62,683 bases of DNA from a virus. The DNA lies in the IMG/VR virus record IMGVR_UViG_3300042485_004141, positions 1-62,683 of that record, one strand, 5' to 3'. A model generated the notes under the pieces. The model saw only the letters and a program-made list of their open reading frames with translations, did no database searches and was not told where the DNA came from. Position numbers and translations under genes: made by a program. This document shows, one piece after another, positions 1 to 62,683 of this stretch (position 1 is its first letter; every line of letters begins with the position of its first letter).

Positions 1-230
1 GAGCCACCATATCGCGCCATATCCGCCATATCGCCAAGCTTGCCTTTATTAAAATCTTTTTCGCTGACGCCAAAAACGTTTTTAGCCAAACTTGCGGCGT
101 TTGCTAGTGTTGTTCGTTCCGTCGCGTTTGGCTTACCCCCTGCGCGAATTTTGGCTTGAATTTCCTTGACTTTGTCAACAAAGTAGGCCGCATCGTCGGA
201 TATGTCTGGGCCGTAACGTACTCCTGGCAT
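1..230 (-). CDS. Hypothetical protein, 3' end cut by the window edge
   Basis: An ATG at 230 on the minus strand opens a frame that stays open for 76 codons to the left edge, so only the N-terminal part is visible. The visible protein starts MPGVRYGPDISDDAAYF, is mostly polar and probably helical, and contains lysine- and alanine-rich stretches (VDKVKEIQAKIRAGGK). It has no cysteine pair, signal peptide or membrane segment. I do not recognise a family. It follows the ParB-like gene on the same strand after a 44-base gap and is probably the next gene of that leftward operon. Confidence 0.6.
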   Translation of the reverse strand, partial: MPGVRYGPDISDDAAYFVDKVKEIQAKIRAGGKPNATERTTLANAASLAKNVFGVSEKDFNKGKLGDMADMARYGG

Positions 231-274
231 AATGTTCCTTACTAAAAGTCTTTTTACAAATATACCAGAAATAT

Positions 275-832
275 TTATCTGTCAGGATTTGGGGGTCTTT
301 CAATAGAGACCGTAGATGACTCTAGTGAGCCAGGCGGAGCCTCGATTGGAATCCATGCCCTGGCGTAATTATGCTCTTTGATTTTTCTCACTTTATAGAG
401 ACTTCCGTCAAGCATTAAAGAGAGTTCTTCTGAACGCATGCAAAGCATGTCTTCAAAATCTGAAATGCCGTATTTGCCAGAGCGTCTTAGTGTTCTAATG
501 ATGTCGGATGTCTTGGGGGCGAGCACATGGGAGTGCCCCCTGTTGAGTCGAAGATGCATCATCATGGCATCCATTTTGTCGACGTCGTGATAGACGACTG
601 GTATTTTCCCCTCACTCATGGCAAGAATTTGTGGAATATTCGTTGCCAGTAGATATCTTTCTGAGCCGTCGATTATCTCCCCAGTGGCAAGCCTGACGTG
701 TATCGGCTGAATAAAACCAAACTGAGACAAAGAGGCAGAAATGACAAGCATCTCTGGACGCAGGGTATAGGTGGCTTTCCATTCAGGAACAGAAAGCAGG
801 GATGGTTCAACGTACTCGATTTTAATATTCAT
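275..832 (-). CDS. ParB/sulfiredoxin-fold protein (IbrB-like)
   Basis: This 185-residue protein carries a compact ParB N-terminal-type domain over about residues 10-120. The signature is GEIIDGSERYLLA, which matches the G-x-x-x-(V/I)-(I/V)-D-G-x-x-R core of the ParB/Srx fold, and LNRGHSH, which matches the second conserved box. No helix-turn-helix DNA-binding domain typical of a chromosome-partitioning ParB is evident, so a partition role is unlikely. The start overlaps the end of the PAPS-reductase-like gene by 11 bases, so the two are probably translationally coupled. ParB-fold proteins paired with PAPS-reductase-like proteins are known from the IbrA/IbrB pair of E. coli and from many phages; their biochemical role is unsettled, with regulatory and nucleic-acid-modifying roles both discussed. 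Confidence 0.72.
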   Translation of the reverse strand: MNIKIEYVEPSLLSVPEWKATYTLRPEMLVISASLSQFGFIQPIHVRLATGEIIDGSERYLLATNIPQILAMSEGKIPVVYHDVDKMDAMMMHLRLNRGHSHVLAPKTSDIIRTLRRSGKYGISDFEDMLCMRSEELSLMLDGSLYKVRKIKEHNYARAWIPIEAPPGSLESSTVSIERPPNPDR

Positions 833-1961
833 AGATATCTGCTCTTTCTAGTTCCAGTGCTCGTACAGCGTGAGCTCTGGTTTTGGGACCCACAGGGGTT
901 GGTGAATTAACGTCAATATCGTTAAGCATTAAGTTTCTTATCAGCCAGCTGACTGGATATCCATGAGGGTCGCTCAGGTGTTTCTTTCTAAATTTTGAAA
1001 CATAAACACGAGCCTCGGTCTTTCGTCTATCACCTATTAGGTACTTGTCAATAAACGCAGACGCCCCATCAAATCCTCTTCGCGCATAGCTCTCTATGAG
1101 TTTTTCTGAATCAAAATCAGCCCACAAGCGTCTTTGGGCATCTATGTATGGAAAGCAGTCAAACAGTCTGTCGTAGAATTCTGGCTCAGTAGCAACTACG
1201 TCACCTATTCTGCGAATTGCCGTAGCATGCAGAGGGATGCCGACTCTCGTGTTGCTCCCCGTGGTTACAGCCAGGTCGTAATACTCACAGTATTCCGCTT
1301 CATGTTCTTCAATAATAAACTTGAATACATCATTCGTATTCCAGTCGTAGATTATTTTTGCAAACTTTAAAGGGATTCCCTTTTTTAACTTGTATGGGAT
1401 ATTGATGTAGTTCTCGTGCAATTTTTGAACTACAGAGCGATAACGAACCATTGATTCACTAGCCCTAACACCGGTCAGGAAAGCCACGTTTCCCTTTTTC
1501 CCCTGCATCGTGTAATAGTCGGTCTGCTCAGGAAGAGAAACTTCATGAGTTAAACCAAAATGCTTACCACTAATGGCCCACGGAGGCATGGGTCTAACCC
1601 ATCTGTCTTGTTCGAATCTTTGCTGGCTCCACAAAATAGTAGTAAGCCTGTGACCTAGAAACCATATCTCTGCAGGGTAAGGAAGGCAGTACCACTCCAT
1701 ATCAACCCAGTCGTAGTTGCGAACCTTTTCCACGTACTTTACGACAGTAGGACTGACCATCTCTTCGTCTCGAAAGATTACCTTTACTGGACCAAGGCCT
1801 CGCTCTTCATGTATTTCTTTTGCTAGATACAGAATCGCAGTGGAGTCTTTGCCTCCAGAGAACTGTACACAGACAGTATCGAAGGTGTCGTAGACGTGCC
1901 GTATTCTCTGTCTTGCTGCGTCAACGCAGGACATATCAAGAAATAGGCGCTGACGAGTCAT
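822..1961 (-). CDS. PAPS-reductase-like PP-loop ATPase (IbrA-like)
   Basis: The 379-residue product has a PP-loop motif SGGKDST at residues 35-41, preceded by the hydrophobic strand VCVQF. This is the nucleotide-binding loop of the adenosine phosphosulfate / PAPS reductase and N-type ATP pyrophosphatase superfamily. It is longer than a housekeeping CysH and lacks an obvious CysH-type C-terminal catalytic cysteine motif, so sulfate assimilation is unlikely. Its closest relatives by appearance are phage and IbrA-type proteins. The start codon lies directly after the stop of the small upstream gene (TAA-ATG), and its end overlaps the following ParB-like gene. Flanking ParB-fold genes on both sides suggest one functional unit. 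DndC-like DNA sulfur modification is an alternative, but no cysteine desulfurase or other Dnd gene is visible here. Confidence 0.75.
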   Translation of the reverse strand: MTRQRLFLDMSCVDAARQRIRHVYDTFDTVCVQFSGGKDSTAILYLAKEIHEERGLGPVKVIFRDEEMVSPTVVKYVEKVRNYDWVDMEWYCLPYPAEIWFLGHRLTTILWSQQRFEQDRWVRPMPPWAISGKHFGLTHEVSLPEQTDYYTMQGKKGNVAFLTGVRASESMVRYRSVVQKLHENYINIPYKLKKGIPLKFAKIIYDWNTNDVFKFIIEEHEAEYCEYYDLAVTTGSNTRVGIPLHATAIRRIGDVVATEPEFYDRLFDCFPYIDAQRRLWADFDSEKLIESYARRGFDGASAFIDKYLIGDRRKTEARVYVSKFRKKHLSDPHGYPVSWLIRNLMLNDIDVNSPTPVGPKTRAHAVRALELERADIYEY

Positions 1962-2165
1962 TTAGTATCTTGCGATTTGAGTGAGGCGTGATACCTCGGC
2001 ACGAAGCTCGTTGTTCTCGCGCATCATGTTTTCAGCTACGCTTTTCCAGTACGTTGCTTCAGAGATGCGAGTATCAAGCGCCTCTAAAACTTCAGCGCAC
2101 TCGGCCGGCGATACTTTTCCTCTGCCGAGGAGGTATCTACATTTTTGTTCTATGGTCTGTTCCAT
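1962..2165 (-). CDS. Small coiled-coil protein
   Basis: A 67-residue acidic/basic helical protein. The C-terminal half (SVAENMMRENNELRAEVSRL) has heptad-like leucine/methionine spacing and looks like a short coiled coil. The N-terminal half has a cysteine near residue 9 and another near 19 but no clear metal site. It sits between the second ParB-fold gene and the PAPS-reductase-like gene with an 8-base gap on one side and no gap on the other, so it belongs to the same operon. Possibly a small oligomerising partner of that pair; no family is recognised. Confidence 0.55.
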   Translation of the reverse strand: MEQTIEQKCRYLLGRGKVSPAECAEVLEALDTRISEATYWKSVAENMMRENNELRAEVSRLTQIARY

Positions 2166-2173
2166 TGGTAATC

Positions 2174-3037
2174 CTATATTTCTATGTGTTGGTCTATGAA
2201 GTCGATTAGTTTTTCGGCCATTGTTACGCCAGCAACAGCTGGGTCAGCTTTTAGCCATTTCATGAATTCATACCATCGTGCTTGTTGGTCCGTGTTGTCA
2301 AACACGATTGTGTACTGAACGACGGCTCTTGGTGCCGAGCCAGGAGCAATTGTTGTTGAACCTCTAATTACTGCATCGTTTTGATTCATGCCTGGCATGA
2401 TGTCGATTCTCTGTTTTCCGTCTCCTGTTTGAGTTACTGAAACAACATTTCTATCCATTTCTGGAGCGTCTTTAACTAGAGCATCTTCATCAGAATCTTC
2501 ATAGTCGGAAAATTTATCAAGCCGAGAACTAAATCCGTTTCCGTAATCAGAATTAATTACAGGGGACATAAATCCAGCCCCTGGCTCGACTACCCGATTG
2601 TCTTCTCTGATGAAGCGCTGTTCAATTTCGGCTGTTGAAAATTCATCCCATCCCAATCCAGTTAAAAGTTCTGGATAAAAGTCGACCATTTCTAAAACAA
2701 ACTCTTCAAGAAGTTCTGGCTCGGTGTACCCAAGCTCCATTGTTCGGTTGTCAGCAATAGCAAAAGCCATGGCCCTAGTGTCATCGACGTCAAACTGAAC
2801 AGCAGCTATCTTGTCCCACCCAAGAAGTTTTGCTGCTTCTAGTTGGTGATTGCCCGCTATGACGGTTGCTGTACCGTCTCCGTTGGGTCTTATCACTATT
2901 GGTTTAATCTGTCCAAACTCGGCGTAGGATGCCATAATCGCATTAACGTCTCCTCTTCGTGGATTGTTATGGAGGGACTCAAGAAGGCTTATGTCGAAAG
3001 CCAGGGATTCCAGAGATTCATGTATTCCATTAGCCAT
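2174..3037 (-). CDS. ParB-like nuclease-domain protein
   Basis: The 287-residue protein has a classical ParB N-terminal domain in residues 15-125: NNPRRGDVNAI, GQIKPIVIR, VIAGNHQLEAAKLLGW and IADNRTMELG are all family landmarks (the last is the DNR box typical of phage ParB-like nucleases). The middle is acidic and low in complexity. The C-terminal 60 residues (VQYTIVFDNTDQQARWYEFM onward) form a second conserved-looking domain with aromatic residues. No helix-turn-helix is obvious. It lies 2 bases after the coiled-coil gene at 3387 and 8 bases before the small gene at 2165, so the genes from 3387 to 275 form a tight operon. It may bind or nick DNA, or act as a CTP/ATP-dependent switch as other ParB-fold proteins do; the sequence does not decide this. 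Confidence 0.75.
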   Translation of the reverse strand: MANGIHESLESLAFDISLLESLHNNPRRGDVNAIMASYAEFGQIKPIVIRPNGDGTATVIAGNHQLEAAKLLGWDKIAAVQFDVDDTRAMAFAIADNRTMELGYTEPELLEEFVLEMVDFYPELLTGLGWDEFSTAEIEQRFIREDNRVVEPGAGFMSPVINSDYGNGFSSRLDKFSDYEDSDEDALVKDAPEMDRNVVSVTQTGDGKQRIDIMPGMNQNDAVIRGSTTIAPGSAPRAVVQYTIVFDNTDQQARWYEFMKWLKADPAVAGVTMAEKLIDFIDQHIEI

Positions 3038-3039
3038 AT

Positions 3040-3387
3040 CTATACCTGAGACCTTACGTTGGCATTGAGTGTTCTGATTGCGTCCATTGATGCGCGAACC
3101 GAGGAAAGCTTTTCTCTTTTTGACTTAACCAAAGCTTCAGCGCACTTATATTCAAAATGTTCTTGGTCTAATTTATAATCAGCCCAAGCCTCTCTTTCCT
3201 TAATTGAACCCTTGGCTGATAGGTACTCTCGCGCCCAGTTCGCCTTATAGAAAGACTCTTTCTTAGCCATGTCCATAGATAACGACTCAAATTGTTCAGT
3301 TTCCTCTTCTAAGGAATCCATTAAACGAATCAATTCCTGTTCAATGTCAATTTGGCTTATTGGAGAACTTCTCATACTTTTATTCAC
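3040..3387 (-). CDS. Hypothetical coiled-coil protein
   Basis: A 115-residue, highly charged and almost wholly helical protein (IDIEQELIRLMDSLEEETEQ, then several lysine/glutamate-rich segments). It has a single cysteine and no membrane segment. It begins 2 bases after the stop of the RuvC-like gene and ends 2 bases before the ParB-like gene, which places it in the same leftward operon. I do not recognise a family; the composition suggests an oligomerising or bridging protein. Confidence 0.55.
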   Translation of the reverse strand: MNKSMRSSPISQIDIEQELIRLMDSLEEETEQFESLSMDMAKKESFYKANWAREYLSAKGSIKEREAWADYKLDQEHFEYKCAEALVKSKREKLSSVRASMDAIRTLNANVRSQV

Positions 3388-3389
3388 AC

Positions 3390-3905
3390 CTATCCTTCTA
3401 GTGGAGACCAGTCTACTTTGTCAAGTGCAGAAAGTTGCTCTTTTGTCCATTCCCATTGAGTATCTATTCCGAGGCGAACCATTCCCATTCGCTCAAGAAC
3501 CCATGCATCACATTCGTCGTTCCCAGATGCTCCACTAAATATAATCCCGGTCTTTGCTGAGATGGCAGAAATGACTTCTCCTTTTGATGCATTTCCTCGT
3601 CCAGTTGCAAACTTTGCACGACAGGTGGGCGGGATTTCAACAATAGGAATATTGCATTCAAACAGTGTCATCCTAATGCAGCCACCGAGTTCGCCAATAC
3701 TGAATGCTTGTCCACTTCTGGAAGCAAACGAATAACCTTCAATCAGAACGCAAATGATTTCATTTTCTAAGCACTCATGCAACACGGTTCTTGTGATGTC
3801 AGAGAGACGCTCGGCCCCTTTTGCTTTAGACCGTACAACGCTGGTCACGCCGTCCATGGATATTCCTGTGGATGTTAGTGAGAGGTCAAGACCCATGAGG
3901 CGCAT
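3390..3905 (-). CDS. RuvC-like Holliday junction resolvase
   Basis: An RNase H-fold resolvase of 171 residues. The four acidic positions of the RuvC family can be read: the first Asp in MGLDLSLTSTGIS, a Glu in CVLIEGYSFAS, and the pair in SGNDECDAWVL. Such enzymes cut four-way DNA junctions during recombination and before packaging. An open frame extends further upstream, but that region overlaps a terminator hairpin, so I place the start at the ATG at 3905 (MRLMGLDLS); the second ATG at 3896 is also possible. A TATAGT hexamer at about 3916-3921 lies just upstream, suggesting a promoter with a very short leader. Its neighbours in the block (HNH, PD-(D/E)XK, Rad52) also handle DNA. Confidence 0.8.
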   Translation of the reverse strand: MRLMGLDLSLTSTGISMDGVTSVVRSKAKGAERLSDITRTVLHECLENEIICVLIEGYSFASRSGQAFSIGELGGCIRMTLFECNIPIVEIPPTCRAKFATGRGNASKGEVISAISAKTGIIFSGASGNDECDAWVLERMGMVRLGIDTQWEWTKEQLSALDKVDWSPLEG

Positions 3906-3921
3906 AGTAAGTCTGACTATA

Positions 3922-3971
3922 GCAAATAAATACAAAGGCAGGCAGTCGCGTTATTGCCGCGCCAGCCTGCC
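3922..3971 (-). terminator. Rho-independent terminator after the HNH gene
   Basis: Arms GGCAGGC (937-943 in the 3 kb block) and GCCTGCC (965-971) are perfect complements, with an inner CGCG/CGCG pairing. On the minus strand the hairpin is followed by a T-rich run (TTTGTATTTATTT). It lies between the HNH gene ending at 4027 and the RuvC-like gene starting at 3905, so it would end leftward transcription from the HNH side. Confidence 0.7.
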
Positions 3972-4026
3972 CATGTACCTATAATGTCCCCAGGTAGCGA
4001 TTCTAAGGAGTGATTAAATAATACAT

Positions 4027-4395
4027 TCATTCCCAAGAATGTTTTGCTAATCCTAAAGAAAAGGCCAAAGAAGGCTCTTCACCAATCCTGGTATGGCAGG
4101 CTCTGCAGACTGTTACCAAGTTTTCTTCGTCAAGTATTGACCCGCCTTGAGACCTTCTTATTAACTCATGCACGTCTACGCTGTTTTTATGAATAAACGT
4201 TGTCAAGCCGTCATGTTTGGCAAAAACTGGACACGCAAAGCAAAAAGGAAACTCGGCAAGCATAGAAGAAACGATTTTACGTCTCTCAACATAAACCTGT
4301 TCCGTTTTCTTGCTTCTTTTTGGGATTGGTTTAGTTCCTCGGTTTAGTGAGGTTCGTTTTAACGGTGTTCGCTTTAGTGGTTTCCTTGGCTTCAT
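4027..4395 (-). CDS. HNH endonuclease
   Basis: A 122-residue HNH protein. The N-terminus is very basic (KPLKRTPLKRTSLNRGTKP), which suits DNA binding. A CxxC pair (FCFACP) near residue 52, then VDVHELIRRSQGG and a second CRACH motif, give the usual beta-beta-alpha metal layout: His in DVHEL, Asn in EENLVTVC and His in CHTRIG. Phage HNH proteins of this size often sit near terminase genes and may assist packaging, but free-standing homing endonucleases look alike. Here it lies in a recombination block, transcribed leftward, and is followed by a strong terminator. Confidence 0.75.
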   Translation of the reverse strand: MKPRKPLKRTPLKRTSLNRGTKPIPKRSKKTEQVYVERRKIVSSMLAEFPFCFACPVFAKHDGLTTFIHKNSVDVHELIRRSQGGSILDEENLVTVCRACHTRIGEEPSLAFSLGLAKHSWE

Positions 4396-4415
4396 CTAAG
4401 CTAAAGAATACAGCA

Positions 4416-4931
4416 CTAGAGGTTGTCGTTGTTTATAGAATCAAAAGTCCACTTACTGTCAAGGCATTCCCACAAAGAACGGTCGATTGCCGTATCTTCC
4501 AGGTCAAAGTCTCTCATTAGTGTTCTATGAGCGATGATTGCTCTTCTGTAGAAATCGACCTCCTTCCACCCGTCTTCCAGAGTGGATTCGCCAGTCTCAA
4601 TCATTACGCAAACTTCGTCAAGCCGACGGTCAACATGGTACTTAAACCTGTTTATTCGTGTTGCTTTTTCGTTGTAATAACGCTGTGTCTCGTCATTGAG
4701 TTTTTTAAACTTGAAGTCCAACGAAGAGTATCGTTTTTGGTCAGATTCACTATCTGCCTCAATACTTTCTATTTGTCTTTGAAGGTTTTCGGACAGGGCA
4801 AGCAAAGCTCTTTTCCATCTATCCCAGTTTTCGACCAGCCTGAGCTCCGCGCGCTCCAAAGGGGTAACTTTGTTTTTTACCTCTTCGGCGACCATGCGAG
4901 CAAAAGTGTCATCATTCCATCTTGAGTTCAT
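4416..4931 (-). CDS. Hypothetical helical protein
   Basis: A 171-residue protein with long charged helices (for example ENLQRQIESIEADSESDQKR) and no cysteine motif, signal peptide or membrane segment. The central part has coiled-coil-like spacing. It lies 12 bases after the stop of the nuclease gene at 4944 and 20 bases before the HNH gene, in the same direction, so it is part of the leftward recombination operon. I do not recognise a family. Confidence 0.55.
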   Translation of the reverse strand: MNSRWNDDTFARMVAEEVKNKVTPLERAELRLVENWDRWKRALLALSENLQRQIESIEADSESDQKRYSSLDFKFKKLNDETQRYYNEKATRINRFKYHVDRRLDEVCVMIETGESTLEDGWKEVDFYRRAIIAHRTLMRDFDLEDTAIDRSLWECLDSKWTFDSINNDNL

Positions 4932-4943
4932 ATATTTTTTGGG

Positions 4944-5723
4944 TCACTGCCACGCAGGGCATATTTTCTTAAACCCACACCAGTTACATAAAATGGTTTT
5001 GTTGGGTTCAAAATATCCATTCTTGCAGCGCTCTTCTATGCCTGCTCTTACTTCTGCAATCACTGAAGCAACTTTCTGCACATCTTCTGCAGTTACTTCT
5101 TTTGCAAACCTAACCCCATCTTTTAGGTACAGAAGCTCTATCTCAAACTTCTTGGCCTCTATGCCGAGGCTTTTGAGGAGCTGAGTATAGATAATTAGCT
5201 GAAAATACTTATCTTCAATGTAATTCTTTTTCGGTGTTTTGCCTGTTTTGTAATCGGAAACTTTTGCGGTATCTCCATCTAGGTGCAAGCGGTCTATAAA
5301 TCCATGAAGTTTGATTCCGGATATCTCGCCTTCCACATGCTCTTCGATGCCCCACGGCTCAACTTCTTGTGGCTGCTCCAGCATCCAGAGATTTTCAACA
5401 CACCACCAGGCAGACCATCTGAAAAGACGCAGTTCTTTTTCCCCACGGATTAAAGTGGTGACTTCTGCTTCCCATTTTGCAGCCCATAAATCTCGCGCCA
5501 GTTGGCGAGCGGTTTCTTGTGTTCTTTGTTCGGAGGGAAGGGCGTACATTGTTTCTAGGATTTCATGAACAAAGTTGCCAAGCATTGTTGCTTCTGTCGG
5601 AGAGTCCCTAAGTCCATCAATCTTGCTGTACTTAAACTTCATAGGACATTGCTGGAATGTGGATATTGAAGAAGGAGAAAGCAGTTCTGGGGCCTGCATG
5701 AGCCCGTCTTGGTCAGTTGTCAT
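4944..5723 (-). CDS. PD-(D/E)XK nuclease, RecB/Cas4-like
   Basis: The protein matches the PDDEXK_1 type of exonuclease. It opens with LSPSSISTFQQCPMKFKY, the usual N-terminal helix with a cysteine; has a conserved His in FVHEILETMY; the catalytic core is VSDYKTGK; and the C-terminus has a CNWCGFKKICPAW cysteine cluster. Together with the N-terminal cysteine this gives four cysteines, as in the iron-sulfur nucleases of the AddB/Cas4 type. I choose the ATG at 5723 (259 residues) because it overlaps the end of the Rad52-like gene by 11 bases (ATGACAACTGA); a longer open frame reaches 5786. It probably resects DNA ends for the annealing protein encoded just upstream. Confidence 0.8.
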   Translation of the reverse strand: MTTDQDGLMQAPELLSPSSISTFQQCPMKFKYSKIDGLRDSPTEATMLGNFVHEILETMYALPSEQRTQETARQLARDLWAAKWEAEVTTLIRGEKELRLFRWSAWWCVENLWMLEQPQEVEPWGIEEHVEGEISGIKLHGFIDRLHLDGDTAKVSDYKTGKTPKKNYIEDKYFQLIIYTQLLKSLGIEAKKFEIELLYLKDGVRFAKEVTAEDVQKVASVIAEVRAGIEERCKNGYFEPNKTILCNWCGFKKICPAWQ

Positions 5724-6405
5724 CTGTTTTTGCAACAAGAGTTGCACCAAACGACAAACGCATTGCCTCAACAACAAGGGTGTCAATGTCTTCTTCAGTC
5801 ACGGTAGCGCGAGTGGGCTTTGCTTTCCCGTTTGAATGATTGGTCCAAAAAGTGTTCAATGAGTCTTTTTGTTCTTGTGTCAGTGTTTTTGCAACTGAAA
5901 CAAAGTTGGTCCATTTTTCATCAATCTCTGATGGCACCTCGGGTTGTGGGGCTGGCGCAGAGGATGCGTATTCCGCGTCTAAGGCATCTGCAGAGCGTGC
6001 GAGGTATAGACCGACACCCAATAGCTGAGCGGCCTTTTTAAGAGCATCAGAGACGGCCCCTTTAAAGTCGTTTCCGAGGTCAAGTGGCTTGTTGTCTTTC
6101 TTCTGACGCTTCACTGAGGAACCACCAAAACCGTGTTTAATGACGGTTAAATCACCTATGGTGGCAGTTAACGATACGTGAGCAACAATTTCATCTGTAT
6201 CCACATCGTCACGGCGAACGGAAACGATTTCAAACGACCAGTTGTCAACGCCCAAAACTTTGTTAAGACGATTGATGACTTCACTTATCGGAAGATAGAT
6301 GAGCGAAATTCCGCCCTTGATTCTCGTGCGTTCCATTTCTTCCGAGAAAGGCTCTGCTAAGAGACGCGAAATGTTCTCTGAGTTATTGATATTAATAGAC
6401 GACAC
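5713..6405 (-). CDS. Rad52/Rad22-type single-strand annealing protein
   Basis: The 230-residue protein has the Rad52 core: GGISLIYLPISEVINRLNKV at the N-terminus, VSLTATIGDLTVIKHGFG in the middle and DFKGAVSDALKKAAQLLGVG, the family's most conserved helix. Such proteins coat ssDNA and anneal complementary strands in phage recombination and end-joined replication. The start is a GTG at 6405 with AAGGAG seven bases upstream, which is clear. The C-terminal 70 residues are low in complexity and probably flexible. It is coupled to the nuclease downstream by an 11-base overlap, the usual exonuclease plus annealase pairing. Confidence 0.82.
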   Translation of the reverse strand: MSSININNSENISRLLAEPFSEEMERTRIKGGISLIYLPISEVINRLNKVLGVDNWSFEIVSVRRDDVDTDEIVAHVSLTATIGDLTVIKHGFGGSSVKRQKKDNKPLDLGNDFKGAVSDALKKAAQLLGVGLYLARSADALDAEYASSAPAPQPEVPSEIDEKWTNFVSVAKTLTQEQKDSLNTFWTNHSNGKAKPTRATVTEEDIDTLVVEAMRLSFGATLVAKTDDN

Positions 6406-6433
6406 GTAGGTCTCCTTGTTTAGTTAAGTATGT

Positions 6434-6931
6434 TTATGTATTTTTAGGTTTGCGAACGATGATGCTTGTTTTGAGTTCGCCAGTCTCACTAAAGTTATCG
6501 GCATTTAAGCCGATTTTGTTTAGTTCTTTAATTCTCCAATATGACGGAGCGCAGTAGGCAAGCATTTCTTCTGCGATTTCCTTTGGAGACTTTGTCACCT
6601 CTCCAGTGTCCATGTCAATAGACATTTTTACAAGACGTTCCGCTACGGCTGAACCGAGCTCTAAATGCTTCCAGCCTTTTCTGTCGTAGGCTGACTTCTT
6701 TTCAATCGTGGTGCCGTCAGGGAGTGACAGCATCTCTACTGAACCCATGATTTCGGACAGAGCGTGTGCGAAGGAATCATAAACGAGCGCGACATCTCTT
6801 TTCAAAAGGTTCAACTCTGCGAGTCCTTGACCGGCTTCTTCTGGTGTAGGTTCCCCGGATATGAACAAGGACAATTCTTTGTCAAGGTTGATTAAAGAAG
6901 AGCGGAGCTCTTGGATTTTTTCCAAGCTCAT
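6434..6931 (-). CDS. Conserved phage protein, unknown function
   Basis: A 165-residue protein with a charged helical N-terminus and a compact C-terminal half containing KKSAYDRKGWKHLELGSAV and SYWRIKELNKIGLNADNF. The DRKGW and SYWRIKELNKIGL segments resemble proteins often encoded beside recombination genes in actinobacteriophages, but I know no function. The start has GAGG about 9 bases upstream. It is followed by the Rad52-like gene after 28 bases in the same direction, which suggests a role in DNA recombination or replication. Confidence 0.6.
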   Translation of the reverse strand: MSLEKIQELRSSLINLDKELSLFISGEPTPEEAGQGLAELNLLKRDVALVYDSFAHALSEIMGSVEMLSLPDGTTIEKKSAYDRKGWKHLELGSAVAERLVKMSIDMDTGEVTKSPKEIAEEMLAYCAPSYWRIKELNKIGLNADNFSETGELKTSIIVRKPKNT

Positions 6932-6967
6932 TACTAGTACCTCATTTAAGTTTAGATAGGTGATTTG

Positions 6968-8281
6968 CTAGATGAGTATAGAAGCTCTTTTGCGTTGTGG
7001 CAACCCTAAACCTGTTAGATAGGTAAATGCTCCAACTGCGGAGTCTATTTGGTCGTCATGGTTTGAGGCTTCTGGGAATGAAGAAAATTCATCCAACCAA
7101 TCTGTCAACCATGAAGCGCGAACTAGCCTCACGTTTCCGTTTGAAGCGGCAGCAGCAAAAGGCCTAGCTCTTGTGACCTTATCTCCCGTTGGGCGCATTG
7201 CGCCGAAATCGTATCCAGGAATCACGTATCTGGCGTATTGGTCAACCAGGGCCTTGCCTGAAGAACCAGGCTCCTGCTCCATTCTGATGGCAACACCAAA
7301 ACCGTCTTCTTCTGCCGTCTTAGCGATGAGTTGCTCCACCTTTTCACCCCTGACTCTGGCCTTTTTTACGTCAAGAACATAGGCAACACCGCCATCAAAC
7401 ATCATTAGGGTTCCTACGGTCCAGTCGGGGTCTGGGTATCCAGCATGTGGCTCTGTCGCGGCAAGGTCCCAAAACCGGACCACCCTTGCTGAGTTGGTTA
7501 TGACGGGTATCTCTTCTGGGTCAATAACAAGAAAGGCCTCGCGCTGAAAGAGGCTACCGAGGGTCGTTGACCACCAGTCTCCTTCTTCTAGGCGTCGTCT
7601 TTCAACGGGGTCCAGCTCTGAAAGGGCCTGACGGTACGAAACAGCGTCAATTCCTGGGTTGTCCTTCAACGTGGATGGCACGAAGACGCGCCCGGTCTCC
7701 TTGCCTTCTACAATGAACCTTTGTCTCACCCAGTTAGGGGCTGGGTTTGATGCAGCCCTCATTCTTAGCGGAACCTGAGATATTGGACCACTGGCGGGTC
7801 GACGAAGACGAGAGAAGAGGTATCTATAGTCGGATTCTCTGATTTCGGTAACTTCGTCCATTCCTATGAATTGAAATTCCGAACCTTTGTATCGTAGGTA
7901 GTCATTTACGTTATTTAGGTAACCAAAGGAGATACGGGCCCCAGATGGAAAGGTGGCAACGAAAGTGTTGTTGTTCCAGTGAACGTCGTCGTAGTTACTC
8001 ATCCACGCCCTGAATCTGTCCATCAAGGCTCCAGGCAGGGAAAGGTCGGCAAAGGTTCTACGGCAGAGAAGGGCTGAATAGCCAGGAACGTCTACATACT
8101 GAAGCGCCGCCATCAGGAGGGCTGAGGACTTTCCTCCTCCGGCCGCACCTCCAAATAATGCCTCTATAGAATTAGTTCTTAAAAAAACTTTTTGATTAAT
8201 TGAGGGTTCTTCTGGGCAGAATGGTGGCAGCTTTGGGCTCAGGTACTCAAGTACTTCATCCCAGTTAGATTTTGTAGCCAT
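6968..8281 (-). CDS. terL: Terminase large subunit
   Basis: The DNA-packaging motor: an ATPase that translocates DNA into the prohead and a nuclease that cuts it. Residues 44-52 are the Walker A loop (GGAAGGGKS), and IGMDEVTE is Walker B. The C-terminal half has the nuclease features: RFWDLAATE, with the first metal-binding Asp, and SNHDDQIDSAVGAF near the end. Length (437 residues) is normal. I prefer the ATG at 8281; an in-frame TTG at 8299 has AAGGG about 10 bases upstream and may be the true start. The gene is divergent from the head genes that begin at about 8350, so terL is separated from portal by a short promoter region rather than cotranscribed. Confidence 0.93.
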   Translation of the reverse strand: MATKSNWDEVLEYLSPKLPPFCPEEPSINQKVFLRTNSIEALFGGAAGGGKSSALLMAALQYVDVPGYSALLCRRTFADLSLPGALMDRFRAWMSNYDDVHWNNNTFVATFPSGARISFGYLNNVNDYLRYKGSEFQFIGMDEVTEIRESDYRYLFSRLRRPASGPISQVPLRMRAASNPAPNWVRQRFIVEGKETGRVFVPSTLKDNPGIDAVSYRQALSELDPVERRRLEEGDWWSTTLGSLFQREAFLVIDPEEIPVITNSARVVRFWDLAATEPHAGYPDPDWTVGTLMMFDGGVAYVLDVKKARVRGEKVEQLIAKTAEEDGFGVAIRMEQEPGSSGKALVDQYARYVIPGYDFGAMRPTGDKVTRARPFAAAASNGNVRLVRASWLTDWLDEFSSFPEASNHDDQIDSAVGAFTYLTGLGLPQRKRASILI

Positions 8282-8352
8282 GAGATATATATTGACCAAT
8301 CAATTAAAGCCCTTAGTGCATTTGGGGCAATTTGTGCGCTACTGTATGTTAC

Positions 8353-8619
8353 ATGCCCCCAGCGTCATCGAACACAAAGACCAGAAGAGCCAAGCTAATA
8401 AAAAGAGTAAAAACAAAAGGCTCTGACTTTGTAAGAATTATTAAAGCGCCATTTCTTTTTGTGGCTAGACAAGTCAATAGACCAAGGTCCGCAAATGTAC
8501 TGATGTTTTGCTTTATACTGTTTACTAGTATTGGAGCAGGAATGATATTTATGCCTGCCGGTTGGGTGGTTGCCGGTGTCGGCTGTGGAATATTTGGCTT
8601 TCTTTTGGGACTTGAGTAG
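8353..8619 (+). CDS. Small two-helix membrane protein
   Basis: An 88-residue protein with a basic N-terminus (KTRRAKLIKRVKTKGSDF) followed by two hydrophobic stretches: NVLMFCFILFTSIGAGMIFM and GWVVAGVGCGIFGFLLG. It would span the membrane twice with the basic end in the cytoplasm. A TTG at 8332 in the same frame is an alternative start. It lies between the divergent terL and the portal gene (7-base gap). Small membrane proteins at this place are sometimes part of lysis or superinfection control, but nothing in the sequence settles this. Confidence 0.6.
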   Translation: MPPASSNTKTRRAKLIKRVKTKGSDFVRIIKAPFLFVARQVNRPRSANVLMFCFILFTSIGAGMIFMPAGWVVAGVGCGIFGFLLGLE

Positions 8620-8626
8620 GTAATAG

Positions 8627-10687
8627 ATGGGCTGGAATTCGCCTCAAAACAAAGGCTTGGGCTCACAATCAAGCAAAAATTTAGGATACGGAGCCCCCAT
8701 ATCCATGAACCCATCCCTCGCTGGGAAGGCATATCGTGACTCTTGGGACATAGAGCGCGCCTATCGCGAAGGCATGTCTAAAATCACGTGGGTCAATAGG
8801 TGTATTGACGCAATCTCGGGAAACCAAGCGCGCTTGCCGATGATTTTAAGAAAAGACAATTCAAAACACGGCGAAATTGTTAAGGGCCGCGAAGCAAATC
8901 GCAATCCTCTGCTGGAGATTTTAAACAATAAAGCCAATGTCGGAGAAAACTCTTTTATTTTTAGATACAGGCTTTCTGCTCAGCTCATGCTGGGTACTCG
9001 TGGAGCTTTTATAGAAAAGATACGTGGACGTGATGGTGGAATCATTGGGCTCAACCTTCTTCCACCTCAGTCAACAGCACCGATACCAGACCCTAAAACG
9101 TTTGTTTCTGGCTACGAAGTGCAAATGCCTTATGGCGAGAAAATAATACTCAAGCCAGAAGATGTCTGCTGGGTTAGACGCCCTCACCCCATTGACCCTT
9201 ACCTATCGCTTACGCCTCTTGAGGCAGCAGGCGTGGCCATAGAAATTGAAAACCTTGCCAAGATTTACAACAGAAACTACCTTCTTAATGACGGACGTCC
9301 GGGTGGACTGTTGGTTGTCAGAGGTGAAATTGATGAAGACGACAAAGAAGAACTTCGTAACAGATTTAGAGGAAACCTAGCAAGGGCTGGACACACTACG
9401 GTTATCGCGGCAGACGACGGAGTTGACTTTGTCGATACTTCTGCAAACCCACGCGATGCTGCCTATGTCCAGATGCGTCAGATAACTAAAGAAGAAATAC
9501 TTTCTGCATTTGGTGTTCCTGAGTCTGTTATTGGTAACGCCTCTGGCAGAACCTTCAGTAACGCCTCAGAAGAAATTCGTGTTTTCTGGATGGAGACAAT
9601 GCTTCCCCATTTGGAGCCAATATCTAGAGCGCTGGACGAACTTGATGAAAAGTACTATCTGGATTTTGACACAACCGAAGTTCCAATCCTCATGCTTTAC
9701 AAGCAAGAGCGGGACAAGTATTTACTACAGGAATTCCAGTCTGGGCTAATTAGTGCGAACGAGTACAGAACTGGCTCGTCACGCAAAGAAGTAGATGCCG
9801 ACTTGGCTGACTCGCTTCTTCAGAATCCAAACCTTATTCCTATTGCAAACACGAAAAAGAAGATGGAAGAAGGACAGGCTCAAATTCCTGGGGCTCCTGG
9901 GGCCCCTCCAGGAATGCCGGGGATGCCACCTGGAATGCCTGGAATGCCACCTGGAATGCCAACTCCGGTTCCTCCAATGGCAGAGACTATTCCTCTGGAT
10001 ACGAACACCATGCAGGGGGCAATGGCCGAAGCCGGAATGGCCGAAGGTGGCGAATTGGCTCAAACCACTATTCCTACCGAGGCACTTGGTGGACTTCCGC
10101 AGCCAATGACTGTTGCGTCTTCTCCTAGTAATCAAATTCAAGTAAAAGAAATGATTGACAAGAACGAACAGTCAATTGAAAGATGGACTGAAATTCTTGC
10201 GAGAAGCGTTGAGCGTGTAGCGGAAAGACAACAAAGAGTAGTGCTAGAAAAAGCTAGCGGCTTGAAGTCTAAAAAGGCCTTAATGCACGGAACTCTTGAT
10301 GTTGACTCGGTTTTGTCAATTGAGACATGGAATAAGCAGATAGAGGAAGACATCCGTCCGGTTGTTTCTTCTATTATTAGCGATTCTTTTGAGTCACGAG
10401 TAAACGAAGCGTCCGAAAAGGGAGTAAAAGTAAAAGCTCTCCCAGTCAAGGACCTTCGCGCAATGGTTGATGCTCACGTTTCAAGAATTAAAAGAATAAA
10501 TGAAGCGAATTTTTCAGAAATTAATTCACTTATGATTAAATCTTTTGAATACGCAGACGAAGAAAGACGATATTCGTTCTTCAGAGACGGCTTAGTGGAA
10601 ATGTATACCGACTTCTTCGCTTATGGTCAATATCAACTGGCTGAAAATGAGGCTCGTTCCGCTTGGAACTTCGGTCAAACTGTTTAG
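8627..10687 (+). CDS. Portal protein, HK97-like
   Basis: The dodecameric portal forms the DNA entry and exit channel at one capsid vertex. The first 400 residues match the HK97 portal family: AYREGMSKITWVNRCIDAIS, NPLLEILNNKANVGENSF, GLNLLPPQSTAPIPDPKTF, VCWVRRPHPIDPYLSLTPLE, then KEEILSAFGVPESVIGNASG and FSNASEEIRVFW. At 686 residues it is longer than usual. The extra C-terminal third holds a proline/methionine/glycine repeat (about residues 421-445) and a helical segment. It is followed by a 126-base gap and the protease polyprotein, the usual portal-protease order. Confidence 0.9.
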   Translation: MGWNSPQNKGLGSQSSKNLGYGAPISMNPSLAGKAYRDSWDIERAYREGMSKITWVNRCIDAISGNQARLPMILRKDNSKHGEIVKGREANRNPLLEILNNKANVGENSFIFRYRLSAQLMLGTRGAFIEKIRGRDGGIIGLNLLPPQSTAPIPDPKTFVSGYEVQMPYGEKIILKPEDVCWVRRPHPIDPYLSLTPLEAAGVAIEIENLAKIYNRNYLLNDGRPGGLLVVRGEIDEDDKEELRNRFRGNLARAGHTTVIAADDGVDFVDTSANPRDAAYVQMRQITKEEILSAFGVPESVIGNASGRTFSNASEEIRVFWMETMLPHLEPISRALDELDEKYYLDFDTTEVPILMLYKQERDKYLLQEFQSGLISANEYRTGSSRKEVDADLADSLLQNPNLIPIANTKKKMEEGQAQIPGAPGAPPGMPGMPPGMPGMPPGMPTPVPPMAETIPLDTNTMQGAMAEAGMAEGGELAQTTIPTEALGGLPQPMTVASSPSNQIQVKEMIDKNEQSIERWTEILARSVERVAERQQRVVLEKASGLKSKKALMHGTLDVDSVLSIETWNKQIEEDIRPVVSSIISDSFESRVNEASEKGVKVKALPVKDLRAMVDAHVSRIKRINEANFSEINSLMIKSFEYADEERRYSFFRDGLVEMYTDFFAYGQYQLAENEARSAWNFGQTV
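9889..9963 (+). repeat. Collagen-like PGMPGMPPGMP repeat in the portal gene
   Basis: A short imperfect DNA repeat built on ggaatgcc(acc/tgg) units encodes a run of GAP and GMP/PGM triplets. The glycine-every-third pattern resembles collagen-like tracts of phage proteins, though here it is short and lies in the portal's extended C-terminal region. Confidence 0.6.
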
Positions 10688-10698
10688 TTTCACTAAAC
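10682..10698 (+). terminator. Weak hairpin at the end of the portal gene
   Basis: GTTTAG and CTAAAC form a six-pair AT-rich stem with a five-base loop. The portal stop codon lies in the left arm, and a T-rich tract follows. It may reduce read-through into the next gene, or be an RNA-stability element. The sequence TTTCACTAAA occurs here and again at about 10721-10730. A TATAAT at 10715-10720 could be a -10 box for the next gene, but I see no convincing -35. Confidence 0.3.
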
Positions 10699-10813
10699 GA
10701 TTATTTGATTTTTATATAATTTCACTAAAAGTGGATATATAGGCATAGTTGCACCGAACAGACTTTGAAATGTCTTATTATTTTCAGTAGACACAAGACG
10801 AAGGGTCTCCTGA

Positions 10814-11353
10814 ATGTTGCCTGAACTGTACGAATATAAGTCAACTACGCTTGGAACATCCTTTGCGACCAAAGGTGGCTCCATCAACCTAGATGAAGCT
10901 CAGGGGATGGTTGAGTGCTTCGTAGCCGGGATAGGCAATAAGGACTCGGTGGGGGACATTGTTACCACTGGCGCATTCACCAAAAGCCTTACTCGCCGGA
11001 AACCTCGTGTTGTTTGGGGCCACAACTGGAACGACCCAATCGGCAAAGTTTTAGAGATTTACGAAGTACCAAACACGGACCCAAGACTGCCTTTAAAAAT
11101 GAAGATGGCAGGAATCGGTGGGCTTTTTGCTCGCGTTCAGTTTAACCTCAACTCTGAAAAAGGTAAAGAAGCGTTCGCTATGGTCGCTTTCTTTGGCGAA
11201 GAACAAGAATGGTCAATTGGCTACAAGACGCTTCGTGCCCAGTTCGACCAAAAGTCGCAAGCAAACGTTATTTACGAACTTGAACTATACGAAGTATCTC
11301 CAGTTCTTCATGGGGCAAACCAACTCACCGGCACCATTTCCGTAAAGTCAGAA
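10814..11353 (+). other. Domain: HK97-type prohead protease (S78-like)
   Basis: The family's catalytic serine is in QEWSIGYKTL (S134) and the histidine in VVWGHNWNDPIGKV (H70). The segment YELELYEVSPVLHGANQ is the strand and loop that usually closes the domain. The enzyme normally removes the scaffold or delta domain of the capsid protein during maturation. Nothing suggests loss of activity. The domain ends near residue 180, where an acidic linker begins. Confidence 0.85.
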
Positions 11354-14300
11354 GAAGGTGGATATTCCGGTCCAGTTTCTTATATGGAAGAAGACGAAGA
11401 AGAAACCATAAACCGTGCAGAAATTGAAAAGCAATTAGGCTTAATGCTTGGTGCAAAAGTTTCCTTGATGGACGTAAACGGAGAAGAGCTAACCTTTGCT
11501 CGTCGTGCGGACAACGGTGAAGTTGGCCGATACAAGTGTCATTTTAGCGGAGGTCGCGGACGATACATGTTTGGAGCACCTGAGCCAGTTACGGTTGTTG
11601 CGCCACGCAGACCGTCAGTGCCTATGCCTGGAATGCCAATGATGCCAGTTGGGTCTCCGGGAATCGTAATAAACCAGCCTCAGCGTCCTACGCGTCCACC
11701 GGCAATGTCCATGCCTATCGCTGTAAGACCAGGACAAAATGGTCCCCAGATAATTGCGCTTCCAGCAGTTGAGTACGAAGATGATGATACGCAAGAATTC
11801 GACCCGACCAACTTGGACAAAGAAGAAGCAGACCTAAGGGATGCGCTTCTTAAGATAACAAAACGTCATGGCAAGTTTAATCAAGACTCAGAAGGTGTGT
11901 GGGCTGGGTACACGCCAGCTGCCGAAAACTCAATCGCCGGCATAGGCGTTAAGTGTGCTAATTGCGTTTTTTATCAAGGTGGCGATAGTTGCAAGATTAT
12001 TGACATGGAAGTTGAATCAGAAGGAAAGTGCCGTTTCGCCGTCATACCAAACGGAGTAGTAAAGGGTGATTCAACCGCTAAAAAGACATACGAAATCGAA
12101 GAAGAGTTCACTCAAGAAGACTACGTTTCTGACCTTGAGGTTAAGTACCCTGGAGAGTTGGCTATAGCGGCTCTTCGTGGGGCCGTCGGAAGACGTAGAC
12201 AAAAGCGTCGTAAGTTCAAGTTGCTGAGCGAGTTCGGTTCACAAAGTGATTGGCCTGAAGAGAAGGCCTATCTATTGCCTGTCGTGCCAAAGTTTGCCTT
12301 CATGGTCAAGCAGGCTCTAGACCCAATATTTGACTATCACGGCGTTGAGTCTTTTGTAGACGTAGACGGAATCGTAATGACGTCCGGGATTAGTTATGAT
12401 TTGATTGACGCCGTTGACACAGCGGTTGATAACCTAAAAAAAAAATCTATAAATCAAAATGACATAGAGTGGAAGGCTGCTAGTTACCGACTTGGTCGTG
12501 CTATTGGTGGTCGCTTAACAAATAAGCCAAACATTGGTGGGGGTCGTTCGTCTGGGAGATTCTTCACGTCAATTGGGGCGGAAGATTTTGACCCATTTTC
12601 CGCACGTGATGCCAACCTGAACGGAATAGTCGGTGAAGGCTTGTTCCTTCGTGGTATTCCACTTGCTACTCCAGACCCAACACCGGATGGTCCTGGTTCA
12701 ATACGTAACCCAAAACCATCTCGCGCTCAAGTACGCAAGCCTGAATCGGAGATTCTCGACCGTGCTGGGGATGGAAAAGTCAAGCCGGTCGGCTCAAAAC
12801 TCAACAGCGGAAAACTGTTTGATGTACCACGCATGGATGACCCCGATGTAGATTCTGCAGCCAAATACGGTTCTGCCGAGTCGCAACGAGACGAGCTTCA
12901 GGGCGTACTTGATGGAGCTTCAGATAAAGACCAAATAAAGAAACTGAAGCAAGCTATTGCTGAGCTTGACAAATACATGGCAAGCGTTGAGAAGATGGCT
13001 GAAGGCGAAATGGAGCGCGAAAAGCCGAAGAAAAAGCCCAAGGCGTCACAGGTTCTTAACAGAGAAAACACCCAGTTGGCCAGAGGCCTAAAACCCGAGC
13101 GCATACCAATCGCTGGTCAATCGATGACAAGCGTAGAACGCTTCTCTTCTGGCAAACTTCCTGACAAAGCTCAGCTTCCAGAAGGCTCCTCACAGCTTAA
13201 AGAATTCTACGAAGCAATGTCTAAAGACGTAGTAAAACTTTTGACCGACCTAATGAACGACCCAAATAGCGATAAGAACTGGAAGCTTCCATGGCGTCGC
13301 CCTGAGCTCTATGCAAGAAACCCTACGCGTGGTCGCGTGTATCAGGGCATGAACCAACTCACTCTTAGTTTGATTGGCATGTCTCGTGGGTATGAACTAC
13401 CTCGATGGGCTGGAGAAGGTCAATGGAAAAAGCTTGGTGGAAAACTTAAGCCAGGCGGAAGAAGCAAGGGCGTCTCCATTCTCGTTCCACGAGAAGGAAG
13501 AACATTTACCGACATAAACGGAAAAGAAGTCGTTGAGGGGCGCTATTACGAGGCTCAGACTGTTTACAACGTAGCCGAGGTAGCCGGACTTGCGCAGAAA
13601 TACTACGACCCTATTGAAACAGAAATAAATCAAGAAGCAAGACTTGAAGACTTAGAAAATGTTATTAAAGAAATAGGTCCTGATTTTGTTGAATCATTTG
13701 GCGAAGACGCTTTTTATCGTCCATCAACAGACAAAATTCATATGCCTGCTTTTGAACAATTTGTCGATGCTGCGGCTTTTTATGGAACAGCGATGCATGA
13801 AACCGTTCATTGGACGTCTCACCCAACACGCCTAAACAGAACTTTGGGTAAAGAATTTGGCGACGAACAGTACGCATTTGAAGAGCTGATTGCTGAGATA
13901 GGTTCAGCATTCGCAATGGGTGCAATGGGTCTTGAGCCAACAATCAGAGATAATCACCTTGTTTATGTAGCTGGATGGTTGAAGAAACTGACGGCGGACC
14001 CACTTGCTTTGCACAGAGCCATCCTTTCTGCTCAACAGGCAAACGACTACTTGCTGGACCGCTCATCAACAATGCGAAGACTTGCTGGTATTCCAGACGA
14101 TGAACGAAAAGGCAAAGACAACACCTGGCTAGAAGTACCAATGCTTACTGGATACGAAGATTCTCCAAGAATCAAACCAACACCAGGCATAAGCGGAACA
14201 ATGGAAGACATGCTGGACGTAGAGTTCCCAGACGATTTCACGCCAGAGGCTAGGAGAACGTCTTTCGCAGAACGAGAGATGAGTTCTCTTTCACGAAATC

Positions 14301-17300
14301 TTCCAACAAAGACCAAAGACGGAATCGTCATTACTCCGTCTGGAAGACTTTCTAGCGGCAGGGGCCCAATTAAGGGAAAGAACCCTAAAGCACCAGAAAT
14401 AAAGCCCATAGATGAGACGGTAGCGCTCAGGCTTGCATTCGGTTTGTCAAACGAGCCAACCGAAGAGCAGCGAGACATTATGGCGGTCGCCATGAATCTC
14501 ATTAGAAACAAAGACCCGCGTATATTGTCTATTCTTGCAGGTGCTGGAACTGGTAAAACCACAACGCTAAAGAGCATCGCATGGGGGCTGCAGAGAGAAT
14601 TCGACCTATGGCCAGAAGACGACATACGGAGACCAGAACAACTCAGGTACCTCTCAGACAGATACGGTGTTGACTTCTCCGGCATGTCCGCAGAACAGGT
14701 TAAGGAATCTGTAGAAAAGCTAGCTGAAGAAAAATCAATAAACAATCTTTACTATGCGGTATTCAACAAGAAAAATCAGTTCGAAGCAGAATTGGAGTTT
14801 CCAAGGAATACTGGAGTATCGACGACCGACAAGATTTGGTATTGGTCACTAAAGCTGGGACAGGGCGACAAAAAATACGGAACTGGAATGCGCAGAAAAA
14901 TGCAATTTGCATTGATTTCGCCTACTGACAAAAAGGCAAATAACCCTGGAGCCAAGAACCCCAAATTCATCAGCGAAGCCCTAACTCCTGATGAACCAGA
15001 AAAATTAAAACCACAGTTCGACCGCGAATTGTTCGATGGGACGCTCGAGACTTTTGATGGGTTTGAGCCAGGTTATAGAACTCTTGGTTGGACAAGATTA
15101 GATACCGGAAACGATTGGAAAGAATTTCTAAATTTTGCCGATGAAAAACGTTGGAAGGGGCAAGTAACAAGACCCAATGAGGTTCCAGTCCTCGACGACA
15201 AGGGCAAGCCAGTTAGAGATGCTAAGGGAAAAATTACAACGAGAATAGAAGACCTGCCTGGTTTTATTCTTCCAGACCTTCAGGGAACATTCGTTAGCCG
15301 AGACCAGTTTGGAGACATATTTAAAAATGCCCTTACCAGATGGAGTCTTTCAAAAGAAGAAAAAGCAGCAGCATGGATGTTTACTCAGCCACCCATGCAA
15401 CAGCAAGAAGTCGATACGCCACGCGGGCTTGATAAAGATATAAGTCCTGTCGACACCTTCTTTGGTGAACAATTTGTCCCACCCCAATGGGTAGCGGCCC
15501 TGCAGGAAGCAATAGACAAATTTTCTGATGGGGATAGCAACATGCTCCCACCTAGGGACGCTGTTGCAAAATTATGGATGCTCACTGAGCCCGACCTTCG
15601 CACAGACCCGGGCTTAATAACGCACACCGAGTCACAAGAGCGTAAAAAAACCCTCCCAGACAGATATGCGGTTGGTGATGAGTATGAATTCGAAGGCGAA
15701 ACATGGATAGTCAAGACAAGAAAAAAGAGTAAAGGCAAAAACGTTCAAGTTACTCTAACTAAGAGAATGGCAACAGAAGAAAAACCACTCAGTGCATTTT
15801 TTGTTGACGAAGCACAAGATTCAAATGAAATTCTTGAAACAGTACTTGATAACAATAGAGCCAATCTTCCAATAGTTGTTGTTGGAGACGACAGACAAGC
15901 CGTTTATGCGTTCCGTAACGCAAAAAATATCCTTGAGTCTCTAAACGCTGACTACGAATTAACAATTACAGAATCTTTTAGATACGGGGAAGTGGTTGGA
16001 CACCTGACAAACCTTGTTCTAGGTATGCAAAACCTCTACCTTGACAAGCAGGGGGTCCCTCAACTGCCGTGGAAGCACGTTAAAGGCAAGGCTCAGGTTG
16101 TTGTACACAGGCTCTTCGACCCACTGCTTCCTAAAAAAGACAGAAAAGGACTTGAGCCGGTTGACGAAATTGACGATGCCACGCGCGAGTTCCTGCTTAG
16201 AGATATAGAAGAAAAATTCTCAACCCCAGAAAAGCGTTTGAATTTCTCTATACATACGGTTGGAAAGCAAGCTGGAAAAAAATTAACACGTAAAGAGCAG
16301 GATGAAAAACTTAGAGAATTAAGAGACTCCGTCCTTGAGCCGAAAGCCGGAAAAGTAGTAGACAGGGTTGAGGAAGCAAATAAAGAAGTTCCAAATCTTC
16401 CAACCATGATTCTCTGCAGAACCAACGCGGAAATCATTAATGAAACTCTTAAGTTTATTAAACTTGTTGTCGATAGTCCAAATGCAAAAAAAGACGACAA
16501 CGGACTGCCGATTATGCCAGAAGTGGTCATTCCTTTAAGCAAGCACGAAGAACTTTTAAAGTTTACCAAACACCTTGAGTACATCTTTATGCCTCAGGCA
16601 GAAAAAGATAAGCGTGGTCTTCCCGAAGTTTCGGGATGGATTGGGCCAATTTTTGACCAGGGTGGACTAAATAGGGTAATAAATCAAAAAGCAGGGCAGC
16701 AAGCCAGGAGCGCTTTTAAGCTCATAATGCAAAAGCCTCCCGCTGGCGGTTCTGCTCTTGGCATATCAGGAATGTTGACCCTTCTCAACGGCAAGCAAAA
16801 AATTGAAATAGATGCAAAAACCGGCAAAGAAAAAATTATTGTTATCCCTGCATCAATTCTTCCAGAAAGAAAAAGCATAACGCTTGAGAATTTCAGAAAA
16901 GAACCGGAAGAAATTGATGCCATATCAAAAGCTTCCAAAGCAGCAGATGCGCCTCAAGCAAAAGATTCTCAATTAGAAAGAATCGTAATAATTCCTCCAC
17001 CTAGCAATTCGACTGACGGTCGCCAGGCCGTATATGCTCAGCTGGAAATAACGGGCGGCGACGCAAAAAATCCTGGAAAACCAACTGGGAAAATTATTAT
17101 TACCGGTGATGGTGTAGACACGGGTAGACCACAGACACTTCCTGACGGTTCCGAAGGGAAAAATATACCCCCTAACCAGAGGGTAGGCAATGGTCGCTAC
17201 AGAAGAGACCTAGAAAAAATAATTTTAAATCTTGGTTTATCCGAAAAAGTCAAGATAATGCAAGACGCTGAAAGAGGCGGACCAAAGGGTGGAGCAAAGC

Positions 17301-19564
17301 GCAGGGCGTTTGACGGCTTCGTAATTGAAGGCGAAAATCTTGAAGAGTCAACAAAGATACTGAATGACATCGGTCAAGCGATGAGGGACGCAGCCCAAGG
17401 CCCTGGCGGAGACGTAGAAATTACAACCATTCAGCTCTCAAAAGGCCGAGAGTCGGATTTTGTTGCAGTAGCAGAAGACCTGGGCGACCCTCGTGATTCA
17501 TTGGCTGCAAACATTCCACAAGGACAAGCAGGACTTGCCTTTATGGAAGAAACAAACCTCATTCACGTAGCCTTTTCTCGTGCGAAAAAGATGATTGACC
17601 CAGGCTGGAAGGGGTTTAAGTACTACCTCCACGATGAATCAACAAAAGATGTTCGCGCAGCAATTAAGAAAGCAGTGGCGGACGGTCATATTCCGCCAGA
17701 ACTAGACAAAGGAGCCTTTGGGGACAAAGACGGCGTCTCTCTTCCAAAGTTCTATGAAGAACTGAATCAGATGAGTCTTGACGACATAGGTGAAGACAAC
17801 CTTCCAAACCGAGAAACACCTGAAGAAAAAGAAATTGAAATTGACCCAGACCTGGTCATCGACGTGGATAAGGATATTAATGATGTTGTCCACGACCCAG
17901 ACGATTACGAATCTGAAGTAGACATAGATGACTTAATTGATGCGGATGAAATGGGCGACGATGGCGATAGTCAGATGCGTCTCTCTAGCGGAACGTCAAA
18001 CTACCCCGGCCCTGGCCGTCGTCTGTCTAGAAGAATGGGTGTAAGAAGCAGTAGTCGCGTCACCCCTGGTGCCATAAGCGCCCAAGACCTTGCTGCAATA
18101 AGAATTTCCGGAGACCCCAATTCGGCCAAGAATCGTCGCTTAATAGATTTTGCGATGCAGACATGGGCTGGCTTCAGGGAGAGAGGCATTGAAATAAATG
18201 CTGAAAGCAAAGATAAAACAAAAAACGCCATGGCAGAAGTAGGCAAAGCCATGAAGGCTCGCCAAAACAGGGTTCGAGTTGGACGAGTTGGAGACAACCT
18301 AGTCAACGATAGCCCATCGGCAGAAACATGGATGCTGTCAGTGGATGCCCTTGCTGAGCAGCTTCGAATTCCAGAATCATTCTCCATGAACGGAAAAGTT
18401 ATTCGGTCACGTTCTGCCACAAGACAGGAAATTGCAAGCCTTTTGGGCTTGAGTGGACAAAACAAGCAGAAAATTGAAAACCCAGATGCTGGAATAAACC
18501 ATGATGCAGTGAGGCTTTTGATTGCGGAACTTGGAAATCAACCCGGTCTTGAAGCGTGGCGCTATTTTGCTCCAGTTTCAAGAGATGAGATAAAAAAGAT
18601 AATTCCATCCCCAGAAGGGAACACAGAAAGCATCACTTCCGAAGTGGACATGGCAATGGAGAATGCCGGTAGAGCAAACATGCGCGACCGTTTCATCATT
18701 GAAACATTCGGCAAGGACGCATTCCCTTATTGGTTCGACCAAGACGAAGAAGAAGCAATCAGCCCAGATGAGTACTCCCAGCTAGGAGAGGTCGACGAGA
18801 GAGCAATGTTCCGTGCAACGGGACGATTTGCCGCTGACGACCCTTTCGAGGGGGATTCGGAAGCCGAAATTGACCTTTACGGACAAAGCTTCGACGAACT
18901 TTTAAACTCCCCATCCCTTCCCGATGATGGTGATGAAGTAATGAAGATTGACAAGACAAATAGAAAAGACTTTGATGTTGAGCCTTTAATTAAGTACCTA
19001 GGGATAGATAAGAAAGAGTGGATATCAAGACTTAGTGAGATTCTTTCTGAGGCATTTGGGGTGGAGAGCACTGGGGTCAATTCAGACTGGGCAAAGAAGG
19101 GAATCCCAACGGCGACTATTGCTCACATGATTCGTAAAGGAGTTCTACCAAACGCAGCAGACATTTGGAAGGAAGGCAAGACAGGCCAGCTATTTGACGA
19201 AGAACTACAAAGACCCAAGTATGCGGTTTATGAAGCCCTCAATGAGTTCATAGATAAAAGCTTCTCTAAAGCCAACAGGCTCAACAGTATTGCGAGCCGC
19301 AACAAGATAATTGGAGCTACGGACATGGCAACCGCGCTTAACGATGCTGCTGCAGCAAAAGGTTCAGCATGGGGCATAAAGAAAGGCACCGAGGTTGTAT
19401 TTTCTGTTTCAGAAATGCAAACAATGGTTGACAAGTTCAACGAAGTTTTTGGAACAACCCACACACTCGATGACATCTTTAGCGCTGAGCAGTTAAGAAC
19501 CGCAAAAGAAAGAATTGAGAACGGTCAAACGTTGTACGAAGGTACAAGAAACAAAAAAAAGTAA
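10814..19564 (+). CDS. Giant fusion 1: prohead protease - ArdC-like - SF1 helicase polyprotein
   Basis: A single uninterrupted frame of 2916 residues. In order: HK97-type prohead protease (1-180); a proline- and acid-rich linker; a four-cysteine module with CANC at about 380-405; a region with a calcium-loop-like D599-A-N-L-N-G; variant motif RFSSG (776); an ArdC-like domain with HETVH at 995-999; RLSSG (1178); a UvrD/Rep-type helicase (about 1195-2270); RLSSG (2389); and a C-terminal part of about 500 residues with a possible helix-turn-helix (ATRQEIASLLGLSG). Prohead proteases are normally about 200 residues, so the fusion is extreme. The place after portal is canonical for the protease. 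The domain mix fits the 'polyvalent protein' concept for phage proteins that enter the host with the DNA. I infer that it is cut into parts, possibly by its own protease. The function of residues 200-770 and 2390-2916 is unknown. Confidence 0.9.
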   Translation: MLPELYEYKSTTLGTSFATKGGSINLDEAQGMVECFVAGIGNKDSVGDIVTTGAFTKSLTRRKPRVVWGHNWNDPIGKVLEIYEVPNTDPRLPLKMKMAGIGGLFARVQFNLNSEKGKEAFAMVAFFGEEQEWSIGYKTLRAQFDQKSQANVIYELELYEVSPVLHGANQLTGTISVKSEEGGYSGPVSYMEEDEEETINRAEIEKQLGLMLGAKVSLMDVNGEELTFARRADNGEVGRYKCHFSGGRGRYMFGAPEPVTVVAPRRPSVPMPGMPMMPVGSPGIVINQPQRPTRPPAMSMPIAVRPGQNGPQIIALPAVEYEDDDTQEFDPTNLDKEEADLRDALLKITKRHGKFNQDSEGVWAGYTPAAENSIAGIGVKCANCVFYQGGDSCKIIDMEVESEGKCRFAVIPNGVVKGDSTAKKTYEIEEEFTQEDYVSDLEVKYPGELAIAALRGAVGRRRQKRRKFKLLSEFGSQSDWPEEKAYLLPVVPKFAFMVKQALDPIFDYHGVESFVDVDGIVMTSGISYDLIDAVDTAVDNLKKKSINQNDIEWKAASYRLGRAIGGRLTNKPNIGGGRSSGRFFTSIGAEDFDPFSARDANLNGIVGEGLFLRGIPLATPDPTPDGPGSIRNPKPSRAQVRKPESEILDRAGDGKVKPVGSKLNSGKLFDVPRMDDPDVDSAAKYGSAESQRDELQGVLDGASDKDQIKKLKQAIAELDKYMASVEKMAEGEMEREKPKKKPKASQVLNRENTQLARGLKPERIPIAGQSMTSVERFSSGKLPDKAQLPEGSSQLKEFYEAMSKDVVKLLTDLMNDPNSDKNWKLPWRRPELYARNPTRGRVYQGMNQLTLSLIGMSRGYELPRWAGEGQWKKLGGKLKPGGRSKGVSILVPREGRTFTDINGKEVVEGRYYEAQTVYNVAEVAGLAQKYYDPIETEINQEARLEDLENVIKEIGPDFVESFGEDAFYRPSTDKIHMPAFEQFVDAAAFYGTAMHETVHWTSHPTRLNRTLGKEFGDEQYAFEELIAEIGSAFAMGAMGLEPTIRDNHLVYVAGWLKKLTADPLALHRAILSAQQANDYLLDRSSTMRRLAGIPDDERKGKDNTWLEVPMLTGYEDSPRIKPTPGISGTMEDMLDVEFPDDFTPEARRTSFAEREMSSLSRNLPTKTKDGIVITPSGRLSSGRGPIKGKNPKAPEIKPIDETVALRLAFGLSNEPTEEQRDIMAVAMNLIRNKDPRILSILAGAGTGKTTTLKSIAWGLQREFDLWPEDDIRRPEQLRYLSDRYGVDFSGMSAEQVKESVEKLAEEKSINNLYYAVFNKKNQFEAELEFPRNTGVSTTDKIWYWSLKLGQGDKKYGTGMRRKMQFALISPTDKKANNPGAKNPKFISEALTPDEPEKLKPQFDRELFDGTLETFDGFEPGYRTLGWTRLDTGNDWKEFLNFADEKRWKGQVTRPNEVPVLDDKGKPVRDAKGKITTRIEDLPGFILPDLQGTFVSRDQFGDIFKNALTRWSLSKEEKAAAWMFTQPPMQQQEVDTPRGLDKDISPVDTFFGEQFVPPQWVAALQEAIDKFSDGDSNMLPPRDAVAKLWMLTEPDLRTDPGLITHTESQERKKTLPDRYAVGDEYEFEGETWIVKTRKKSKGKNVQVTLTKRMATEEKPLSAFFVDEAQDSNEILETVLDNNRANLPIVVVGDDRQAVYAFRNAKNILESLNADYELTITESFRYGEVVGHLTNLVLGMQNLYLDKQGVPQLPWKHVKGKAQVVVHRLFDPLLPKKDRKGLEPVDEIDDATREFLLRDIEEKFSTPEKRLNFSIHTVGKQAGKKLTRKEQDEKLRELRDSVLEPKAGKVVDRVEEANKEVPNLPTMILCRTNAEIINETLKFIKLVVDSPNAKKDDNGLPIMPEVVIPLSKHEELLKFTKHLEYIFMPQAEKDKRGLPEVSGWIGPIFDQGGLNRVINQKAGQQARSAFKLIMQKPPAGGSALGISGMLTLLNGKQKIEIDAKTGKEKIIVIPASILPERKSITLENFRKEPEEIDAISKASKAADAPQAKDSQLERIVIIPPPSNSTDGRQAVYAQLEITGGDAKNPGKPTGKIIITGDGVDTGRPQTLPDGSEGKNIPPNQRVGNGRYRRDLEKIILNLGLSEKVKIMQDAERGGPKGGAKRRAFDGFVIEGENLEESTKILNDIGQAMRDAAQGPGGDVEITTIQLSKGRESDFVAVAEDLGDPRDSLAANIPQGQAGLAFMEETNLIHVAFSRAKKMIDPGWKGFKYYLHDESTKDVRAAIKKAVADGHIPPELDKGAFGDKDGVSLPKFYEELNQMSLDDIGEDNLPNRETPEEKEIEIDPDLVIDVDKDINDVVHDPDDYESEVDIDDLIDADEMGDDGDSQMRLSSGTSNYPGPGRRLSRRMGVRSSSRVTPGAISAQDLAAIRISGDPNSAKNRRLIDFAMQTWAGFRERGIEINAESKDKTKNAMAEVGKAMKARQNRVRVGRVGDNLVNDSPSAETWMLSVDALAEQLRIPESFSMNGKVIRSRSATRQEIASLLGLSGQNKQKIENPDAGINHDAVRLLIAELGNQPGLEAWRYFAPVSRDEIKKIIPSPEGNTESITSEVDMAMENAGRANMRDRFIIETFGKDAFPYWFDQDEEEAISPDEYSQLGEVDERAMFRATGRFAADDPFEGDSEAEIDLYGQSFDELLNSPSLPDDGDEVMKIDKTNRKDFDVEPLIKYLGIDKKEWISRLSEILSEAFGVESTGVNSDWAKKGIPTATIAHMIRKGVLPNAADIWKEGKTGQLFDEELQRPKYAVYEALNEFIDKSFSKANRLNSIASRNKIIGATDMATALNDAAAAKGSAWGIKKGTEVVFSVSEMQTMVDKFNEVFGTTHTLDDIFSAEQLRTAKERIENGQTLYEGTRNKKK
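13170..14140 (+). other. Domain: ArdC-like antirestriction module with metallopeptidase site
   Basis: The N-terminal half (NWKLPWRRPELYARNPTRGR and YQGMNQLTLSLIGMSRGYE) matches the ssDNA-binding part of ArdC (formerly DUF1738). The second half has the zincin helix MHETVHWTSH, with HETVH at residues 995-999, and a downstream EELIAEIGSAF that supplies the third ligand Glu. ArdC proteins of conjugative plasmids protect incoming DNA from restriction. Within a virion-borne polyprotein the same role would make sense for phage DNA. Confidence 0.78.
14390..17620 (+). other. Domain: UvrD/Rep-like SF1 helicase
   Basis: Motif I is GAGTGKTT (residues 1243-1250) with the preceding LSILA strand; motif II is VDEAQD (1664-1669), followed by the motif III-like GDDRQAVYAFRNA; motif VI is HVAFSRAKK near 2251-2259. 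The order and spacing fit SF1A helicases, although the inserts are large and the helicase spans over 1000 residues. It may unwind host or phage DNA early in infection. The motifs appear intact. Confidence 0.82.
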
Positions 19565-19601
19565 GCGGAAAAATTTAATTGAACTAACTACTGTTACCAA
19601 T

Positions 19602-19631
19602 TCACGCATGTATAGCGTGATAGGTTATAAT
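19602..19631 (+). promoter_or_regulatory. Dyad plus TATAAT box before the scaffold-like gene
   Basis: TCACGC (19602-19607) and GCGTGA (19615-19620) form a perfect six-base dyad with a seven-base spacer. A consensus TATAAT follows at 19626-19631, about 58 bases before the ATG at 19690. The dyad occupies the region where a -35 box and operator would lie. I read it as a promoter with an operator or a short hairpin terminator for the preceding giant gene; a clear -35 hexamer is not present. Confidence 0.45.
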
Positions 19632-19689
19632 TAAAGACATTTAACGGTTAATGGTCTATCGGTCATTCCTTTGCACTAATAGGAGTTGT

Positions 19690-21321
19690 ATGAATTACGA
19701 CGAAAAAGTTACAGTAAGCATTGACGGAAACGGCGATGTGCTTAAGTGCGCCAAGGGTGCCTCTACTTCCGAATGCGGATACGTCAAGGGTGCAGAGCTT
19801 TGCGGTAAGTGCGGCGCTATGCCGGTGGAAATGAAGATGGTTCCAGTAGTCGAACCGTCTGAAGACGAAGACATGGAGAACACTGACGAGCCAATGACAG
19901 CTGCTCCTATGGCTAAAAAAATAAAAAAGAAGATGAATGGCGCGCCTATTGAAATGGCTGACGAATCTGACGAGCCAGAAATGACCGAAGACGAAATGGC
20001 CGCTCTCATGCCAAAGAAGAAAAAAGGCATGGGCACGGGTGTCCCCGTGATGGATGAAGAAGACGAAATGATGGACGAAGAAGACGAAATGATGGAAGAC
20101 GAAGAAGACGAAGAGAAGATGATGTCATCTAATCGCGGCGGCAGCGCTCCAAGAAGAGAGCGCATGGCTCGTATGAAGGGTATGGATGAAGCCATGCCTG
20201 AAGATGAAGACGAGGAGATGGAAGAGGAAGACGACGAAGAAGAGATAAAGGGCATGCATGCGATGCCGAAGAAGAAGAAAAACATGGATGAATCCATGAT
20301 GGAAGACGATGAAGAAGAAGAAGATGAAGAGGAAGAGGAAGAAGAAGATGAAGACGTCGAAATGGGTGTTAAGTCATTTTCTGCTCGCGATTCTGAATGG
20401 GAAATGATTCGTCAGTCACGCATAAAATCACTTGGTCTCAAAGCTTCTGACGTTGGTGTTTCTGGTTATCTTTGTGCCCTTGAGCGTAAAGCCTATGGTG
20501 GTTCTTCTCCTGTTTGTGATGACTGCCCTGGCGGCTGCGTGTCCGAAAAAGGAATGCCTGGAATTCTCCACGTTGAAGGAATGGCTGAAAAGATGTTCGA
20601 CGGGGTCGTTGTAGATTCTGGATACTCGTCAGATGCAGACATGTTCGTAATTGACGTGCAAGTTAAAGATGGTTCAATTAATGAAGTTTTCGTAGACGGA
20701 AGCAGCGCAGAAATGCTCGGATTCCACAAGCTCGACTCTTCAAGCTTTGAGCAAAAATCAGAAGTCGGGGCGTACACTCTTGTTGATTTTACGGAAGCAG
20801 CAGAAATAGCAGTTAAGTCAATTGACGGAACAGTTATCGCAGTAGAGCCTGACGTGTTTGAAGGATTCGATGCTTACGCCGTAGAAATAGAAGGATTTGA
20901 CGGAAAGTCTTACGATGTGTTCGTCGCTCTAGACGGAGAAGTCCTCGGCTACGACAAGTACGAAGCAGACGAGATTGAAGACATTGAAGCAGAGGCTGCA
21001 GAAATAGCTATCAAGCAGGCCTTTACTGAAGAACGTCGCATGGAAATGGCCAAGGAAGGAACCGCTCTTGAGGATGGTTCATATCCAATCGCTTCAGAGA
21101 CCGACCTAAGAAATGCAATTCAAGCTTACGGTCGTGCAAAAGATAAAGAAGCAGCAAAGAAGCACATCATGAAGCGGGCACAGGCTTTGAAGCTTGAGAG
21201 CCTAATTCCTGGTAACTGGTTAGCAGGCAGTGACGAAAAGAGTCAAGACGTTAGCGATGCAGAGTTCATGGCTTCTCTTGTTGAGTTTCAATTGCTTGAA
21301 GATTCAGCCGACGAAATCTAG
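19690..21321 (+). CDS. Acidic scaffold-like capsid-assembly protein with zinc ribbon
   Basis: The start is fixed by AGGAG at 19681-19685, giving 543 residues. The N-terminus has cysteine pairs (VLKCAKG, SECGYVK, LCGKCGAMP) that look like a zinc ribbon. Residues 60-230 are a very acidic low-complexity tract of Asp, Glu and Met broken by basic PKKKKG-type clusters. The middle has a cysteine-bearing segment (YLCALERKAYGG, CDDCPGGC). The C-terminus has DGSYPIASETDLRNAIQAYG and AAKKHIMKRAQALK, a domain I know from actinophage head-region proteins (DUF6582-like). The place between protease and capsid genes, and the acidity, suit a scaffold or a DNA-mimic internal protein. Function is inferred only. 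Confidence 0.65.
   Translation: MNYDEKVTVSIDGNGDVLKCAKGASTSECGYVKGAELCGKCGAMPVEMKMVPVVEPSEDEDMENTDEPMTAAPMAKKIKKKMNGAPIEMADESDEPEMTEDEMAALMPKKKKGMGTGVPVMDEEDEMMDEEDEMMEDEEDEEKMMSSNRGGSAPRRERMARMKGMDEAMPEDEDEEMEEEDDEEEIKGMHAMPKKKKNMDESMMEDDEEEEDEEEEEEEDEDVEMGVKSFSARDSEWEMIRQSRIKSLGLKASDVGVSGYLCALERKAYGGSSPVCDDCPGGCVSEKGMPGILHVEGMAEKMFDGVVVDSGYSSDADMFVIDVQVKDGSINEVFVDGSSAEMLGFHKLDSSSFEQKSEVGAYTLVDFTEAAEIAVKSIDGTVIAVEPDVFEGFDAYAVEIEGFDGKSYDVFVALDGEVLGYDKYEADEIEDIEAEAAEIAIKQAFTEERRMEMAKEGTALEDGSYPIASETDLRNAIQAYGRAKDKEAAKKHIMKRAQALKLESLIPGNWLAGSDEKSQDVSDAEFMASLVEFQLLEDSADEI
20050..20360 (+). repeat. Acidic low-complexity repeat (gaagacgaaatgatg units)
   Basis: Short imperfect repeats of gaagaagacgaaatgatg-type units encode Glu/Asp/Met runs such as DEEDEMMDEEDEMMEDEE. 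The copies are adjacent and partly identical, indicating slippage-type expansion. The antisense strand is open and serine-rich here, which is a composition artefact. Confidence 0.6.
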
Positions 21322-21336
21322 GAAGGGAGCACCACC

Positions 21337-24300
21337 ATGGTGGATGCCCCTATAAATAGGGAAAGAATCGTAGTTTCGGCGCGGCTTATCGTGCCTTTGT
21401 CGTGCTGCGGTGGATTCAACGAAAAAGCGCTTCGGTTTAGGCAGGCAATAAATTCTTCCGTATCTACTGGAAGACTAGAGCCAGAACTTGCAGTAAAAGC
21501 AGTTGGTGACGTTTTTGGTTTAAGAAAAAAAACAGCCGAAGATACCGATAACAAAAAAAGAGAATTCACTGGAGACACTCGTCCCGGTGTTGCTTCAAAC
21601 GAGTTCGGCTATCGATGGGACAAATCAGCTAAGTGGGAACCAGGTTCTCGTCTTGTCATAAACCCGTCGTACACGTCGCGCATGGGAATGGGAACAATGC
21701 CAAACGTGGGCTGGATTCCTAGAGACGAAAATCAACCAAAATCTTTTCCGGAAATGATTGCGAGAATTCAATCAGAACCAAAAATTCAGTTACGCAAATT
21801 TAAGATAAATCCAAAAACTGACGACATAATTCCTGAGTCAGAAAAGATAATTGACCCTTTTGCTATTTCTTCCGGAATGACAATGGAAGAACGACGCAAT
21901 GCGCGGAAAAAATATCAAATAGAAAACCCTGAAGAAAAAAGACTCCCAGGCGCAAGTCTTGAGTCACGAGTTCCAGGAGGCTCTCTTTTAAGTAGAGCGG
22001 CAGCTGTTTTTGGAATCTTGAGAGACGAGAACAATAAGTTTAGGTGCCCTCCGGGAACGCCGGCAGCCAACCAGTTTACCGACGCAACCGGCTCTAACTG
22101 CTTTGGTTTTAGTGCTTCAAAGTTTTCACGATACGCAGCGAGAGAAGCAGCCAAGCTTACGGCAGAAGGCGAATACGAGGGACTAAGAACGAACGCCTTT
22201 GCCTTCTTTAATTTTCTTCGCAACGACGTAGGTAGCAAGCAAAGAAGAGGTGTTGCCAGTCCAGAGCTTGTCTCCTCGTGTGCATATTGGGAAGACCTTT
22301 ATGGAGACAAGTTTAAACCGCCAGTATGGCGCGATACCCCAGTCCCAGAAAACCTTCGCATGTTTAAAAATGGCGCAATACGAGCGCAGGACGATATTGC
22401 AAGACAGAAGGCATCGGCTGTACGCATTTACGACGCTTTAGGAATTGACCCCAACGACCCTGACGCTCATTTTCAAGCTGTAGAAAAACTACGAAAGATG
22501 CACGTGGATAGCGACGGTGCTGCTGGATGGGACCTGCAAATACTGAATGTTTCTTCTGGTGGAGATGCGGCTCGGCTTACCGATTTAGAGGTAAGAGAGT
22601 TCACTGAAACAAGACTCAAATCAGTTCAAGGGTGGAATCTTTTATCAAAAGAAGAACAGCAGAGACTTATTGATTCGGACGTTAGACGGTATCAAGAAAC
22701 CGAACGTGCCATGTTTGAGACTCTGCTTGACCAGTTCATGCAAAACCCTTCAAGCGCAAGAGTGCTCGGCAGAATTGAATACGACTTTTTCTCTGATGAC
22801 GAAGCCGGAACGGGAATGTACAGAGACGCCCCCTCCATCGTTCCACGCTTAAAGCCAGACGGAACTCCAGTTGTTGACAAAGACGGCAACCCCGTAATGG
22901 GCAAGGTTCCTGGAGAACTTCGTAGCGTCATTCACATAAACATGAAAGAGATTCTCCAAAACCAAGAATCAATGCTTCCCAATATGGGACCAGATGAAAG
23001 ATTGGCAATTTCTGCAGTTGGCGCACGAAGCGAAGCGGAAGGTCGTTTAGCTGTAGCAGATTTTCTTGTCAACGCAGACCATACCGCAAGAGGCATGGCC
23101 GGACTAATTGATGGTGTCTACTCTTTCTCCAGCCATATCATGCTTCACGAGCATGCACACAGCATTCAGCTTCAAGTATTCATGGCTAAAATTCAAGAAC
23201 AGATAGACAGCAAAGGTTTTATATCTGTTCCAATAGTAGACAAAAATGGAATCGTCAAAGGAACAAGAAACGTAGACTCAATCTACAAACTATCCGGCGA
23301 TGACGTTATGGCGATAATGACCGACGTAGCAGATGATATAAACCTAGATTCCCTTAAAGACGCGATGGAGCGCATTAAGGCAGTGGCCCCACTTGCTGGA
23401 GCTTATCCAAGAGATGCGTACAAAGAGGGTTCAGAGGTTTGGGCGCTAGAAGTAGCAGCAGAGCTACACGCTCTTCGTGCAAGAGGCATAATATACGGAG
23501 AAGATATTGATGCCGCATTAGCCTTCATGGATGACATAGGAGACAGTAGGGCGTCAGTTGACAGAGCGCTTGGTGATGAGGCTGCAGAACTTGTTGATAT
23601 GGACGACGTATTTACTATTCGCCCAGACTCTGTTGTTCCAGACGGAATGCCAGAAGAATCCATAACTGAAGCGCTAGGAGACAGAGACGAACGTGTTGCT
23701 TCTGCTCTTCGTGAGGAAATAAAACGATTCAAGACGGGATTCAAAGACCTCCCTGAAGATGAAATGATTTCAGAAGCTGCAATCATTCAGTCTCAAAGAG
23801 ATGCTGCGAATAACACGTTAAAGAAACTTAATGATTTCAAGATTGACCCATCCCTGCCTGACGACGAAAAAGAGTCGACAAGGGAATATCTAGAGAACCT
23901 CAAGAAGCAGACGCAAATGGAATTGGACTTCCACGACACTAGATATAACGAAGCATCAAAAGCGTGGAGAAAAAAGTACGGCATCGGAGCCAGGGGAGAA
24001 AAAGACAGATTCGAAGAATCCGTTAAGGCAGTCCGTGAAAGAGAAGGACTGTTTGATGACGTCGAAATTGAGGAACTTGCAAAAATAGCAGCCCTCGATG
24101 ACCTTCGTAAGTCTGTAGAAAAAATGCCAGAAAAGAAGATAGTTCGACGCCTGGCTGATGACGAAATATATCTAAGCACTCTTGACCCTTCTTCCGATGA
24201 GGCTAAAAACCTAATTGAAAAGATAGACGTCATAAAAGAGCAGTATGTACAAAATATGCGTGACGCAGGAGACAAGTCAACAACTGCCAAAATAAAGAAA

Positions 24301-27300
24301 AATCTGGACCAGAGTGTTAAGGATTTGATTTCTCCTCCAGCGAAAAAGAACGTGTCCTTAAAGAGTAAGCAAGAAGCAAAAGACCATGCGTTAAAAGAAC
24401 GTCGTCGAGTTCGCGGAACAGCAGAGCAGAAAAAGGCAGTCAAAGAACTCGGGGACATTGCATCTTCAGATGTAGGACAACTACTTGACCCCGTAGCTCA
24501 AACCAGGGCCGGAAGAGCAATAAATAAAAGAAACGCCAGAATCAAGAGACTGGGACTTACGGTTGATGAAAAATCATCTGAAGAAGGCGATGTCGTCCAG
24601 CAGGTAGAGAATCTATTAATCCCAGTCATGGAAGTAATTGACGGAACGTCTATTGCTGACCCATTTGAGATGGAAACAGTTATTGATTTCGATTCAGGTG
24701 TTTTACGAGGAAAAATTGAAGGCAAAGAAATTGAAATGCCACAATTTGTTTCCGGCAAGGTCCTGACGACAAAAACAAAAAAACTGGACATGCCAGAAAA
24801 AGGAATTCGCGACAAAGAAACTGGGAAAACCGCTCGCCGTGTGGTTGTACAGGTTCGCGAGGGAGACAGGGGCCTCTTCCCTGCAGCGGGAGATGACGAC
24901 CAACGCTTCGTTGCTCCACCTGGACGCCTTCGCATTACGGGGATAGACCCTGATGGAACAGTAAGAGCAGAGTTGTCTTATCAAAAAGACTCTGTTGAGG
25001 TTATTGACTCCATGGCTCACAGTTTGGAAACAAACAAAACTGACGCCATTTGGGCTCAAAGTCACGGTAAAAAAATCAAAGCAGTAGCAGACAAGTACGT
25101 TAACTCCCGCCGTGAATCAGGGCGACTTTCTAGTGGTTCTAGAAGTGATTACGATTCCGTCTCAGAAACCTCAAGCAAAACGGTTGTAGACGAGGTTGTG
25201 GACGCTGGTGGTTCTTTCGGAGAAGGTTTTGACGAACTACCCCCTCACTTGTCGTCTGATGACTCAAGTTCCCGCTTGTCTTCTGGAAAGAAAGACGTAC
25301 TGGGCGCTCCTGCCACACGCAAGCAAAGAACAGAATCAAGAAACAAATCAATGTCTTCTCAGGTTAGGGAAGTTAAATCCATTCTTGGAGGAGGACAGGG
25401 AGATTCGGCCGACCCGTTATCAAGGGGCGACATTCATCCAGACGTAGCTCGTTTAATCGCTGACACTCCCGAAGAAGACTTGTTAGCGAGAGCCGAGAAT
25501 ACTGCGTACAGAATGCACGAAGGCTTTGATAGAAGAGTTCGCGTTCGCGCCACCGACGACGACATTGAGAGACTATCTTCCACTGGTTCAATAAGGTCCT
25601 CTTTTGCTTCTCCAGACGATGAAGCAAAGAGAACATCACGTAGAGCACAAAGATACTCGGGAATGGGGCCAAGTGAGCGTTCTTCACGTCTTTCATCCGG
25701 TCGAGTTATTGATTCCTCGGCCAATCTAGCTGAAAGAAAAAGACAAGAAAAAGAAGTCGCCACACAGGCTTTTGACATTTTTGACAAAGTTTTAAGCGGA
25801 GACGGCAAAAACATTGACGACATGTCTGAGGCGGAACTCTTTGCGGCTTTCAACGGAAAAGTAAAGAAGTCTAAGAAAAAATCAGTCAGCGCCACAAACG
25901 ACACACTGTATGAAGTCAACGACGTCCCAACAGCAATTGCATTAATGATGCTGGGGCATCACGTTGCTGTTAAGGACCAGGACCTGAGACTGACTGAGCA
26001 GTCACAAAAGGCGTTTGAAGAAGAAGTAAAAAATGCCGCAAAAAAGCATATTGATGCTAAAAATCCTCACCCTAAATGGGTCAAGTATCAAGAAAAGTAT
26101 AAAAAAGAATTTAAAGATTTAGATTTTAACGACCCGAAAGTTGTTAAAGAAATGGAAAAGAATTATGTAGAAAGCTACCAGGCCGACCTGTGTGCCCTAT
26201 ATAGCCCATTACAAAACTTGCTGTGTTCGGGACACATTGGTATCGATAGAGAAAAAATGCCTCAGACAAACGGAAGGTCTGCAGGTCACGATACTGTCGC
26301 AGTAAGAGCGCTAAAAGCCGGAGAAGCTGCCGGAAAGTTTGAACCCCTAAAGACAATAAAAAGAGATGCTGCCGTTGAAGCAGAGTTCGCAGAAGAGCTT
26401 AACGCAGCAGTAGCTAAAGCCAATGCTGGTAGAGTCAAAAAAGGCGAACCAGAATTGACAGACGAAGAGATTTCAAAACAACTTTATGAGATAGTTTCAG
26501 AAAAACACTCACTAAGAAATCAATTCGGAGGCAAAACACAGCAGGAACATAAGACGGAGTCTTATGAGAAATTGTCTGATGCTTCAAAAAACTGGCTATA
26601 TGAAAATACAGACTGGAACGACACAGAAGTAAACCTGGAGACACCGTTTATAGAATGGCTAGATGGCGTCATTGAGCCAGGAAATGGTAAACCTTCAGTA
26701 ATTCTCAAAGAAGTTAATCCTAAAGATTATGCCCCCTCGCAACAACAGCTAGTTGCATCAAAAGTAGACGCTACTGCTAGACAAATACAAACAAAAGCGA
26801 TAGAAGTTGCCGAGGGTATAAGAGCTGACAATCCTGGAATATCGGACGAAGACTTTAGGACAAAATACATAGAAGAGATGAACAAGCAGTGGTTCATGCA
26901 GCCAATTCTTACAGCAAACGATGGTTTTATTGTTGATGGCCATCACAGATGGGCAGGAATAAGGGTTGGAAATAATTCACTCCCAGAAGAGCTACAGCTC
27001 CCCTTGAAGGCTAATGAAATACAAACCGACATAATTGAAGCTTTAACTTTAGGAAAGATTTTTCAGGACGCTTGGGGAATTAAGGAAGCGCGCCTCGGAG
27101 CTGAAAACAAGTGGAAAGAGGGAGAAATAACCGACATCGGTAAGGAAGAAATATCTGAACTCATGGAAGGCTTGACCAAAAACGTAGGAACTCTTGTGGA
27201 CGACAAGTACGCCGAAGGAAACTTTATTCAGCTTGGCTCGGTTGGTCTTTCAAACAATCCAGACTATGCAGCGAGGGCAAAAGAAAGACAAGTCAATGCC

Positions 27301-30030
27301 CAGAGGGATGCGACTAGAAAAATAGCCGGAGACGTTCTAGCAAAAGTTCGTAAGCGCGGAAAACCTCTTCACGAATACACCCCTGAAGAGCTGAAAGAAG
27401 ATTTTGGTGACTCGGTAAAACCAAGCGACATGAAGCCGTTATTTACGAGCTCAGACCCCAAGGACATGGCTGTTTATAAGGTTGACAATGTCGGGCAAGC
27501 AATAGCATTGATGGCGCTGGGTCATCACGTCACCCTTGAGTACTCCTCCGACGAAGCAATAGCTAAAAAACAAAAAGAGTCTTTACGTTTTGCAAAAACA
27601 CTCCAGCAAGAATTCTTCAAAGACATCGAAACAATGGGTGAAGACATTATTGCCAATAATGAAAAAGAATGGCTTGATTTTAAGGCAGAAGCAGAAAAAA
27701 TCGATGGTGCCGACGGCGTAGACCCTTCCGTTTTCCAAGAAAAAATAAAAAAAGAATTCTTAAAAAAGTTTGGCGACCAATACAAAACGAATCTTTGCAA
27801 TTTCTACGATGGAGACGAAAACGTTTTCTGCGGAAACAATTTTGGTATTCCACGAGCAAAAATGCCTCAGGCTGGTGGACGCTTAGCAGGAGCAAATACT
27901 CGCGGAGCAGAGCTCGGTCTTGCTGGACAGATTCCTATCAAAGAGGCCCCTCATAAACATGTTGACCCTTATAAAATAAAAACATGGGACGGTGAAAAAA
28001 GATTTGAAGGAATCATGGAAAAAATTCAGGAGAGTCCAGAATCCGCTGCCTCTATATCAGATGAAGACAGACAGTTCGTAATAGAAAATATGGACTGGAA
28101 TCTTTTTGAAGTTTCCGGAGAAGAAATGATTAAGGAAATAATTAGAGGGAAATTGGGTGACGATTCAATAAAAGAAAACCTGGCTGTTAACCCGGATGAT
28201 TACACTCCTTCTCAACAGGAATTAGATGCCGTACAGACCGATGGGATGCACAAATCACTGAAAGCTGCCGTTAAGCACTACACCGAAGTTCTTACAAAAG
28301 ACGGAAGATACAAGAGGGGAACAAAAGAATTCACCGATGCTTTAATTCAAGCCCTAAAAGAAGACACCAATGCTAAGGCTAAACTTTCTGAAAGAAGGGG
28401 TACCAGTGCAATGATGGACCCCATTCTGGCAACCTCAGATAAGTTGCTACTTGACGGACACCATAGATGGAGCGCAATAACCGTATTTAACGGAGAAGTA
28501 GACGACGACCAGCAAATCCCCTTACACGTTGACGAAGTTCAGACAGACATCATTAGTGGTCTTACTTTAACAAAAGTTCTTCAAAGAGGATTAGGAATCA
28601 AGGACGCAAAACTTACTGGAGCTGTTGACTTCGAAGAAGGCGATGTTAAGAAAGTTAAAATTGGAGAAAGAGACAGGGTGCTGAAAGAAATCAACGACGG
28701 CATGGATGACCTTGCGGCTGAAATCTATGCAGAAGGTGACTTTATCGAGATTGATTCAGTCGGGATGAGAAACAACCCTGCATATGCAGAAGAAGTATTG
28801 ACTCGGCAACAAGATGCACTGACGAGAAGAGCTGGTCCAGCAGCACGGGCTCGTGAGGCAGAACTTGACGCAGCCGTTCGTAATGTGAGAACAAAACCTT
28901 CGGCAGATGCTCCCGCAGAAAGAGAATCTGTTGGCAGGTTGGCAAAAATGCGTAAAGGCAAGAGACTGAGCAGTGGAAAGACTACTGAGGCTCCTGCTTC
29001 AGGCAAGACGGTAGGAATGTCTCCTAAAAACTACGCTAGCGAATACTATTCAAGAATAGGTCTTCCCGGTTCTCTTGACCCGGACATGATGCCAGTAAGT
29101 GGATATCTAGTTCACAAATCTCACATGGATGCAAAACGTGCCCAGATTACAAAAGGCGGAATGCCTGGAAACCTCAGACCAGATGGCGTGTTTGAAGTAG
29201 GGGACGAAGATTTGGTTGGAGACGGCCTAACTGCTCTGGGTGACATGGAAATAGTTTTGCGCCCTGGAGTGTCAAACCGAGTCGCCTACGGACGAGGCAA
29301 TGCTCTCACTTCGGCTCACAGGCCCGTAATGCTTAACTCGCGTAACAGAGATGACGTAGCTGACGCAATCCTTAATGCCGACGGAGTAAACGCTGAAGAA
29401 ACAAAACGAGAAGCTCTTCTACATATGCTCTCTTCTTCTTTGAATAACGATTTTTCGAACGCAAACGCATCAAGAAGCTCTAGTGGAAAAATGCCATCTT
29501 CGTTCGACAAGAAACTACCCGAAGGCTCCACCAGGGAACCTTTTGAGGCTCAGATTCTGGGCGGATTTGACGTTGCTGATATCGAACAAATAAACGTTCC
29601 ATTGAGCAAGATTGAAGCCGCCTCGGCGAAAGAAGACATTTCCGACGTTGTTGATGCCGTATCGATTGCTGACAAGTTAAGAAAAGCTGGATTTTCTCAA
29701 GAAGAGATTGAATACTTCTACTCTATGGGTGGAGGACAATCGCTAGACACGGCAAGCATGTCCATGCTCCGTAAATACAGAGCATCGCAGAAGATGAAAG
29801 ACGACTTTGCTAAGCGTGGCCTGAATAATGTCAAGTTTGCTCACCCGAATGGTTTCAATATTGAAGACGCTCGCTCTCATTCAAAGAGTGCCAAAGCAGG
29901 CCAGTCTGTTGAGTCAACCCTTAAGGACTCCATAGCTGAGGAAATTATTGCAGCAGCGAAAGACTTACTTAAGCAAATGAAAACCACAAATAAGCCAAAA
30001 GTGACATCCATATATGGAGGAAAGCTATGA
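21337..30030 (+). CDS. Giant fusion 2: metallopeptidase-like and duplicated ParB-like polyprotein
   Basis: A frame of 2897 residues with a strong ribosome-binding site (GGAAGGGAG) after the scaffold-like gene. In order: an N-terminal part of unknown function containing a cysteine motif (RCPPGTPAANQFTD and SNCFGF, about residue 235); a zincin-like helix HEHAH at 604-608; long charged helical segments (about 780-1200); RLSSG at 1263, 1313 and 1451; two copies of a 500-residue ParB-like unit with DGHHRW at about 1867-1872 and 2373-2378; RLSSG at 2543; an unrecognised module of about 160 residues (LVHKSHMDAKRAQITKG, VAYGRGNALTSAHRP); RSSSG at 2713; and a C-terminal helical part. It overlaps the next gene by ATGA. 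I class it with polyvalent proteins. No catalytic proof exists for any module. Confidence 0.85.
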   Translation: MVDAPINRERIVVSARLIVPLSCCGGFNEKALRFRQAINSSVSTGRLEPELAVKAVGDVFGLRKKTAEDTDNKKREFTGDTRPGVASNEFGYRWDKSAKWEPGSRLVINPSYTSRMGMGTMPNVGWIPRDENQPKSFPEMIARIQSEPKIQLRKFKINPKTDDIIPESEKIIDPFAISSGMTMEERRNARKKYQIENPEEKRLPGASLESRVPGGSLLSRAAAVFGILRDENNKFRCPPGTPAANQFTDATGSNCFGFSASKFSRYAAREAAKLTAEGEYEGLRTNAFAFFNFLRNDVGSKQRRGVASPELVSSCAYWEDLYGDKFKPPVWRDTPVPENLRMFKNGAIRAQDDIARQKASAVRIYDALGIDPNDPDAHFQAVEKLRKMHVDSDGAAGWDLQILNVSSGGDAARLTDLEVREFTETRLKSVQGWNLLSKEEQQRLIDSDVRRYQETERAMFETLLDQFMQNPSSARVLGRIEYDFFSDDEAGTGMYRDAPSIVPRLKPDGTPVVDKDGNPVMGKVPGELRSVIHINMKEILQNQESMLPNMGPDERLAISAVGARSEAEGRLAVADFLVNADHTARGMAGLIDGVYSFSSHIMLHEHAHSIQLQVFMAKIQEQIDSKGFISVPIVDKNGIVKGTRNVDSIYKLSGDDVMAIMTDVADDINLDSLKDAMERIKAVAPLAGAYPRDAYKEGSEVWALEVAAELHALRARGIIYGEDIDAALAFMDDIGDSRASVDRALGDEAAELVDMDDVFTIRPDSVVPDGMPEESITEALGDRDERVASALREEIKRFKTGFKDLPEDEMISEAAIIQSQRDAANNTLKKLNDFKIDPSLPDDEKESTREYLENLKKQTQMELDFHDTRYNEASKAWRKKYGIGARGEKDRFEESVKAVREREGLFDDVEIEELAKIAALDDLRKSVEKMPEKKIVRRLADDEIYLSTLDPSSDEAKNLIEKIDVIKEQYVQNMRDAGDKSTTAKIKKNLDQSVKDLISPPAKKNVSLKSKQEAKDHALKERRRVRGTAEQKKAVKELGDIASSDVGQLLDPVAQTRAGRAINKRNARIKRLGLTVDEKSSEEGDVVQQVENLLIPVMEVIDGTSIADPFEMETVIDFDSGVLRGKIEGKEIEMPQFVSGKVLTTKTKKLDMPEKGIRDKETGKTARRVVVQVREGDRGLFPAAGDDDQRFVAPPGRLRITGIDPDGTVRAELSYQKDSVEVIDSMAHSLETNKTDAIWAQSHGKKIKAVADKYVNSRRESGRLSSGSRSDYDSVSETSSKTVVDEVVDAGGSFGEGFDELPPHLSSDDSSSRLSSGKKDVLGAPATRKQRTESRNKSMSSQVREVKSILGGGQGDSADPLSRGDIHPDVARLIADTPEEDLLARAENTAYRMHEGFDRRVRVRATDDDIERLSSTGSIRSSFASPDDEAKRTSRRAQRYSGMGPSERSSRLSSGRVIDSSANLAERKRQEKEVATQAFDIFDKVLSGDGKNIDDMSEAELFAAFNGKVKKSKKKSVSATNDTLYEVNDVPTAIALMMLGHHVAVKDQDLRLTEQSQKAFEEEVKNAAKKHIDAKNPHPKWVKYQEKYKKEFKDLDFNDPKVVKEMEKNYVESYQADLCALYSPLQNLLCSGHIGIDREKMPQTNGRSAGHDTVAVRALKAGEAAGKFEPLKTIKRDAAVEAEFAEELNAAVAKANAGRVKKGEPELTDEEISKQLYEIVSEKHSLRNQFGGKTQQEHKTESYEKLSDASKNWLYENTDWNDTEVNLETPFIEWLDGVIEPGNGKPSVILKEVNPKDYAPSQQQLVASKVDATARQIQTKAIEVAEGIRADNPGISDEDFRTKYIEEMNKQWFMQPILTANDGFIVDGHHRWAGIRVGNNSLPEELQLPLKANEIQTDIIEALTLGKIFQDAWGIKEARLGAENKWKEGEITDIGKEEISELMEGLTKNVGTLVDDKYAEGNFIQLGSVGLSNNPDYAARAKERQVNAQRDATRKIAGDVLAKVRKRGKPLHEYTPEELKEDFGDSVKPSDMKPLFTSSDPKDMAVYKVDNVGQAIALMALGHHVTLEYSSDEAIAKKQKESLRFAKTLQQEFFKDIETMGEDIIANNEKEWLDFKAEAEKIDGADGVDPSVFQEKIKKEFLKKFGDQYKTNLCNFYDGDENVFCGNNFGIPRAKMPQAGGRLAGANTRGAELGLAGQIPIKEAPHKHVDPYKIKTWDGEKRFEGIMEKIQESPESAASISDEDRQFVIENMDWNLFEVSGEEMIKEIIRGKLGDDSIKENLAVNPDDYTPSQQELDAVQTDGMHKSLKAAVKHYTEVLTKDGRYKRGTKEFTDALIQALKEDTNAKAKLSERRGTSAMMDPILATSDKLLLDGHHRWSAITVFNGEVDDDQQIPLHVDEVQTDIISGLTLTKVLQRGLGIKDAKLTGAVDFEEGDVKKVKIGERDRVLKEINDGMDDLAAEIYAEGDFIEIDSVGMRNNPAYAEEVLTRQQDALTRRAGPAARAREAELDAAVRNVRTKPSADAPAERESVGRLAKMRKGKRLSSGKTTEAPASGKTVGMSPKNYASEYYSRIGLPGSLDPDMMPVSGYLVHKSHMDAKRAQITKGGMPGNLRPDGVFEVGDEDLVGDGLTALGDMEIVLRPGVSNRVAYGRGNALTSAHRPVMLNSRNRDDVADAILNADGVNAEETKREALLHMLSSSLNNDFSNANASRSSSGKMPSSFDKKLPEGSTREPFEAQILGGFDVADIEQINVPLSKIEAASAKEDISDVVDAVSIADKLRKAGFSQEEIEYFYSMGGGQSLDTASMSMLRKYRASQKMKDDFAKRGLNNVKFAHPNGFNIEDARSHSKSAKAGQSVESTLKDSIAEEIIAAAKDLLKQMKTTNKPKVTSIYGGKL
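22900..23320 (+). other. Domain: HExxH metallopeptidase-like site in giant 2
   Basis: SSHIMLHEHAHSIQLQVF gives the exact H-E-x-x-H pattern (H604, E605, H608) in a hydrophobic helix, as in zincins. The third ligand is not obvious; the downstream segment SEVWALEVAAELHALRARG contains candidate Glu residues. A role in self-processing or in cutting host proteins is possible. Confidence 0.55.
25123..29490 (+). repeat. RLSSG motif sites in giant 2
   Basis: Exact RLSSG at 25123-25137, 25273-25287, 25687-25701 and 28963-28977 (residues 1263, 1313, 1451, 2543). Variants: RLSST at 25570-25584 and RSSSG at 29473-29487. Four of the six lie in a low-complexity region just before the ParB-like duplication, one directly after it, and one before the C-terminal part. 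Confidence 0.75.
25900..28830 (+). repeat. Tandem duplication of a ParB-like unit in giant 2
   Basis: Unit 1 (about residues 1525-1995) and unit 2 (about 2047-2500) share landmarks in the same order: IALMMLGHHV / IALMALGHHV, then Cys-containing LCALYS / LCNFYD, KMPQTNGRSAG / KMPQAGGRLAG, YAPSQQQLVA / YTPSQQELDA, FIVDGHHRWAGI / LLLDGHHRWSAI, and AEGNFIQLGSVGLSNNPDYA / AEGDFIEIDSVGMRNNPAYA. Matching landmarks are 506-522 residues apart. Sequence divergence is large, so the duplication is old and both copies have kept the DGHHRW core. Confidence 0.82.
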
Positions 30031-30545
30031 GAGCTGCACTTGTAGCGCTTCTTGGGGACTCGCGTGTTTATTACGACGTGGACGCAAAAAGAGGCCAGAA
30101 GGATGCGGCTGTTGAGAAGGCTGACGGCTCGATTGTAAAAATGGATTTAATGCACTTGTCAAGTACGGCTAGAAATCTTACAAAACTACGAAACACTCCT
30201 TTTCAAAGATTCGTATGGGACTCCCCCAAAGACCCCTTGTCGGGAGCATGGTACGAAACCTTTATTGAGAAAACACGTCCAATAAACGATTCACTCATGG
30301 ACTCGATGCCAATGCATTCAGCGCTTGGTAAAAATAAGAAAAAGATAGACAAAACTGAAAAGTCTGTTAAGTCTTTCCGACTGGACGAAATCACTCGCCG
30401 CATGCTTTCCAACTCGTGCTGCAGCGAGGTGGTACAGTTAAACGTAAACGATTACGCCTTTAAGTCGCTAGAAGAACGCGACTTTGCGTGGCTTTCAGTT
30501 AAGACTATGAGAAGTATAGAAAAGGCCATAAATGATGAACAGTGA
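30027..30545 (+). CDS. Hypothetical protein after giant 2
   Basis: A 172-residue protein whose ATG overlaps the stop of giant 2 (ATGA), so translation is probably coupled. It is basic and mostly helical. Landmarks are RNLTKLRNTPFQRFVWDSP at the centre and ITRRMLSNSCCSEVVQLNV near the end. No membrane segment or metal site stands out. It lies in the head-module chain of overlapping genes and may be a structural or assembly protein. I do not recognise a family. Confidence 0.6.
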   Translation: MRAALVALLGDSRVYYDVDAKRGQKDAAVEKADGSIVKMDLMHLSSTARNLTKLRNTPFQRFVWDSPKDPLSGAWYETFIEKTRPINDSLMDSMPMHSALGKNKKKIDKTEKSVKSFRLDEITRRMLSNSCCSEVVQLNVNDYAFKSLEERDFAWLSVKTMRSIEKAINDEQ

Positions 30546-31188
30546 CGGAATCAAGGCAGACCCTCTTGGCGGTTTGTTGCCCCAAGAGCTTGTCACTGGG
30601 GACATCTTGCGTGGTAGAGGACCAAGGCGTGGAAACCTTGAACGCCTACTCAGATACTGGCGTCCCATCATGAAGAAACCAGGCGGCTTTCGCAGGTGTC
30701 GGGTCATTCTGGTTAATCACCCAGAACTGTACCCACTAAACAATATCTGTGCTTGGTTGCATCACGAAACTACTGGTCTTTGGCCAAACGAAGGTTGCCA
30801 TCATCCAGGTATGAAGAACTGCAGGAAGAAGCTCCGGAAACTGACCAACTGGACGGATTCCCAATTCAACACTTCTCTTTCAGGAAAGAAGCCTAAAAAT
30901 ATGATTAGGACTTCTGGAGAAAAATCTGATTCACCATTTGGTTCTGATTTGTTCTTTTACGAACAACCAGATACCGATTTTAAATCAAACGAAAATTCGG
31001 TCGTAACAGAGTCGGATATTTTCCACGCTATGAAGGTTCTGAATGAGTTTTGCGAGATGGAAAAAGATTTTGTGACCTTCTTAAGAAATGACAAAAATTG
31101 GCAAATAGAGGGTGAAGACGAATCCGGAAAGAAATCCTTTTCTCAGGTTCTGAAAACGTCTTCACTAGAGGATGAGTGCTGTGGATAA
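30532..31188 (+). CDS. Conserved actinophage head-region protein, unknown function
   Basis: 218 residues, starting 14 bases inside the previous gene with AAAGG upstream. The N-terminal 100 residues are distinctive: RGRGPRRGNLERLLRYWRPI, MKKPGGFRRCRVILVNHPEL, ICAWLHHETTGLWPNEGCHH. The pattern of Trp, His and Cys suggests a metal or nucleic-acid site. I have an impression of similar proteins near the capsid genes of actinobacteriophages, but know no function. The C-terminal half is acidic and low in complexity. It overlaps the next gene by 17 bases. Confidence 0.65.
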   Translation: MMNSDGIKADPLGGLLPQELVTGDILRGRGPRRGNLERLLRYWRPIMKKPGGFRRCRVILVNHPELYPLNNICAWLHHETTGLWPNEGCHHPGMKNCRKKLRKLTNWTDSQFNTSLSGKKPKNMIRTSGEKSDSPFGSDLFFYEQPDTDFKSNENSVVTESDIFHAMKVLNEFCEMEKDFVTFLRNDKNWQIEGEDESGKKSFSQVLKTSSLEDECCG

Positions 31189-33199
31189 CGCAAACGACTG
31201 CTGTAGCGGGAATGAGATACTGGTAACAAGGGTTTTACTGTTTAACCCTGCTCAAAAACAAAATATTGACTATATTCGCGGGACAAAAACGTTAACTCAA
31301 GAAATTACCGATTACAAAGCTTTGTCTAGAAAATTCGGCAACACCAGAAGAATTCAGCGTAATCAGCAATCTAGTGGAATGCAGTTTAAGGCGAACGCTT
31401 TGCGACAGTTGGGAAGCTCGGCGTTAAGCGTGGCGGTCCCAGGAGATTCTGGCCCACTGCGCTCACCAGTACGTTCTGCTATTTACAGAACAATAACCCC
31501 AGGACGCCCAGGGGGTCGTGGCGGTTCGCTTCCTGGGCAAAACAGGGCTCATCGATGCCCAGAGGGATATCAATACGGTGGAAGATTTACAGACAATAGG
31601 CTTTCCACTTGTGGTGCAAAGCTCTTTGCAATACCTTCTGCTCTAGGAGCAGCAATAGGGGCAGCCAGAGGAGCCCTTACTTCAGGAATATCTTCACAAA
31701 CACGCGGAAGAGACCTGACGGGGTCTCCTTACGACAGCTCAATTATTCTGTCTCGCGCACCTCAAATACCTAAAGTCGGAGCCTTCAATAGTCGTGCGTC
31801 TCTAAGCAGGCTAAAAGAAGAAATAAGTTCAATAGGTAAGTTCAATAAAGAATCGGGCTTAAAAGTAAGAAGAATGATTCGTCGTGATGGCTTCGTGCTT
31901 GAACCAGTTGTTCCCAACAAAGTACTAAGAGCAATCCCTGACAACAGAGACATGGAGGGGGCGTATTTCGTAATGTCGGCCCTTTCTCCAAAAGACATCG
32001 GAGGAGAGGAGCTTGGCCTTCTTTCGAATACTGGAGTGACTTCTTTAATTTACGTACTCCCGGGCGGCTCGTCTGTCACGCTAGAAAAAGCCAGAGCACT
32101 GGAAGTTGGCGAAAGAAGAAAACTTGGAAGAACACTAAATCAAGTTATTGCAATCGATAACTCAAGAGACCCTTCAAAACGCCTCAAAGCGCTTGCTGAT
32201 GCCATCGGTGACGGCATGCTCTATTCCGAGGATTTCGTAGGAGTCAAGAACCCAAACGAAATAGTCAAAGGCAGAATCAGCTGGGCATCACAGGTATGGG
32301 GAAAGCGCATGATGACGCAACCTCAGTCTTCGTCCACGCGCGATACGGAATCTTTCGGGCCACGCAGAAAGCTGATATCCAATGTTGATTCGGCAGTTCA
32401 GCATCTCGTAAATGGTGGCTCAATGTCAGATATTGACCCAAAAATCATGTCCAAAGTTTTGTCTAAATCTGGAGTGATTCAAAAACAGAAACTTGCCAAC
32501 AACATAGTTGCTATCGCCACCCCTACAGAGCGGTTATTTCTTTACAACAAACCAAATAGATTTCAGCACATTGGGGAAAGATTCGCTGCCGATGTTCAAC
32601 AACAGCTCGGACTAGAGTCTCCAGACGTAATTTTTGCTGACAAACCAGGAGAAGTAAGAAGATTCTTACGACAAGAGGTTACGAGCGCAATCCCCGGTGG
32701 CGTCTTCAACCCAGAGATAAAGTTCAATGAACTTGAGCCTTCTGATGTTGCTGCATTAATGGTGTCGGACTACCTAACCGACCAAAGAGAACGCCCACTT
32801 ACGTCTATTTACACCATAGACACTCCTGACGCAAGAAGACTTATAGCAGGACAAAACGTAACATCTGGACTTGTTGATTTGTCCAAGATAGAAATTACAA
32901 AGCGCATGAATATGCGAATAAACGATTTCTACGCAACGCAACTTACTCCTTCATATTCCGACTACTACCAGTCGCTCAAAGCACAACAAAGAGTTGCATT
33001 CATGAAGTTTTTGTCCTTAATGATTCAAAGAGCAAAAAAATTCAACTCATTAGAATTTCAAAAATCTCTATCCAAATACGGCCTTTCTGAGGGTGAAAAA
33101 ATACATCTGAATATTCTTGGCAAACTGTTTGATGCAAGACTAGAAAACTTGAATGCTGGAAAAGATACTCTTAAAAAATTAATTAGTGGAGCTATATAA
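31172..33199 (+). CDS. Large head-region protein with Cys motif and hydrophobic helix
   Basis: A 675-residue protein. About residue 128 it has HRCPEGYQYGGRFTD followed by LSTCGAKLF, a motif also seen in giant 2. Directly after comes a glycine/alanine-rich hydrophobic helix (IPSALGAAIGAARGALT) that could insert in a membrane or pack in a virion. The rest is basic and mixed, ending in helical segments. A short QQSSGMQF near residue 67 resembles the RLSSG sites of the giants only loosely. It overlaps both neighbours, so it is part of the head operon. Minor capsid or ejection protein are plausible roles, but no family is recognised. Confidence 0.6.
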   Translation: MSAVDNANDCCSGNEILVTRVLLFNPAQKQNIDYIRGTKTLTQEITDYKALSRKFGNTRRIQRNQQSSGMQFKANALRQLGSSALSVAVPGDSGPLRSPVRSAIYRTITPGRPGGRGGSLPGQNRAHRCPEGYQYGGRFTDNRLSTCGAKLFAIPSALGAAIGAARGALTSGISSQTRGRDLTGSPYDSSIILSRAPQIPKVGAFNSRASLSRLKEEISSIGKFNKESGLKVRRMIRRDGFVLEPVVPNKVLRAIPDNRDMEGAYFVMSALSPKDIGGEELGLLSNTGVTSLIYVLPGGSSVTLEKARALEVGERRKLGRTLNQVIAIDNSRDPSKRLKALADAIGDGMLYSEDFVGVKNPNEIVKGRISWASQVWGKRMMTQPQSSSTRDTESFGPRRKLISNVDSAVQHLVNGGSMSDIDPKIMSKVLSKSGVIQKQKLANNIVAIATPTERLFLYNKPNRFQHIGERFAADVQQQLGLESPDVIFADKPGEVRRFLRQEVTSAIPGGVFNPEIKFNELEPSDVAALMVSDYLTDQRERPLTSIYTIDTPDARRLIAGQNVTSGLVDLSKIEITKRMNMRINDFYATQLTPSYSDYYQSLKAQQRVAFMKFLSLMIQRAKKFNSLEFQKSLSKYGLSEGEKIHLNILGKLFDARLENLNAGKDTLKKLISGAI

Positions 33200-33891
33200 T
33201 GAAAATCGGTTTTATCAAGGACGTTTTTGGAGGAATGCCTCATGTTATGGCAACCTCAAACAACGACAAAATTCAGGTAAAAGCAATTACCGAATATGGC
33301 AAATCGATTGTTTCTGATTTTAATTTTGACGCTTACAACATTAAGTCAACAGTGCCTGACGGTTTCATTTTTACCGGATTCTTCGAAAACTCAGAAATAG
33401 TAGAGGACGAGCCTGTTTCTAAAGCAATTGATAAAAAATCGTATCGCTATATAGCTACTGTAAAAAACGATAAAAGCTCAAATCGTGACCCTATAGAAAA
33501 TACGCCAATCAGGTCGTTTTCCTCTGTAGTCAACAAACTTAACGCTATTTCTTTCAAGACCAGCAACTTTAAAAACCTTAAGAAAAAATCAGAATTCAAG
33601 AGAAGAATAAAGTCAGGAAAAGTTTTTTTTGACGAAAAATCTCGCTCTGTGAAATCTCATCCCAAAGCGCAGTTTGGACAAATAGAGACAGAACTCATAT
33701 ATGGACAATTTGGTCAAGGATTTATTAGAAAAACAGCCAATAGAAAAACAGCAGAAACTTCTTCAAGTCGTCGATTAACTCGCAGAGCCAAGACCCTGGA
33801 AAGCATTACCCGAGAATCGATGGCTGGCCAAAAGGAATCAATCTCAGCACGGGTTTCTTACACTAGAAACGAAATAAAACATGCAAGGTAA
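33199..33891 (+). CDS. Hypothetical basic protein
   Basis: A 230-residue protein whose ATG shares a base with the preceding stop (TAATG). The first 120 residues have beta-strand-like hydrophobic segments (VMATSNNDKIQVKAITEYG, DGFIFTGFFENSEIV); the C-terminal half is strongly basic (SSRRLTRRAKTLESITRES). The composition suggests DNA or RNA binding at the C-terminus. It overlaps the next gene by 11 bases. No family is recognised. Confidence 0.55.
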   Translation: MKIGFIKDVFGGMPHVMATSNNDKIQVKAITEYGKSIVSDFNFDAYNIKSTVPDGFIFTGFFENSEIVEDEPVSKAIDKKSYRYIATVKNDKSSNRDPIENTPIRSFSSVVNKLNAISFKTSNFKNLKKKSEFKRRIKSGKVFFDEKSRSVKSHPKAQFGQIETELIYGQFGQGFIRKTANRKTAETSSSRRLTRRAKTLESITRESMAGQKESISARVSYTRNEIKHAR

Positions 33892-34552
33892 ATCTCCAGC
33901 AAAAGCAAAAGTATTGGCTCTGCGTCTTGCTCAAGACATAGGGTGCTCCGGCGCACACAAAGATTCAGAAGGTAGATGGATGCCTTGCGCTTCCATGGAA
34001 GAGATGGAAAGAATCTCAAACACTGCCGAGACATCAAGATGGAGAAGTGTCGTTCCAGGAGCTAAAGAAGCGGGAACAAAAAGAAGCATCGGAAAAAACA
34101 AGAGAAAACGACGCTCTGATGGATGGGAAAACCTGACGGAAGCACCAATACGAGGAATCGGCTCACTGGAAGGTGGAGGAATCGTCTCGTCTACGTCTTT
34201 TAGTGGTAAATCCATTGGATGCTGCGAAGAAAAGGGTGTCGGCCCAGAGTTTGTAAGAGATAACGACGTAGACGTCTTTATTGACCCGGAATCCGCCAAG
34301 GCTCGTTCTCGCCAGATTGGGTGCATAGGAATCAGTAGAAGAGTGAGCAAGTCAGGACGCACGGTATGGATGCCGTGCACAAATATGACTGATTATTCCA
34401 ATAGAACTGGTTCAACATCTTTGGGCAGAAGAAACGTCAGCAAGAGGCGTGAACAGGAAACCAGAAACGCCGTCAGGACTGTCTTACGCGAAAAACCAAA
34501 GTCAAGCGTCACAAGGAAAACATCCCTCACGCGAGAGCTCATTAGTAAGTAA
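33881..34552 (+). CDS. Protein with two IGC-x-G...WMPC cysteine motifs
   Basis: A 223-residue basic protein with two copies of one motif: DIGCSGAHKDSEGRWMPCAS near residue 20 and QIGCIGISRRVSKSG...WMPCTN near residue 145. Each has two cysteines 14-18 residues apart with a conserved WMPC end. The copies are separated by basic, low-complexity sequence. The motif may form a small zinc or disulfide knuckle; two copies could bind one shared metal. I recall this IGCSGAH...WMPC pattern from phage and actinobacterial hypothetical proteins, without known function. It is the last gene before the capsid gene. Confidence 0.6.
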   Translation: MQGKSPAKAKVLALRLAQDIGCSGAHKDSEGRWMPCASMEEMERISNTAETSRWRSVVPGAKEAGTKRSIGKNKRKRRSDGWENLTEAPIRGIGSLEGGGIVSSTSFSGKSIGCCEEKGVGPEFVRDNDVDVFIDPESAKARSRQIGCIGISRRVSKSGRTVWMPCTNMTDYSNRTGSTSLGRRNVSKRREQETRNAVRTVLREKPKSSVTRKTSLTRELISK

Positions 34553-34592
34553 CGTAATCTATTTACGTACTTTAATTGCAAAATATTATTAG

Positions 34593-34610
34593 TTACACCG
34601 AGAGGTGTGA
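34593..34610 (+). terminator. Hairpin in the gap before the capsid gene
   Basis: ACACC-GAGA-GGTGT forms a five-pair stem with a tetraloop, followed by a T-rich stretch (ATTTTTGTTT). It may end the upstream operon. The remaining 157-base gap also holds AT-rich sequence suitable for a capsid-gene promoter and a strong AGAGGAG ribosome-binding site before the ATG at 34709; I see no clear -35 and -10 pair. Confidence 0.35.
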
Positions 34611-34708
34611 ATTATCTGTTATTTTTGTTTATACATAAGAGCTGGGTGCTTACCTAAGCCTTGGACAAAATACCAATACCCCCACCCAACTCATAAGAGG
34701 AGAACCCA

Positions 34709-36076
34709 ATGTCGGAAGACAAAGCACGTACAGAAGAACTACAATCAGCTCTTCGCACAAAGATGGCAGACAATAAGACCATCGCAGATTCATTCAAAAT
34801 CGAGGACGGCACAGTAGTCGTTACTCCTGAGCAAAAGTCAGCGTTCGACAAGAACATGCGCGACATCAAAGAAATCAAGGGCCTTATCGGTGACCTTGAG
34901 ACCATGAACCAAGTTGATAACTGGGCATCACAGCCATCAGGTAGCTCCACAGGAGCAGCTTATGCTGCCGCTGCAGCAGACCTTGGTAGCTTGTCATCAC
35001 ATGAAATCAAGTCAATTGGTCAAATGTTCACTGATTCAGCAGAGTTCAAGGCACTTAATGGTGGCCGCAATGGAGCAAACATGGTTTCACCATGGCAAAT
35101 TGCTGCATCGTTGACTTCATACACCTCTGGTTACAACGTAAAGGACGTTTACTCGGGTCTGCCAACAACAGCAGTAACCGATAGCCGTCTTGGTTCATTT
35201 GGTTCCGTACAGCGTGACCCAATGGTATTGCCACCAACACGTACAAAGCGTGTTCGTGACTTGTTCCCAGTCCGCAAGACAAACGCTGCAGTTATCGAAT
35301 ACTTCCGTCAACTTGGTTTCACAACCTTGCAGGCTGGAGCAGGCGTAAACAGTGCATCAACAGTTGCAGAGCGTAACGCCGGCAATACCGCATTCGGTGT
35401 CAAGCCACAGTCTTCGTTCGCCTTCGTTGGTGAGCAGGCTCCAGTGCGTACACTTGCACATTGGGAAGCAGCACACCGTAACGTTCTTGCAGACGAGCCA
35501 CAGCTCCGCAGCATCATCGACAACGAATTGATGTACGGTCTCCGTCTCCTTGAGGATAACCAAATCCTCAACGGTAACGGTGCTGGTGAAAACTTGTTGG
35601 GCGTTCGTAACACACCAAACATTCAGACATACAACTGGTCAAGCGGTGCAGCTCTGCCAGTACCAGACACCAAGGCAGATGCACTTCGTCGTGCGGCAAC
35701 CTTGTCGTTCCTTGCGTACTACGAGCCAAGCGGCATCGTTCTTCACCCGAACGACTGGGAAGACATCGAGCTTACCAAGGACACTAACGGCCAGTACCTC
35801 ATCGCAGTTTCGGTTGCAATGGGTGGCGAGCCACGCGTCTGGCGTATGCCAATCGTTGACACTCCAGCAATGACTGAAGGTAAGGCACTTGTTGGAGCCT
35901 TCGGTACCGGAGCACAGTTGTACGACCGTGAAGAAGCAAGCATCCGCATCAGCGAACAGCATTCGGACTTCTTCGTCCGCAACGCAATCGTTATCCTTGC
36001 AGAGCAAAGACTTGCACTCGCTGTCAAGCGCCCAGAAGCATTCGTCGAAGTAACCTTCAACAGCGCACCAGCCTGA
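34709..36076 (+). CDS. Major capsid protein, HK97 fold
   Basis: The 455-residue protein has the HK97-type plan. An N-terminal helical delta domain (1 to about 100, rich in Lys, Glu and Asp) is followed by the capsid fold, with the family landmarks VRDLFPVRKTNAAVIEYFRQ, FAFVGEQAPVRTLAHWEAA, LMYGLRLLEDNQILNGNG, SGIVLHPNDWEDIELTKD and RISEQHSDFFVRNAIVILAE. A strong AGAGGAG site precedes the ATG. Codon use looks more uniform and richer in G/C-ending codons than its neighbours, as expected for a highly expressed gene. A terminator follows directly. A short SLSS sequence lies at residues 94-97, at the expected end of the delta domain. Confidence 0.92.
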   Translation: MSEDKARTEELQSALRTKMADNKTIADSFKIEDGTVVVTPEQKSAFDKNMRDIKEIKGLIGDLETMNQVDNWASQPSGSSTGAAYAAAAADLGSLSSHEIKSIGQMFTDSAEFKALNGGRNGANMVSPWQIAASLTSYTSGYNVKDVYSGLPTTAVTDSRLGSFGSVQRDPMVLPPTRTKRVRDLFPVRKTNAAVIEYFRQLGFTTLQAGAGVNSASTVAERNAGNTAFGVKPQSSFAFVGEQAPVRTLAHWEAAHRNVLADEPQLRSIIDNELMYGLRLLEDNQILNGNGAGENLLGVRNTPNIQTYNWSSGAALPVPDTKADALRRAATLSFLAYYEPSGIVLHPNDWEDIELTKDTNGQYLIAVSVAMGGEPRVWRMPIVDTPAMTEGKALVGAFGTGAQLYDREEASIRISEQHSDFFVRNAIVILAEQRLALAVKRPEAFVEVTFNSAPA

Positions 36077-36090
36077 TAAGCACTAAGCGG

Positions 36091-36127
36091 AACCCCGTTC
36101 ATCCTTTAGGGGGTGGGCGGGGTTTTT
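36091..36127 (+). terminator. Rho-independent terminator after the capsid gene
   Basis: AACCCCG (36091-36097) and CGGGGTT (36118-36124) are perfect complements with a 20-base loop, followed by five Ts. It lies 15 bases after the capsid stop. It would end the capsid transcript and so allow its expression to be set apart from the genes downstream. Confidence 0.85.
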
Positions 36128-36165
36128 GCCTTTTATAACCCAAAAACTATGAGAAGATATCTTAT

Positions 36166-36987
36166 ATGACTAATCCATTTGATGACATCGAAAAAACGTT
36201 TGAAGAACTCCAGGGCCTATCTGACCAAATAGAGGTAGAACTAGCCCTTGAGCAGATAGCCAGCCAATCCATGATTGAGCTGAAGCACATTGAAATGCAC
36301 CCAATATTCGATGAATATTACGGCTCTTTTGTTTTCCAGGAAGTACTAGTCAAAGGTTCAAAAAAACCAGTACTTAAAGACCCAAAGGGTGGCCTGACTG
36401 CTGCCGGACGAGCTTACTTCAAAAGAAAAGAAGGAGCTAGCTTGAAGCCAGGAGTAAGGGGGGCTGCCGATACTCCTGAAAAGATGAGAAGAAAAGGTTC
36501 TTTCTTGACTCGTTTCTTCACAAACCCATCAGGCCCTATGAAAGACGAAAAGGGCAGAGCAACTAGATTGGCTCTATCGGCTTCAGCCTGGGGTGAACCG
36601 GTGCCTCAAAATATCGAAGATGCCAAGAAGCTTGCAGCAAAAGGAAGAAGAATGCTGGAAAGATACCAGAATTCTAAATCTAAGAAATCACATTTTTCTT
36701 ACGACTACTTTAATAAGTTTTCGCCAGATAGTTATAACGAATTTATTAATTCAGAAGAACTTAAAGGACTTATACCTCCTGATGGAATGTTGTTCTTGAG
36801 TGAATCCATGTCCGAAGAGCAGCAAGCGATACGCGCATCCCTTCGGAGAAACATTTCCGAGCTAGCGCCTTCGTCCAAAACCGCATCGCAGTCTTATGTT
36901 TCGGAAGATTCAGAAGAACTAAAAAGAATGTCCAAGGCAGCAAAAATGATGAAACAGCGTCGCAAGGCTAAGCAAAAAAATGGCTGA
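36166..36987 (+). CDS. Hypothetical basic helical protein
   Basis: A 273-residue protein with an acidic N-terminus (NPFDDIEKTFEELQGLSDQI) and a basic C-terminus (KRMSKAAKMMKQRRKAKQKN). The centre has FLTRFFTNPSGPMKDEKGRA and LALSASAWGEPVPQN, a segment reminiscent of DUF6321-like phage proteins, but I cannot assign it firmly. It follows the capsid terminator, with an AT-rich stretch that could carry a promoter. It overlaps the SNase gene by 8 bases. Confidence 0.55.
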   Translation: MTNPFDDIEKTFEELQGLSDQIEVELALEQIASQSMIELKHIEMHPIFDEYYGSFVFQEVLVKGSKKPVLKDPKGGLTAAGRAYFKRKEGASLKPGVRGAADTPEKMRRKGSFLTRFFTNPSGPMKDEKGRATRLALSASAWGEPVPQNIEDAKKLAAKGRRMLERYQNSKSKKSHFSYDYFNKFSPDSYNEFINSEELKGLIPPDGMLFLSESMSEEQQAIRASLRRNISELAPSSKTASQSYVSEDSEELKRMSKAAKMMKQRRKAKQKNG

Positions 36988-37378
36988 GCAATACTGGTAC
37001 ACAGCAAAAGTACTCAAGGTAATAGACGGAGACACTCTGGACGTGATGATAGACCTGGGGTTTAGTATTCACCACAAAGCCAGAGTAAGACTTTATGGGG
37101 TAAATACCCCGGAGTCACGTACCAAAGATTTAGCGGAAAAACAAATGGGCCTCAAGGCAAAATCTTTTACTACGGACTGGACAGCGCGACACTCTACGGT
37201 CTTTTTAAAGACGATTGCTGGCAAGGACGATAAGTACGGAAGAGTACTGGCTTTAATATATTCCGACAAGGACGTCAAATCCGAATTAACCGCATGCCTT
37301 AATCAGGACATAGTTTCATCGGGCTACGCTCGTGAGTACTACGGCCAAGGAGACAAAACCTGGGAAGAATTTAAATGA
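36980..37378 (+). CDS. SNase-family thermonuclease
   Basis: A 132-residue staphylococcal-nuclease-type protein. VIDGDTLDVMIDLGF holds the two Asp of the calcium site, VRLYGVNTPESRTKD the first catalytic Arg and Glu, and DKYGRVLALIY the second Arg. There is no signal peptide, so it acts inside the cell or the virion. The active site looks complete. It lies between two small genes in a chain of overlapping genes. Likely roles are host-DNA breakdown or processing of phage DNA. Confidence 0.85.
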   Translation: MAEQYWYTAKVLKVIDGDTLDVMIDLGFSIHHKARVRLYGVNTPESRTKDLAEKQMGLKAKSFTTDWTARHSTVFLKTIAGKDDKYGRVLALIYSDKDVKSELTACLNQDIVSSGYAREYYGQGDKTWEEFK

Positions 37379-37833
37379 ACAACAATACATGGGCTTCATA
37401 TCGTGGACCAATTAAAGGAATACGCATAGAAGAAAAGGCAGACGATTCTGCTAAATGCCCAACGGCAACAAAAGATGTTTCGGTAAACCTACTAAATCGT
37501 AAAAAGGCAATTGCTGTTGCCGACTATGGCCCGCTTAATCCAGAAGAGAAAAACGAAGAGTTCTGGTCCAAACTTGCCAACGAGTGGGAAGTAAGCACCG
37601 AAGAGGCTAAGAAGCAGAAATGCGGCAATTGCGCAGTTTTTATTGTCACCCCACAAATGAAGTCATGCATACAAGACGGACTTGTTGGAGACGACAGAAA
37701 AGACGAATGGGGAGCAATAGACGAAGCTGGTGAACTAGGATACTGTGAAGCATTCGACTTTAAATGCGCTTCAAAGAGAACTTGTCGCGCTTGGGTCACC
37801 GGAGGACCAATACGTGAAGAAAAAAATAAATAA
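37375..37833 (+). CDS. Cysteine-rich hypothetical protein
   Basis: A 152-residue protein whose ATG overlaps the SNase stop (ATGA). The second half carries cysteines in a repeated layout: KCGNCAVFIVTPQMKSC, GYCEAFDFKC and KRTCRAWV. This spacing would suit a small iron-sulfur or zinc module and resembles the CANCVFYQGGDSC module of giant 1. The N-terminal half is basic and unstructured-looking. It overlaps the small membrane-protein gene by 20 bases. Confidence 0.6.
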   Translation: MNNNTWASYRGPIKGIRIEEKADDSAKCPTATKDVSVNLLNRKKAIAVADYGPLNPEEKNEEFWSKLANEWEVSTEEAKKQKCGNCAVFIVTPQMKSCIQDGLVGDDRKDEWGAIDEAGELGYCEAFDFKCASKRTCRAWVTGGPIREEKNK

Positions 37834-37939
37834 CGTTATTAACTGGCTAGCGGCAATTGTTTCAGCCGTTGTTGTGGCAAGAACAGCTATAAAGATAAAA
37901 AAAGCAGTGGGTCACCCCAACCCTGAAATGTGGGAATAG
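37814..37939 (+). CDS. 41-residue single-span membrane protein
   Basis: GTG at 37814 is preceded by GGAGG at 37801-37805, eight bases upstream, a strong site. The peptide has a basic start (VKKKINN), a hydrophobic span (VINWLAAIVSAVVVARTAI) and a short basic and polar tail. It begins inside the previous gene and ends 28 bases into the convergent gene at 37912-38295. It could be a small regulator of membrane state or a lysis accessory. The strong site and clear span support it being real. Confidence 0.6.
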   Translation: MKKKINNVINWLAAIVSAVVVARTAIKIKKAVGHPNPEMWE

Positions 37940-38295
37940 ATTTCGTGCTCGTCGCAAGACGTATAACGCATTCCTGACGTCTCCACCTTGCGTGGATATC
38001 CTGGTTCACCGCATTTCTCACACACGCTGAAAGAATCCTGCTCGATAGCAAGAATCAGCGAATTAACTTTACTGTATTCTTCCATGTTTGAAAGATTGAA
38101 GTAAAACCGCAGTCCACCAAACTTTTCTTTTATCTGCGCAACCGTATAGTTCGGGTCCTGAGTAAATAAAATAGTATCGCATTTTATTATTAGTTCCGCC
38201 CAGCCATAACCGCAGTCAATGGTTGCCGGTATGCCGTCAGCAAAACGGTCAAGGATGTTTTGGAAATCCGGGTCTGAACCTATGTTGATATTCAT
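37912..38295 (-). CDS. Conserved phage protein, unknown function
   Basis: A 127-residue protein with the pattern TIDCGYGWAELIIKCD, YTVAQIKEKFGGLRFYFNL and SVCEKCGEPGYPRK, then YTSCDEHE. The CGxGW start, the IKEKFGGLRFY box and the CxxC...C zinc-like end are typical of a widespread phage family without known function. The minus-strand cluster begins here with a convergent overlap of 28 bases with the plus-strand membrane-protein gene. Confidence 0.7.
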   Translation of the reverse strand: MNINIGSDPDFQNILDRFADGIPATIDCGYGWAELIIKCDTILFTQDPNYTVAQIKEKFGGLRFYFNLSNMEEYSKVNSLILAIEQDSFSVCEKCGEPGYPRKVETSGMRYTSCDEHEIYSHISGLG

Positions 38296-38318
38296 AGCTA
38301 AATCCTATAGTGATATTG

Positions 38319-38391
38319 CGCGTCGGGCAGGATTCGAACCTGCAATCTACAGATTAGAAGTCTGTTGCCTTATCCCTTGGGCCACCGACGC
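38319..38391 (-). tRNA. tRNA-Arg (anticodon TCT)
   Basis: The seven-base acceptor stem GCGTCGG / CCGACGC is perfect. The D arm, the anticodon arm ACAGA-CTTCTAA-TCTGT, the T arm with GTTCGAATC and the variable loop all fold normally. The anticodon TCT reads AGA and AGG, which are frequent arginine codons in this window. The 3' CCA is not encoded. The first base of the tRNA is also the last base of the neighbouring HNH gene's stop codon. Confidence 0.93.
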
Positions 38392-38939
38392 TAGGGGTTT
38401 TGTTTATTCTTTTTAGCATGATACAGGTTTCTTTGCTGTTCATTTAGCTTCTCTTTGTTTTTCAGATTGTACTCGCGCATGTACTCAAGGTTCTTGCCTC
38501 TTCTTTTTGAGTCACTTATGCGCTTGCATTCCTTGCAGGTTCTGTATTCTTTACCAATTTGCCTACCCTGTTTCTTCACGTATACAAGCGGTTCAAATTC
38601 CTCAAAAGAATGACCTTTTTTACAATGAGTCTGTTTTTTCGTCTGAGGGGGGTTTCTTCCCTTTTTGAACATATCCTTCATGTTTCCTGAATTTGTATCT
38701 AAAAAAAGATGTTCAGGATTAACGCACGGCGGGACGTCACAAGTGTGACAGACAAACATTCCTTCTGGTATTTCGCCTCTAAACCATAAATAACTGAGCT
38801 TGTGCGTGCTTGTAGTTTTGCCTTCAAAACCCATGGAACCATAGCCTTTGGAATTCAAAGCGCCCGTCCATAGCCAACAAGATTCGGTCTTGTTTACCTT
38901 TTGGAAAAAACGCTCTTCGTAGGACATATTTTTAGACAT
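38391..38939 (-). CDS. HNH homing endonuclease (HNH_3 type)
   Basis: A 182-residue free-standing endonuclease. CWLWTGALNSKGYGSMGFEG, GEIPEGMFVCHTCDVPPCVN and PEHLFLDTNSGNMKDM are the family's landmarks, with the catalytic His in VCHTCD and the Asn of NPEHL. A second zinc-type motif (CKKGH and CKECKR) and a basic helical tail suggest a DNA-recognition module. It lies directly after the ribonucleotide reductase gene, a common home for such elements, and ends at a tRNA gene. It may target a reductase or tRNA allele lacking it; this is inference. Confidence 0.85.
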   Translation of the reverse strand: MSKNMSYEERFFQKVNKTESCWLWTGALNSKGYGSMGFEGKTTSTHKLSYLWFRGEIPEGMFVCHTCDVPPCVNPEHLFLDTNSGNMKDMFKKGRNPPQTKKQTHCKKGHSFEEFEPLVYVKKQGRQIGKEYRTCKECKRISDSKRRGKNLEYMREYNLKNKEKLNEQQRNLYHAKKNKQNP

Positions 38940-38943
38940 GTGT

Positions 38944-40869
38944 CTACTTTACTGGGCAGGCTCCTGTTGCGCAATCTTCCATGTCAATTTCTCCATCGAA
39001 CTTTGACTGAACAAGCGGAATAGTGAAGTCAATCTTTGCGACAGTCTTTTCGTACTCTTCTTTTGTGATTTCTTCGTATGGAGGAAGAACAAAGTTATGG
39101 TCTGTGTGAAGAAGGAACGAAACAGACTTAACGCTGTCGTTGTAATTCTTTGAAAGCCATTGCTTGATTTCCTCAAGTTCTTCCTTGCGGTAATACACAG
39201 TGACCGATACGGCATTGTCTGCCCATTCTGTCTGAAGCTTCTTGACCCACTCCAATTGCTGAACCGCTGTCATTTCACTGACCAGAATCGACCCCTGCGG
39301 TGATTCACAAGGGAACTCAACAACATAACGGGTGTGGTCTTCTCGTCCATCGATACCGATATCCCAGACAACCTTGTAGCCCCTCTTACGGCAGGCTTCC
39401 ACAAGTGGGTCATTCGAGCCAAAACGGACTCTACGGGTGTAATAGGCTGCAAAGGCCGGATGTATGCCCGGAGTGACCCCAGGAAGCAGAGAGAGCGTCC
39501 CAGAGGGCTGTACGGTGGTAAGACGGATGGACTTCGGAAAGCCTTTTTCTGCTGAGTACTCGGCGTCAAGGTCACGAAGGTAGTCGTATGTCGTGGAGAG
39601 CCAAGAAACCTGCTGTTCGGAGGCTTGAAGCACTCCTGTGACGCTTTGTCCAATTCTGGCGTTCTTGCGAACAATCTTGGTTGTCTTTTCAAACGGGTAC
39701 GAAAGTCGTGTTATTTGCTTTTGTGTCATGTAGAGAAGACGAGAGATAGACATCAACTGTTTTACGGATTCCACGTTCGGCAGGAAGATTGTGGACAAGT
39801 TGCACGACTCTCCATCTGCTAGGCCGATTTCGGCACATGGATTAAAACCTTCGATTGAGTTATCAACGTTCTTTTCACCAAGTCGACCGACGGCTCTTGC
39901 AAGCTTTCTGTTAAGGAATCCGTATGGTTCGCCAGAACCGTCGTAGCCCTTCCAAATCTCAGCAGGAATCTCGTCCCAACCATCGGCATAGATAGAGTTG
40001 TTGCTGTTTGCTCGCCATGCAGGAATGTTTCCACTTCCCCAGTTCTTGGCACGCTGGAACAAAACGTCATCAGGGTCGCCTGCGGCTATTTGCGCCGACC
40101 GACGCGACGAGCCGGAAACAACAACGCGACCAATAATGTTACAAATATCCAAAACATCGATAGACCGAAGCTTCTTTCCTACTCTGTTTTCCAAAACTTT
40201 ACAAATGTCTTCGACGCCTTCAATAAGCGCACCAGGACCTGATGCAGTTCCACCCATCTTGCCTAACTTTGCTCCGTACTCTCGTACAAGAATTGTTGAG
40301 TAAGTAAAAGACTTACCAGTATCAAAGTATGACTTCAATACGGCATGTAGTAGACGGCTCCAGCCCTCTCGTGAGTCTGGAACAATGATGTTCGCATCGT
40401 TTGTTCGTTCGTGTGAAATAACAACGCCAGACTTCACTTTGGGAAGGTCATGAATCTTTGAACGCTCTACGGAAAATCCAACTCCGCCACCAAGCATCAA
40501 GTAGTTAAAGAGAAACTCAAAGTCATCTATCTTTTCGATGTTTGTGAAGTAGCAGTTGTTCAACGATGCTCCACCAAAAGATTCAACCATTGGAGTTCCA
40601 AGCTGCCAAAGCGCTCTACCGCTTACTGAACACCTCAAGTGGTACATGTGGTCAAAAAGTTCTTCAGCTTCTTCTCTGGTGTAAGGAACACCAATAGCAA
40701 TTGCTCCATTAACAACTCGCTGAATTGTTTCAGCCCATGTTTCAATATCGCCATTCTCTTTTAAGCGACCATAGGTGCGCAAAAAAACGATTTCACCCAT
40801 TCCGTTAAAGCCCCAAGGGACTTGCTTGTTCGCGTATGAGGCAATAAATTCATCGTCAATGAGGTTCAT
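38944..40869 (-). CDS. Class II (adenosylcobalamin-dependent) ribonucleotide reductase, monomeric
   Basis: Reduces ribonucleotides to deoxyribonucleotides. The five cysteines of the Lactobacillus leichmannii-type enzyme are in place: C106 (ASLNNCYF), C345 (NPCAEI), C356 (GESCNLS) and the C-terminal pair C633/C638, five apart in CATGACPVK. At 641 residues it is shorter than the Lactobacillus enzyme. The monomeric class II form needs no oxygen and no second subunit, and is common in phages of actinobacteria. It takes electrons from thioredoxin; a thioredoxin gene is at 59907. AGGA precedes the ATG. Confidence 0.9.
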   Translation of the reverse strand: MNLIDDEFIASYANKQVPWGFNGMGEIVFLRTYGRLKENGDIETWAETIQRVVNGAIAIGVPYTREEAEELFDHMYHLRCSVSGRALWQLGTPMVESFGGASLNNCYFTNIEKIDDFEFLFNYLMLGGGVGFSVERSKIHDLPKVKSGVVISHERTNDANIIVPDSREGWSRLLHAVLKSYFDTGKSFTYSTILVREYGAKLGKMGGTASGPGALIEGVEDICKVLENRVGKKLRSIDVLDICNIIGRVVVSGSSRRSAQIAAGDPDDVLFQRAKNWGSGNIPAWRANSNNSIYADGWDEIPAEIWKGYDGSGEPYGFLNRKLARAVGRLGEKNVDNSIEGFNPCAEIGLADGESCNLSTIFLPNVESVKQLMSISRLLYMTQKQITRLSYPFEKTTKIVRKNARIGQSVTGVLQASEQQVSWLSTTYDYLRDLDAEYSAEKGFPKSIRLTTVQPSGTLSLLPGVTPGIHPAFAAYYTRRVRFGSNDPLVEACRKRGYKVVWDIGIDGREDHTRYVVEFPCESPQGSILVSEMTAVQQLEWVKKLQTEWADNAVSVTVYYRKEELEEIKQWLSKNYNDSVKSVSFLLHTDHNFVLPPYEEITKEEYEKTVAKIDFTIPLVQSKFDGEIDMEDCATGACPVK

Positions 40870-40960
40870 AATTTCCTGTCAGGTAGGGGTCACTTAATAA
40901 CTGTGAGTAAATGAGTGTAGCGCAAAAACGAATAAAGAAAAAGTCGAGAGACGATGAAAT

Positions 40961-41290
40961 TTATTTTATGAAACCGTATTCTTTTGCAGTGGCCAAAGGA
41001 ATGTTTTTTCCCTTTTTAAAGACAAGAATCTTTGTAATTATTCCGGGCGCAATTTCACGTTCTTCAAAATAATCTTCTTCAATGTAGAAAGTTAACGAGT
41101 TGTCTAGCGAAGACGAAGTGTTGTATCCCCATATTGTCTCCGGAGCGGGAGTATCTCCTACGCAGTCTCCAGTAGGGTGACCACAGACCGGGCATGGCTG
41201 TCTGTCTGCCCTGTGGATATCTATTCCAGACGCATCATTTCTAAAGAGGGATGACTCACCAAATCCAGCACTATTATAAAATTCAGACAT
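40961..41290 (-). CDS. Zinc-binding-type conserved phage protein
   Basis: A 109-residue protein with PCPVCGHPTGDCVGD, a Cys-x2-Cys-x-His-x4-Cys pattern that would bind zinc. The C-terminal part has a beta-rich segment (GIITKILVFKKGKNIPLATA). I recall similar proteins in actinophages, with no function. It is the first gene downstream of the hypothetical at 41304-41942 (13-base gap) and upstream of RNR. Confidence 0.6.
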   Translation of the reverse strand: MSEFYNSAGFGESSLFRNDASGIDIHRADRQPCPVCGHPTGDCVGDTPAPETIWGYNTSSSLDNSLTFYIEEDYFEEREIAPGIITKILVFKKGKNIPLATAKEYGFIK

Positions 41291-41303
41291 AATATAAGTT
41301 TAC

Positions 41304-41942
41304 TTAAATTAATCTCTGCATTATAAACCCTAGGTCGGAAATCTTGGATGTCGCTGTGGCTAGATTGTCTCCAGTAACGGAATCGTCTGGGTCCATCTGC
41401 AAAACCCTGCGGAGCATGGTCGGGTACTTGGTCTGGCGAGTGTATTCGTCAGCTTTTTCTGGATAAACCAACACCTCTTTCCAGCTAACTTTTCTGCCTA
41501 TTTCAATCTTGTACGGCGCTGCAACCATTGAAACGGGAGAAACGTGGTCAGTATCTTCATCAATGGACGTATGACTAACGGTTATGCACTCGTAAACCGG
41601 GAGACTTTGGTCAGCAAAAGCGGTGGCAAGGTCCATGTTCTTGGTCTTGTAGGAGTCTAGGGAGCAATATCCTTCTGAAACCATAGTTATCGCAGTTGAC
41701 CACAAGTCCGTCCTGAGGACTTTGCATAACTCTTTACATCTATTGAACCTAGTTTCAGGGTCAAGCTTGCCAGTTTCCCCGTTCATTTGGCAAATCGCTA
41801 TGAGGGTGTTGTCTAGCCAAGCTAGAAAATGAATCGAGAGCTCTTCTCCTAGTCCGTGTTCACTGACCGCTTCATCCTTAGCCATTTGGGCCGAGGTCAA
41901 TGCCAGTGCCATTTTACTAAAATCATTTACATATTGCTCCAC
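41304..41942 (-). CDS. Hypothetical protein
   Basis: A 212-residue protein starting at a GTG (41942). It is rich in helices, with MALALTSAQMAKDEAVSEHG and ATAFADQSLPVYECITVSH as landmarks, and five scattered cysteines but no clear metal site. The C-terminal half (GRKVSWKEVLVYPEKADEY) has mixed strands. It is divergent from the basic protein gene at 42035 and shares with it the dyad-rich control region. I do not recognise a family. Confidence 0.5.
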   Translation of the reverse strand: MEQYVNDFSKMALALTSAQMAKDEAVSEHGLGEELSIHFLAWLDNTLIAICQMNGETGKLDPETRFNRCKELCKVLRTDLWSTAITMVSEGYCSLDSYKTKNMDLATAFADQSLPVYECITVSHTSIDEDTDHVSPVSMVAAPYKIEIGRKVSWKEVLVYPEKADEYTRQTKYPTMLRRVLQMDPDDSVTGDNLATATSKISDLGFIMQRLI

Positions 41943-41971
41943 GAAAAAATCTTAGTCAATGACCCTCAGAA

Positions 41972-42018
41972 TACGGGTAAACAAATAAAGTTGTTTTACC
42001 CTGTACGACATACCCGTA
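41972..42018. promoter_or_regulatory. Nested dyads in a divergent promoter region
   Basis: TACGGGTA (41972-41979) pairs with TACCCGTA (42011-42018), a perfect eight-base dyad; GGGTAAA (41975-41981) pairs with TTTACCC (41995-42001), a perfect seven-base dyad. GTAC occurs twice between and within them. The region lies between the gene starting at 41942 (minus) and the one at 42035 (plus). It would suit a repressor or activator that acts on both promoters. A TATTGT near 42022-42027 and TAAGAT near 41952-41957 (minus strand) may be -10 boxes; -35 boxes are unclear. Confidence 0.5.
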
Positions 42019-42034
42019 CGCTATTGTTTTAGCC

Positions 42035-42361
42035 ATGAGCGATAGCAAGAAAAAAACATCATCAAAAAAAGCACCAGTCAAGAAGGCTGCAGCCAAGAAA
42101 AAGGCTCCCGCCAAAAAGGCTCCCGCCAAGAAAACTGCGGCTCCAAAGAAGAAGAGCGTTAAGCCTGCCGTTGAAGCAGCAGTAATTCATGAAGCATTGC
42201 ACGAATTGGAAACGATTAAAATTAATTTCGTTGATGGAACATCTGAATTTAAAGATTTCATTTCATCCACCACAAACGAGATTAAAGACCTTGTGAAGAA
42301 GGAAGCCCCTGCTCGCGTTGGCACCTTGAAGAGAATCTTTTCAAAACTGTTTAAGCGTTAG
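42035..42361 (+). CDS. Basic, lysine/alanine-rich H1-like protein
   Basis: A 108-residue protein. Residues 5-50 are a KKAPAKK-type run very rich in Lys, Ala and Pro, like histone H1 tails and actinobacterial nucleoid proteins. The rest is an amphipathic helical part (VIHEALHELETIKINFVDG) ending in a basic RIFSKLFKR tail. It likely binds DNA or RNA non-specifically. It is the first gene of the rightward middle operon, before two zinc proteins and the primase. Confidence 0.6.
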   Translation: MSDSKKKTSSKKAPVKKAAAKKKAPAKKAPAKKTAAPKKKSVKPAVEAAVIHEALHELETIKINFVDGTSEFKDFISSTTNEIKDLVKKEAPARVGTLKRIFSKLFKR

Positions 42362-42388
42362 TCTTTCCGAGAGGAAAGCTTCGCCCAA

Positions 42389-42799
42389 ATGACAACAGAA
42401 CGACGAAAAGCCCCACGTAGGGCCATTATTTCTATTGAAAAAATAGGAGCATGGGGACAACTAACGTATCAGCACAAGCTTTCTTGTGGTCATATTGATG
42501 TTAGAAAACGCAAAGCTTCATCAAGTGATATTGCGTGCATGTGGTGCTTGCGCGCCAAAGAAAAGCAAGTAGAGCTTAAGTCTTTTACTGCACCTTCTCC
42601 ATCAAACGTTTTTTACGATGATGATTTAGCAGAACAAGAAACTCGAATAGAAAAAACCAGAGCAGCGATTGCTTCCAGAATAGGTGTTCCGATGGAAGCA
42701 GTAGATGTTGCTTCAGAAGATATCAACGGTCAACTTGTGATTCGCAGCGCAGTCGTGTATCTTTCATCTCGCGATGTAATCCGTATCGCAGGAGAATAA
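42389..42799 (+). CDS. Zinc-finger-type hypothetical protein
   Basis: A 136-residue basic protein with LSCGHIDVRKRK and IACMWCLRAKEKQ, a Cys-x-His...Cys-x2-Cys arrangement that would form one zinc knuckle. The C-terminal half has a helical segment and strands (NGQLVIRSAVVYLSSRDV). It is followed by the WhiB gene after 30 bases. It may bind DNA; no family is recognised. Confidence 0.55.
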   Translation: MTTERRKAPRRAIISIEKIGAWGQLTYQHKLSCGHIDVRKRKASSSDIACMWCLRAKEKQVELKSFTAPSPSNVFYDDDLAEQETRIEKTRAAIASRIGVPMEAVDVASEDINGQLVIRSAVVYLSSRDVIRIAGE

Positions 42800-42829
42800 C
42801 TTCTCCCCACGGCAAGACAGGGTTTACTA

Positions 42830-43153
42830 GTGAACAATATTGAACGTATAGACAGTATTCCCGAGGGTGGTAGTTGCACTGGACAAGACCTCAACATGTG
42901 GTTTCCTATGGCGGACAAATCTCAGCCAGGAAAATTCTCAGACAATTATCGCAAAGCAAAAAAAGATGCTGCACTTGCGAAGAGCATTTGCAAAGATTGT
43001 TCTGTTCGTTTAGAGTGTTTGTCTTACGGCTTGTATCACGAATCTTTTGGTATATGGGGTGGAGCGTCAGAACGTGAGAGGCATCAAATGAGAAGAAAAC
43101 TAAATATCATTATGATTCCTAAAGTCCCCGTCAACCTACTCCTGCCTCGGTGA
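42830..43153 (+). CDS. WhiB-family iron-sulfur regulator
   Basis: A 107-residue protein with the four cysteines of the WhiB [4Fe-4S] cluster: C16, then C54-x2-C57-x5-C63, followed by the GIWGG turn (FGIWGGASERERHQM). The family is limited to actinobacteria and their phages, where the proteins act with the primary sigma factor to control transcription. The start is GTG at 42830. It probably redirects host or phage transcription in infection. Its presence is the best host marker in the window. Confidence 0.88.
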   Translation: MNNIERIDSIPEGGSCTGQDLNMWFPMADKSQPGKFSDNYRKAKKDAALAKSICKDCSVRLECLSYGLYHESFGIWGGASERERHQMRRKLNIIMIPKVPVNLLLPR

Positions 43154-43161
43154 CCATCTAG

Positions 43162-45003
43162 ATGACAAATCCTTCTTTAGAAACTGAAAATTTTCTAGCC
43201 TTATTAGATGGTGTTCGTAAGGCTGGCTCTGGATGGATTGCGCGCTGTCCCTGCAGAAATGATGACGCTAATCCGTCTCTCTCTGTTGGACAAGGAATGG
43301 ATGGTCGAGTTCTCGTTACCTGTCATCGAGGAATGTCCTGCAACGTAGAAGAGATATGTACTGCCGTTGGTTTGAGTGTTGCAGATTTGATGCCACGAAA
43401 AGACGATTCGGACTATCTACAGAACAAAGATTATCGTCCAGTTTCTCCACCAAAAAGCTCAGAGCAACAGAAAAAACCAGTGGTCGCAAAACCTACACCT
43501 TCAACAAAGCAAACATTGGTAGCAACCTACGACTACACGGACGAAAATGGAAAACTGTTATTCCAAAAGCTTAGATACGTAGACGAGAACGGCAAGAAAA
43601 CATTTAGTCAACGAAAGCCCGACTCTAGAGGTGGCTGGGAGTACAGCCTCGGCGATATACCTAAGGTTCTTTACAATCTTCCCGCAGTTATAAACTCAAA
43701 GAAGTTTGATGCTGCCGTATGGGTTGTAGAGGGCGAAAAAGACGTAGACACGTTGACTGACGCTGGTTATATTGCTACAACCATGCCTGGTGGTGCTGGG
43801 AAATGGCTTGATATTCATACCGAACCCCTTGCTGGTTTAGTTGTGGAGATAATCGCCGACAAAGACGAGGTTGGATTAAAACACGCTTTAGATGTTTGTG
43901 AAAAACTTAAAGCGGTGGGATGTGACGCTCAAGTCTGGGTATGCCCAGAGCACAAGGACATAACGGACCACCTTGAGGCTGGAAAAGCTATTGACGAACT
44001 AGTTCCGTACATTCCAGAAGAACCAGAACCGGAACAAATGTCTGCGGATGGATTTAATGAAGTAGTTGTTTCTGAATCAAAGATTACAGACGAACTTTCT
44101 CCTGAAGACTTGGCTCTAACCAAGATTCAAGAAATCTTAGACAGAAGCGACCTAAATAATAAACAGAAGATAGCAAAAAGCGGTCTCATTCTCGCAACGG
44201 CAACTGTTTCTTTTACTTTAGATACGGGCCGTCTTGTTCACTGGAACGATTTTATTAATGAATCCGATGGAGACTCTTACGATTGGGCTATACCTGGCCT
44301 TATTGAAAGAGGAGAAAGAGTTATTGTTGTTGCTGCCGAAGGTGTCGGTAAAACAATGTTGGCTAGACAGGTTGCGCTTCTTTCAGCGGCTGGAATACAT
44401 CCGTTTTCGTTTCAACCCATGAAACCAATCACAACACTTACGGTTGACCTTGAAAACCCAGACAGAATCATTAGAAGAACTGGTCGCTCTATAGCGCTTC
44501 AAGCCATGTCGCAGGGTCGCGTGTCTCGCCTGAACGCCGAATTGCTAACTCGTCCATCTGGAATGGATTTGCTGAAGGCTAGCGATAGGGCGATTCTTGA
44601 AGAAGCGCTTGATACGGTCAAGCCTGAGCTTTTGGTCATAGGTCCTCTTTATAAGGCGTTCTTAGACCCAGGTGGCAGAACTTCTGAGTCAATCGCATTA
44701 GAAGTTGCAAAATACTTGGACACGATTAGAACCATCTATAAATGCGCCCTATGGATTGAGCATCACGCCCCTCTTGGTACAAGTATGACAAGCAGGGACC
44801 TGCGTCCGTTCGGTTCGGCTGTCTGGTCTAGGTGGCCAGAGTTCGGTATTTCTCTTCAGCCAGACCCAACGGCATTGGGAGGCTATGTTTATGATGTACG
44901 CCATTTCAGAGGTGCTCGTGACGAGCGCCAATGGCCTACTAAAATTAAGAGAGGCGTCAGATTTCCATTTGAGGTCGTCGAGTGGTCTAAGGCTGTTAAA
45001 TGA
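43162..45003 (+). CDS. Bifunctional primase-helicase
   Basis: A 613-residue protein. The N-terminus has a CHC2-type zinc finger (RCPCRND, VTCHRGMSC); residues about 188-270 form a TOPRIM domain (VVEGEKDVDTL and IIADKDEVG); residues 385-600 form a RecA-like ATPase with Walker A AAEGVGKT at about 390 and Walker B LLVIGPLYK. The layout fits phage primase-helicases of the AAA_25/RepA-like type. It primes and unwinds at the phage fork. It starts 8 bases after WhiB and overlaps the next gene (ATGA). Confidence 0.88.
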   Translation: MTNPSLETENFLALLDGVRKAGSGWIARCPCRNDDANPSLSVGQGMDGRVLVTCHRGMSCNVEEICTAVGLSVADLMPRKDDSDYLQNKDYRPVSPPKSSEQQKKPVVAKPTPSTKQTLVATYDYTDENGKLLFQKLRYVDENGKKTFSQRKPDSRGGWEYSLGDIPKVLYNLPAVINSKKFDAAVWVVEGEKDVDTLTDAGYIATTMPGGAGKWLDIHTEPLAGLVVEIIADKDEVGLKHALDVCEKLKAVGCDAQVWVCPEHKDITDHLEAGKAIDELVPYIPEEPEPEQMSADGFNEVVVSESKITDELSPEDLALTKIQEILDRSDLNNKQKIAKSGLILATATVSFTLDTGRLVHWNDFINESDGDSYDWAIPGLIERGERVIVVAAEGVGKTMLARQVALLSAAGIHPFSFQPMKPITTLTVDLENPDRIIRRTGRSIALQAMSQGRVSRLNAELLTRPSGMDLLKASDRAILEEALDTVKPELLVIGPLYKAFLDPGGRTSESIALEVAKYLDTIRTIYKCALWIEHHAPLGTSMTSRDLRPFGSAVWSRWPEFGISLQPDPTALGGYVYDVRHFRGARDERQWPTKIKRGVRFPFEVVEWSKAVK

Positions 45004-45668
45004 GTGACGAAAAATCAAAACCAATTACTACTAAAGAGTTTCTAAACGAAAGAGACATGCGCATTTTCAAGATGCGTCAAGCAGGAACTTCCGTAAATGA
45101 AATAGCCAGAAGATTTGGTGTTTCTTCAGCCTCAGTGTCCAGGTCTATCCAACGTCAGCTTGAAAAGATGAACAAGGAAGCCATCCTCGCTTACCCTGAA
45201 GTCTTGAGAATGGAGCTGGAGCGTTTAGACAACCTGCAGCAAGCAATATGGCCCATGACGCAACACAGACGCATAGTCGGTGACGATGGAACAGAAATGC
45301 AGATAGAGCCGGACCTCAAGGCAATACAGCAAGTTCTCTCCATAATGGACCGAAGAACGAAATTGCTTGGCATGGAGCAGACGAACGTAAACGTAAACGT
45401 TGACGGAACCCTAAATCAAACAGTTCGCGCGACTATTGCGGGCCAGCCTGGCGTAACAATGCCTGCAGTTGGTTTCGATGCCGAATCAGAAGCAAGAAAG
45501 TTGCTGGAATTAATGGCGATTTCTGGGGTGTTACCAGAGGAGACTGTTTATGCAATTCTTAGAAAAAACCAAGAAGATGAAGGTTTGATTATCGACGCTG
45601 AAGTAGTATCTGACTCAACGGATGAGCCAAACTACAGGGACCCAAGCGATGACGATATCGAACAATGA
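45000..45668 (+). CDS. HTH protein, possible small terminase subunit
   Basis: A 222-residue protein with an HTH (MRQAGTSVNEIARRFGVSSA) followed by a long helical region ending in SIMDRRTKLLGMEQTNV. The HTH plus the R-R-x-K-L-L-G-M segment resembles phage small terminases, in which such a part helps oligomerise. It is not next to terL (36 kb away in this window), so a transcriptional or replication role is an alternative. Its start overlaps the primase stop. Confidence 0.55.
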   Translation: MSDEKSKPITTKEFLNERDMRIFKMRQAGTSVNEIARRFGVSSASVSRSIQRQLEKMNKEAILAYPEVLRMELERLDNLQQAIWPMTQHRRIVGDDGTEMQIEPDLKAIQQVLSIMDRRTKLLGMEQTNVNVNVDGTLNQTVRATIAGQPGVTMPAVGFDAESEARKLLELMAISGVLPEETVYAILRKNQEDEGLIIDAEVVSDSTDEPNYRDPSDDDIEQ

Positions 45669-45975
45669 AAATGACGAACTTGACAATATTCGCGTAGCTA
45701 TGGACAAGGTTGCAGAAACCTTGACACCCACTGTCTCACCTTTAATTGACGCTTCAGACGGTCCAGCAGACAAACAGGTCCTTATTCGTACCAACGACTA
45801 CGAAAGAGGCAGATGGAAAGAAGCTGCCAACATAGAGCAGGTGACCCTTTCTGCGTGGATTAGAAACATTCTTAATTCCGAAGCCAAGAGATTGCTCGAA
45901 TGTGACCACCCAATGGAAATGATGCGTTTCTATCCTTGGGCCAAGATATGCACTAAATGCGGTAATCGGCTTTAG
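45649..45975 (+). CDS. Ribbon-helix-helix-like protein with a zinc knuckle
   Basis: I choose the ATG at 45649, with AGGGA upstream, giving 108 residues. QVLIRTNDYERGRWKEAANI followed by LSAWIRNILNSEAKR has the strand-helix-helix pattern of Arc/CopG repressors. The C-terminus, CDHPMEMMRFYPWAKICTKC, adds a Cys-x-His...Cys-x2-Cys knuckle. It overlaps the HTH gene's end. It is likely a DNA-binding regulator placed just before giant 3. Confidence 0.55.
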   Translation: MTISNNENDELDNIRVAMDKVAETLTPTVSPLIDASDGPADKQVLIRTNDYERGRWKEAANIEQVTLSAWIRNILNSEAKRLLECDHPMEMMRFYPWAKICTKCGNRL

Positions 45976-46010
45976 TTTGCGCATATCTTCTAATGGTATT
46001 ATTTAATTAA

Positions 46011-49000
46011 ATGTCTTCCGATAATGAATTCCCCATCCCTTTCGAGGAGTCCAGACGCGGTCTGGCGGCCAACCAAGAGGAAAAAGCGGCCGTAGGGCGA
46101 CTTGGTCAGTATTTAGCTTCTCGCGGAGTAAATAGACCGACAATTGGCGAAGGACGCAAAAGAAGAAGACTCGGAAATATCGAGCTCCCCACGGGCGGTA
46201 AGCCGGGAAAAAGAAAACCTACCGGCTCCAGAATGGACGTTGACGGTGATGGCTGGGCAGATGAGGGAACAACAAAGCCAGTATGGGTCGGAATTGACGG
46301 TCAAGGGAAAAAGCCAGGGACTCCGGATTCAATAGCGTCTTCGTCTTCTGACAAGACACCCTCGCCAAAAAGACTATCTAGCGGCATGACTCAACTCTCG
46401 GAGATTGAAGTTTATGACTATGGAAACTTAAAAGCTGCAAAAAAAGTTAGGTCAACTCAGCCAAAGGGTAAAGAAGAAGACTACTGGATAGTTCTGGATA
46501 AAGATGGCGAAGTAAGGGCTTACTCATCTTCTGCGGTAGATGAAAAGCGCAAAAAACTTCTTGATAATTTTAATCAACAAGGAGAAAACCCTTTTAATGG
46601 GAAAAAATCACCACTATCTATAGATGACGTAGATATGCAGGATGCACTACGTAGCGCGCTTGGTGACGAAAAAATGAAAATCATTGCGGCATTAGAGACA
46701 TGGTATGTAGAAGACAGAAACGAAGTTTTTCAAATAAATACACGCGGCGGCCATAGGCGAAGAGGCATTGCTGCTGAAATGTTTAATACCCACCGTGAGG
46801 TTTTTCCAGAAAGAGACCTTCAGCATAGCGACGCACTGAGCGAAGATGGAAAAGCATTTTCTGCAGCCACTCCCTCGTCGGGAAGACTCTCTAGCGGTGC
46901 AGCTAGGCGCTATAACGCACAAAATATCTACGACGAATCAGCGGACTATAACGACAAGCGCAACCCGTCAGAACTTCTAGAAACTTCTCGGGACGGCAAA
47001 GAGTATTCTTCTATTCGTTTTAACGGCGATGGATATGACATAAAAACTTCTCAATCAGAAGATGGTTTTTCTGTATTTATCGAGGACGAAAGCGGACAAA
47101 TCGCAAGCCTTACATTTTCCGAACCCCCGACAGGAGAAGCAACTAAGCTTCTTTCTTACAATGCAAGCAAGGAATCGCAAAAAGCAGGAGTCCTAGAAGC
47201 CCTTCTTGACCATGTTCTTATCAAAAACCCAGATACAAACATTACTTCCAGTGCAGAAACTAGAAGATGGTTTAATTATGTAAACAACGGAACAGCGGAT
47301 TACGGAGCAAAAGGATTCAGAAAATATGGCTTCTTTGCAAAATATAGTGACGGTGAAGACGTTCTTCGTGATGGTGACTACACTTTTGAGTCTGACCTTT
47401 TATTAAAAACGTCAAACGTCTCTTCCTCACCGGTAGTGGAGGAAGGCTTTACTCCAAAAGAATACATATGGACAGGTCAAGTTTTTAAAATTGGCAACGA
47501 ATCGATAGTTTTTGGAGCCCATGAACAGGCCGAGTTTGGTGATGGAATAAAAAAACTGCCGCTCAACCCTTTTGAAATACTTAAACTCGACCCCTCTTCC
47601 GCAGAAGGAAGAAAAGCAGCACAAAAATGGTATTCAGCGGTTCATGGTGCAGATGTTTCTGTACTTGCGGAAAGTAGCGACTTCAACGCTTCAAGCTATG
47701 TAAGCGCCCTTCTTTATGCGGCATCAAAAGGCGATAAAGACGCACAAAAAGAATTTGATGAATTTGCAAAATACAGCGACTCGCTTCTGGAAAAACTAGA
47801 CAGCAAGCTCCCCGCAGTAGACAATCCAGAAAAAGCTCTTTCTCTTGATGCACGAATGATTCATCAAACTTCCTATAAACCGACAATAGATGAAAAAGGT
47901 TATTTAGTTCTTCGTCCATTGGAAGACTTTCCACAAACCGCCAAAGACGGCACAGAAGTTACGGTTAATAGAACAACACTTCATTTTGCTGTAAACCATC
48001 TAGCTGAAGGACACTTGTTTAGAAAGGAAACAGAAGGCGAGTCTTACGTAGTTATTGCACCGCTGGATTCCTTCATTAAGGAAAACCCAGACAGTTTAGA
48101 AAACTTTAATATAGTTGATACTGCGGCATCGCCGCCACCAGGAGATGGGCTGCGTTTTCCTCCAGGCAGTTACAAATTGGTAGAAATAAAAAAGGGCGAA
48201 GACGGGCGCAAAAAAGTAGAAGATATATTGAGGGCCGACGGCATAGATGTGCTGGTCGGAGGAGAGCGCAATTCTGGAACGCCGGGAGCAGATAATGCTG
48301 GAAGAATCAGGGCACAAATGCTTGGCGTTTCTCCAAATGTTGCGTCCGACTTGACGCTAGCAAATCTAGAACAGGTAAATCGTACACACATCTCCGCCGA
48401 AAGACGGTATGCAGACGTTCCATCCAGTACGTCATTCTTTCAAGAAGCAAGCAAAAACGCATTACTTAGAATAGCCAACAGAAAAGAAAACACTTGGGTT
48501 TCTACGTCTAGAAAATTAAAAGACGACGATTCACTATCTGGTTCATCGGCAAGACTGGCTAGCGGCAGGGCACCAAGATACCCACGCGAACCAACGCTTG
48601 GTGCTTTCCTTGAAGGAGCGCAAGAAAGATTTGATGGCGTTAATTCTTGGGAAGAGTTCAGGGAACGCTATGCCGAAACCGAAATGGTATTTCTTGACTA
48701 CGAAACAACTGGATTAGATTTCGACGAATTCGGTAAAGCAACCACAAACGGCAACCCGACACAAATTGGTCTTGTGAGAATGAGGAACGGCAAAGAGATA
48801 GGCCGCTTAAATCTTTTCATGAATCCCGAACAGCCTCTTGGTGAATGGTCTTTAGCAAACCTTAAAGATGCAGACGGTAGCCCAATAACCAACGAATGGC
48901 TTGCTACGCAAATGCCAATGGCGGAAGCTCATAGACAAGTTGCTGAGTTTATTGGACCAGACGCAATCATTGGTGTACAGAATGCAACGTTTGACAAAAG

Positions 49001-52000
49001 GGTGCTTGAAGACGCGTTAGAAAGAGAAGGAATAGATTGGCGTCCTTCTGGCTATCTTGACACGAGAGATATAAGCGCAATGACTTTGCCTGTATGGAGT
49101 GAAGAAAGCCCGGAAGGCCCATACATAATCGATAGAGATGGAAATAAGAAACCATCCAGCAGTCTTGCTGCAATAACCGAATATTTGGATGTTGAATTAG
49201 GTGAGGGTCACCACAACGCCGATGCTGACGCTTTTGCAACCAGTCAGGTTATGCAGAAGATAATCGATAGAGCGATTGAAAACGGATGGTCTACTGACGT
49301 CTTGGATAAAGAAAAAAGAGACGCAAAGCTAAAAGCCGACAACGATAAATTTAACGCAGATGTAGAAAAGTTTGAATCAGACAAAGAGTCTTTTGTTGCA
49401 GCCCAAAAAGAAGAGGGAAGTGCAAGGCTTTCTTCTGGTCGCAATCAAGTGGTCACTATCGGGCCAGTAAAAAAAGGTAGAACACCTAAAAAAATACAAG
49501 TACGGTCAGAAGATTTACTAAGCTCACGAGAATATTCCCCAGAAAATATTTCGCAAGATGAAGCATTTTATTTAATATCTGAATTAAATGACAAGGCAAG
49601 ACCAGGGGAGCCAAGATGGAGACTTCCATCATCTGAAGAACTTATTGCAATATTCAAAAAAAATAAAAATAATCGGGAAAAAATTCGTATTGGTGATTAC
49701 CTTACAGATGAGTTCGACGGTTCCGATGAAAATGGGCCCTGGGTCAGAACAGTCAACATGTATACGGGAGCAGTAGGACGTCAACGTAGTTACAATTCGG
49801 AACACGTGCTTCTCGTTAGTGATAGTCTCCCAAAAAAGGATGATTCAAAATTTGCCGGACCGCCAACAACCAGAAAGCTTAATGCGTTCATAAAAGATAG
49901 CGGAATATCTGTAACCAAGATGACTCAAGACAATGAAGGGTCGGTGTCATTTACGATTCCATTGAAGGGAGAAAACGATGACGATGATGCTGCCGACTTC
50001 GTTGGTAAACTTGATTCTTGGGCTCGCGATAGGCAACTTGTCGTAAACAGCGAAAACGACTATCCCGAGGATTTTGATTGGAGAACACCACTTGAAACCC
50101 AAGAAGAGATAAGAGCAAATCGTACCGGTTTAAATATTCGAGTCTACGACCGTCTTGCTTCTGGCGCAAATGTAGTTGAAGCATTTAATGAACCCACAGA
50201 AGTAACTCAGCAAGAAGCCGCCGACATAGGCCTAACTAGAGAGTCTTTAACAGGTAAAAAAGTTGCCGAGAGAATAATTAAAAAAATAGAAGAAACGACA
50301 GGAAAAGAACTAACAAAACAACAGAAATATTCTATTGAAGATGCTATTCCCGGCTTGACCAGAGAAATTGCTGGGAAAACACTACTTGACGTTGAAGTGG
50401 ACGATGCGTTTTCCGAAACCGGAAAACAGCTACTTGAATCAATATCGATTGATATTGCTTCAGACGGAATTCCTTTTGTATCCGCCGACCCAATACCTCA
50501 ACTAGCAGAACAGATACCAGACAAGCGCGACTGGCGCACGGTCGAATTACCAAAACGAGACGACATTGTTTCAATACTTGACGAAGCAATGAATGACGTC
50601 GTTGTTTTCAATGGTTCCGTATGGAAAGATTCCGACGGAAACATTATTGCAAGAAAAATATACAAAAACGACGCTTCTACTTTAGAATTTGAAAACGACG
50701 AGGCGAGGGAAAGATTCCCCCTGTTGGAAATGTTGGCTCCAAAAGGATTTGTCATCAGGGGCGACAGTATTAGTTTGCCAGCATTAACTCAAGACACATT
50801 GCCGGAACCGTATCTTGAAGCGTGGAAAAAACATAGCAAGTTTGTTAGGGAACTTACGCGCCGTGCGGGCGAACTAATGGGTGACGAGGAGTTTTTTCTT
50901 CCAGGTTCAAGAATCAGCCACAGCACGGATACATATCTTCGTGGCTACATAGGTGGAATAACTGACCCGCATAAATTCAATATGGGACTCTATGGCAAGG
51001 CACTTCAAGACACCCATGACCTATTCGGACATCTCGGAACCGGTAGAGCTTTTGACCGCCATGGAGAATGGGCAAACGACCTTGCCATGATGTCCCTTGC
51101 GGACCACCCAGACTCACCTCTAACGCCTCAAGAAAAAATAGTCGTTAAGCATCTTCATTACATGATGTACTCCGCCGAACGAATGCTCAGGGTTGGCAGA
51201 CTTGACGAGTACGACCTAAATATGAATGAAACAATGGGCTACCGTAATCGACCAAGAACCGTATTCAATATTGAAGGCGTATCTGACTCCGAAACGCGTA
51301 TATATGCTGGTGATTTTAATTCAGTTCTTAAGAAGCTTGATGCAGCATCTACTAGTGGACGACTGTCTTCTGGAAGCAAGCCAATTTATGAAGCCAACGA
51401 AGAAGATATTGAATTAGCTCTTGCGCACGATATTTTGGGAAAGAACGACCGTCTTTCCTCTGGCAGACAGCGCGAAATGATACCTATGAACGTTCCGTCA
51501 AAGAGGGAGCAAGAAGGCCCCAACGCTTCCGGTTACGGGACACAGGGTTCCTCAGGAAAAATAGTTCGCAGAGATTCTTCAACATGGCTTGCAGACCTTA
51601 ACTCTGATGAAATATCTAAGGTTATTATTCCAACAAATGCTGAAGAGTATTTTGAGATGTGGGCTGATGATATTGCTGGACCAACATGGCGCACCGATAA
51701 AAATCGCGAAACGTTCATTAGGAACTACTATGCGGAGCTACAAAAAGACTCAACCAATATTCCTGTTGATTATTCTCCAGAATCAATAGCTGCTACACAA
51801 AAATTAGTAAAAGACCTGCTGGATTCCTCTCCTTCTGTTATGTGGGTAATGCAAAACTTCGGAGCACCATTGATTGTTCCGTTTACTCGCGAAGGAATGG
51901 ATGCCTACGAAAACAGCCCAGACATGAAGGAACGTCTTGCCCTTCTTGCTAAGCAGCGCGGAACGGAGAAAATACCATTCATAAGCGGCCTTGCTAACCG

Positions 52001-55000
52001 TTCCCTGGGTTCTATAGGAATTTCCCCTCGAGCATTAATCGACAGAGAGTCGCTACTTAATGACGACAAGGATGTTTATCCAATAAGTTTTGACCCAGAC
52101 CGGGTTCCAGCACCGCGAGACGCTCATATCGACAGGTCCCTAGAAGGAACACTTGTTCACGAGTTCGGACACTGGATACATCACAGAGCACTTTGGGATA
52201 CGGAAACAAACGGCGCATCAGGAAAAATGCGCTCATATTACGGAACCGGAAAACTCTCTGACCCAAGATACGTGGCTTCACTTGATGTTGCAGAAGAATA
52301 TGGTGACTACGAAACTGACGACAAGAGAATAGAAATCTATTCGCAGTTCATCGACCTCACAGGGAGAAGCCCTGAAGAAATGTTCAGAGCCCACCCCGAC
52401 GAGCCTCTCTTATCCACCTCTTACGGAAACATAAACAAAAGAGAGGCTATGGCGGAAGCCTTTGTTGCAATAATGCATCCAAACAAGGAAATGCCAGAAA
52501 AGACTCTAAGCAAGAAACTTAGAAAAGATATTTATACACTAATTGGCGTTGATGAAAAGGACCTTCCGTGGAGCGATTCTGAAGCTGGCTCAGAAAACCG
52601 TCTTTCTTCGGGTGCCAAAAAGGGCAAACGTAAAACAATTTTCTCAAGATTTAGAAAAGAAGAAACCGAAGAAGAAACCGTTGAGGAAAAGAGTAAGCCT
52701 CCAGTGGTGGAGAGGCCTGAAGGTCTTGTTTCGTTCGCTCCTGAACCATCTGAAGAATTACTCAAAGCCTCACCGGTACCCGATGAACAAACTTTAAGGG
52801 ACGAAGTATTGAAAGATGTACAAGCCTTGGCTTTAGAGTTTGATTCTTTCCAAGAGCTAAGCGGTACTCCATCTAACGCAAAAGCCTCTGCAATTGCTAA
52901 AATAACAATTGCAGCAAACCTCTCTCGCTCAGTAGATTTTGACGTTCAAGAATTTATTAACGTTTTTGCTACAGACAAAGCAGGTCACGGCTTTCATACC
53001 ACGGAGACTTTTGCAGCAGTACAAAGACTGTATAAAACTTTAGAAAACTTGCCGGTCGATGCTACAAGCACAGAAAGAAGAGCAGCCGCTAGAGCTGCCT
53101 TTGATACAAAAAGCGGACGTGTTATTGCAGCGAAAATACATGACGACATTCTTGGTCGAGCACGGTATTACGACGAAATATTGGACAAATTAGAAACAGA
53201 AGAGTTTGGTGAACTTTTTGGTTCTTCATCTTTTGCTGAATTAATGGCTACAGATGGCGGCATGAGGTCACTTTTTACTCCTTATTTGATGACAAAACTT
53301 GGAACTGACGATATTAGAAGAGAGTTTCTAGATGAGTTAATTCCACGACGCGGGCTTTTAAATAATCTTATTGCCGAAATTAAAGAAAACGAAGGCAAGG
53401 CTTTTGGACTCGCTAAAATAGGTGAACCTAATCCCAAAACAGGCGAGCAAGGGTATGAACTAATTTCATTATTGGGTCGCGGAGTAAGCAGTAAGGTAAT
53501 AGATGCAATGGCGTCTCTTGACGTTAACGATGAAGATTACCTTGAAAAACTTTCGGATATTATGCCCGAGTTTAAAAATCAGCTCACGTTAGAAAAGTTA
53601 AAAGAAATAATAAAATCAGGACTAGTTAAAGTTGATAGTTCAAGCATTGATTCGCCAGAAGTTCAAAAAGCACTAAAAGAACACCTGTTGAGAAACGTAC
53701 GTTCTAGGGCTGGAAATTATGAGTCGAAACTAGAAAGTTACACAAAGGAGACAGGGGTTGTGTTCTTTGATGTGGAAACCACTGAAGGAAAACGCATTGT
53801 TCGAGAAGCCCTAGTTTCTGACCTTATTCATACTTGGGCCATATCTGCCAATAACGCAAACCCCGTTGCTCTTGCAATACAGCACGAAATAAGAAAAATG
53901 TTTGGCTTGGACGAAGCCGTTGGCTGGTCGACGTCGCCTCTTCGGGCTCGACGTCTAGATGAAAAAGAAGGCATGCCGGCCCATGAGTTCGACGGAGCCC
54001 CCGAACTAATCGATGCACAAGTAGCAATGATTAGACCTATTCTCCAAAAAATATACGATTCCACTCAGCTGTATTACAAAACCAAGGGAATTACGCACAT
54101 TCCTGCATATAGAGGATTTACGCAATCAGACACTCGGTTGCTGGCGGGCGAGATTGAGTCAATGGACACCACAATGAGACCTTTGTCTTCGTGGGCCACA
54201 AGTATGGACGTTGCTCGCTCATTCAGTAGTACATACAGCACCGCCGGCACGGGCACTCCTACGTTGATTAAAACTTTTGTACCAGTCGAGGACGTGTTTT
54301 CTAATGCTTTAACCGGTTTTGGATGTCTAAATGAAGATGAGGTTGTTCTTTTCGGTAAACCAATGAGGGTCTTGGCTGTACGCACGGACGCTATTCAGCC
54401 AGAAAGTGTGGGCAGCATGGAGAAACCATCATTGTTGGAAAAATTAAAAAATGTAAATATCGCTAATATTGATAAAGCGTTTGAAAGTATCACACAAAGA
54501 AGAGAAACTATTTTCGAGAACTCCGACACAATAGAAGAACTCTTTAATTCTGGCTCAGACATAAGAGGCATGGATTTAAGCAATACTTTACTTGAAGGTA
54601 AAAAATTGGCTGGAGCAAATCTATCTGGAGCAAATATGCAGTTTTCAGTAATGAGAGAGATAGACCTGAGTAATTCAGACTTGACTGGCGCGGTCATGGA
54701 AGACGCCATCCTATTTAAGGCAAATCTCAGTGGAGCAAACATGTCGGAAACCGAACTTGCTCGCGCAGACCTATACATGGCAGACCTGAGCGGGGCAAAC
54801 CTGACTGAAGCCAGCATGATTAAAGCAAACATTAATGATACAAACCTTACCGAAGCAAACCTAACCAGAGCAAACATGAGCCAGTCCGTGATGACCAATG
54901 CAGACCTGACCAGGGCAAACCTAGAATACGCAAACCTAGAAATGGCAAACATGTTTCAGGCAATCCTTGAAGGTGCAAACCTAAAGCTTGCAAGATTGAT

Positions 55001-56840
55001 TGGCGCGCAAATGTCTGATACAAACTTAAAGAATGCAGACTTCACTGGTGCAAATCTGACTGGTGCAAATCTTCTTGGCGCGGACCTTAGGGGCGCAGAC
55101 TTGTCTAAAGCAATTCTTACAAACATAACACTTTTCAGAGGTGCTAACTTGGAGGGCGCAAACCTGTCTGGGGCGAACCTTGAGGGAGTGGACCTAACTG
55201 ACGTAAACTTAACCGGGGCAAACCTGGAAGGAGCAAACCTGTCTGGAGCACGCATTTCTAATGCAAACCTGACTGGTGCAAACCTTACTGGAGCAATCAT
55301 GCCCGATGGAAACGTCATGACCAATGACCAGCCCGTCGAATCAGTTCAAAAACTTTCTTCAGGCAAGAAATCTCATACTCCAGAATGGAAAACAGTTGAA
55401 GAGATTGTTGATTTCGAAGTTCTTGGAGCGTCTCCAGACGATAGTGAAGAAGACAGGGACGACATAGTTAAAGAGTCTGTTGGCGGAGACTGGATGCAAT
55501 GGGACCCATGTCGCGAAATAAGAACAGCAGCATATGAACTTGCCGGAATAGACGAGTACTCGGAGAGAGACCCGAATATTAGCCAAAGCGGTGGATTTTT
55601 TGGAAACTCAAAATTTCAAACAACAGTGTCTCCCGAAAAGAGAACCGAGCAAGCACGCTACCTAATGGCGAGTGTTGTTGATTCTTTGATTAATGGCAGA
55701 AAATATGATAGACAACCCTATCTATATAGAGCCATGATGTTTTCTTCACCAGAAGAAGGAAAACAGTTCTTTGATGCAATGCAGGTTGGTAGTCAGGTGG
55801 ATATCCCTCTACTTGCTTTTGTTGAAATTGGACCATCTCCTAGAGGAGACCATTTCTTGACCAGGTTCGGCAGCGATGCCCTTTTGGTGTTGGAGGACTT
55901 CCCTGGTTCTTATCAAACTGGAGGAACGTTTGAACCGGTTTTCTCCAATAGACACGAAAGCGACACTCTCTACAACATCAACGAATTTGCAGAAGCGATA
56001 CTGGCTGATGTAGAAAATGGAGAAGTAGATGAAGATAACGCTGATTATGATAAAGAGTTTGCTGACAAACTAATTAAGCTTGTCGAAGACTATAGAGAAG
56101 CCAAAACCCCACTAGAGAAGTCAAACATAAAAATAGACATAGAAGAAGCGCTAGATGAAGTCGGAAACGAAACCATCCAACGTGAATGGCAAGGCGAGCC
56201 GCTACCTGAAGACCATGAAGAGTATTACGATGCTATGGATGACGAGGACGCTGGAATGACTCCACGAGAGTTTGTTTCCGGAGGCAGACTTGAAGTAGTG
56301 AGCGTGAAGCCAGATGAGTCAAAGGCCTACAGGCAAATAATCACACTTCGTCAAGTTGGTGCTTTTGACCCACAAGAAAAGGGTGCTTTGGTTATCAAAA
56401 CCGACGGAGAAAACAACACGAGATTGTCTTCTGGTAAAAAACCGGTTAAAAAAGCGAAACCAAAGAGCGTTCAGCTTCATGACGACGAATTTGAGAAAAA
56501 GTTTAATCAAAAAGTCCCCGACGGAGAGGGTGACTGCTTTAGTGAAGCAATACAGCAGGCTAGAAAACTGGCCGATGCCTACGACAAGGTAAAAATAGTA
56601 CACGGCTATCCTCTTGGTACCGGAGGAGAAGCAGAGGGGCTTAGATTCCCTCATGCCTGGACCGAATTTGAGAGAGATGGTCTTGTGTGGGTCAGAGATT
56701 ACTCAAACGGCAATAGGGTAGAGTTTCCACAGATTCTCTACTACGGCATTGGAAATATTGAAGAAGCAGACGTGCTTAGGTACGACATTGAAGAAGCAGA
56801 AGCAAACATGTTAGAAAGTCAACACTATGGCCCTTGGTAA
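46011..56840 (+). CDS. Giant fusion 3: multi-domain effector polyprotein
   Basis: A frame of 3609 residues, the longest here. In order: a calcium-loop-like D76-V-D-G-D-G; RLSSG (121); a GNAT-like domain (about 125-285); RLSSG (292); an unrecognised region with MIHQTSYKPTIDEKGYLVLR; RLASG (848); a DnaQ-like exonuclease (about 885-1100); RLSSG (1139); an unrecognised domain with WRLPSSEEL and a conserved HDLFGH at 1669-1674; RLSSG (1784 and 1814); a zincin with HEFGH at 2050-2054; RLSSG (2197); a helical region and an ADP-ribosyltransferase (about 2580-2800); nearly fifty pentapeptide repeats; KLSSG (3114); an ART-like domain; RLSSG (3471); and a papain-like peptidase (about 3490-3600). It is a polyvalent-type protein. 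Nothing shows secretion or membrane insertion. A TATTAT at 45997-46002 may be a -10 box just before the start. Confidence 0.87.
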   Translation: MSSDNEFPIPFEESRRGLAANQEEKAAVGRLGQYLASRGVNRPTIGEGRKRRRLGNIELPTGGKPGKRKPTGSRMDVDGDGWADEGTTKPVWVGIDGQGKKPGTPDSIASSSSDKTPSPKRLSSGMTQLSEIEVYDYGNLKAAKKVRSTQPKGKEEDYWIVLDKDGEVRAYSSSAVDEKRKKLLDNFNQQGENPFNGKKSPLSIDDVDMQDALRSALGDEKMKIIAALETWYVEDRNEVFQINTRGGHRRRGIAAEMFNTHREVFPERDLQHSDALSEDGKAFSAATPSSGRLSSGAARRYNAQNIYDESADYNDKRNPSELLETSRDGKEYSSIRFNGDGYDIKTSQSEDGFSVFIEDESGQIASLTFSEPPTGEATKLLSYNASKESQKAGVLEALLDHVLIKNPDTNITSSAETRRWFNYVNNGTADYGAKGFRKYGFFAKYSDGEDVLRDGDYTFESDLLLKTSNVSSSPVVEEGFTPKEYIWTGQVFKIGNESIVFGAHEQAEFGDGIKKLPLNPFEILKLDPSSAEGRKAAQKWYSAVHGADVSVLAESSDFNASSYVSALLYAASKGDKDAQKEFDEFAKYSDSLLEKLDSKLPAVDNPEKALSLDARMIHQTSYKPTIDEKGYLVLRPLEDFPQTAKDGTEVTVNRTTLHFAVNHLAEGHLFRKETEGESYVVIAPLDSFIKENPDSLENFNIVDTAASPPPGDGLRFPPGSYKLVEIKKGEDGRKKVEDILRADGIDVLVGGERNSGTPGADNAGRIRAQMLGVSPNVASDLTLANLEQVNRTHISAERRYADVPSSTSFFQEASKNALLRIANRKENTWVSTSRKLKDDDSLSGSSARLASGRAPRYPREPTLGAFLEGAQERFDGVNSWEEFRERYAETEMVFLDYETTGLDFDEFGKATTNGNPTQIGLVRMRNGKEIGRLNLFMNPEQPLGEWSLANLKDADGSPITNEWLATQMPMAEAHRQVAEFIGPDAIIGVQNATFDKRVLEDALEREGIDWRPSGYLDTRDISAMTLPVWSEESPEGPYIIDRDGNKKPSSSLAAITEYLDVELGEGHHNADADAFATSQVMQKIIDRAIENGWSTDVLDKEKRDAKLKADNDKFNADVEKFESDKESFVAAQKEEGSARLSSGRNQVVTIGPVKKGRTPKKIQVRSEDLLSSREYSPENISQDEAFYLISELNDKARPGEPRWRLPSSEELIAIFKKNKNNREKIRIGDYLTDEFDGSDENGPWVRTVNMYTGAVGRQRSYNSEHVLLVSDSLPKKDDSKFAGPPTTRKLNAFIKDSGISVTKMTQDNEGSVSFTIPLKGENDDDDAADFVGKLDSWARDRQLVVNSENDYPEDFDWRTPLETQEEIRANRTGLNIRVYDRLASGANVVEAFNEPTEVTQQEAADIGLTRESLTGKKVAERIIKKIEETTGKELTKQQKYSIEDAIPGLTREIAGKTLLDVEVDDAFSETGKQLLESISIDIASDGIPFVSADPIPQLAEQIPDKRDWRTVELPKRDDIVSILDEAMNDVVVFNGSVWKDSDGNIIARKIYKNDASTLEFENDEARERFPLLEMLAPKGFVIRGDSISLPALTQDTLPEPYLEAWKKHSKFVRELTRRAGELMGDEEFFLPGSRISHSTDTYLRGYIGGITDPHKFNMGLYGKALQDTHDLFGHLGTGRAFDRHGEWANDLAMMSLADHPDSPLTPQEKIVVKHLHYMMYSAERMLRVGRLDEYDLNMNETMGYRNRPRTVFNIEGVSDSETRIYAGDFNSVLKKLDAASTSGRLSSGSKPIYEANEEDIELALAHDILGKNDRLSSGRQREMIPMNVPSKREQEGPNASGYGTQGSSGKIVRRDSSTWLADLNSDEISKVIIPTNAEEYFEMWADDIAGPTWRTDKNRETFIRNYYAELQKDSTNIPVDYSPESIAATQKLVKDLLDSSPSVMWVMQNFGAPLIVPFTREGMDAYENSPDMKERLALLAKQRGTEKIPFISGLANRSLGSIGISPRALIDRESLLNDDKDVYPISFDPDRVPAPRDAHIDRSLEGTLVHEFGHWIHHRALWDTETNGASGKMRSYYGTGKLSDPRYVASLDVAEEYGDYETDDKRIEIYSQFIDLTGRSPEEMFRAHPDEPLLSTSYGNINKREAMAEAFVAIMHPNKEMPEKTLSKKLRKDIYTLIGVDEKDLPWSDSEAGSENRLSSGAKKGKRKTIFSRFRKEETEEETVEEKSKPPVVERPEGLVSFAPEPSEELLKASPVPDEQTLRDEVLKDVQALALEFDSFQELSGTPSNAKASAIAKITIAANLSRSVDFDVQEFINVFATDKAGHGFHTTETFAAVQRLYKTLENLPVDATSTERRAAARAAFDTKSGRVIAAKIHDDILGRARYYDEILDKLETEEFGELFGSSSFAELMATDGGMRSLFTPYLMTKLGTDDIRREFLDELIPRRGLLNNLIAEIKENEGKAFGLAKIGEPNPKTGEQGYELISLLGRGVSSKVIDAMASLDVNDEDYLEKLSDIMPEFKNQLTLEKLKEIIKSGLVKVDSSSIDSPEVQKALKEHLLRNVRSRAGNYESKLESYTKETGVVFFDVETTEGKRIVREALVSDLIHTWAISANNANPVALAIQHEIRKMFGLDEAVGWSTSPLRARRLDEKEGMPAHEFDGAPELIDAQVAMIRPILQKIYDSTQLYYKTKGITHIPAYRGFTQSDTRLLAGEIESMDTTMRPLSSWATSMDVARSFSSTYSTAGTGTPTLIKTFVPVEDVFSNALTGFGCLNEDEVVLFGKPMRVLAVRTDAIQPESVGSMEKPSLLEKLKNVNIANIDKAFESITQRRETIFENSDTIEELFNSGSDIRGMDLSNTLLEGKKLAGANLSGANMQFSVMREIDLSNSDLTGAVMEDAILFKANLSGANMSETELARADLYMADLSGANLTEASMIKANINDTNLTEANLTRANMSQSVMTNADLTRANLEYANLEMANMFQAILEGANLKLARLIGAQMSDTNLKNADFTGANLTGANLLGADLRGADLSKAILTNITLFRGANLEGANLSGANLEGVDLTDVNLTGANLEGANLSGARISNANLTGANLTGAIMPDGNVMTNDQPVESVQKLSSGKKSHTPEWKTVEEIVDFEVLGASPDDSEEDRDDIVKESVGGDWMQWDPCREIRTAAYELAGIDEYSERDPNISQSGGFFGNSKFQTTVSPEKRTEQARYLMASVVDSLINGRKYDRQPYLYRAMMFSSPEEGKQFFDAMQVGSQVDIPLLAFVEIGPSPRGDHFLTRFGSDALLVLEDFPGSYQTGGTFEPVFSNRHESDTLYNINEFAEAILADVENGEVDEDNADYDKEFADKLIKLVEDYREAKTPLEKSNIKIDIEEALDEVGNETIQREWQGEPLPEDHEEYYDAMDDEDAGMTPREFVSGGRLEVVSVKPDESKAYRQIITLRQVGAFDPQEKGALVIKTDGENNTRLSSGKKPVKKAKPKSVQLHDDEFEKKFNQKVPDGEGDCFSEAIQQARKLADAYDKVKIVHGYPLGTGGEAEGLRFPHAWTEFERDGLVWVRDYSNGNRVEFPQILYYGIGNIEEADVLRYDIEEAEANMLESQHYGPW
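46390..46870 (+). other. Domain: GNAT-like acetyltransferase
   Basis: INTRGGHRRRGIAAEMF (H248-F258) matches motif A of GNAT enzymes, where R-R-x-G-I-A binds the pyrophosphate of acetyl-CoA, and LQHSDALSEDGKAF matches the segment after it. Several actinophage GNAT domains end this way. The domain is flanked by RLSSG at residues 121 and 292. The acceptor is unknown. Confidence 0.55.
48640..49290 (+). other. Domain: DnaQ-like (DEDDh) 3'-5' exonuclease
   Basis: VFLDYETTGLD (D896, E898) is motif I, GVQNATFDKRVLEDAL motif II, and GHHNADADAFAT (H1068, D1073) motif III. The three motifs are in the correct order and spacing, so the active site looks complete. It may process nucleic-acid ends or destroy host RNA or DNA. 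Confidence 0.8.
50550..51340 (+). other. Domain with a H-D-L-F-G-H motif, unknown
   Basis: KALQDTHDLFGHLGTGRAFD (H1669, H1674) is followed by DRHGEWANDLAMM and a helical region (VVKHLHYMMYSAERML). The H-D-x-x-G-H pattern is the iron-binding signature of aromatic amino acid hydroxylases, but the flanks do not match that family. The motif could be a metal site of a new enzyme. Confidence 0.4.
51600..52560 (+). other. Domain: zincin-type metallopeptidase
   Basis: EGTLVHEFGHWIHHRA holds the HEFGH zinc helix (H2050, E2051, H2054), and KREAMAEAFVAIMH downstream offers the third ligand Glu. The domain lies between RLSSG sites at residues 1814 and 2197. It may act on host proteins or process the polyprotein. 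Confidence 0.72.
53700..54390 (+). other. Domain: ADP-ribosyltransferase (R-S-E type)
   Basis: The three ART motifs are visible in order: R2701 in HIPAYRGFTQSD, the S-x-S/T element in PLSSWATSMDVARSF (about 2726-2731), and E-x-E in CLNEDEVVLFG (E2775, E2777). The pattern is that of arginine-specific ARTs such as VIP2 and Alt-type enzymes. T4 Alt is a head-carried ART that modifies host RNA polymerase, an attractive model for this domain. Confidence 0.78.
54570..55320 (+). repeat. Pentapeptide-repeat domain
   Basis: Nearly fifty A-(N/D)-L-x-x type repeats (for example GANLSGANLEGVDLTDVNL), about 245 residues, forming a right-handed quadrilateral beta helix. Such proteins (MfpA, Qnr) mimic DNA and bind gyrase. 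At the DNA level the repeats share gcaaacctg-type units but are diverged, so this is not a recent expansion. It follows the ART directly. Confidence 0.9.
55480..56330 (+). other. Domain: second, weaker ART-like module
   Basis: RQPYLYRAMMFSS (Arg near 3240), QVDIPLLAF and PREFVSGGRLEVVSV resemble the R, S and E segments of an ART, with the C-terminal Glu in a typical strand. The match is weaker than for the first ART and the serine motif is poor. It may be a degenerate paralogue. Confidence 0.4.
56480..56825 (+). other. Domain: papain-like cysteine peptidase candidate
   Basis: GEGDCFSEAIQQAR (C3509), RFPHAWTEFERDG (H3548) and VRDYSNGNR (D3563) make a Cys-His-Asp triad in the order of papain-like and transglutaminase-fold enzymes. 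A typical HAW(T/V)E segment supports this. It follows RLSSG at residue 3471 and ends the polyprotein, so it could also be a processing enzyme. Confidence 0.6.
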
Positions 56841-57060
56841 AAAAGACGAACAGAAAAAAGTTTTTAGCTTAGAACTGGACCAAATAGGAGCCAGGGGTTT
56901 GCCTACTGCAAAAATACGCACAACCGGGAAAAATAAATCAAAGCCCGAACCGGAAGAGAGCAAACCCTCTTTCCTGGATATCCCGTCCTTAAATACTCCG
57001 ATGCCATCCAGATATGTCAAGCCACTCAAGACCCGAAAGAAAAAAGATGGCGACGAATAG
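56827..57060 (+). CDS. Small basic hypothetical protein
   Basis: A 77-residue protein that starts 14 bases before the end of giant 3. It is basic and proline-containing (KNKSKPEPEESKPSFLDIPS, TPMPSRYVKPLKTRKKKDG) with little hydrophobic core, so it is probably flexible. It overlaps the next gene by 14 bases. No family is recognised. Confidence 0.5.
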   Translation: MALGKKDEQKKVFSLELDQIGARGLPTAKIRTTGKNKSKPEPEESKPSFLDIPSLNTPMPSRYVKPLKTRKKKDGDE

Positions 57061-57301
57061 AGTAAACATTGACGATTCTCAAGAGAATGCCGACTGGGCC
57101 AAGTATCGCCAAATCGACATTCCTGGAGTAGAGAGCATCTACGATGTGCTTAGATTCGTAGGGATTGACTTCAGTGGGGAAGACGGCTCACAAGTAATCG
57201 TTGACTTCGCAAAATCCCATCCATGGCTTTACACGTTAAACGCCGAAACTGCATGGATAATAGGTGAAGCGGAAAAAGCGATTAAAGAAAATGAAAAATG
57301 A
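57047..57301 (+). CDS. Hypothetical protein
   Basis: An 84-residue acidic protein (start ATG at 57047, which overlaps the previous gene). Landmarks are ADWAKYRQIDIPGVESIYDV and WLYTLNAETAWIIGEAEKAI. It has no cysteine or membrane segment. It overlaps the DUF5872-like gene by an ATGA. I do not recognise it. Confidence 0.5.
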   Translation: MATNRVNIDDSQENADWAKYRQIDIPGVESIYDVLRFVGIDFSGEDGSQVIVDFAKSHPWLYTLNAETAWIIGEAEKAIKENEK

Positions 57302-57786
57302 GAGACCATAAAAATTCCCCAGATTCACCAGCATGGGTCGAAGAGGCTGCATCTGTTTTTACAGAAGGAGCGCCTGATGTTCTTGAAAAAACAGCAAAGA
57401 TGTCCTACACAAAACCAGATGTTCGTGAACGTATAAAGAACAGAATCATGGCTGGCTCAAAAGGCGGCAAGCCTGGACAGTGGAGCGCACGCAAGGCTCA
57501 ATTACTGGCCATGGAGTACCGGAAGGCTGGTGGAGGCTATAAAGGAGCCCCACGTAAGGCACAGCGCTCATTAAAGACGTGGACTCGCGAGAAGTGGAGC
57601 ACGTCAGATGGCAAGCCAGCGATACGCAAGGGCGGAACTCGTAGGTATCTTCCAGCAAAAGCGTGGGCAAAACTGACGCCAGCACAAAGAGCTGCGACAA
57701 ACAGGAAGAAAATACTTGGCAGCCGAAAAGGTAGCCAGTTTGTTTCAAACACTGAAGCTGCTAAAAAAGCAAGAAAAAGACAATAA
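57298..57786 (+). CDS. DUF5872-like basic phage protein
   Basis: A 162-residue basic protein. The series YTKPDVRERIKNRIMAG, SKGGKPGQWSARKAQLLAME, RKAGGGYKG, SLKTWTREKWSTSDGK and RRYLPAKAWAKLTPAQRAAT is the pattern of the DUF5872-type protein found in many phages and in some giant viruses. Function is unknown; its high charge and repeated lysine/arginine suit nucleic-acid binding. The start overlaps the preceding stop (ATGA). Confidence 0.75.
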   Translation: MRDHKNSPDSPAWVEEAASVFTEGAPDVLEKTAKMSYTKPDVRERIKNRIMAGSKGGKPGQWSARKAQLLAMEYRKAGGGYKGAPRKAQRSLKTWTREKWSTSDGKPAIRKGGTRRYLPAKAWAKLTPAQRAATNRKKILGSRKGSQFVSNTEAAKKARKRQ

Positions 57787-57795
57787 GGTATTCCT

Positions 57796-57981
57796 ATGCC
57801 ATCACGTTTTGATGAAAACAACGAAGAGTACTTAAGTCTCTTATCTCAATACGAAAGATACGTGCAGCACAGCGTTGGGACATACGAAGACTTTGATGAC
57901 TGGCTAGAAATAAGCTATGGTTCTTCAAGAAAAAAAGCACTTAAAAGAAACACCAAGAATCACAAAGACAAGGACTCCTAA
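57796..57981 (+). CDS. Small hypothetical protein
   Basis: A 61-residue charged protein beginning PSRFDENNEEYLSLLSQYER, with an acidic helical first half and a basic tail (SSRKKALKRNTKNHKDKDS). AAGG lies about 8 bases upstream. It follows the DUF5872-like gene after 9 bases and precedes another small gene by one base. No family. Confidence 0.45.
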   Translation: MPSRFDENNEEYLSLLSQYERYVQHSVGTYEDFDDWLEISYGSSRKKALKRNTKNHKDKDS

Positions 57982-57982
57982 C

Positions 57983-58144
57983 ATGACCTTCCCTGGAATA
58001 GATGCAGACATAAAACTCCTTGCTGACCTAAACGCCCTTGACTCAAAAAGAAATCATGACGGAGAAGAAAGAGGGCTTGATTTGATAGCCGCTTTAGAAC
58101 ACTCCTATAGGAATGCTAAAAAAGAAGCCGAAACAGAAGACTAG
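57983..58144 (+). CDS. Small hypothetical protein
   Basis: A 53-residue protein starting at the ATG at 57983, with AAGGA upstream. It is acidic and helical (IDADIKLLADLNALDSKRN, LDLIAALEHSYRNAKKEAE). Its stop overlaps the stop of the convergent gene on the other strand (CTAG). No family. Confidence 0.45.
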   Translation: MTFPGIDADIKLLADLNALDSKRNHDGEERGLDLIAALEHSYRNAKKEAETED

Positions 58145-58389
58145 TTTTTCGAGGACTTCTTCGGTGCGCTTTTTTGAGGTGTCGAAAGCTCTTTAACGAG
58201 GTCTTTCATCTCTGCCTCATAAATCGCATTGAACTCTTCGGCATGACGTGCCTTGAGAACCATATGAGCCCTTCGACGTGCTTCCTGCCGGACCGAGTTG
58301 CGCATCTGTGATTCGGCCTTTTGTTCAGGACTGTGCTTAGGCCGACCTCGGTTGATTCCCTTTTCGCGAAGCTTGCTATATTCTGACAT
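58141..58389 (-). CDS. Small basic hypothetical protein
   Basis: An 82-residue, strongly basic helical protein (KAESQMRNSVRQEARRRAHM, KARHAEEFNAIYEAEMKDL) ending in a lysine/serine tail. It resembles small DNA- or RNA-associated phage proteins in composition only. It shares its stop region with the convergent gene at 57983-58144 and lies downstream of a terminator, so it needs its own promoter. Confidence 0.45.
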   Translation of the reverse strand: MSEYSKLREKGINRGRPKHSPEQKAESQMRNSVRQEARRRAHMVLKARHAEEFNAIYEAEMKDLVKELSTPQKSAPKKSSKN

Positions 58390-58501
58390 TATTGACTCCC
58401 AGTTTTATGTAGGTGGATGGGTAAGGAAATCATAAACAAGGTTTTGGTTTTTTGCAACATATTTCAAACATTTTTTAAAAATATATATCTATGTAAGCTT
58501 G

Positions 58502-58550
58502 GACAAAACAAAACACCCAGCCTTTGAGGAAATCTCGCCAGCTGGGTGTT
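58502..58550 (-). terminator. Rho-independent terminator of the ssb gene
   Basis: AACACCCAGC (58512-58521) and GCTGGGTGTT (58541-58550) are perfect ten-base complements, with a T-rich tract on the minus strand (TTGTTTTG) just after. It lies 50 bases past the ssb stop. The rest of the 211-base gap (58390-58600) is AT-rich, with no gene visible and a possible promoter for the gene at 58389. Confidence 0.85.
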
Positions 58551-58600
58551 CTATTGGTTCTGTAAACCGTTCTCAGGCGCTCAGTGCGCCCATGAGCGGA

Positions 58601-59077
58601 CTAAAACGGGTCTGAGTCAATTTCCTCAAGAAGACCGCCAGCAGGTACCTTTGCGGTATTTGGGCGGGTTCTGCGCTGCTGGTCTGATTGTCCACGAGGA
58701 GCTGCCGACTGGGCATTCTCGCTTCGCTGACGACGCTCAATTGTCTCAAGTGACTTTGTTGAAATAGCAACTTCTTCTGCTACGAGTTCAACTGCTGAAC
58801 GCTTGATGCCTTCTTTGTCTTCGTATGAACGCTGCTCTAGGCGGCCGTACACGATGACGCCAATTCCCTTTTCGAGAGTGCGAGCTGAGTTCTCAGCCAA
58901 GTAACGCCAAGCGGCGATGTTGAAGTAGCTTGTCTTCTCTTGCTTCTCTCCAGCCTGGTCGTACCAAACATGGGTTGATGCTACGGAAAAGCTCAGTTTT
59001 GCTTGTCCTGATGTTGTGTAGGTGAGTTCGGGGTCTGCTGTCAGGTTCCCGACCACTGTAATTGGGGCCAAATTCAT
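58601..59077 (-). CDS. ssb: Single-stranded DNA-binding protein
   Basis: A 158-residue SSB with the OB-fold core: ITVVGNLTADPELTYTTSGQ, KTSYFNIAAWRYLAENSAR and GIGVIVYGRLEQRSYEDKEG. The C-terminus is flexible and ends in the acidic tip EEIDSDPF that binds partner proteins. It protects ssDNA at the fork and during Rad52-type annealing. The codons are GC-rich compared with neighbours, like the capsid gene, consistent with high expression. Confidence 0.93.
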   Translation of the reverse strand: MNLAPITVVGNLTADPELTYTTSGQAKLSFSVASTHVWYDQAGEKQEKTSYFNIAAWRYLAENSARTLEKGIGVIVYGRLEQRSYEDKEGIKRSAVELVAEEVAISTKSLETIERRQRSENAQSAAPRGQSDQQRRTRPNTAKVPAGGLLEEIDSDPF

Positions 59078-59164
59078 GGGTTATCTCTTTTCTATATGGT
59101 TGCCTTCGGAATGGGTCATTCCTGGACAAGCACACGATACACGTCCTGCGCTAGTATGTCAACC

Positions 59165-59419
59165 ATGAATTCAAAAAACGGAACAGAACTTCGACTCTCC
59201 CTCATAGACCTATTTGCCGAAACAATATCTAACTTTATGGGGCTAGAATCAGATAGTCTGGAAGAGGCTCGTGAAACGCAAATGGCTGCTGAAGACATTT
59301 CTGAACTGATAGCAGGAATGCTTGGATTAGCTGTTGATGATGGCCTCAATGAAAAGGGTGAAATGAGCGTAACGATGAGCCGTGAAACACCCGAAGAATA
59401 TCAATTAGTAGCAGGATAA
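59165..59419 (+). CDS. Hypothetical acidic protein
   Basis: An 84-residue protein (start ATG at 59165), acidic and helical: LRLSLIDLFAETISNFMGLE and AAEDISELIAGMLGLAVDDG. A TAGTAT at 59152-59157, seven bases before the ATG, might be a -10 box giving a leaderless transcript. It overlaps the next gene by one base (TAATG). No family. Confidence 0.5.
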   Translation: MNSKNGTELRLSLIDLFAETISNFMGLESDSLEEARETQMAAEDISELIAGMLGLAVDDGLNEKGEMSVTMSRETPEEYQLVAG

Positions 59420-59868
59420 TGAAGGAATCATTCGATATCCCAGCTCGGTCTTTTGACTTCAAAAAAGACTTAGAGTTTGGGTTACAAAGCGAAAAAGAGA
59501 TAGAGGGGTTTCTTGATGATTTGTCTAACGGTTCCTTTGAGGTAAAAACAGACCGTTACCGAAACGGAAGAATGGTTATAGAAACTGACCAGAACCCCAG
59601 AGCAATAACAGACGCAGACGGAAATAGAATCTGGCACAAAAGTGGCATAAACGTAACTACAGCCAAATGGTGGGTCTACGTTTTTTCTCCGTCGCAGGGT
59701 TTTGTTGTTGTGGATGTTGCTCGCGTGAAAAGATACCTACGAGCAAACCATGAAACATTCAATGAGTCGACCAAGATAAATCTTGGCGGAAACGACAACC
59801 CTGCTCGTGGTTTTCTTCTAATGAAAGAACACGTTCAGGATTTGCTAATCAATCAAATCTACGACTAG
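59419..59868 (+). CDS. PD-(D/E)XK-like phage protein
   Basis: A 149-residue protein with SFEVKTDRYRNGRMVIETDQ, KSGINVTTAKWWVYVF and a C-terminal helical part. The E-V-K core after an N-terminal helix and the SGINVTTAKWWVY segment resemble small PD-(D/E)XK-type phage proteins, with E-x-K as the catalytic pair. I cannot see the upstream Asp with confidence. It may be a nuclease; its start overlaps the preceding gene. Confidence 0.5.
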   Translation: MKESFDIPARSFDFKKDLEFGLQSEKEIEGFLDDLSNGSFEVKTDRYRNGRMVIETDQNPRAITDADGNRIWHKSGINVTTAKWWVYVFSPSQGFVVVDVARVKRYLRANHETFNESTKINLGGNDNPARGFLLMKEHVQDLLINQIYD

Positions 59869-59906
59869 ATTAAAAGATATCAAGACACGAAAGCAGTATT
59901 AAAAAA

Positions 59907-60236
59907 ATGACAACAGAACTAAACGCAAACACTTTTGATGAATTTATCCAAAGCGCAGATAAACCAGTCATTGTTGACTTTTGGGCACCCTGGTGTGGGC
60001 CTTGCAGGATAATTGCACCACTCATCGATGAACTGTCAACAGAAATGGCCGAAGAAGTAATATTTGCAAAAATGGACATAGAAGAGTTTCCAGAATTTGG
60101 CAAGCGATACTCCGTAATGTCAATTCCTGCTTTTGCAATGTTTAAAGACGGCGTATTCGGCGGACTAGTTCCTTCGAGGGGCGGTTACAGCAAAAGCCGC
60201 TTAACAGAAAACATTCGAATAGCCATCGCTCTTTAG
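59907..60236 (+). CDS. Thioredoxin
   Basis: A 109-residue thioredoxin. The active site is WCGPC (C30, C33) in VIVDFWAPWCGPCRIIAP, with the cis-Pro in SIPAFAMFKDG. There is no signal peptide. It probably gives electrons to the class II ribonucleotide reductase at 38944. It lies 38 bases after the PD-(D/E)XK-like gene and is followed by a tRNA-like element. Confidence 0.9.
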   Translation: MTTELNANTFDEFIQSADKPVIVDFWAPWCGPCRIIAPLIDELSTEMAEEVIFAKMDIEEFPEFGKRYSVMSIPAFAMFKDGVFGGLVPSRGGYSKSRLTENIRIAIAL

Positions 60237-60251
60237 CCACAAAAAGCGATG

Positions 60252-60328
60252 GCTGGAGTATCCCCTCACTCTTATAAAGTGTAGAAAGGGTAGATGGTGA
60301 CACGCGAGTTCAAATCTCGCCTCCAGCA
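60252..60328 (+). other. tRNA-like element lacking a D arm
   Basis: GCTGGAG and CTCCAGC form a perfect seven-base acceptor stem, and GCGAG-TTCAAAT-CTCGC is a perfect T arm with a canonical loop. CACT-CTTATAA-AGTG looks like a four-pair anticodon arm with U33 and A37; the anticodon would be TAT (Ile, reading ATA). Only about 8 bases lie before this arm, so no D arm can form, and about 22 lie after it. It may be a degenerate tRNA, a functional unusual tRNA or an RNA-level regulatory tRNA mimic. Confidence 0.5.
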
Positions 60329-60341
60329 CAAAGAAGGAATT

Positions 60342-60500
60342 ATGAAAAAATTAACAGATTACGAAAAACTAGTACTACACATATCGCGAGAGCTTCACGA
60401 CCGTCTGGTATTGGTGTCGGAAAAAGAAAAACTATCAGTAGGCTCGCTTCTCAGAAAAGCAATACACGAGTACCTAGATAAAAACAGCAATCAAAAATAA
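60342..60500 (+). CDS. Ribbon-helix-helix-like small protein
   Basis: A 52-residue protein. The start is the ATG at 60342 with GAAGGA upstream. VLHISRELHDRLVLVSEKEK and SVGSLLRKAIHEYLDKN fit the strand-helix-helix of CopG/Arc repressors. It begins 13 bases after the tRNA-like element and may bind DNA as a dimer to regulate the nearby genes. Confidence 0.6.
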   Translation: MKKLTDYEKLVLHISRELHDRLVLVSEKEKLSVGSLLRKAIHEYLDKNSNQK

Positions 60501-60513
60501 AAGGGAATAAAAA

Positions 60514-60870
60514 ATGGAAATGCCTGACCTGCCACCAGAGCAAAAACGCGAAGAAGAGCGCAGGGCTCTAAATTTTTGGATTGACCATTGCCACGGTCTT
60601 GAAGAAAAACTTTCGCAAACAAAAACGGAAATAGCTCAATTAAAAAGTCTTCTCAAAATTTGGATGCCTGAAGTAATGAGTGCACGCTCGCAAGACTACT
60701 GGGCCGCCGGATGGCTTGACACTCTCGATACGGAACTCCCTAAGATGGATTCAGACATACACGACGCAGCAATAATTCTTGGAGAAATCCCTACCTACTG
60801 GGATGGAAATAGTGACCCCGAAAAACATGCAACTTGGCGAACATACTCACCCCCATCGAAAGCACTATGA
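60514..60870 (+). CDS. Hypothetical coiled-coil protein
   Basis: A 118-residue protein (GGGA upstream of the ATG) with a helical N-terminus (REEERRALNFWIDHCHGLEE) and a heptad-like KLSQTKTEIAQLKSLLKI. The C-terminal part has several Trp (YWAAGWLDTLD, YWDGNSDPEKHATWRTY). No family. It follows the RHH gene after 13 bases. Confidence 0.5.
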   Translation: MEMPDLPPEQKREEERRALNFWIDHCHGLEEKLSQTKTEIAQLKSLLKIWMPEVMSARSQDYWAAGWLDTLDTELPKMDSDIHDAAIILGEIPTYWDGNSDPEKHATWRTYSPPSKAL

Positions 60871-60879
60871 AAGGTAAAA

Positions 60880-61182
60880 ATGCCAAACAATAAAGGAACC
60901 ATAGGAAAATTTACACAAGCAGGAATTGATAACGATGTCGTTTACGTCATATGGCATACGTCAGACCCAGCAGAAAGATGGTTTGTAACAATCGAAGAAA
61001 CCAAAGAGCGAGCAATTCTAAAGTCACTAATTGACAGGCGACCACACCCTGCAAATCACGGCTATACCCAGGATGCATGGGCATACGAAATAGTCAACGA
61101 AAAAACATGGCTACGAATGAACGCCGGAGGACTGCCAATCCCGCCTAAATCTGTGATGTCTAATCCAAGCACGCATAAATAA
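60880..61182 (+). CDS. Hypothetical protein
   Basis: A 100-residue basic protein with strands and Trp (DVVYVIWHTSDPAERWFVTI and TQDAWAYEIVNEKTWLRMNA). AAGG lies 8 bases upstream. It ends in a polar proline-rich tail. No family; it may form a small beta-rich fold. Confidence 0.5.
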   Translation: MPNNKGTIGKFTQAGIDNDVVYVIWHTSDPAERWFVTIEETKERAILKSLIDRRPHPANHGYTQDAWAYEIVNEKTWLRMNAGGLPIPPKSVMSNPSTHK

Positions 61183-61204
61183 AAAGAAAGAAAGAAAAAA
61201 AACA

Positions 61205-61447
61205 ATGAGTAAAACAAAATTTACCCACACCACTTATAATGAATGGGAAACCGGCAGGTACAAACTTGGACCTATCCCTAAATCTCCAGAAAAACAAATT
61301 GAATTACTAGAGTATGCCGTTTTTGAAATGTTTGAATGGCTTATGGACGAGCTTGGAATGGATAACCCAGCAAGCGTGGCGGACCGTTTGGCAGACCAGG
61401 TAAACCATATTGCTTTCATGGCACATCAGAAATGTTGCGCGCTTTAG
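61205..61447 (+). CDS. Hypothetical protein
   Basis: An 80-residue protein, acidic and mainly helical: EKQIELLEYAVFEMFEWLMD and ASVADRLADQVNHIAFMAH. AAAGAAAG-type sequence precedes the ATG. It is followed by a tRNA after 20 bases. No family. Confidence 0.5.
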   Translation: MSKTKFTHTTYNEWETGRYKLGPIPKSPEKQIELLEYAVFEMFEWLMDELGMDNPASVADRLADQVNHIAFMAHQKCCAL

Positions 61448-61467
61448 GAATTAAACCAGCCTAAAAC

Positions 61468-61541
61468 GGGCCCTTAGCTCAGTTGGTTAGAGCGCCGGAC
61501 TCATAATCCGTCAGTCCTGGGTTCAAGTCCCAGAGGGCCCA
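61468..61541 (+). tRNA. tRNA with anticodon CAT (Met or Ile2)
   Basis: A full cloverleaf: acceptor stem GGGCCCT / AGGGCCC, D arm with AGTTGGTTAGA, anticodon arm with CTCATAA, T arm CTGGG-TTCAAGT-CCCAG. CCA is not encoded. One pair at the base of the anticodon stem is mismatched. Anticodon CAT can serve elongator Met or, if C34 is lysidinylated, Ile at ATA. ATA codons are common in this window, so an Ile2 role is possible. The initiator-type three G-C pairs in the anticodon stem are not present. Confidence 0.92.
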
Positions 61542-61568
61542 CTAGAAAGATAATAGAAACATAGGAAC

Positions 61569-61763
61569 ATGGAAGAACAATACACAAAGCAAGACTTGTT
61601 TGACGATATGGAATATCTTAGAAAAGCAAACTTGATTGAAATAAAAGGCATGAACGAAGACGGAGAATGGCTGTGGGGACCAACTGCCGAAAGTCTAAAT
61701 ATGTCAGAAGAACATATAATGAAAATAATCGATGGTTGGATTGAAGAAGAAGATGACAAATAG
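61569..61763 (+). CDS. Small hypothetical acidic protein
   Basis: A 64-residue protein, EQYTKQDLFDDMEYLRKANL followed by a beta-hairpin-like LIEIKGMNEDGEWLWG and a helical end. The shape (helix, then wing) is winged-helix-like, so DNA binding is possible. It overlaps the next gene by 11 bases. Confidence 0.45.
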   Translation: MEEQYTKQDLFDDMEYLRKANLIEIKGMNEDGEWLWGPTAESLNMSEEHIMKIIDGWIEEEDDK

Positions 61764-61959
61764 TCCAGTTTACGCATACTCGTTCCCCCCAGAAAATCCG
61801 TCCTTTTGTTACCTGCTGTGTTCAACCGCAGAAGTGGACGCATGGGAGGTTGTGGGCACTCTTGACCGACAGATAGCTCAAATTGTTGTTACATCACTAA
61901 ATCATGCAGCCAACGAGCGTACAAAAAATACCAATCAGACACGGGACCCACGCTCATGA
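61753..61959 (+). CDS. Small hypothetical protein
   Basis: A 68-residue protein starting at the ATG at 61753, with two cysteines (PSFCYLLCSTAEVDAWEVVG) and a polar tail rich in Asn, Thr and Arg. It overlaps the preceding gene and its stop overlaps the next start (ATGA). No family. Confidence 0.45.
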   Translation: MTNSPVYAYSFPPENPSFCYLLCSTAEVDAWEVVGTLDRQIAQIVVTSLNHAANERTKNTNQTRDPRS

Positions 61960-62683
61960 AGGGTTTAATTTTATCTGGCGGCTCTGGAACGAGACTTAGG
62001 CCAATAACACACACGAGCGCAAAACAGTTAGTCCCCATTGCCAACAAGCCGATACTTTTTTACGGCATAGAAGACATGGTTAATGCTGGAATAAACGACA
62101 TTGCAATCATTGTTGGCTCTACGGCGAACGAAGTAATTGAGGCCGTTGGGGACGGTTCGGCTTTTGGTGCAAAAATAACTTACATAACTCAGGGCGCTCC
62201 GCTTGGCTTGGCTCATTGCGTATATATCGCTTCAGATTTTCTAGGTGAAGATAATTTCGTCATGTATCTAGGAGACAACATGATTGAGTCCAGTCTTACC
62301 TCTTTTGTACTTGACGGTATGGCCGGTTTCGACGCAAAACTTCTTCTGAAAGAAGTCGAAGATGCTAGCCAGTTCGGAGTTGCTGAAATAGGTGATGACG
62401 GCCGAATAAAAACATTGGTAGAAAAACCAGCCAACCCAAAATCCAATTTGGCGCTAGTTGGTGTTTACATGTTTTCAAAAGAAATACATCAAAGCATCAA
62501 AAAAATCAAAGCCTCACCACGAGGCGAACTTGAGATAACGGACGCCATACAAAACTTAATAGATTCTGGCAGCAGAGTGGCTTACGAGATACTCGATGGC
62601 TGGTGGATTGATACTGGCAAAAAAGACCCTCTTCTTGAGTGCAATAGACTCGTTCTTGACGCAATCGAACGAGATATATACGA
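61956..62683 (+). CDS. Sugar-1-phosphate nucleotidyltransferase (RmlA/RfbA-like), 3' end cut
   Basis: The start ATG at 61956 overlaps the previous stop, and the frame is open for 242 codons to the window edge. MKGLILSGGSGTRLRPITHT is the nucleotide-binding signature G-G-x-G-T-R-L. Further landmarks are QLVPIANKPILFYGIEDMV, YITQGAPLGLAH, FVMYLGDNMIES, SQFGVAEIGDDGRIKTLVEK and PRGELEITDAI. These fit glucose-1-phosphate thymidylyltransferases of the long, actinobacterial type. It could supply a sugar nucleotide for glycosylation of DNA, capsid or host surface, or be a host-derived gene. Confidence 0.85.
   Translation, partial: MKGLILSGGSGTRLRPITHTSAKQLVPIANKPILFYGIEDMVNAGINDIAIIVGSTANEVIEAVGDGSAFGAKITYITQGAPLGLAHCVYIASDFLGEDNFVMYLGDNMIESSLTSFVLDGMAGFDAKLLLKEVEDASQFGVAEIGDDGRIKTLVEKPANPKSNLALVGVYMFSKEIHQSIKKIKASPRGELEITDAIQNLIDSGSRVAYEILDGWWIDTGKKDPLLECNRLVLDAIERDIY

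Follow-up and report, generated by a model that had tools for sequence, protein, structure and literature searches.

A prohead protease domain of the S78 (HK97) type opens the first of three giant open reading frames in the window, a virus fragment of 62,683 bases from IMG/VR analysed over its whole length. The frame continues without interruption into enzymatic and counter-defence domains (giant ORF 1, 10814..19564, 2916 aa, on the + strand as are all features below unless indicated). A short motif, RLSSG and its variants, lies between the units of this frame and of the two other giants, and related lineages carry tags of their own. We consider it probable that the giants are virion-cargo polyproteins, in which the tags would be processing sites of one phage protease, most probably S78.

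A prohead protease in front of its likely cargo

The domains of giant ORF 1 follow one another in the order S78 prohead protease, ArdC-N with MPTase, SF1 helicase and a C-terminal unit. Pfam matches are Peptidase_S78 at aa 32-175 (7.6e-11, score 42.9 for a cut-off of 21 bits), ArdcN at aa 820-888 (4.2e-13), MPTase-PolyVal at aa 946-1069 (8.6e-39) and UvrD-helicase (7.5e-11), and the PHROGs assignments are consistent with them. Together with alignment in the case of the protease, they place the S78 domain at aa 24-182 (10883..11359), the ArdC-N and MPTase-PolyVal unit at aa 806-1088 (13229..14077) and the UvrD-like SF1 helicase unit at about aa 1214-2259 (14453..17590). The C-terminal unit (17993..19561) is conserved in relatives and gave no match to known folds in a fold search. 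An earlier note had described an S78 protease with H70 and S134 at the head of this 2916-residue frame, fused to ArdC-like and UvrD-like domains as its own likely cargo, and had placed the product among polyvalent proteins. Pfam and PHROGs confirm the domains, their order in one open frame confirms the fusion, and the presence of several enzymatic or counter-defence domains on one polypeptide beside head genes agrees with the polyvalent-protein theme.

The S78 domain is predicted to be an active HK97-type prohead protease. Catalytic H70 and S134 are invariant in an alignment of 30 relatives, and the gene sits between those of the portal protein (8627..10687; Pfam and PHROGs) and of the HK97 gp5-type major capsid protein (34709..36076). 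The NCBIfam model of the HK97 prohead protease, TIGR01543, scores 48.4 bits, under its equivalog cut-off of 59, and a fold search with the S78 model returned weak matches only, herpesvirus proteases among them (E 0.2-0.8). AlphaFold predicts a beta-hairpin for the stretch after Ser134, and the residues just past this nucleophile vary with motif class. Between giants 1 and 2, the window encodes an acidic scaffold-like protein (19651..21321) whose C-terminus is like that of the S78 protein of phage DalanDe, judging from its sequence.

A search for homologues with the same fusion returned dozens of contigs. A protease-domain scan of IMG/VR gave 541 relatives, and in two further scans queried with diverged members the relatives are at least those listed; these contigs partly re-sample the same phages, redundancy being filtered only in the sets called non-redundant. 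Closed frames of about 2880-3465 aa start with this protease in dozens of contigs, which rules out an assembly artefact behind the fusion. Across relatives the S78 frame spans ~550 to >3500 aa; in the motif class of the window, closed members are nearly all giants, save frameshifted or short ones. S78 is unfused and ~785-890 aa long in five genomes (G010, G011, G017, G022, G023), whose large ORFs are separate. Because relatives carry an unfused S78 plus separate motif-bearing giants, the protease fusion is one state of a continuum. In L031 and L064, the S78 frame ends at ~540 aa solely because it is shifted by 1 nt at an A-run (KKKS, at ~aa 545 and ~aa 536, respectively) just past the protease/scaffold-like unit, and it resumes downstream; a sequencing indel is possible, as is a programmed frameshift that would give free protease. 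L458, a contig from the bin of a Phycisphaerae MAG, carries an S78 frame of 2.7 kaa in which GLxSRR-like repeats occur, so that the polyprotein scheme might extend past the clade of the window.

WhiB-like genes in the core gene set, together with the closest annotated relatives, which are phages of Gordonia, Brevibacterium and Streptomyces, suggest an actinobacterial host. Reading of the translations also pointed to PAPS-reductase-like, thioredoxin-like and ribonucleotide-reductase-like genes in the window (822-1961, - strand; 59907-60236, + strand; 38944-40869, - strand).

The motif lies at the borders of exchangeable units

RLSSG occurs 13 times in the three giants for 0.014 copies expected by shuffling, and nowhere else in the window. 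The broader form [RK][LF][SAN]SG has 18 copies in the 9422 aa of the giants (0.16 expected) and none in the remaining 10,282 aa. Codons vary between copies, which rules out a DNA-level repeat as the source of the motif. In giant ORF 1, the copies are KLNSG at aa 662 (12797..12811), which closes the protease/scaffold-like unit, RFSSG at aa 776 (13139..13153) and RLSSG at aa 1178 (14345..14359) and aa 2389 (17978..17992), the last in a predicted disordered linker; the ArdC/MPTase and helicase units are each enclosed by two of the copies at 776, 1178 and 2389. Their cores are conserved (0.71-0.88) and their flanks poorly so (percentile 0.11-0.35). AlphaFold places motif 662 within a stretch (aa 546-690) that has pLDDT <50 nearly throughout, in a model whose mean is only 58, and motif 2389 within aa 2335-2420, also at pLDDT <50. 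In the two models that contain one, the motifs are thus predicted to occupy flexible linkers. No Shine-Dalgarno sequence with a start codon was found near any of the 18 copies, which rules out internal starts at the unit joints; an internal start giving a free protease, which the earlier note would have counted against its reading, is not an applicable test since the protease is N-terminal.

Giant ORF 2 (21337..30030, 2897 aa) contains four RLSSG motifs, at aa 1263 (25123..25137), 1313 (25273..25287), 1451 (25687..25701) and 2543 (28963..28977), as well as a zincin-like signature HEHAH at aa 604 (23146..23160). Giant ORF 3 (46011..56840, 3609 aa) has ten motifs. RLSSG closes its conserved N-terminal leader at aa 121 (46371..46385) and recurs at aa 292 (46884..46898), 1139 (49425..49439), 1784 (51360..51374), 1814 (51450..51464), 2197 (52599..52613) and 3471 (56421..56435); KLSSG at aa 3114 (55350..55364) stands immediately past pentapeptide repeats, and RLASG starts both an RNase T-type exonuclease unit (aa 848-1138, 48552..49424) and the unit of aa 1381-1783 (50151..51359). 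The delimitation of the likely cargo by a motif, as in the earlier note, is therefore real, copies bounding the ArdC and helicase units with strong enrichment over shuffling. That reading was right about fusion and motif and too narrow in its extent, as units of two more giants are bounded in the same way; the observation was correct, and understated.

Giant 3 of six genomes (the window, G001, G002, G003, G005 and G020) was cut at the motifs and the resulting units were compared. They align end to end and their order differs, hence the units move. Alignment ends fall close to a motif in 145 of 254 cases for a random mean of 34.6, and 28 alignments run across a motif for 70 at random, in a comparison that ignores domain structure and counts every alignment in both directions; such motif-near ends place the motifs at unit borders. 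The exonuclease unit is full-length in the five other genomes at other places, starting at residue 848 in the window and at 746, 102, 869, 586 and 119 in G001, G002, G003, G005 and G020, respectively. Unit 1381-1783 is 96% identical to residues 1421-1823 of G003 beside neighbouring units at 30-80%, and on these identities we conclude that this single unit was recently exchanged between the lineages of the window phage and of G003.

Tags switch lineage by lineage

Each lineage has its own tag, which recurs over its giants and usually also in its tape-measure protein: RLSSG in the window, SLSSG in G002, FSSG in L036 and L070, ISGRM in G010 and G011, GFASR in G018, [VI]SGxM in G022 and GLAS in G016, and, in single contigs, LGSRS (L419), GMRSR (L442), RGMAS (L402) and GPVGxM (L317). 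In a cross-count, every genome shows an excess of its own motif, with the motifs of the other genomes close to background. Among near-complete relatives, RLSSG is confined to giants and tape-measure protein, save for two hits in G003, both in small ORFs. Of the S78 giants in a non-redundant set of 44, ~32 have a top repeated word that is of this form and exceeds each of 20 shuffles; short or motif-poor frames are among the rest. In G017, S78 is present and no motif was detected. A short consensus is thus common to several putative substrates. Prohead-protease consensus sequences differ between phages, T4 and phiKZ included. Motif type tracks the S78 tree (14 changes for a shuffled mean of 26.2), as is to be expected for any core gene.

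That the tag changes jointly across the giants of a genome points to one reader that acts on all of them in trans. That the giants are ordinary polyvalent proteins, whose linker repeat is conserved without function and spread by recombination, is very improbable: genomes do exchange units at these places, but codons vary between copies and a passive linker would not switch simultaneously in all giants of a genome.

Which protease would read the tags

For the functional steps past translation, i.e. cleavage by a given cutter, packaging and injection, we infer the following scheme. The three giant ORFs would be translated as polyproteins of virion cargo, comprising antirestriction, helicase, exonuclease, probable acetyltransferase and ADP-ribosyltransferase, zincins and further units. 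The chains would enter the prohead by way of the protease/scaffold-like unit and of the conserved leaders at their N-termini; there, lineage tags (RLSSG here) in flexible linkers would serve as processing sites for one phage-encoded protease. At maturation this protease would cleave capsid protein and linkers, and the freed units would exit with the DNA upon infection. An EF-hand-like sequence, DxDxDGxxxEGT, is found near the start of many giants (aa 599 of ORF 1, aa 76 of ORF 3), also in those of G017, G016 and G023, with seven regex matches in G017; it is a candidate capsid-targeting signal.

S78 was found in every motif-bearing genome where look-up was possible. Equally conserved is an HExxH at aa ~400-600 of giant 2, present in every genome examined. 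By analogy with HK97, the capsid protein is likely cut at K101|S102 (EIK-SIG). That of the window has no [LF][SA]SG motif, at the EIK-SIG boundary or elsewhere, and does not provide the proof for S78 that such a motif would have been; S78 would consequently need two kinds of site. Some lineages have LSS at the capsid boundary, with no clear covariation with the polyprotein motif. The tape-measure protein of relatives carries the lineage motif at two places, residue 35 and ~570-630, which counts against S78 because a tail protein would be hard to reach for a head-enclosed protease. S78 is therefore ranked first, yet not alone, in view of the conserved giant-2 zincin, the motif-less capsid protein and the motif-bearing tape-measure protein.

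These same observations feed a variant of the scheme, rather unlikely in our judgement, in which the giant-2 zincin or some other peptidase of the phage does the cutting, either inside the infected cell or following ejection. A protease not restricted to the head would reach the tape-measure motif more easily, and Iyer et al. proposed such a role for MPTase domains (PMC5512222). Yet annotated MPTase-PolyVal (PF18818) is absent from six genomes (G010, G011, G016, G017, G022 and G023), most of them with motifs, which speaks against this domain as the tag reader. Other zincins are present in the genomes examined, but several zincins are shuffled cargo units themselves and cultured relatives without motifs have zincins as well. 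Pfam scans covering 47 of the ~60 core proteins showed no further peptidase family among the matches listed, one scan listing the best 25 of 26 families. ClpP, considered as another cutter, is absent from 11 records.

Concerted change of the tags would equally result from a coevolving binding partner. The tag could then be a docking motif, one per unit, that binds uncut cargo chains to a capsid or scaffold protein, as would suit its presence in the tape-measure protein; N4 virion RNA polymerase, a giant injected protein, indeed stays whole (PMC5512222). We find this improbable, since the tags lie between units rather than one per chain, coincide with unit borders, and belong to a chain with a fused protease domain whose catalytic residues are intact. 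Processing of the tags by one phage protease, with S78 as the first candidate, is the reading that we retain.

Relation to known systems

Polyproteins are a known strategy of RNA viruses and retroviruses. In herpesviruses, the maturation protease (assemblin/pUL26) is made at the N-terminus of a longer precursor, whose extension is scaffold and not enzymes as here. The closest annotated S78 proteins, those of Bendigovirus phages (DalanDe, Hanem, GMA6), Cantare and Gilgamesh, have 38-44% protease identity, lack the repeated motif and are mostly 417-641 aa long. The DalanDe protein has an N-terminal extension and, as query against viral contigs, found two loci only; that of Gilgamesh has a Nudix-like part.

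Polyvalent proteins such as P1 DarB/DdrB and N4 vRNAP are multi-domain, encoded next to head genes and thought to be injected, and Iyer et al. (2017) themselves draw the polyprotein analogy with MPTase as the proposed cutter (PMC5512222). The giants share with them ArdC-N, MPTase, helicase and ADP-ribosyltransferase-like parts and the counter-defence theme. Unlike them, as far as the available text describes, they have a prohead-protease fusion and a repeated unit-bounding motif, and MPTase can be missing here while motifs remain. Ejection proteins processed by prohead proteases, among which P1 is counted (PMC9024508), are the other nearest kind. In T4 (gp21), phiKZ and SPN3US, one phage protease acts on several head or internal proteins at a short consensus. 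The SPN3US enzyme, gp245, processes both head and ejection proteins at A-X-E sites, with a preference for Ser at P1' (PMC10052503). In these systems, however, single proteins shed propeptides, whereas here long chains would split into many units, the protease lies within one chain and the capsid protein has no motif. In the available text, none of these three sources describes an S78 fusion or a unit tag that switches between lineages.

A literature search, with subscription journals and preprints outside its scope, found no match for RLSSG with phage and no description of such a protease fusion; fusion, unit tag and lineage switching of the tag appear undescribed in it. Our results suggest a cut-apart phage polyprotein resembling those of RNA viruses, for which this literature held no phage description. 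More tentatively, a group of tailed dsDNA phages may make its injected proteome as self-cleaving polyproteins of cassette-like units that include the maturation protease, in which protease specificity and dozens of cut sites in several genes switch together between lineages. If so, the polyprotein strategy would extend to tailed phages, one protease fold would offer a natural series of many site specificities, and cargo units would be freely exchangeable cassettes. In a very large group of uncultured phages, the tags would then show from sequence where injected counter-defence proteins begin and end, and uncharacterised units could be expressed and assayed singly using these borders.

Two observations concern the cultured relatives. 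The S78 protein of Streptomyces phage Gilgamesh (L086:19950-21875), with its Nudix-like stretch, is by sequence another protease-enzyme fusion. In the portal-protease interval of Gordonia and Brevibacterium phages (L082-L085), an element RRVRTPEGAxKYGxPIGSxI is repeated near several N-termini and may be an analogous targeting signal.
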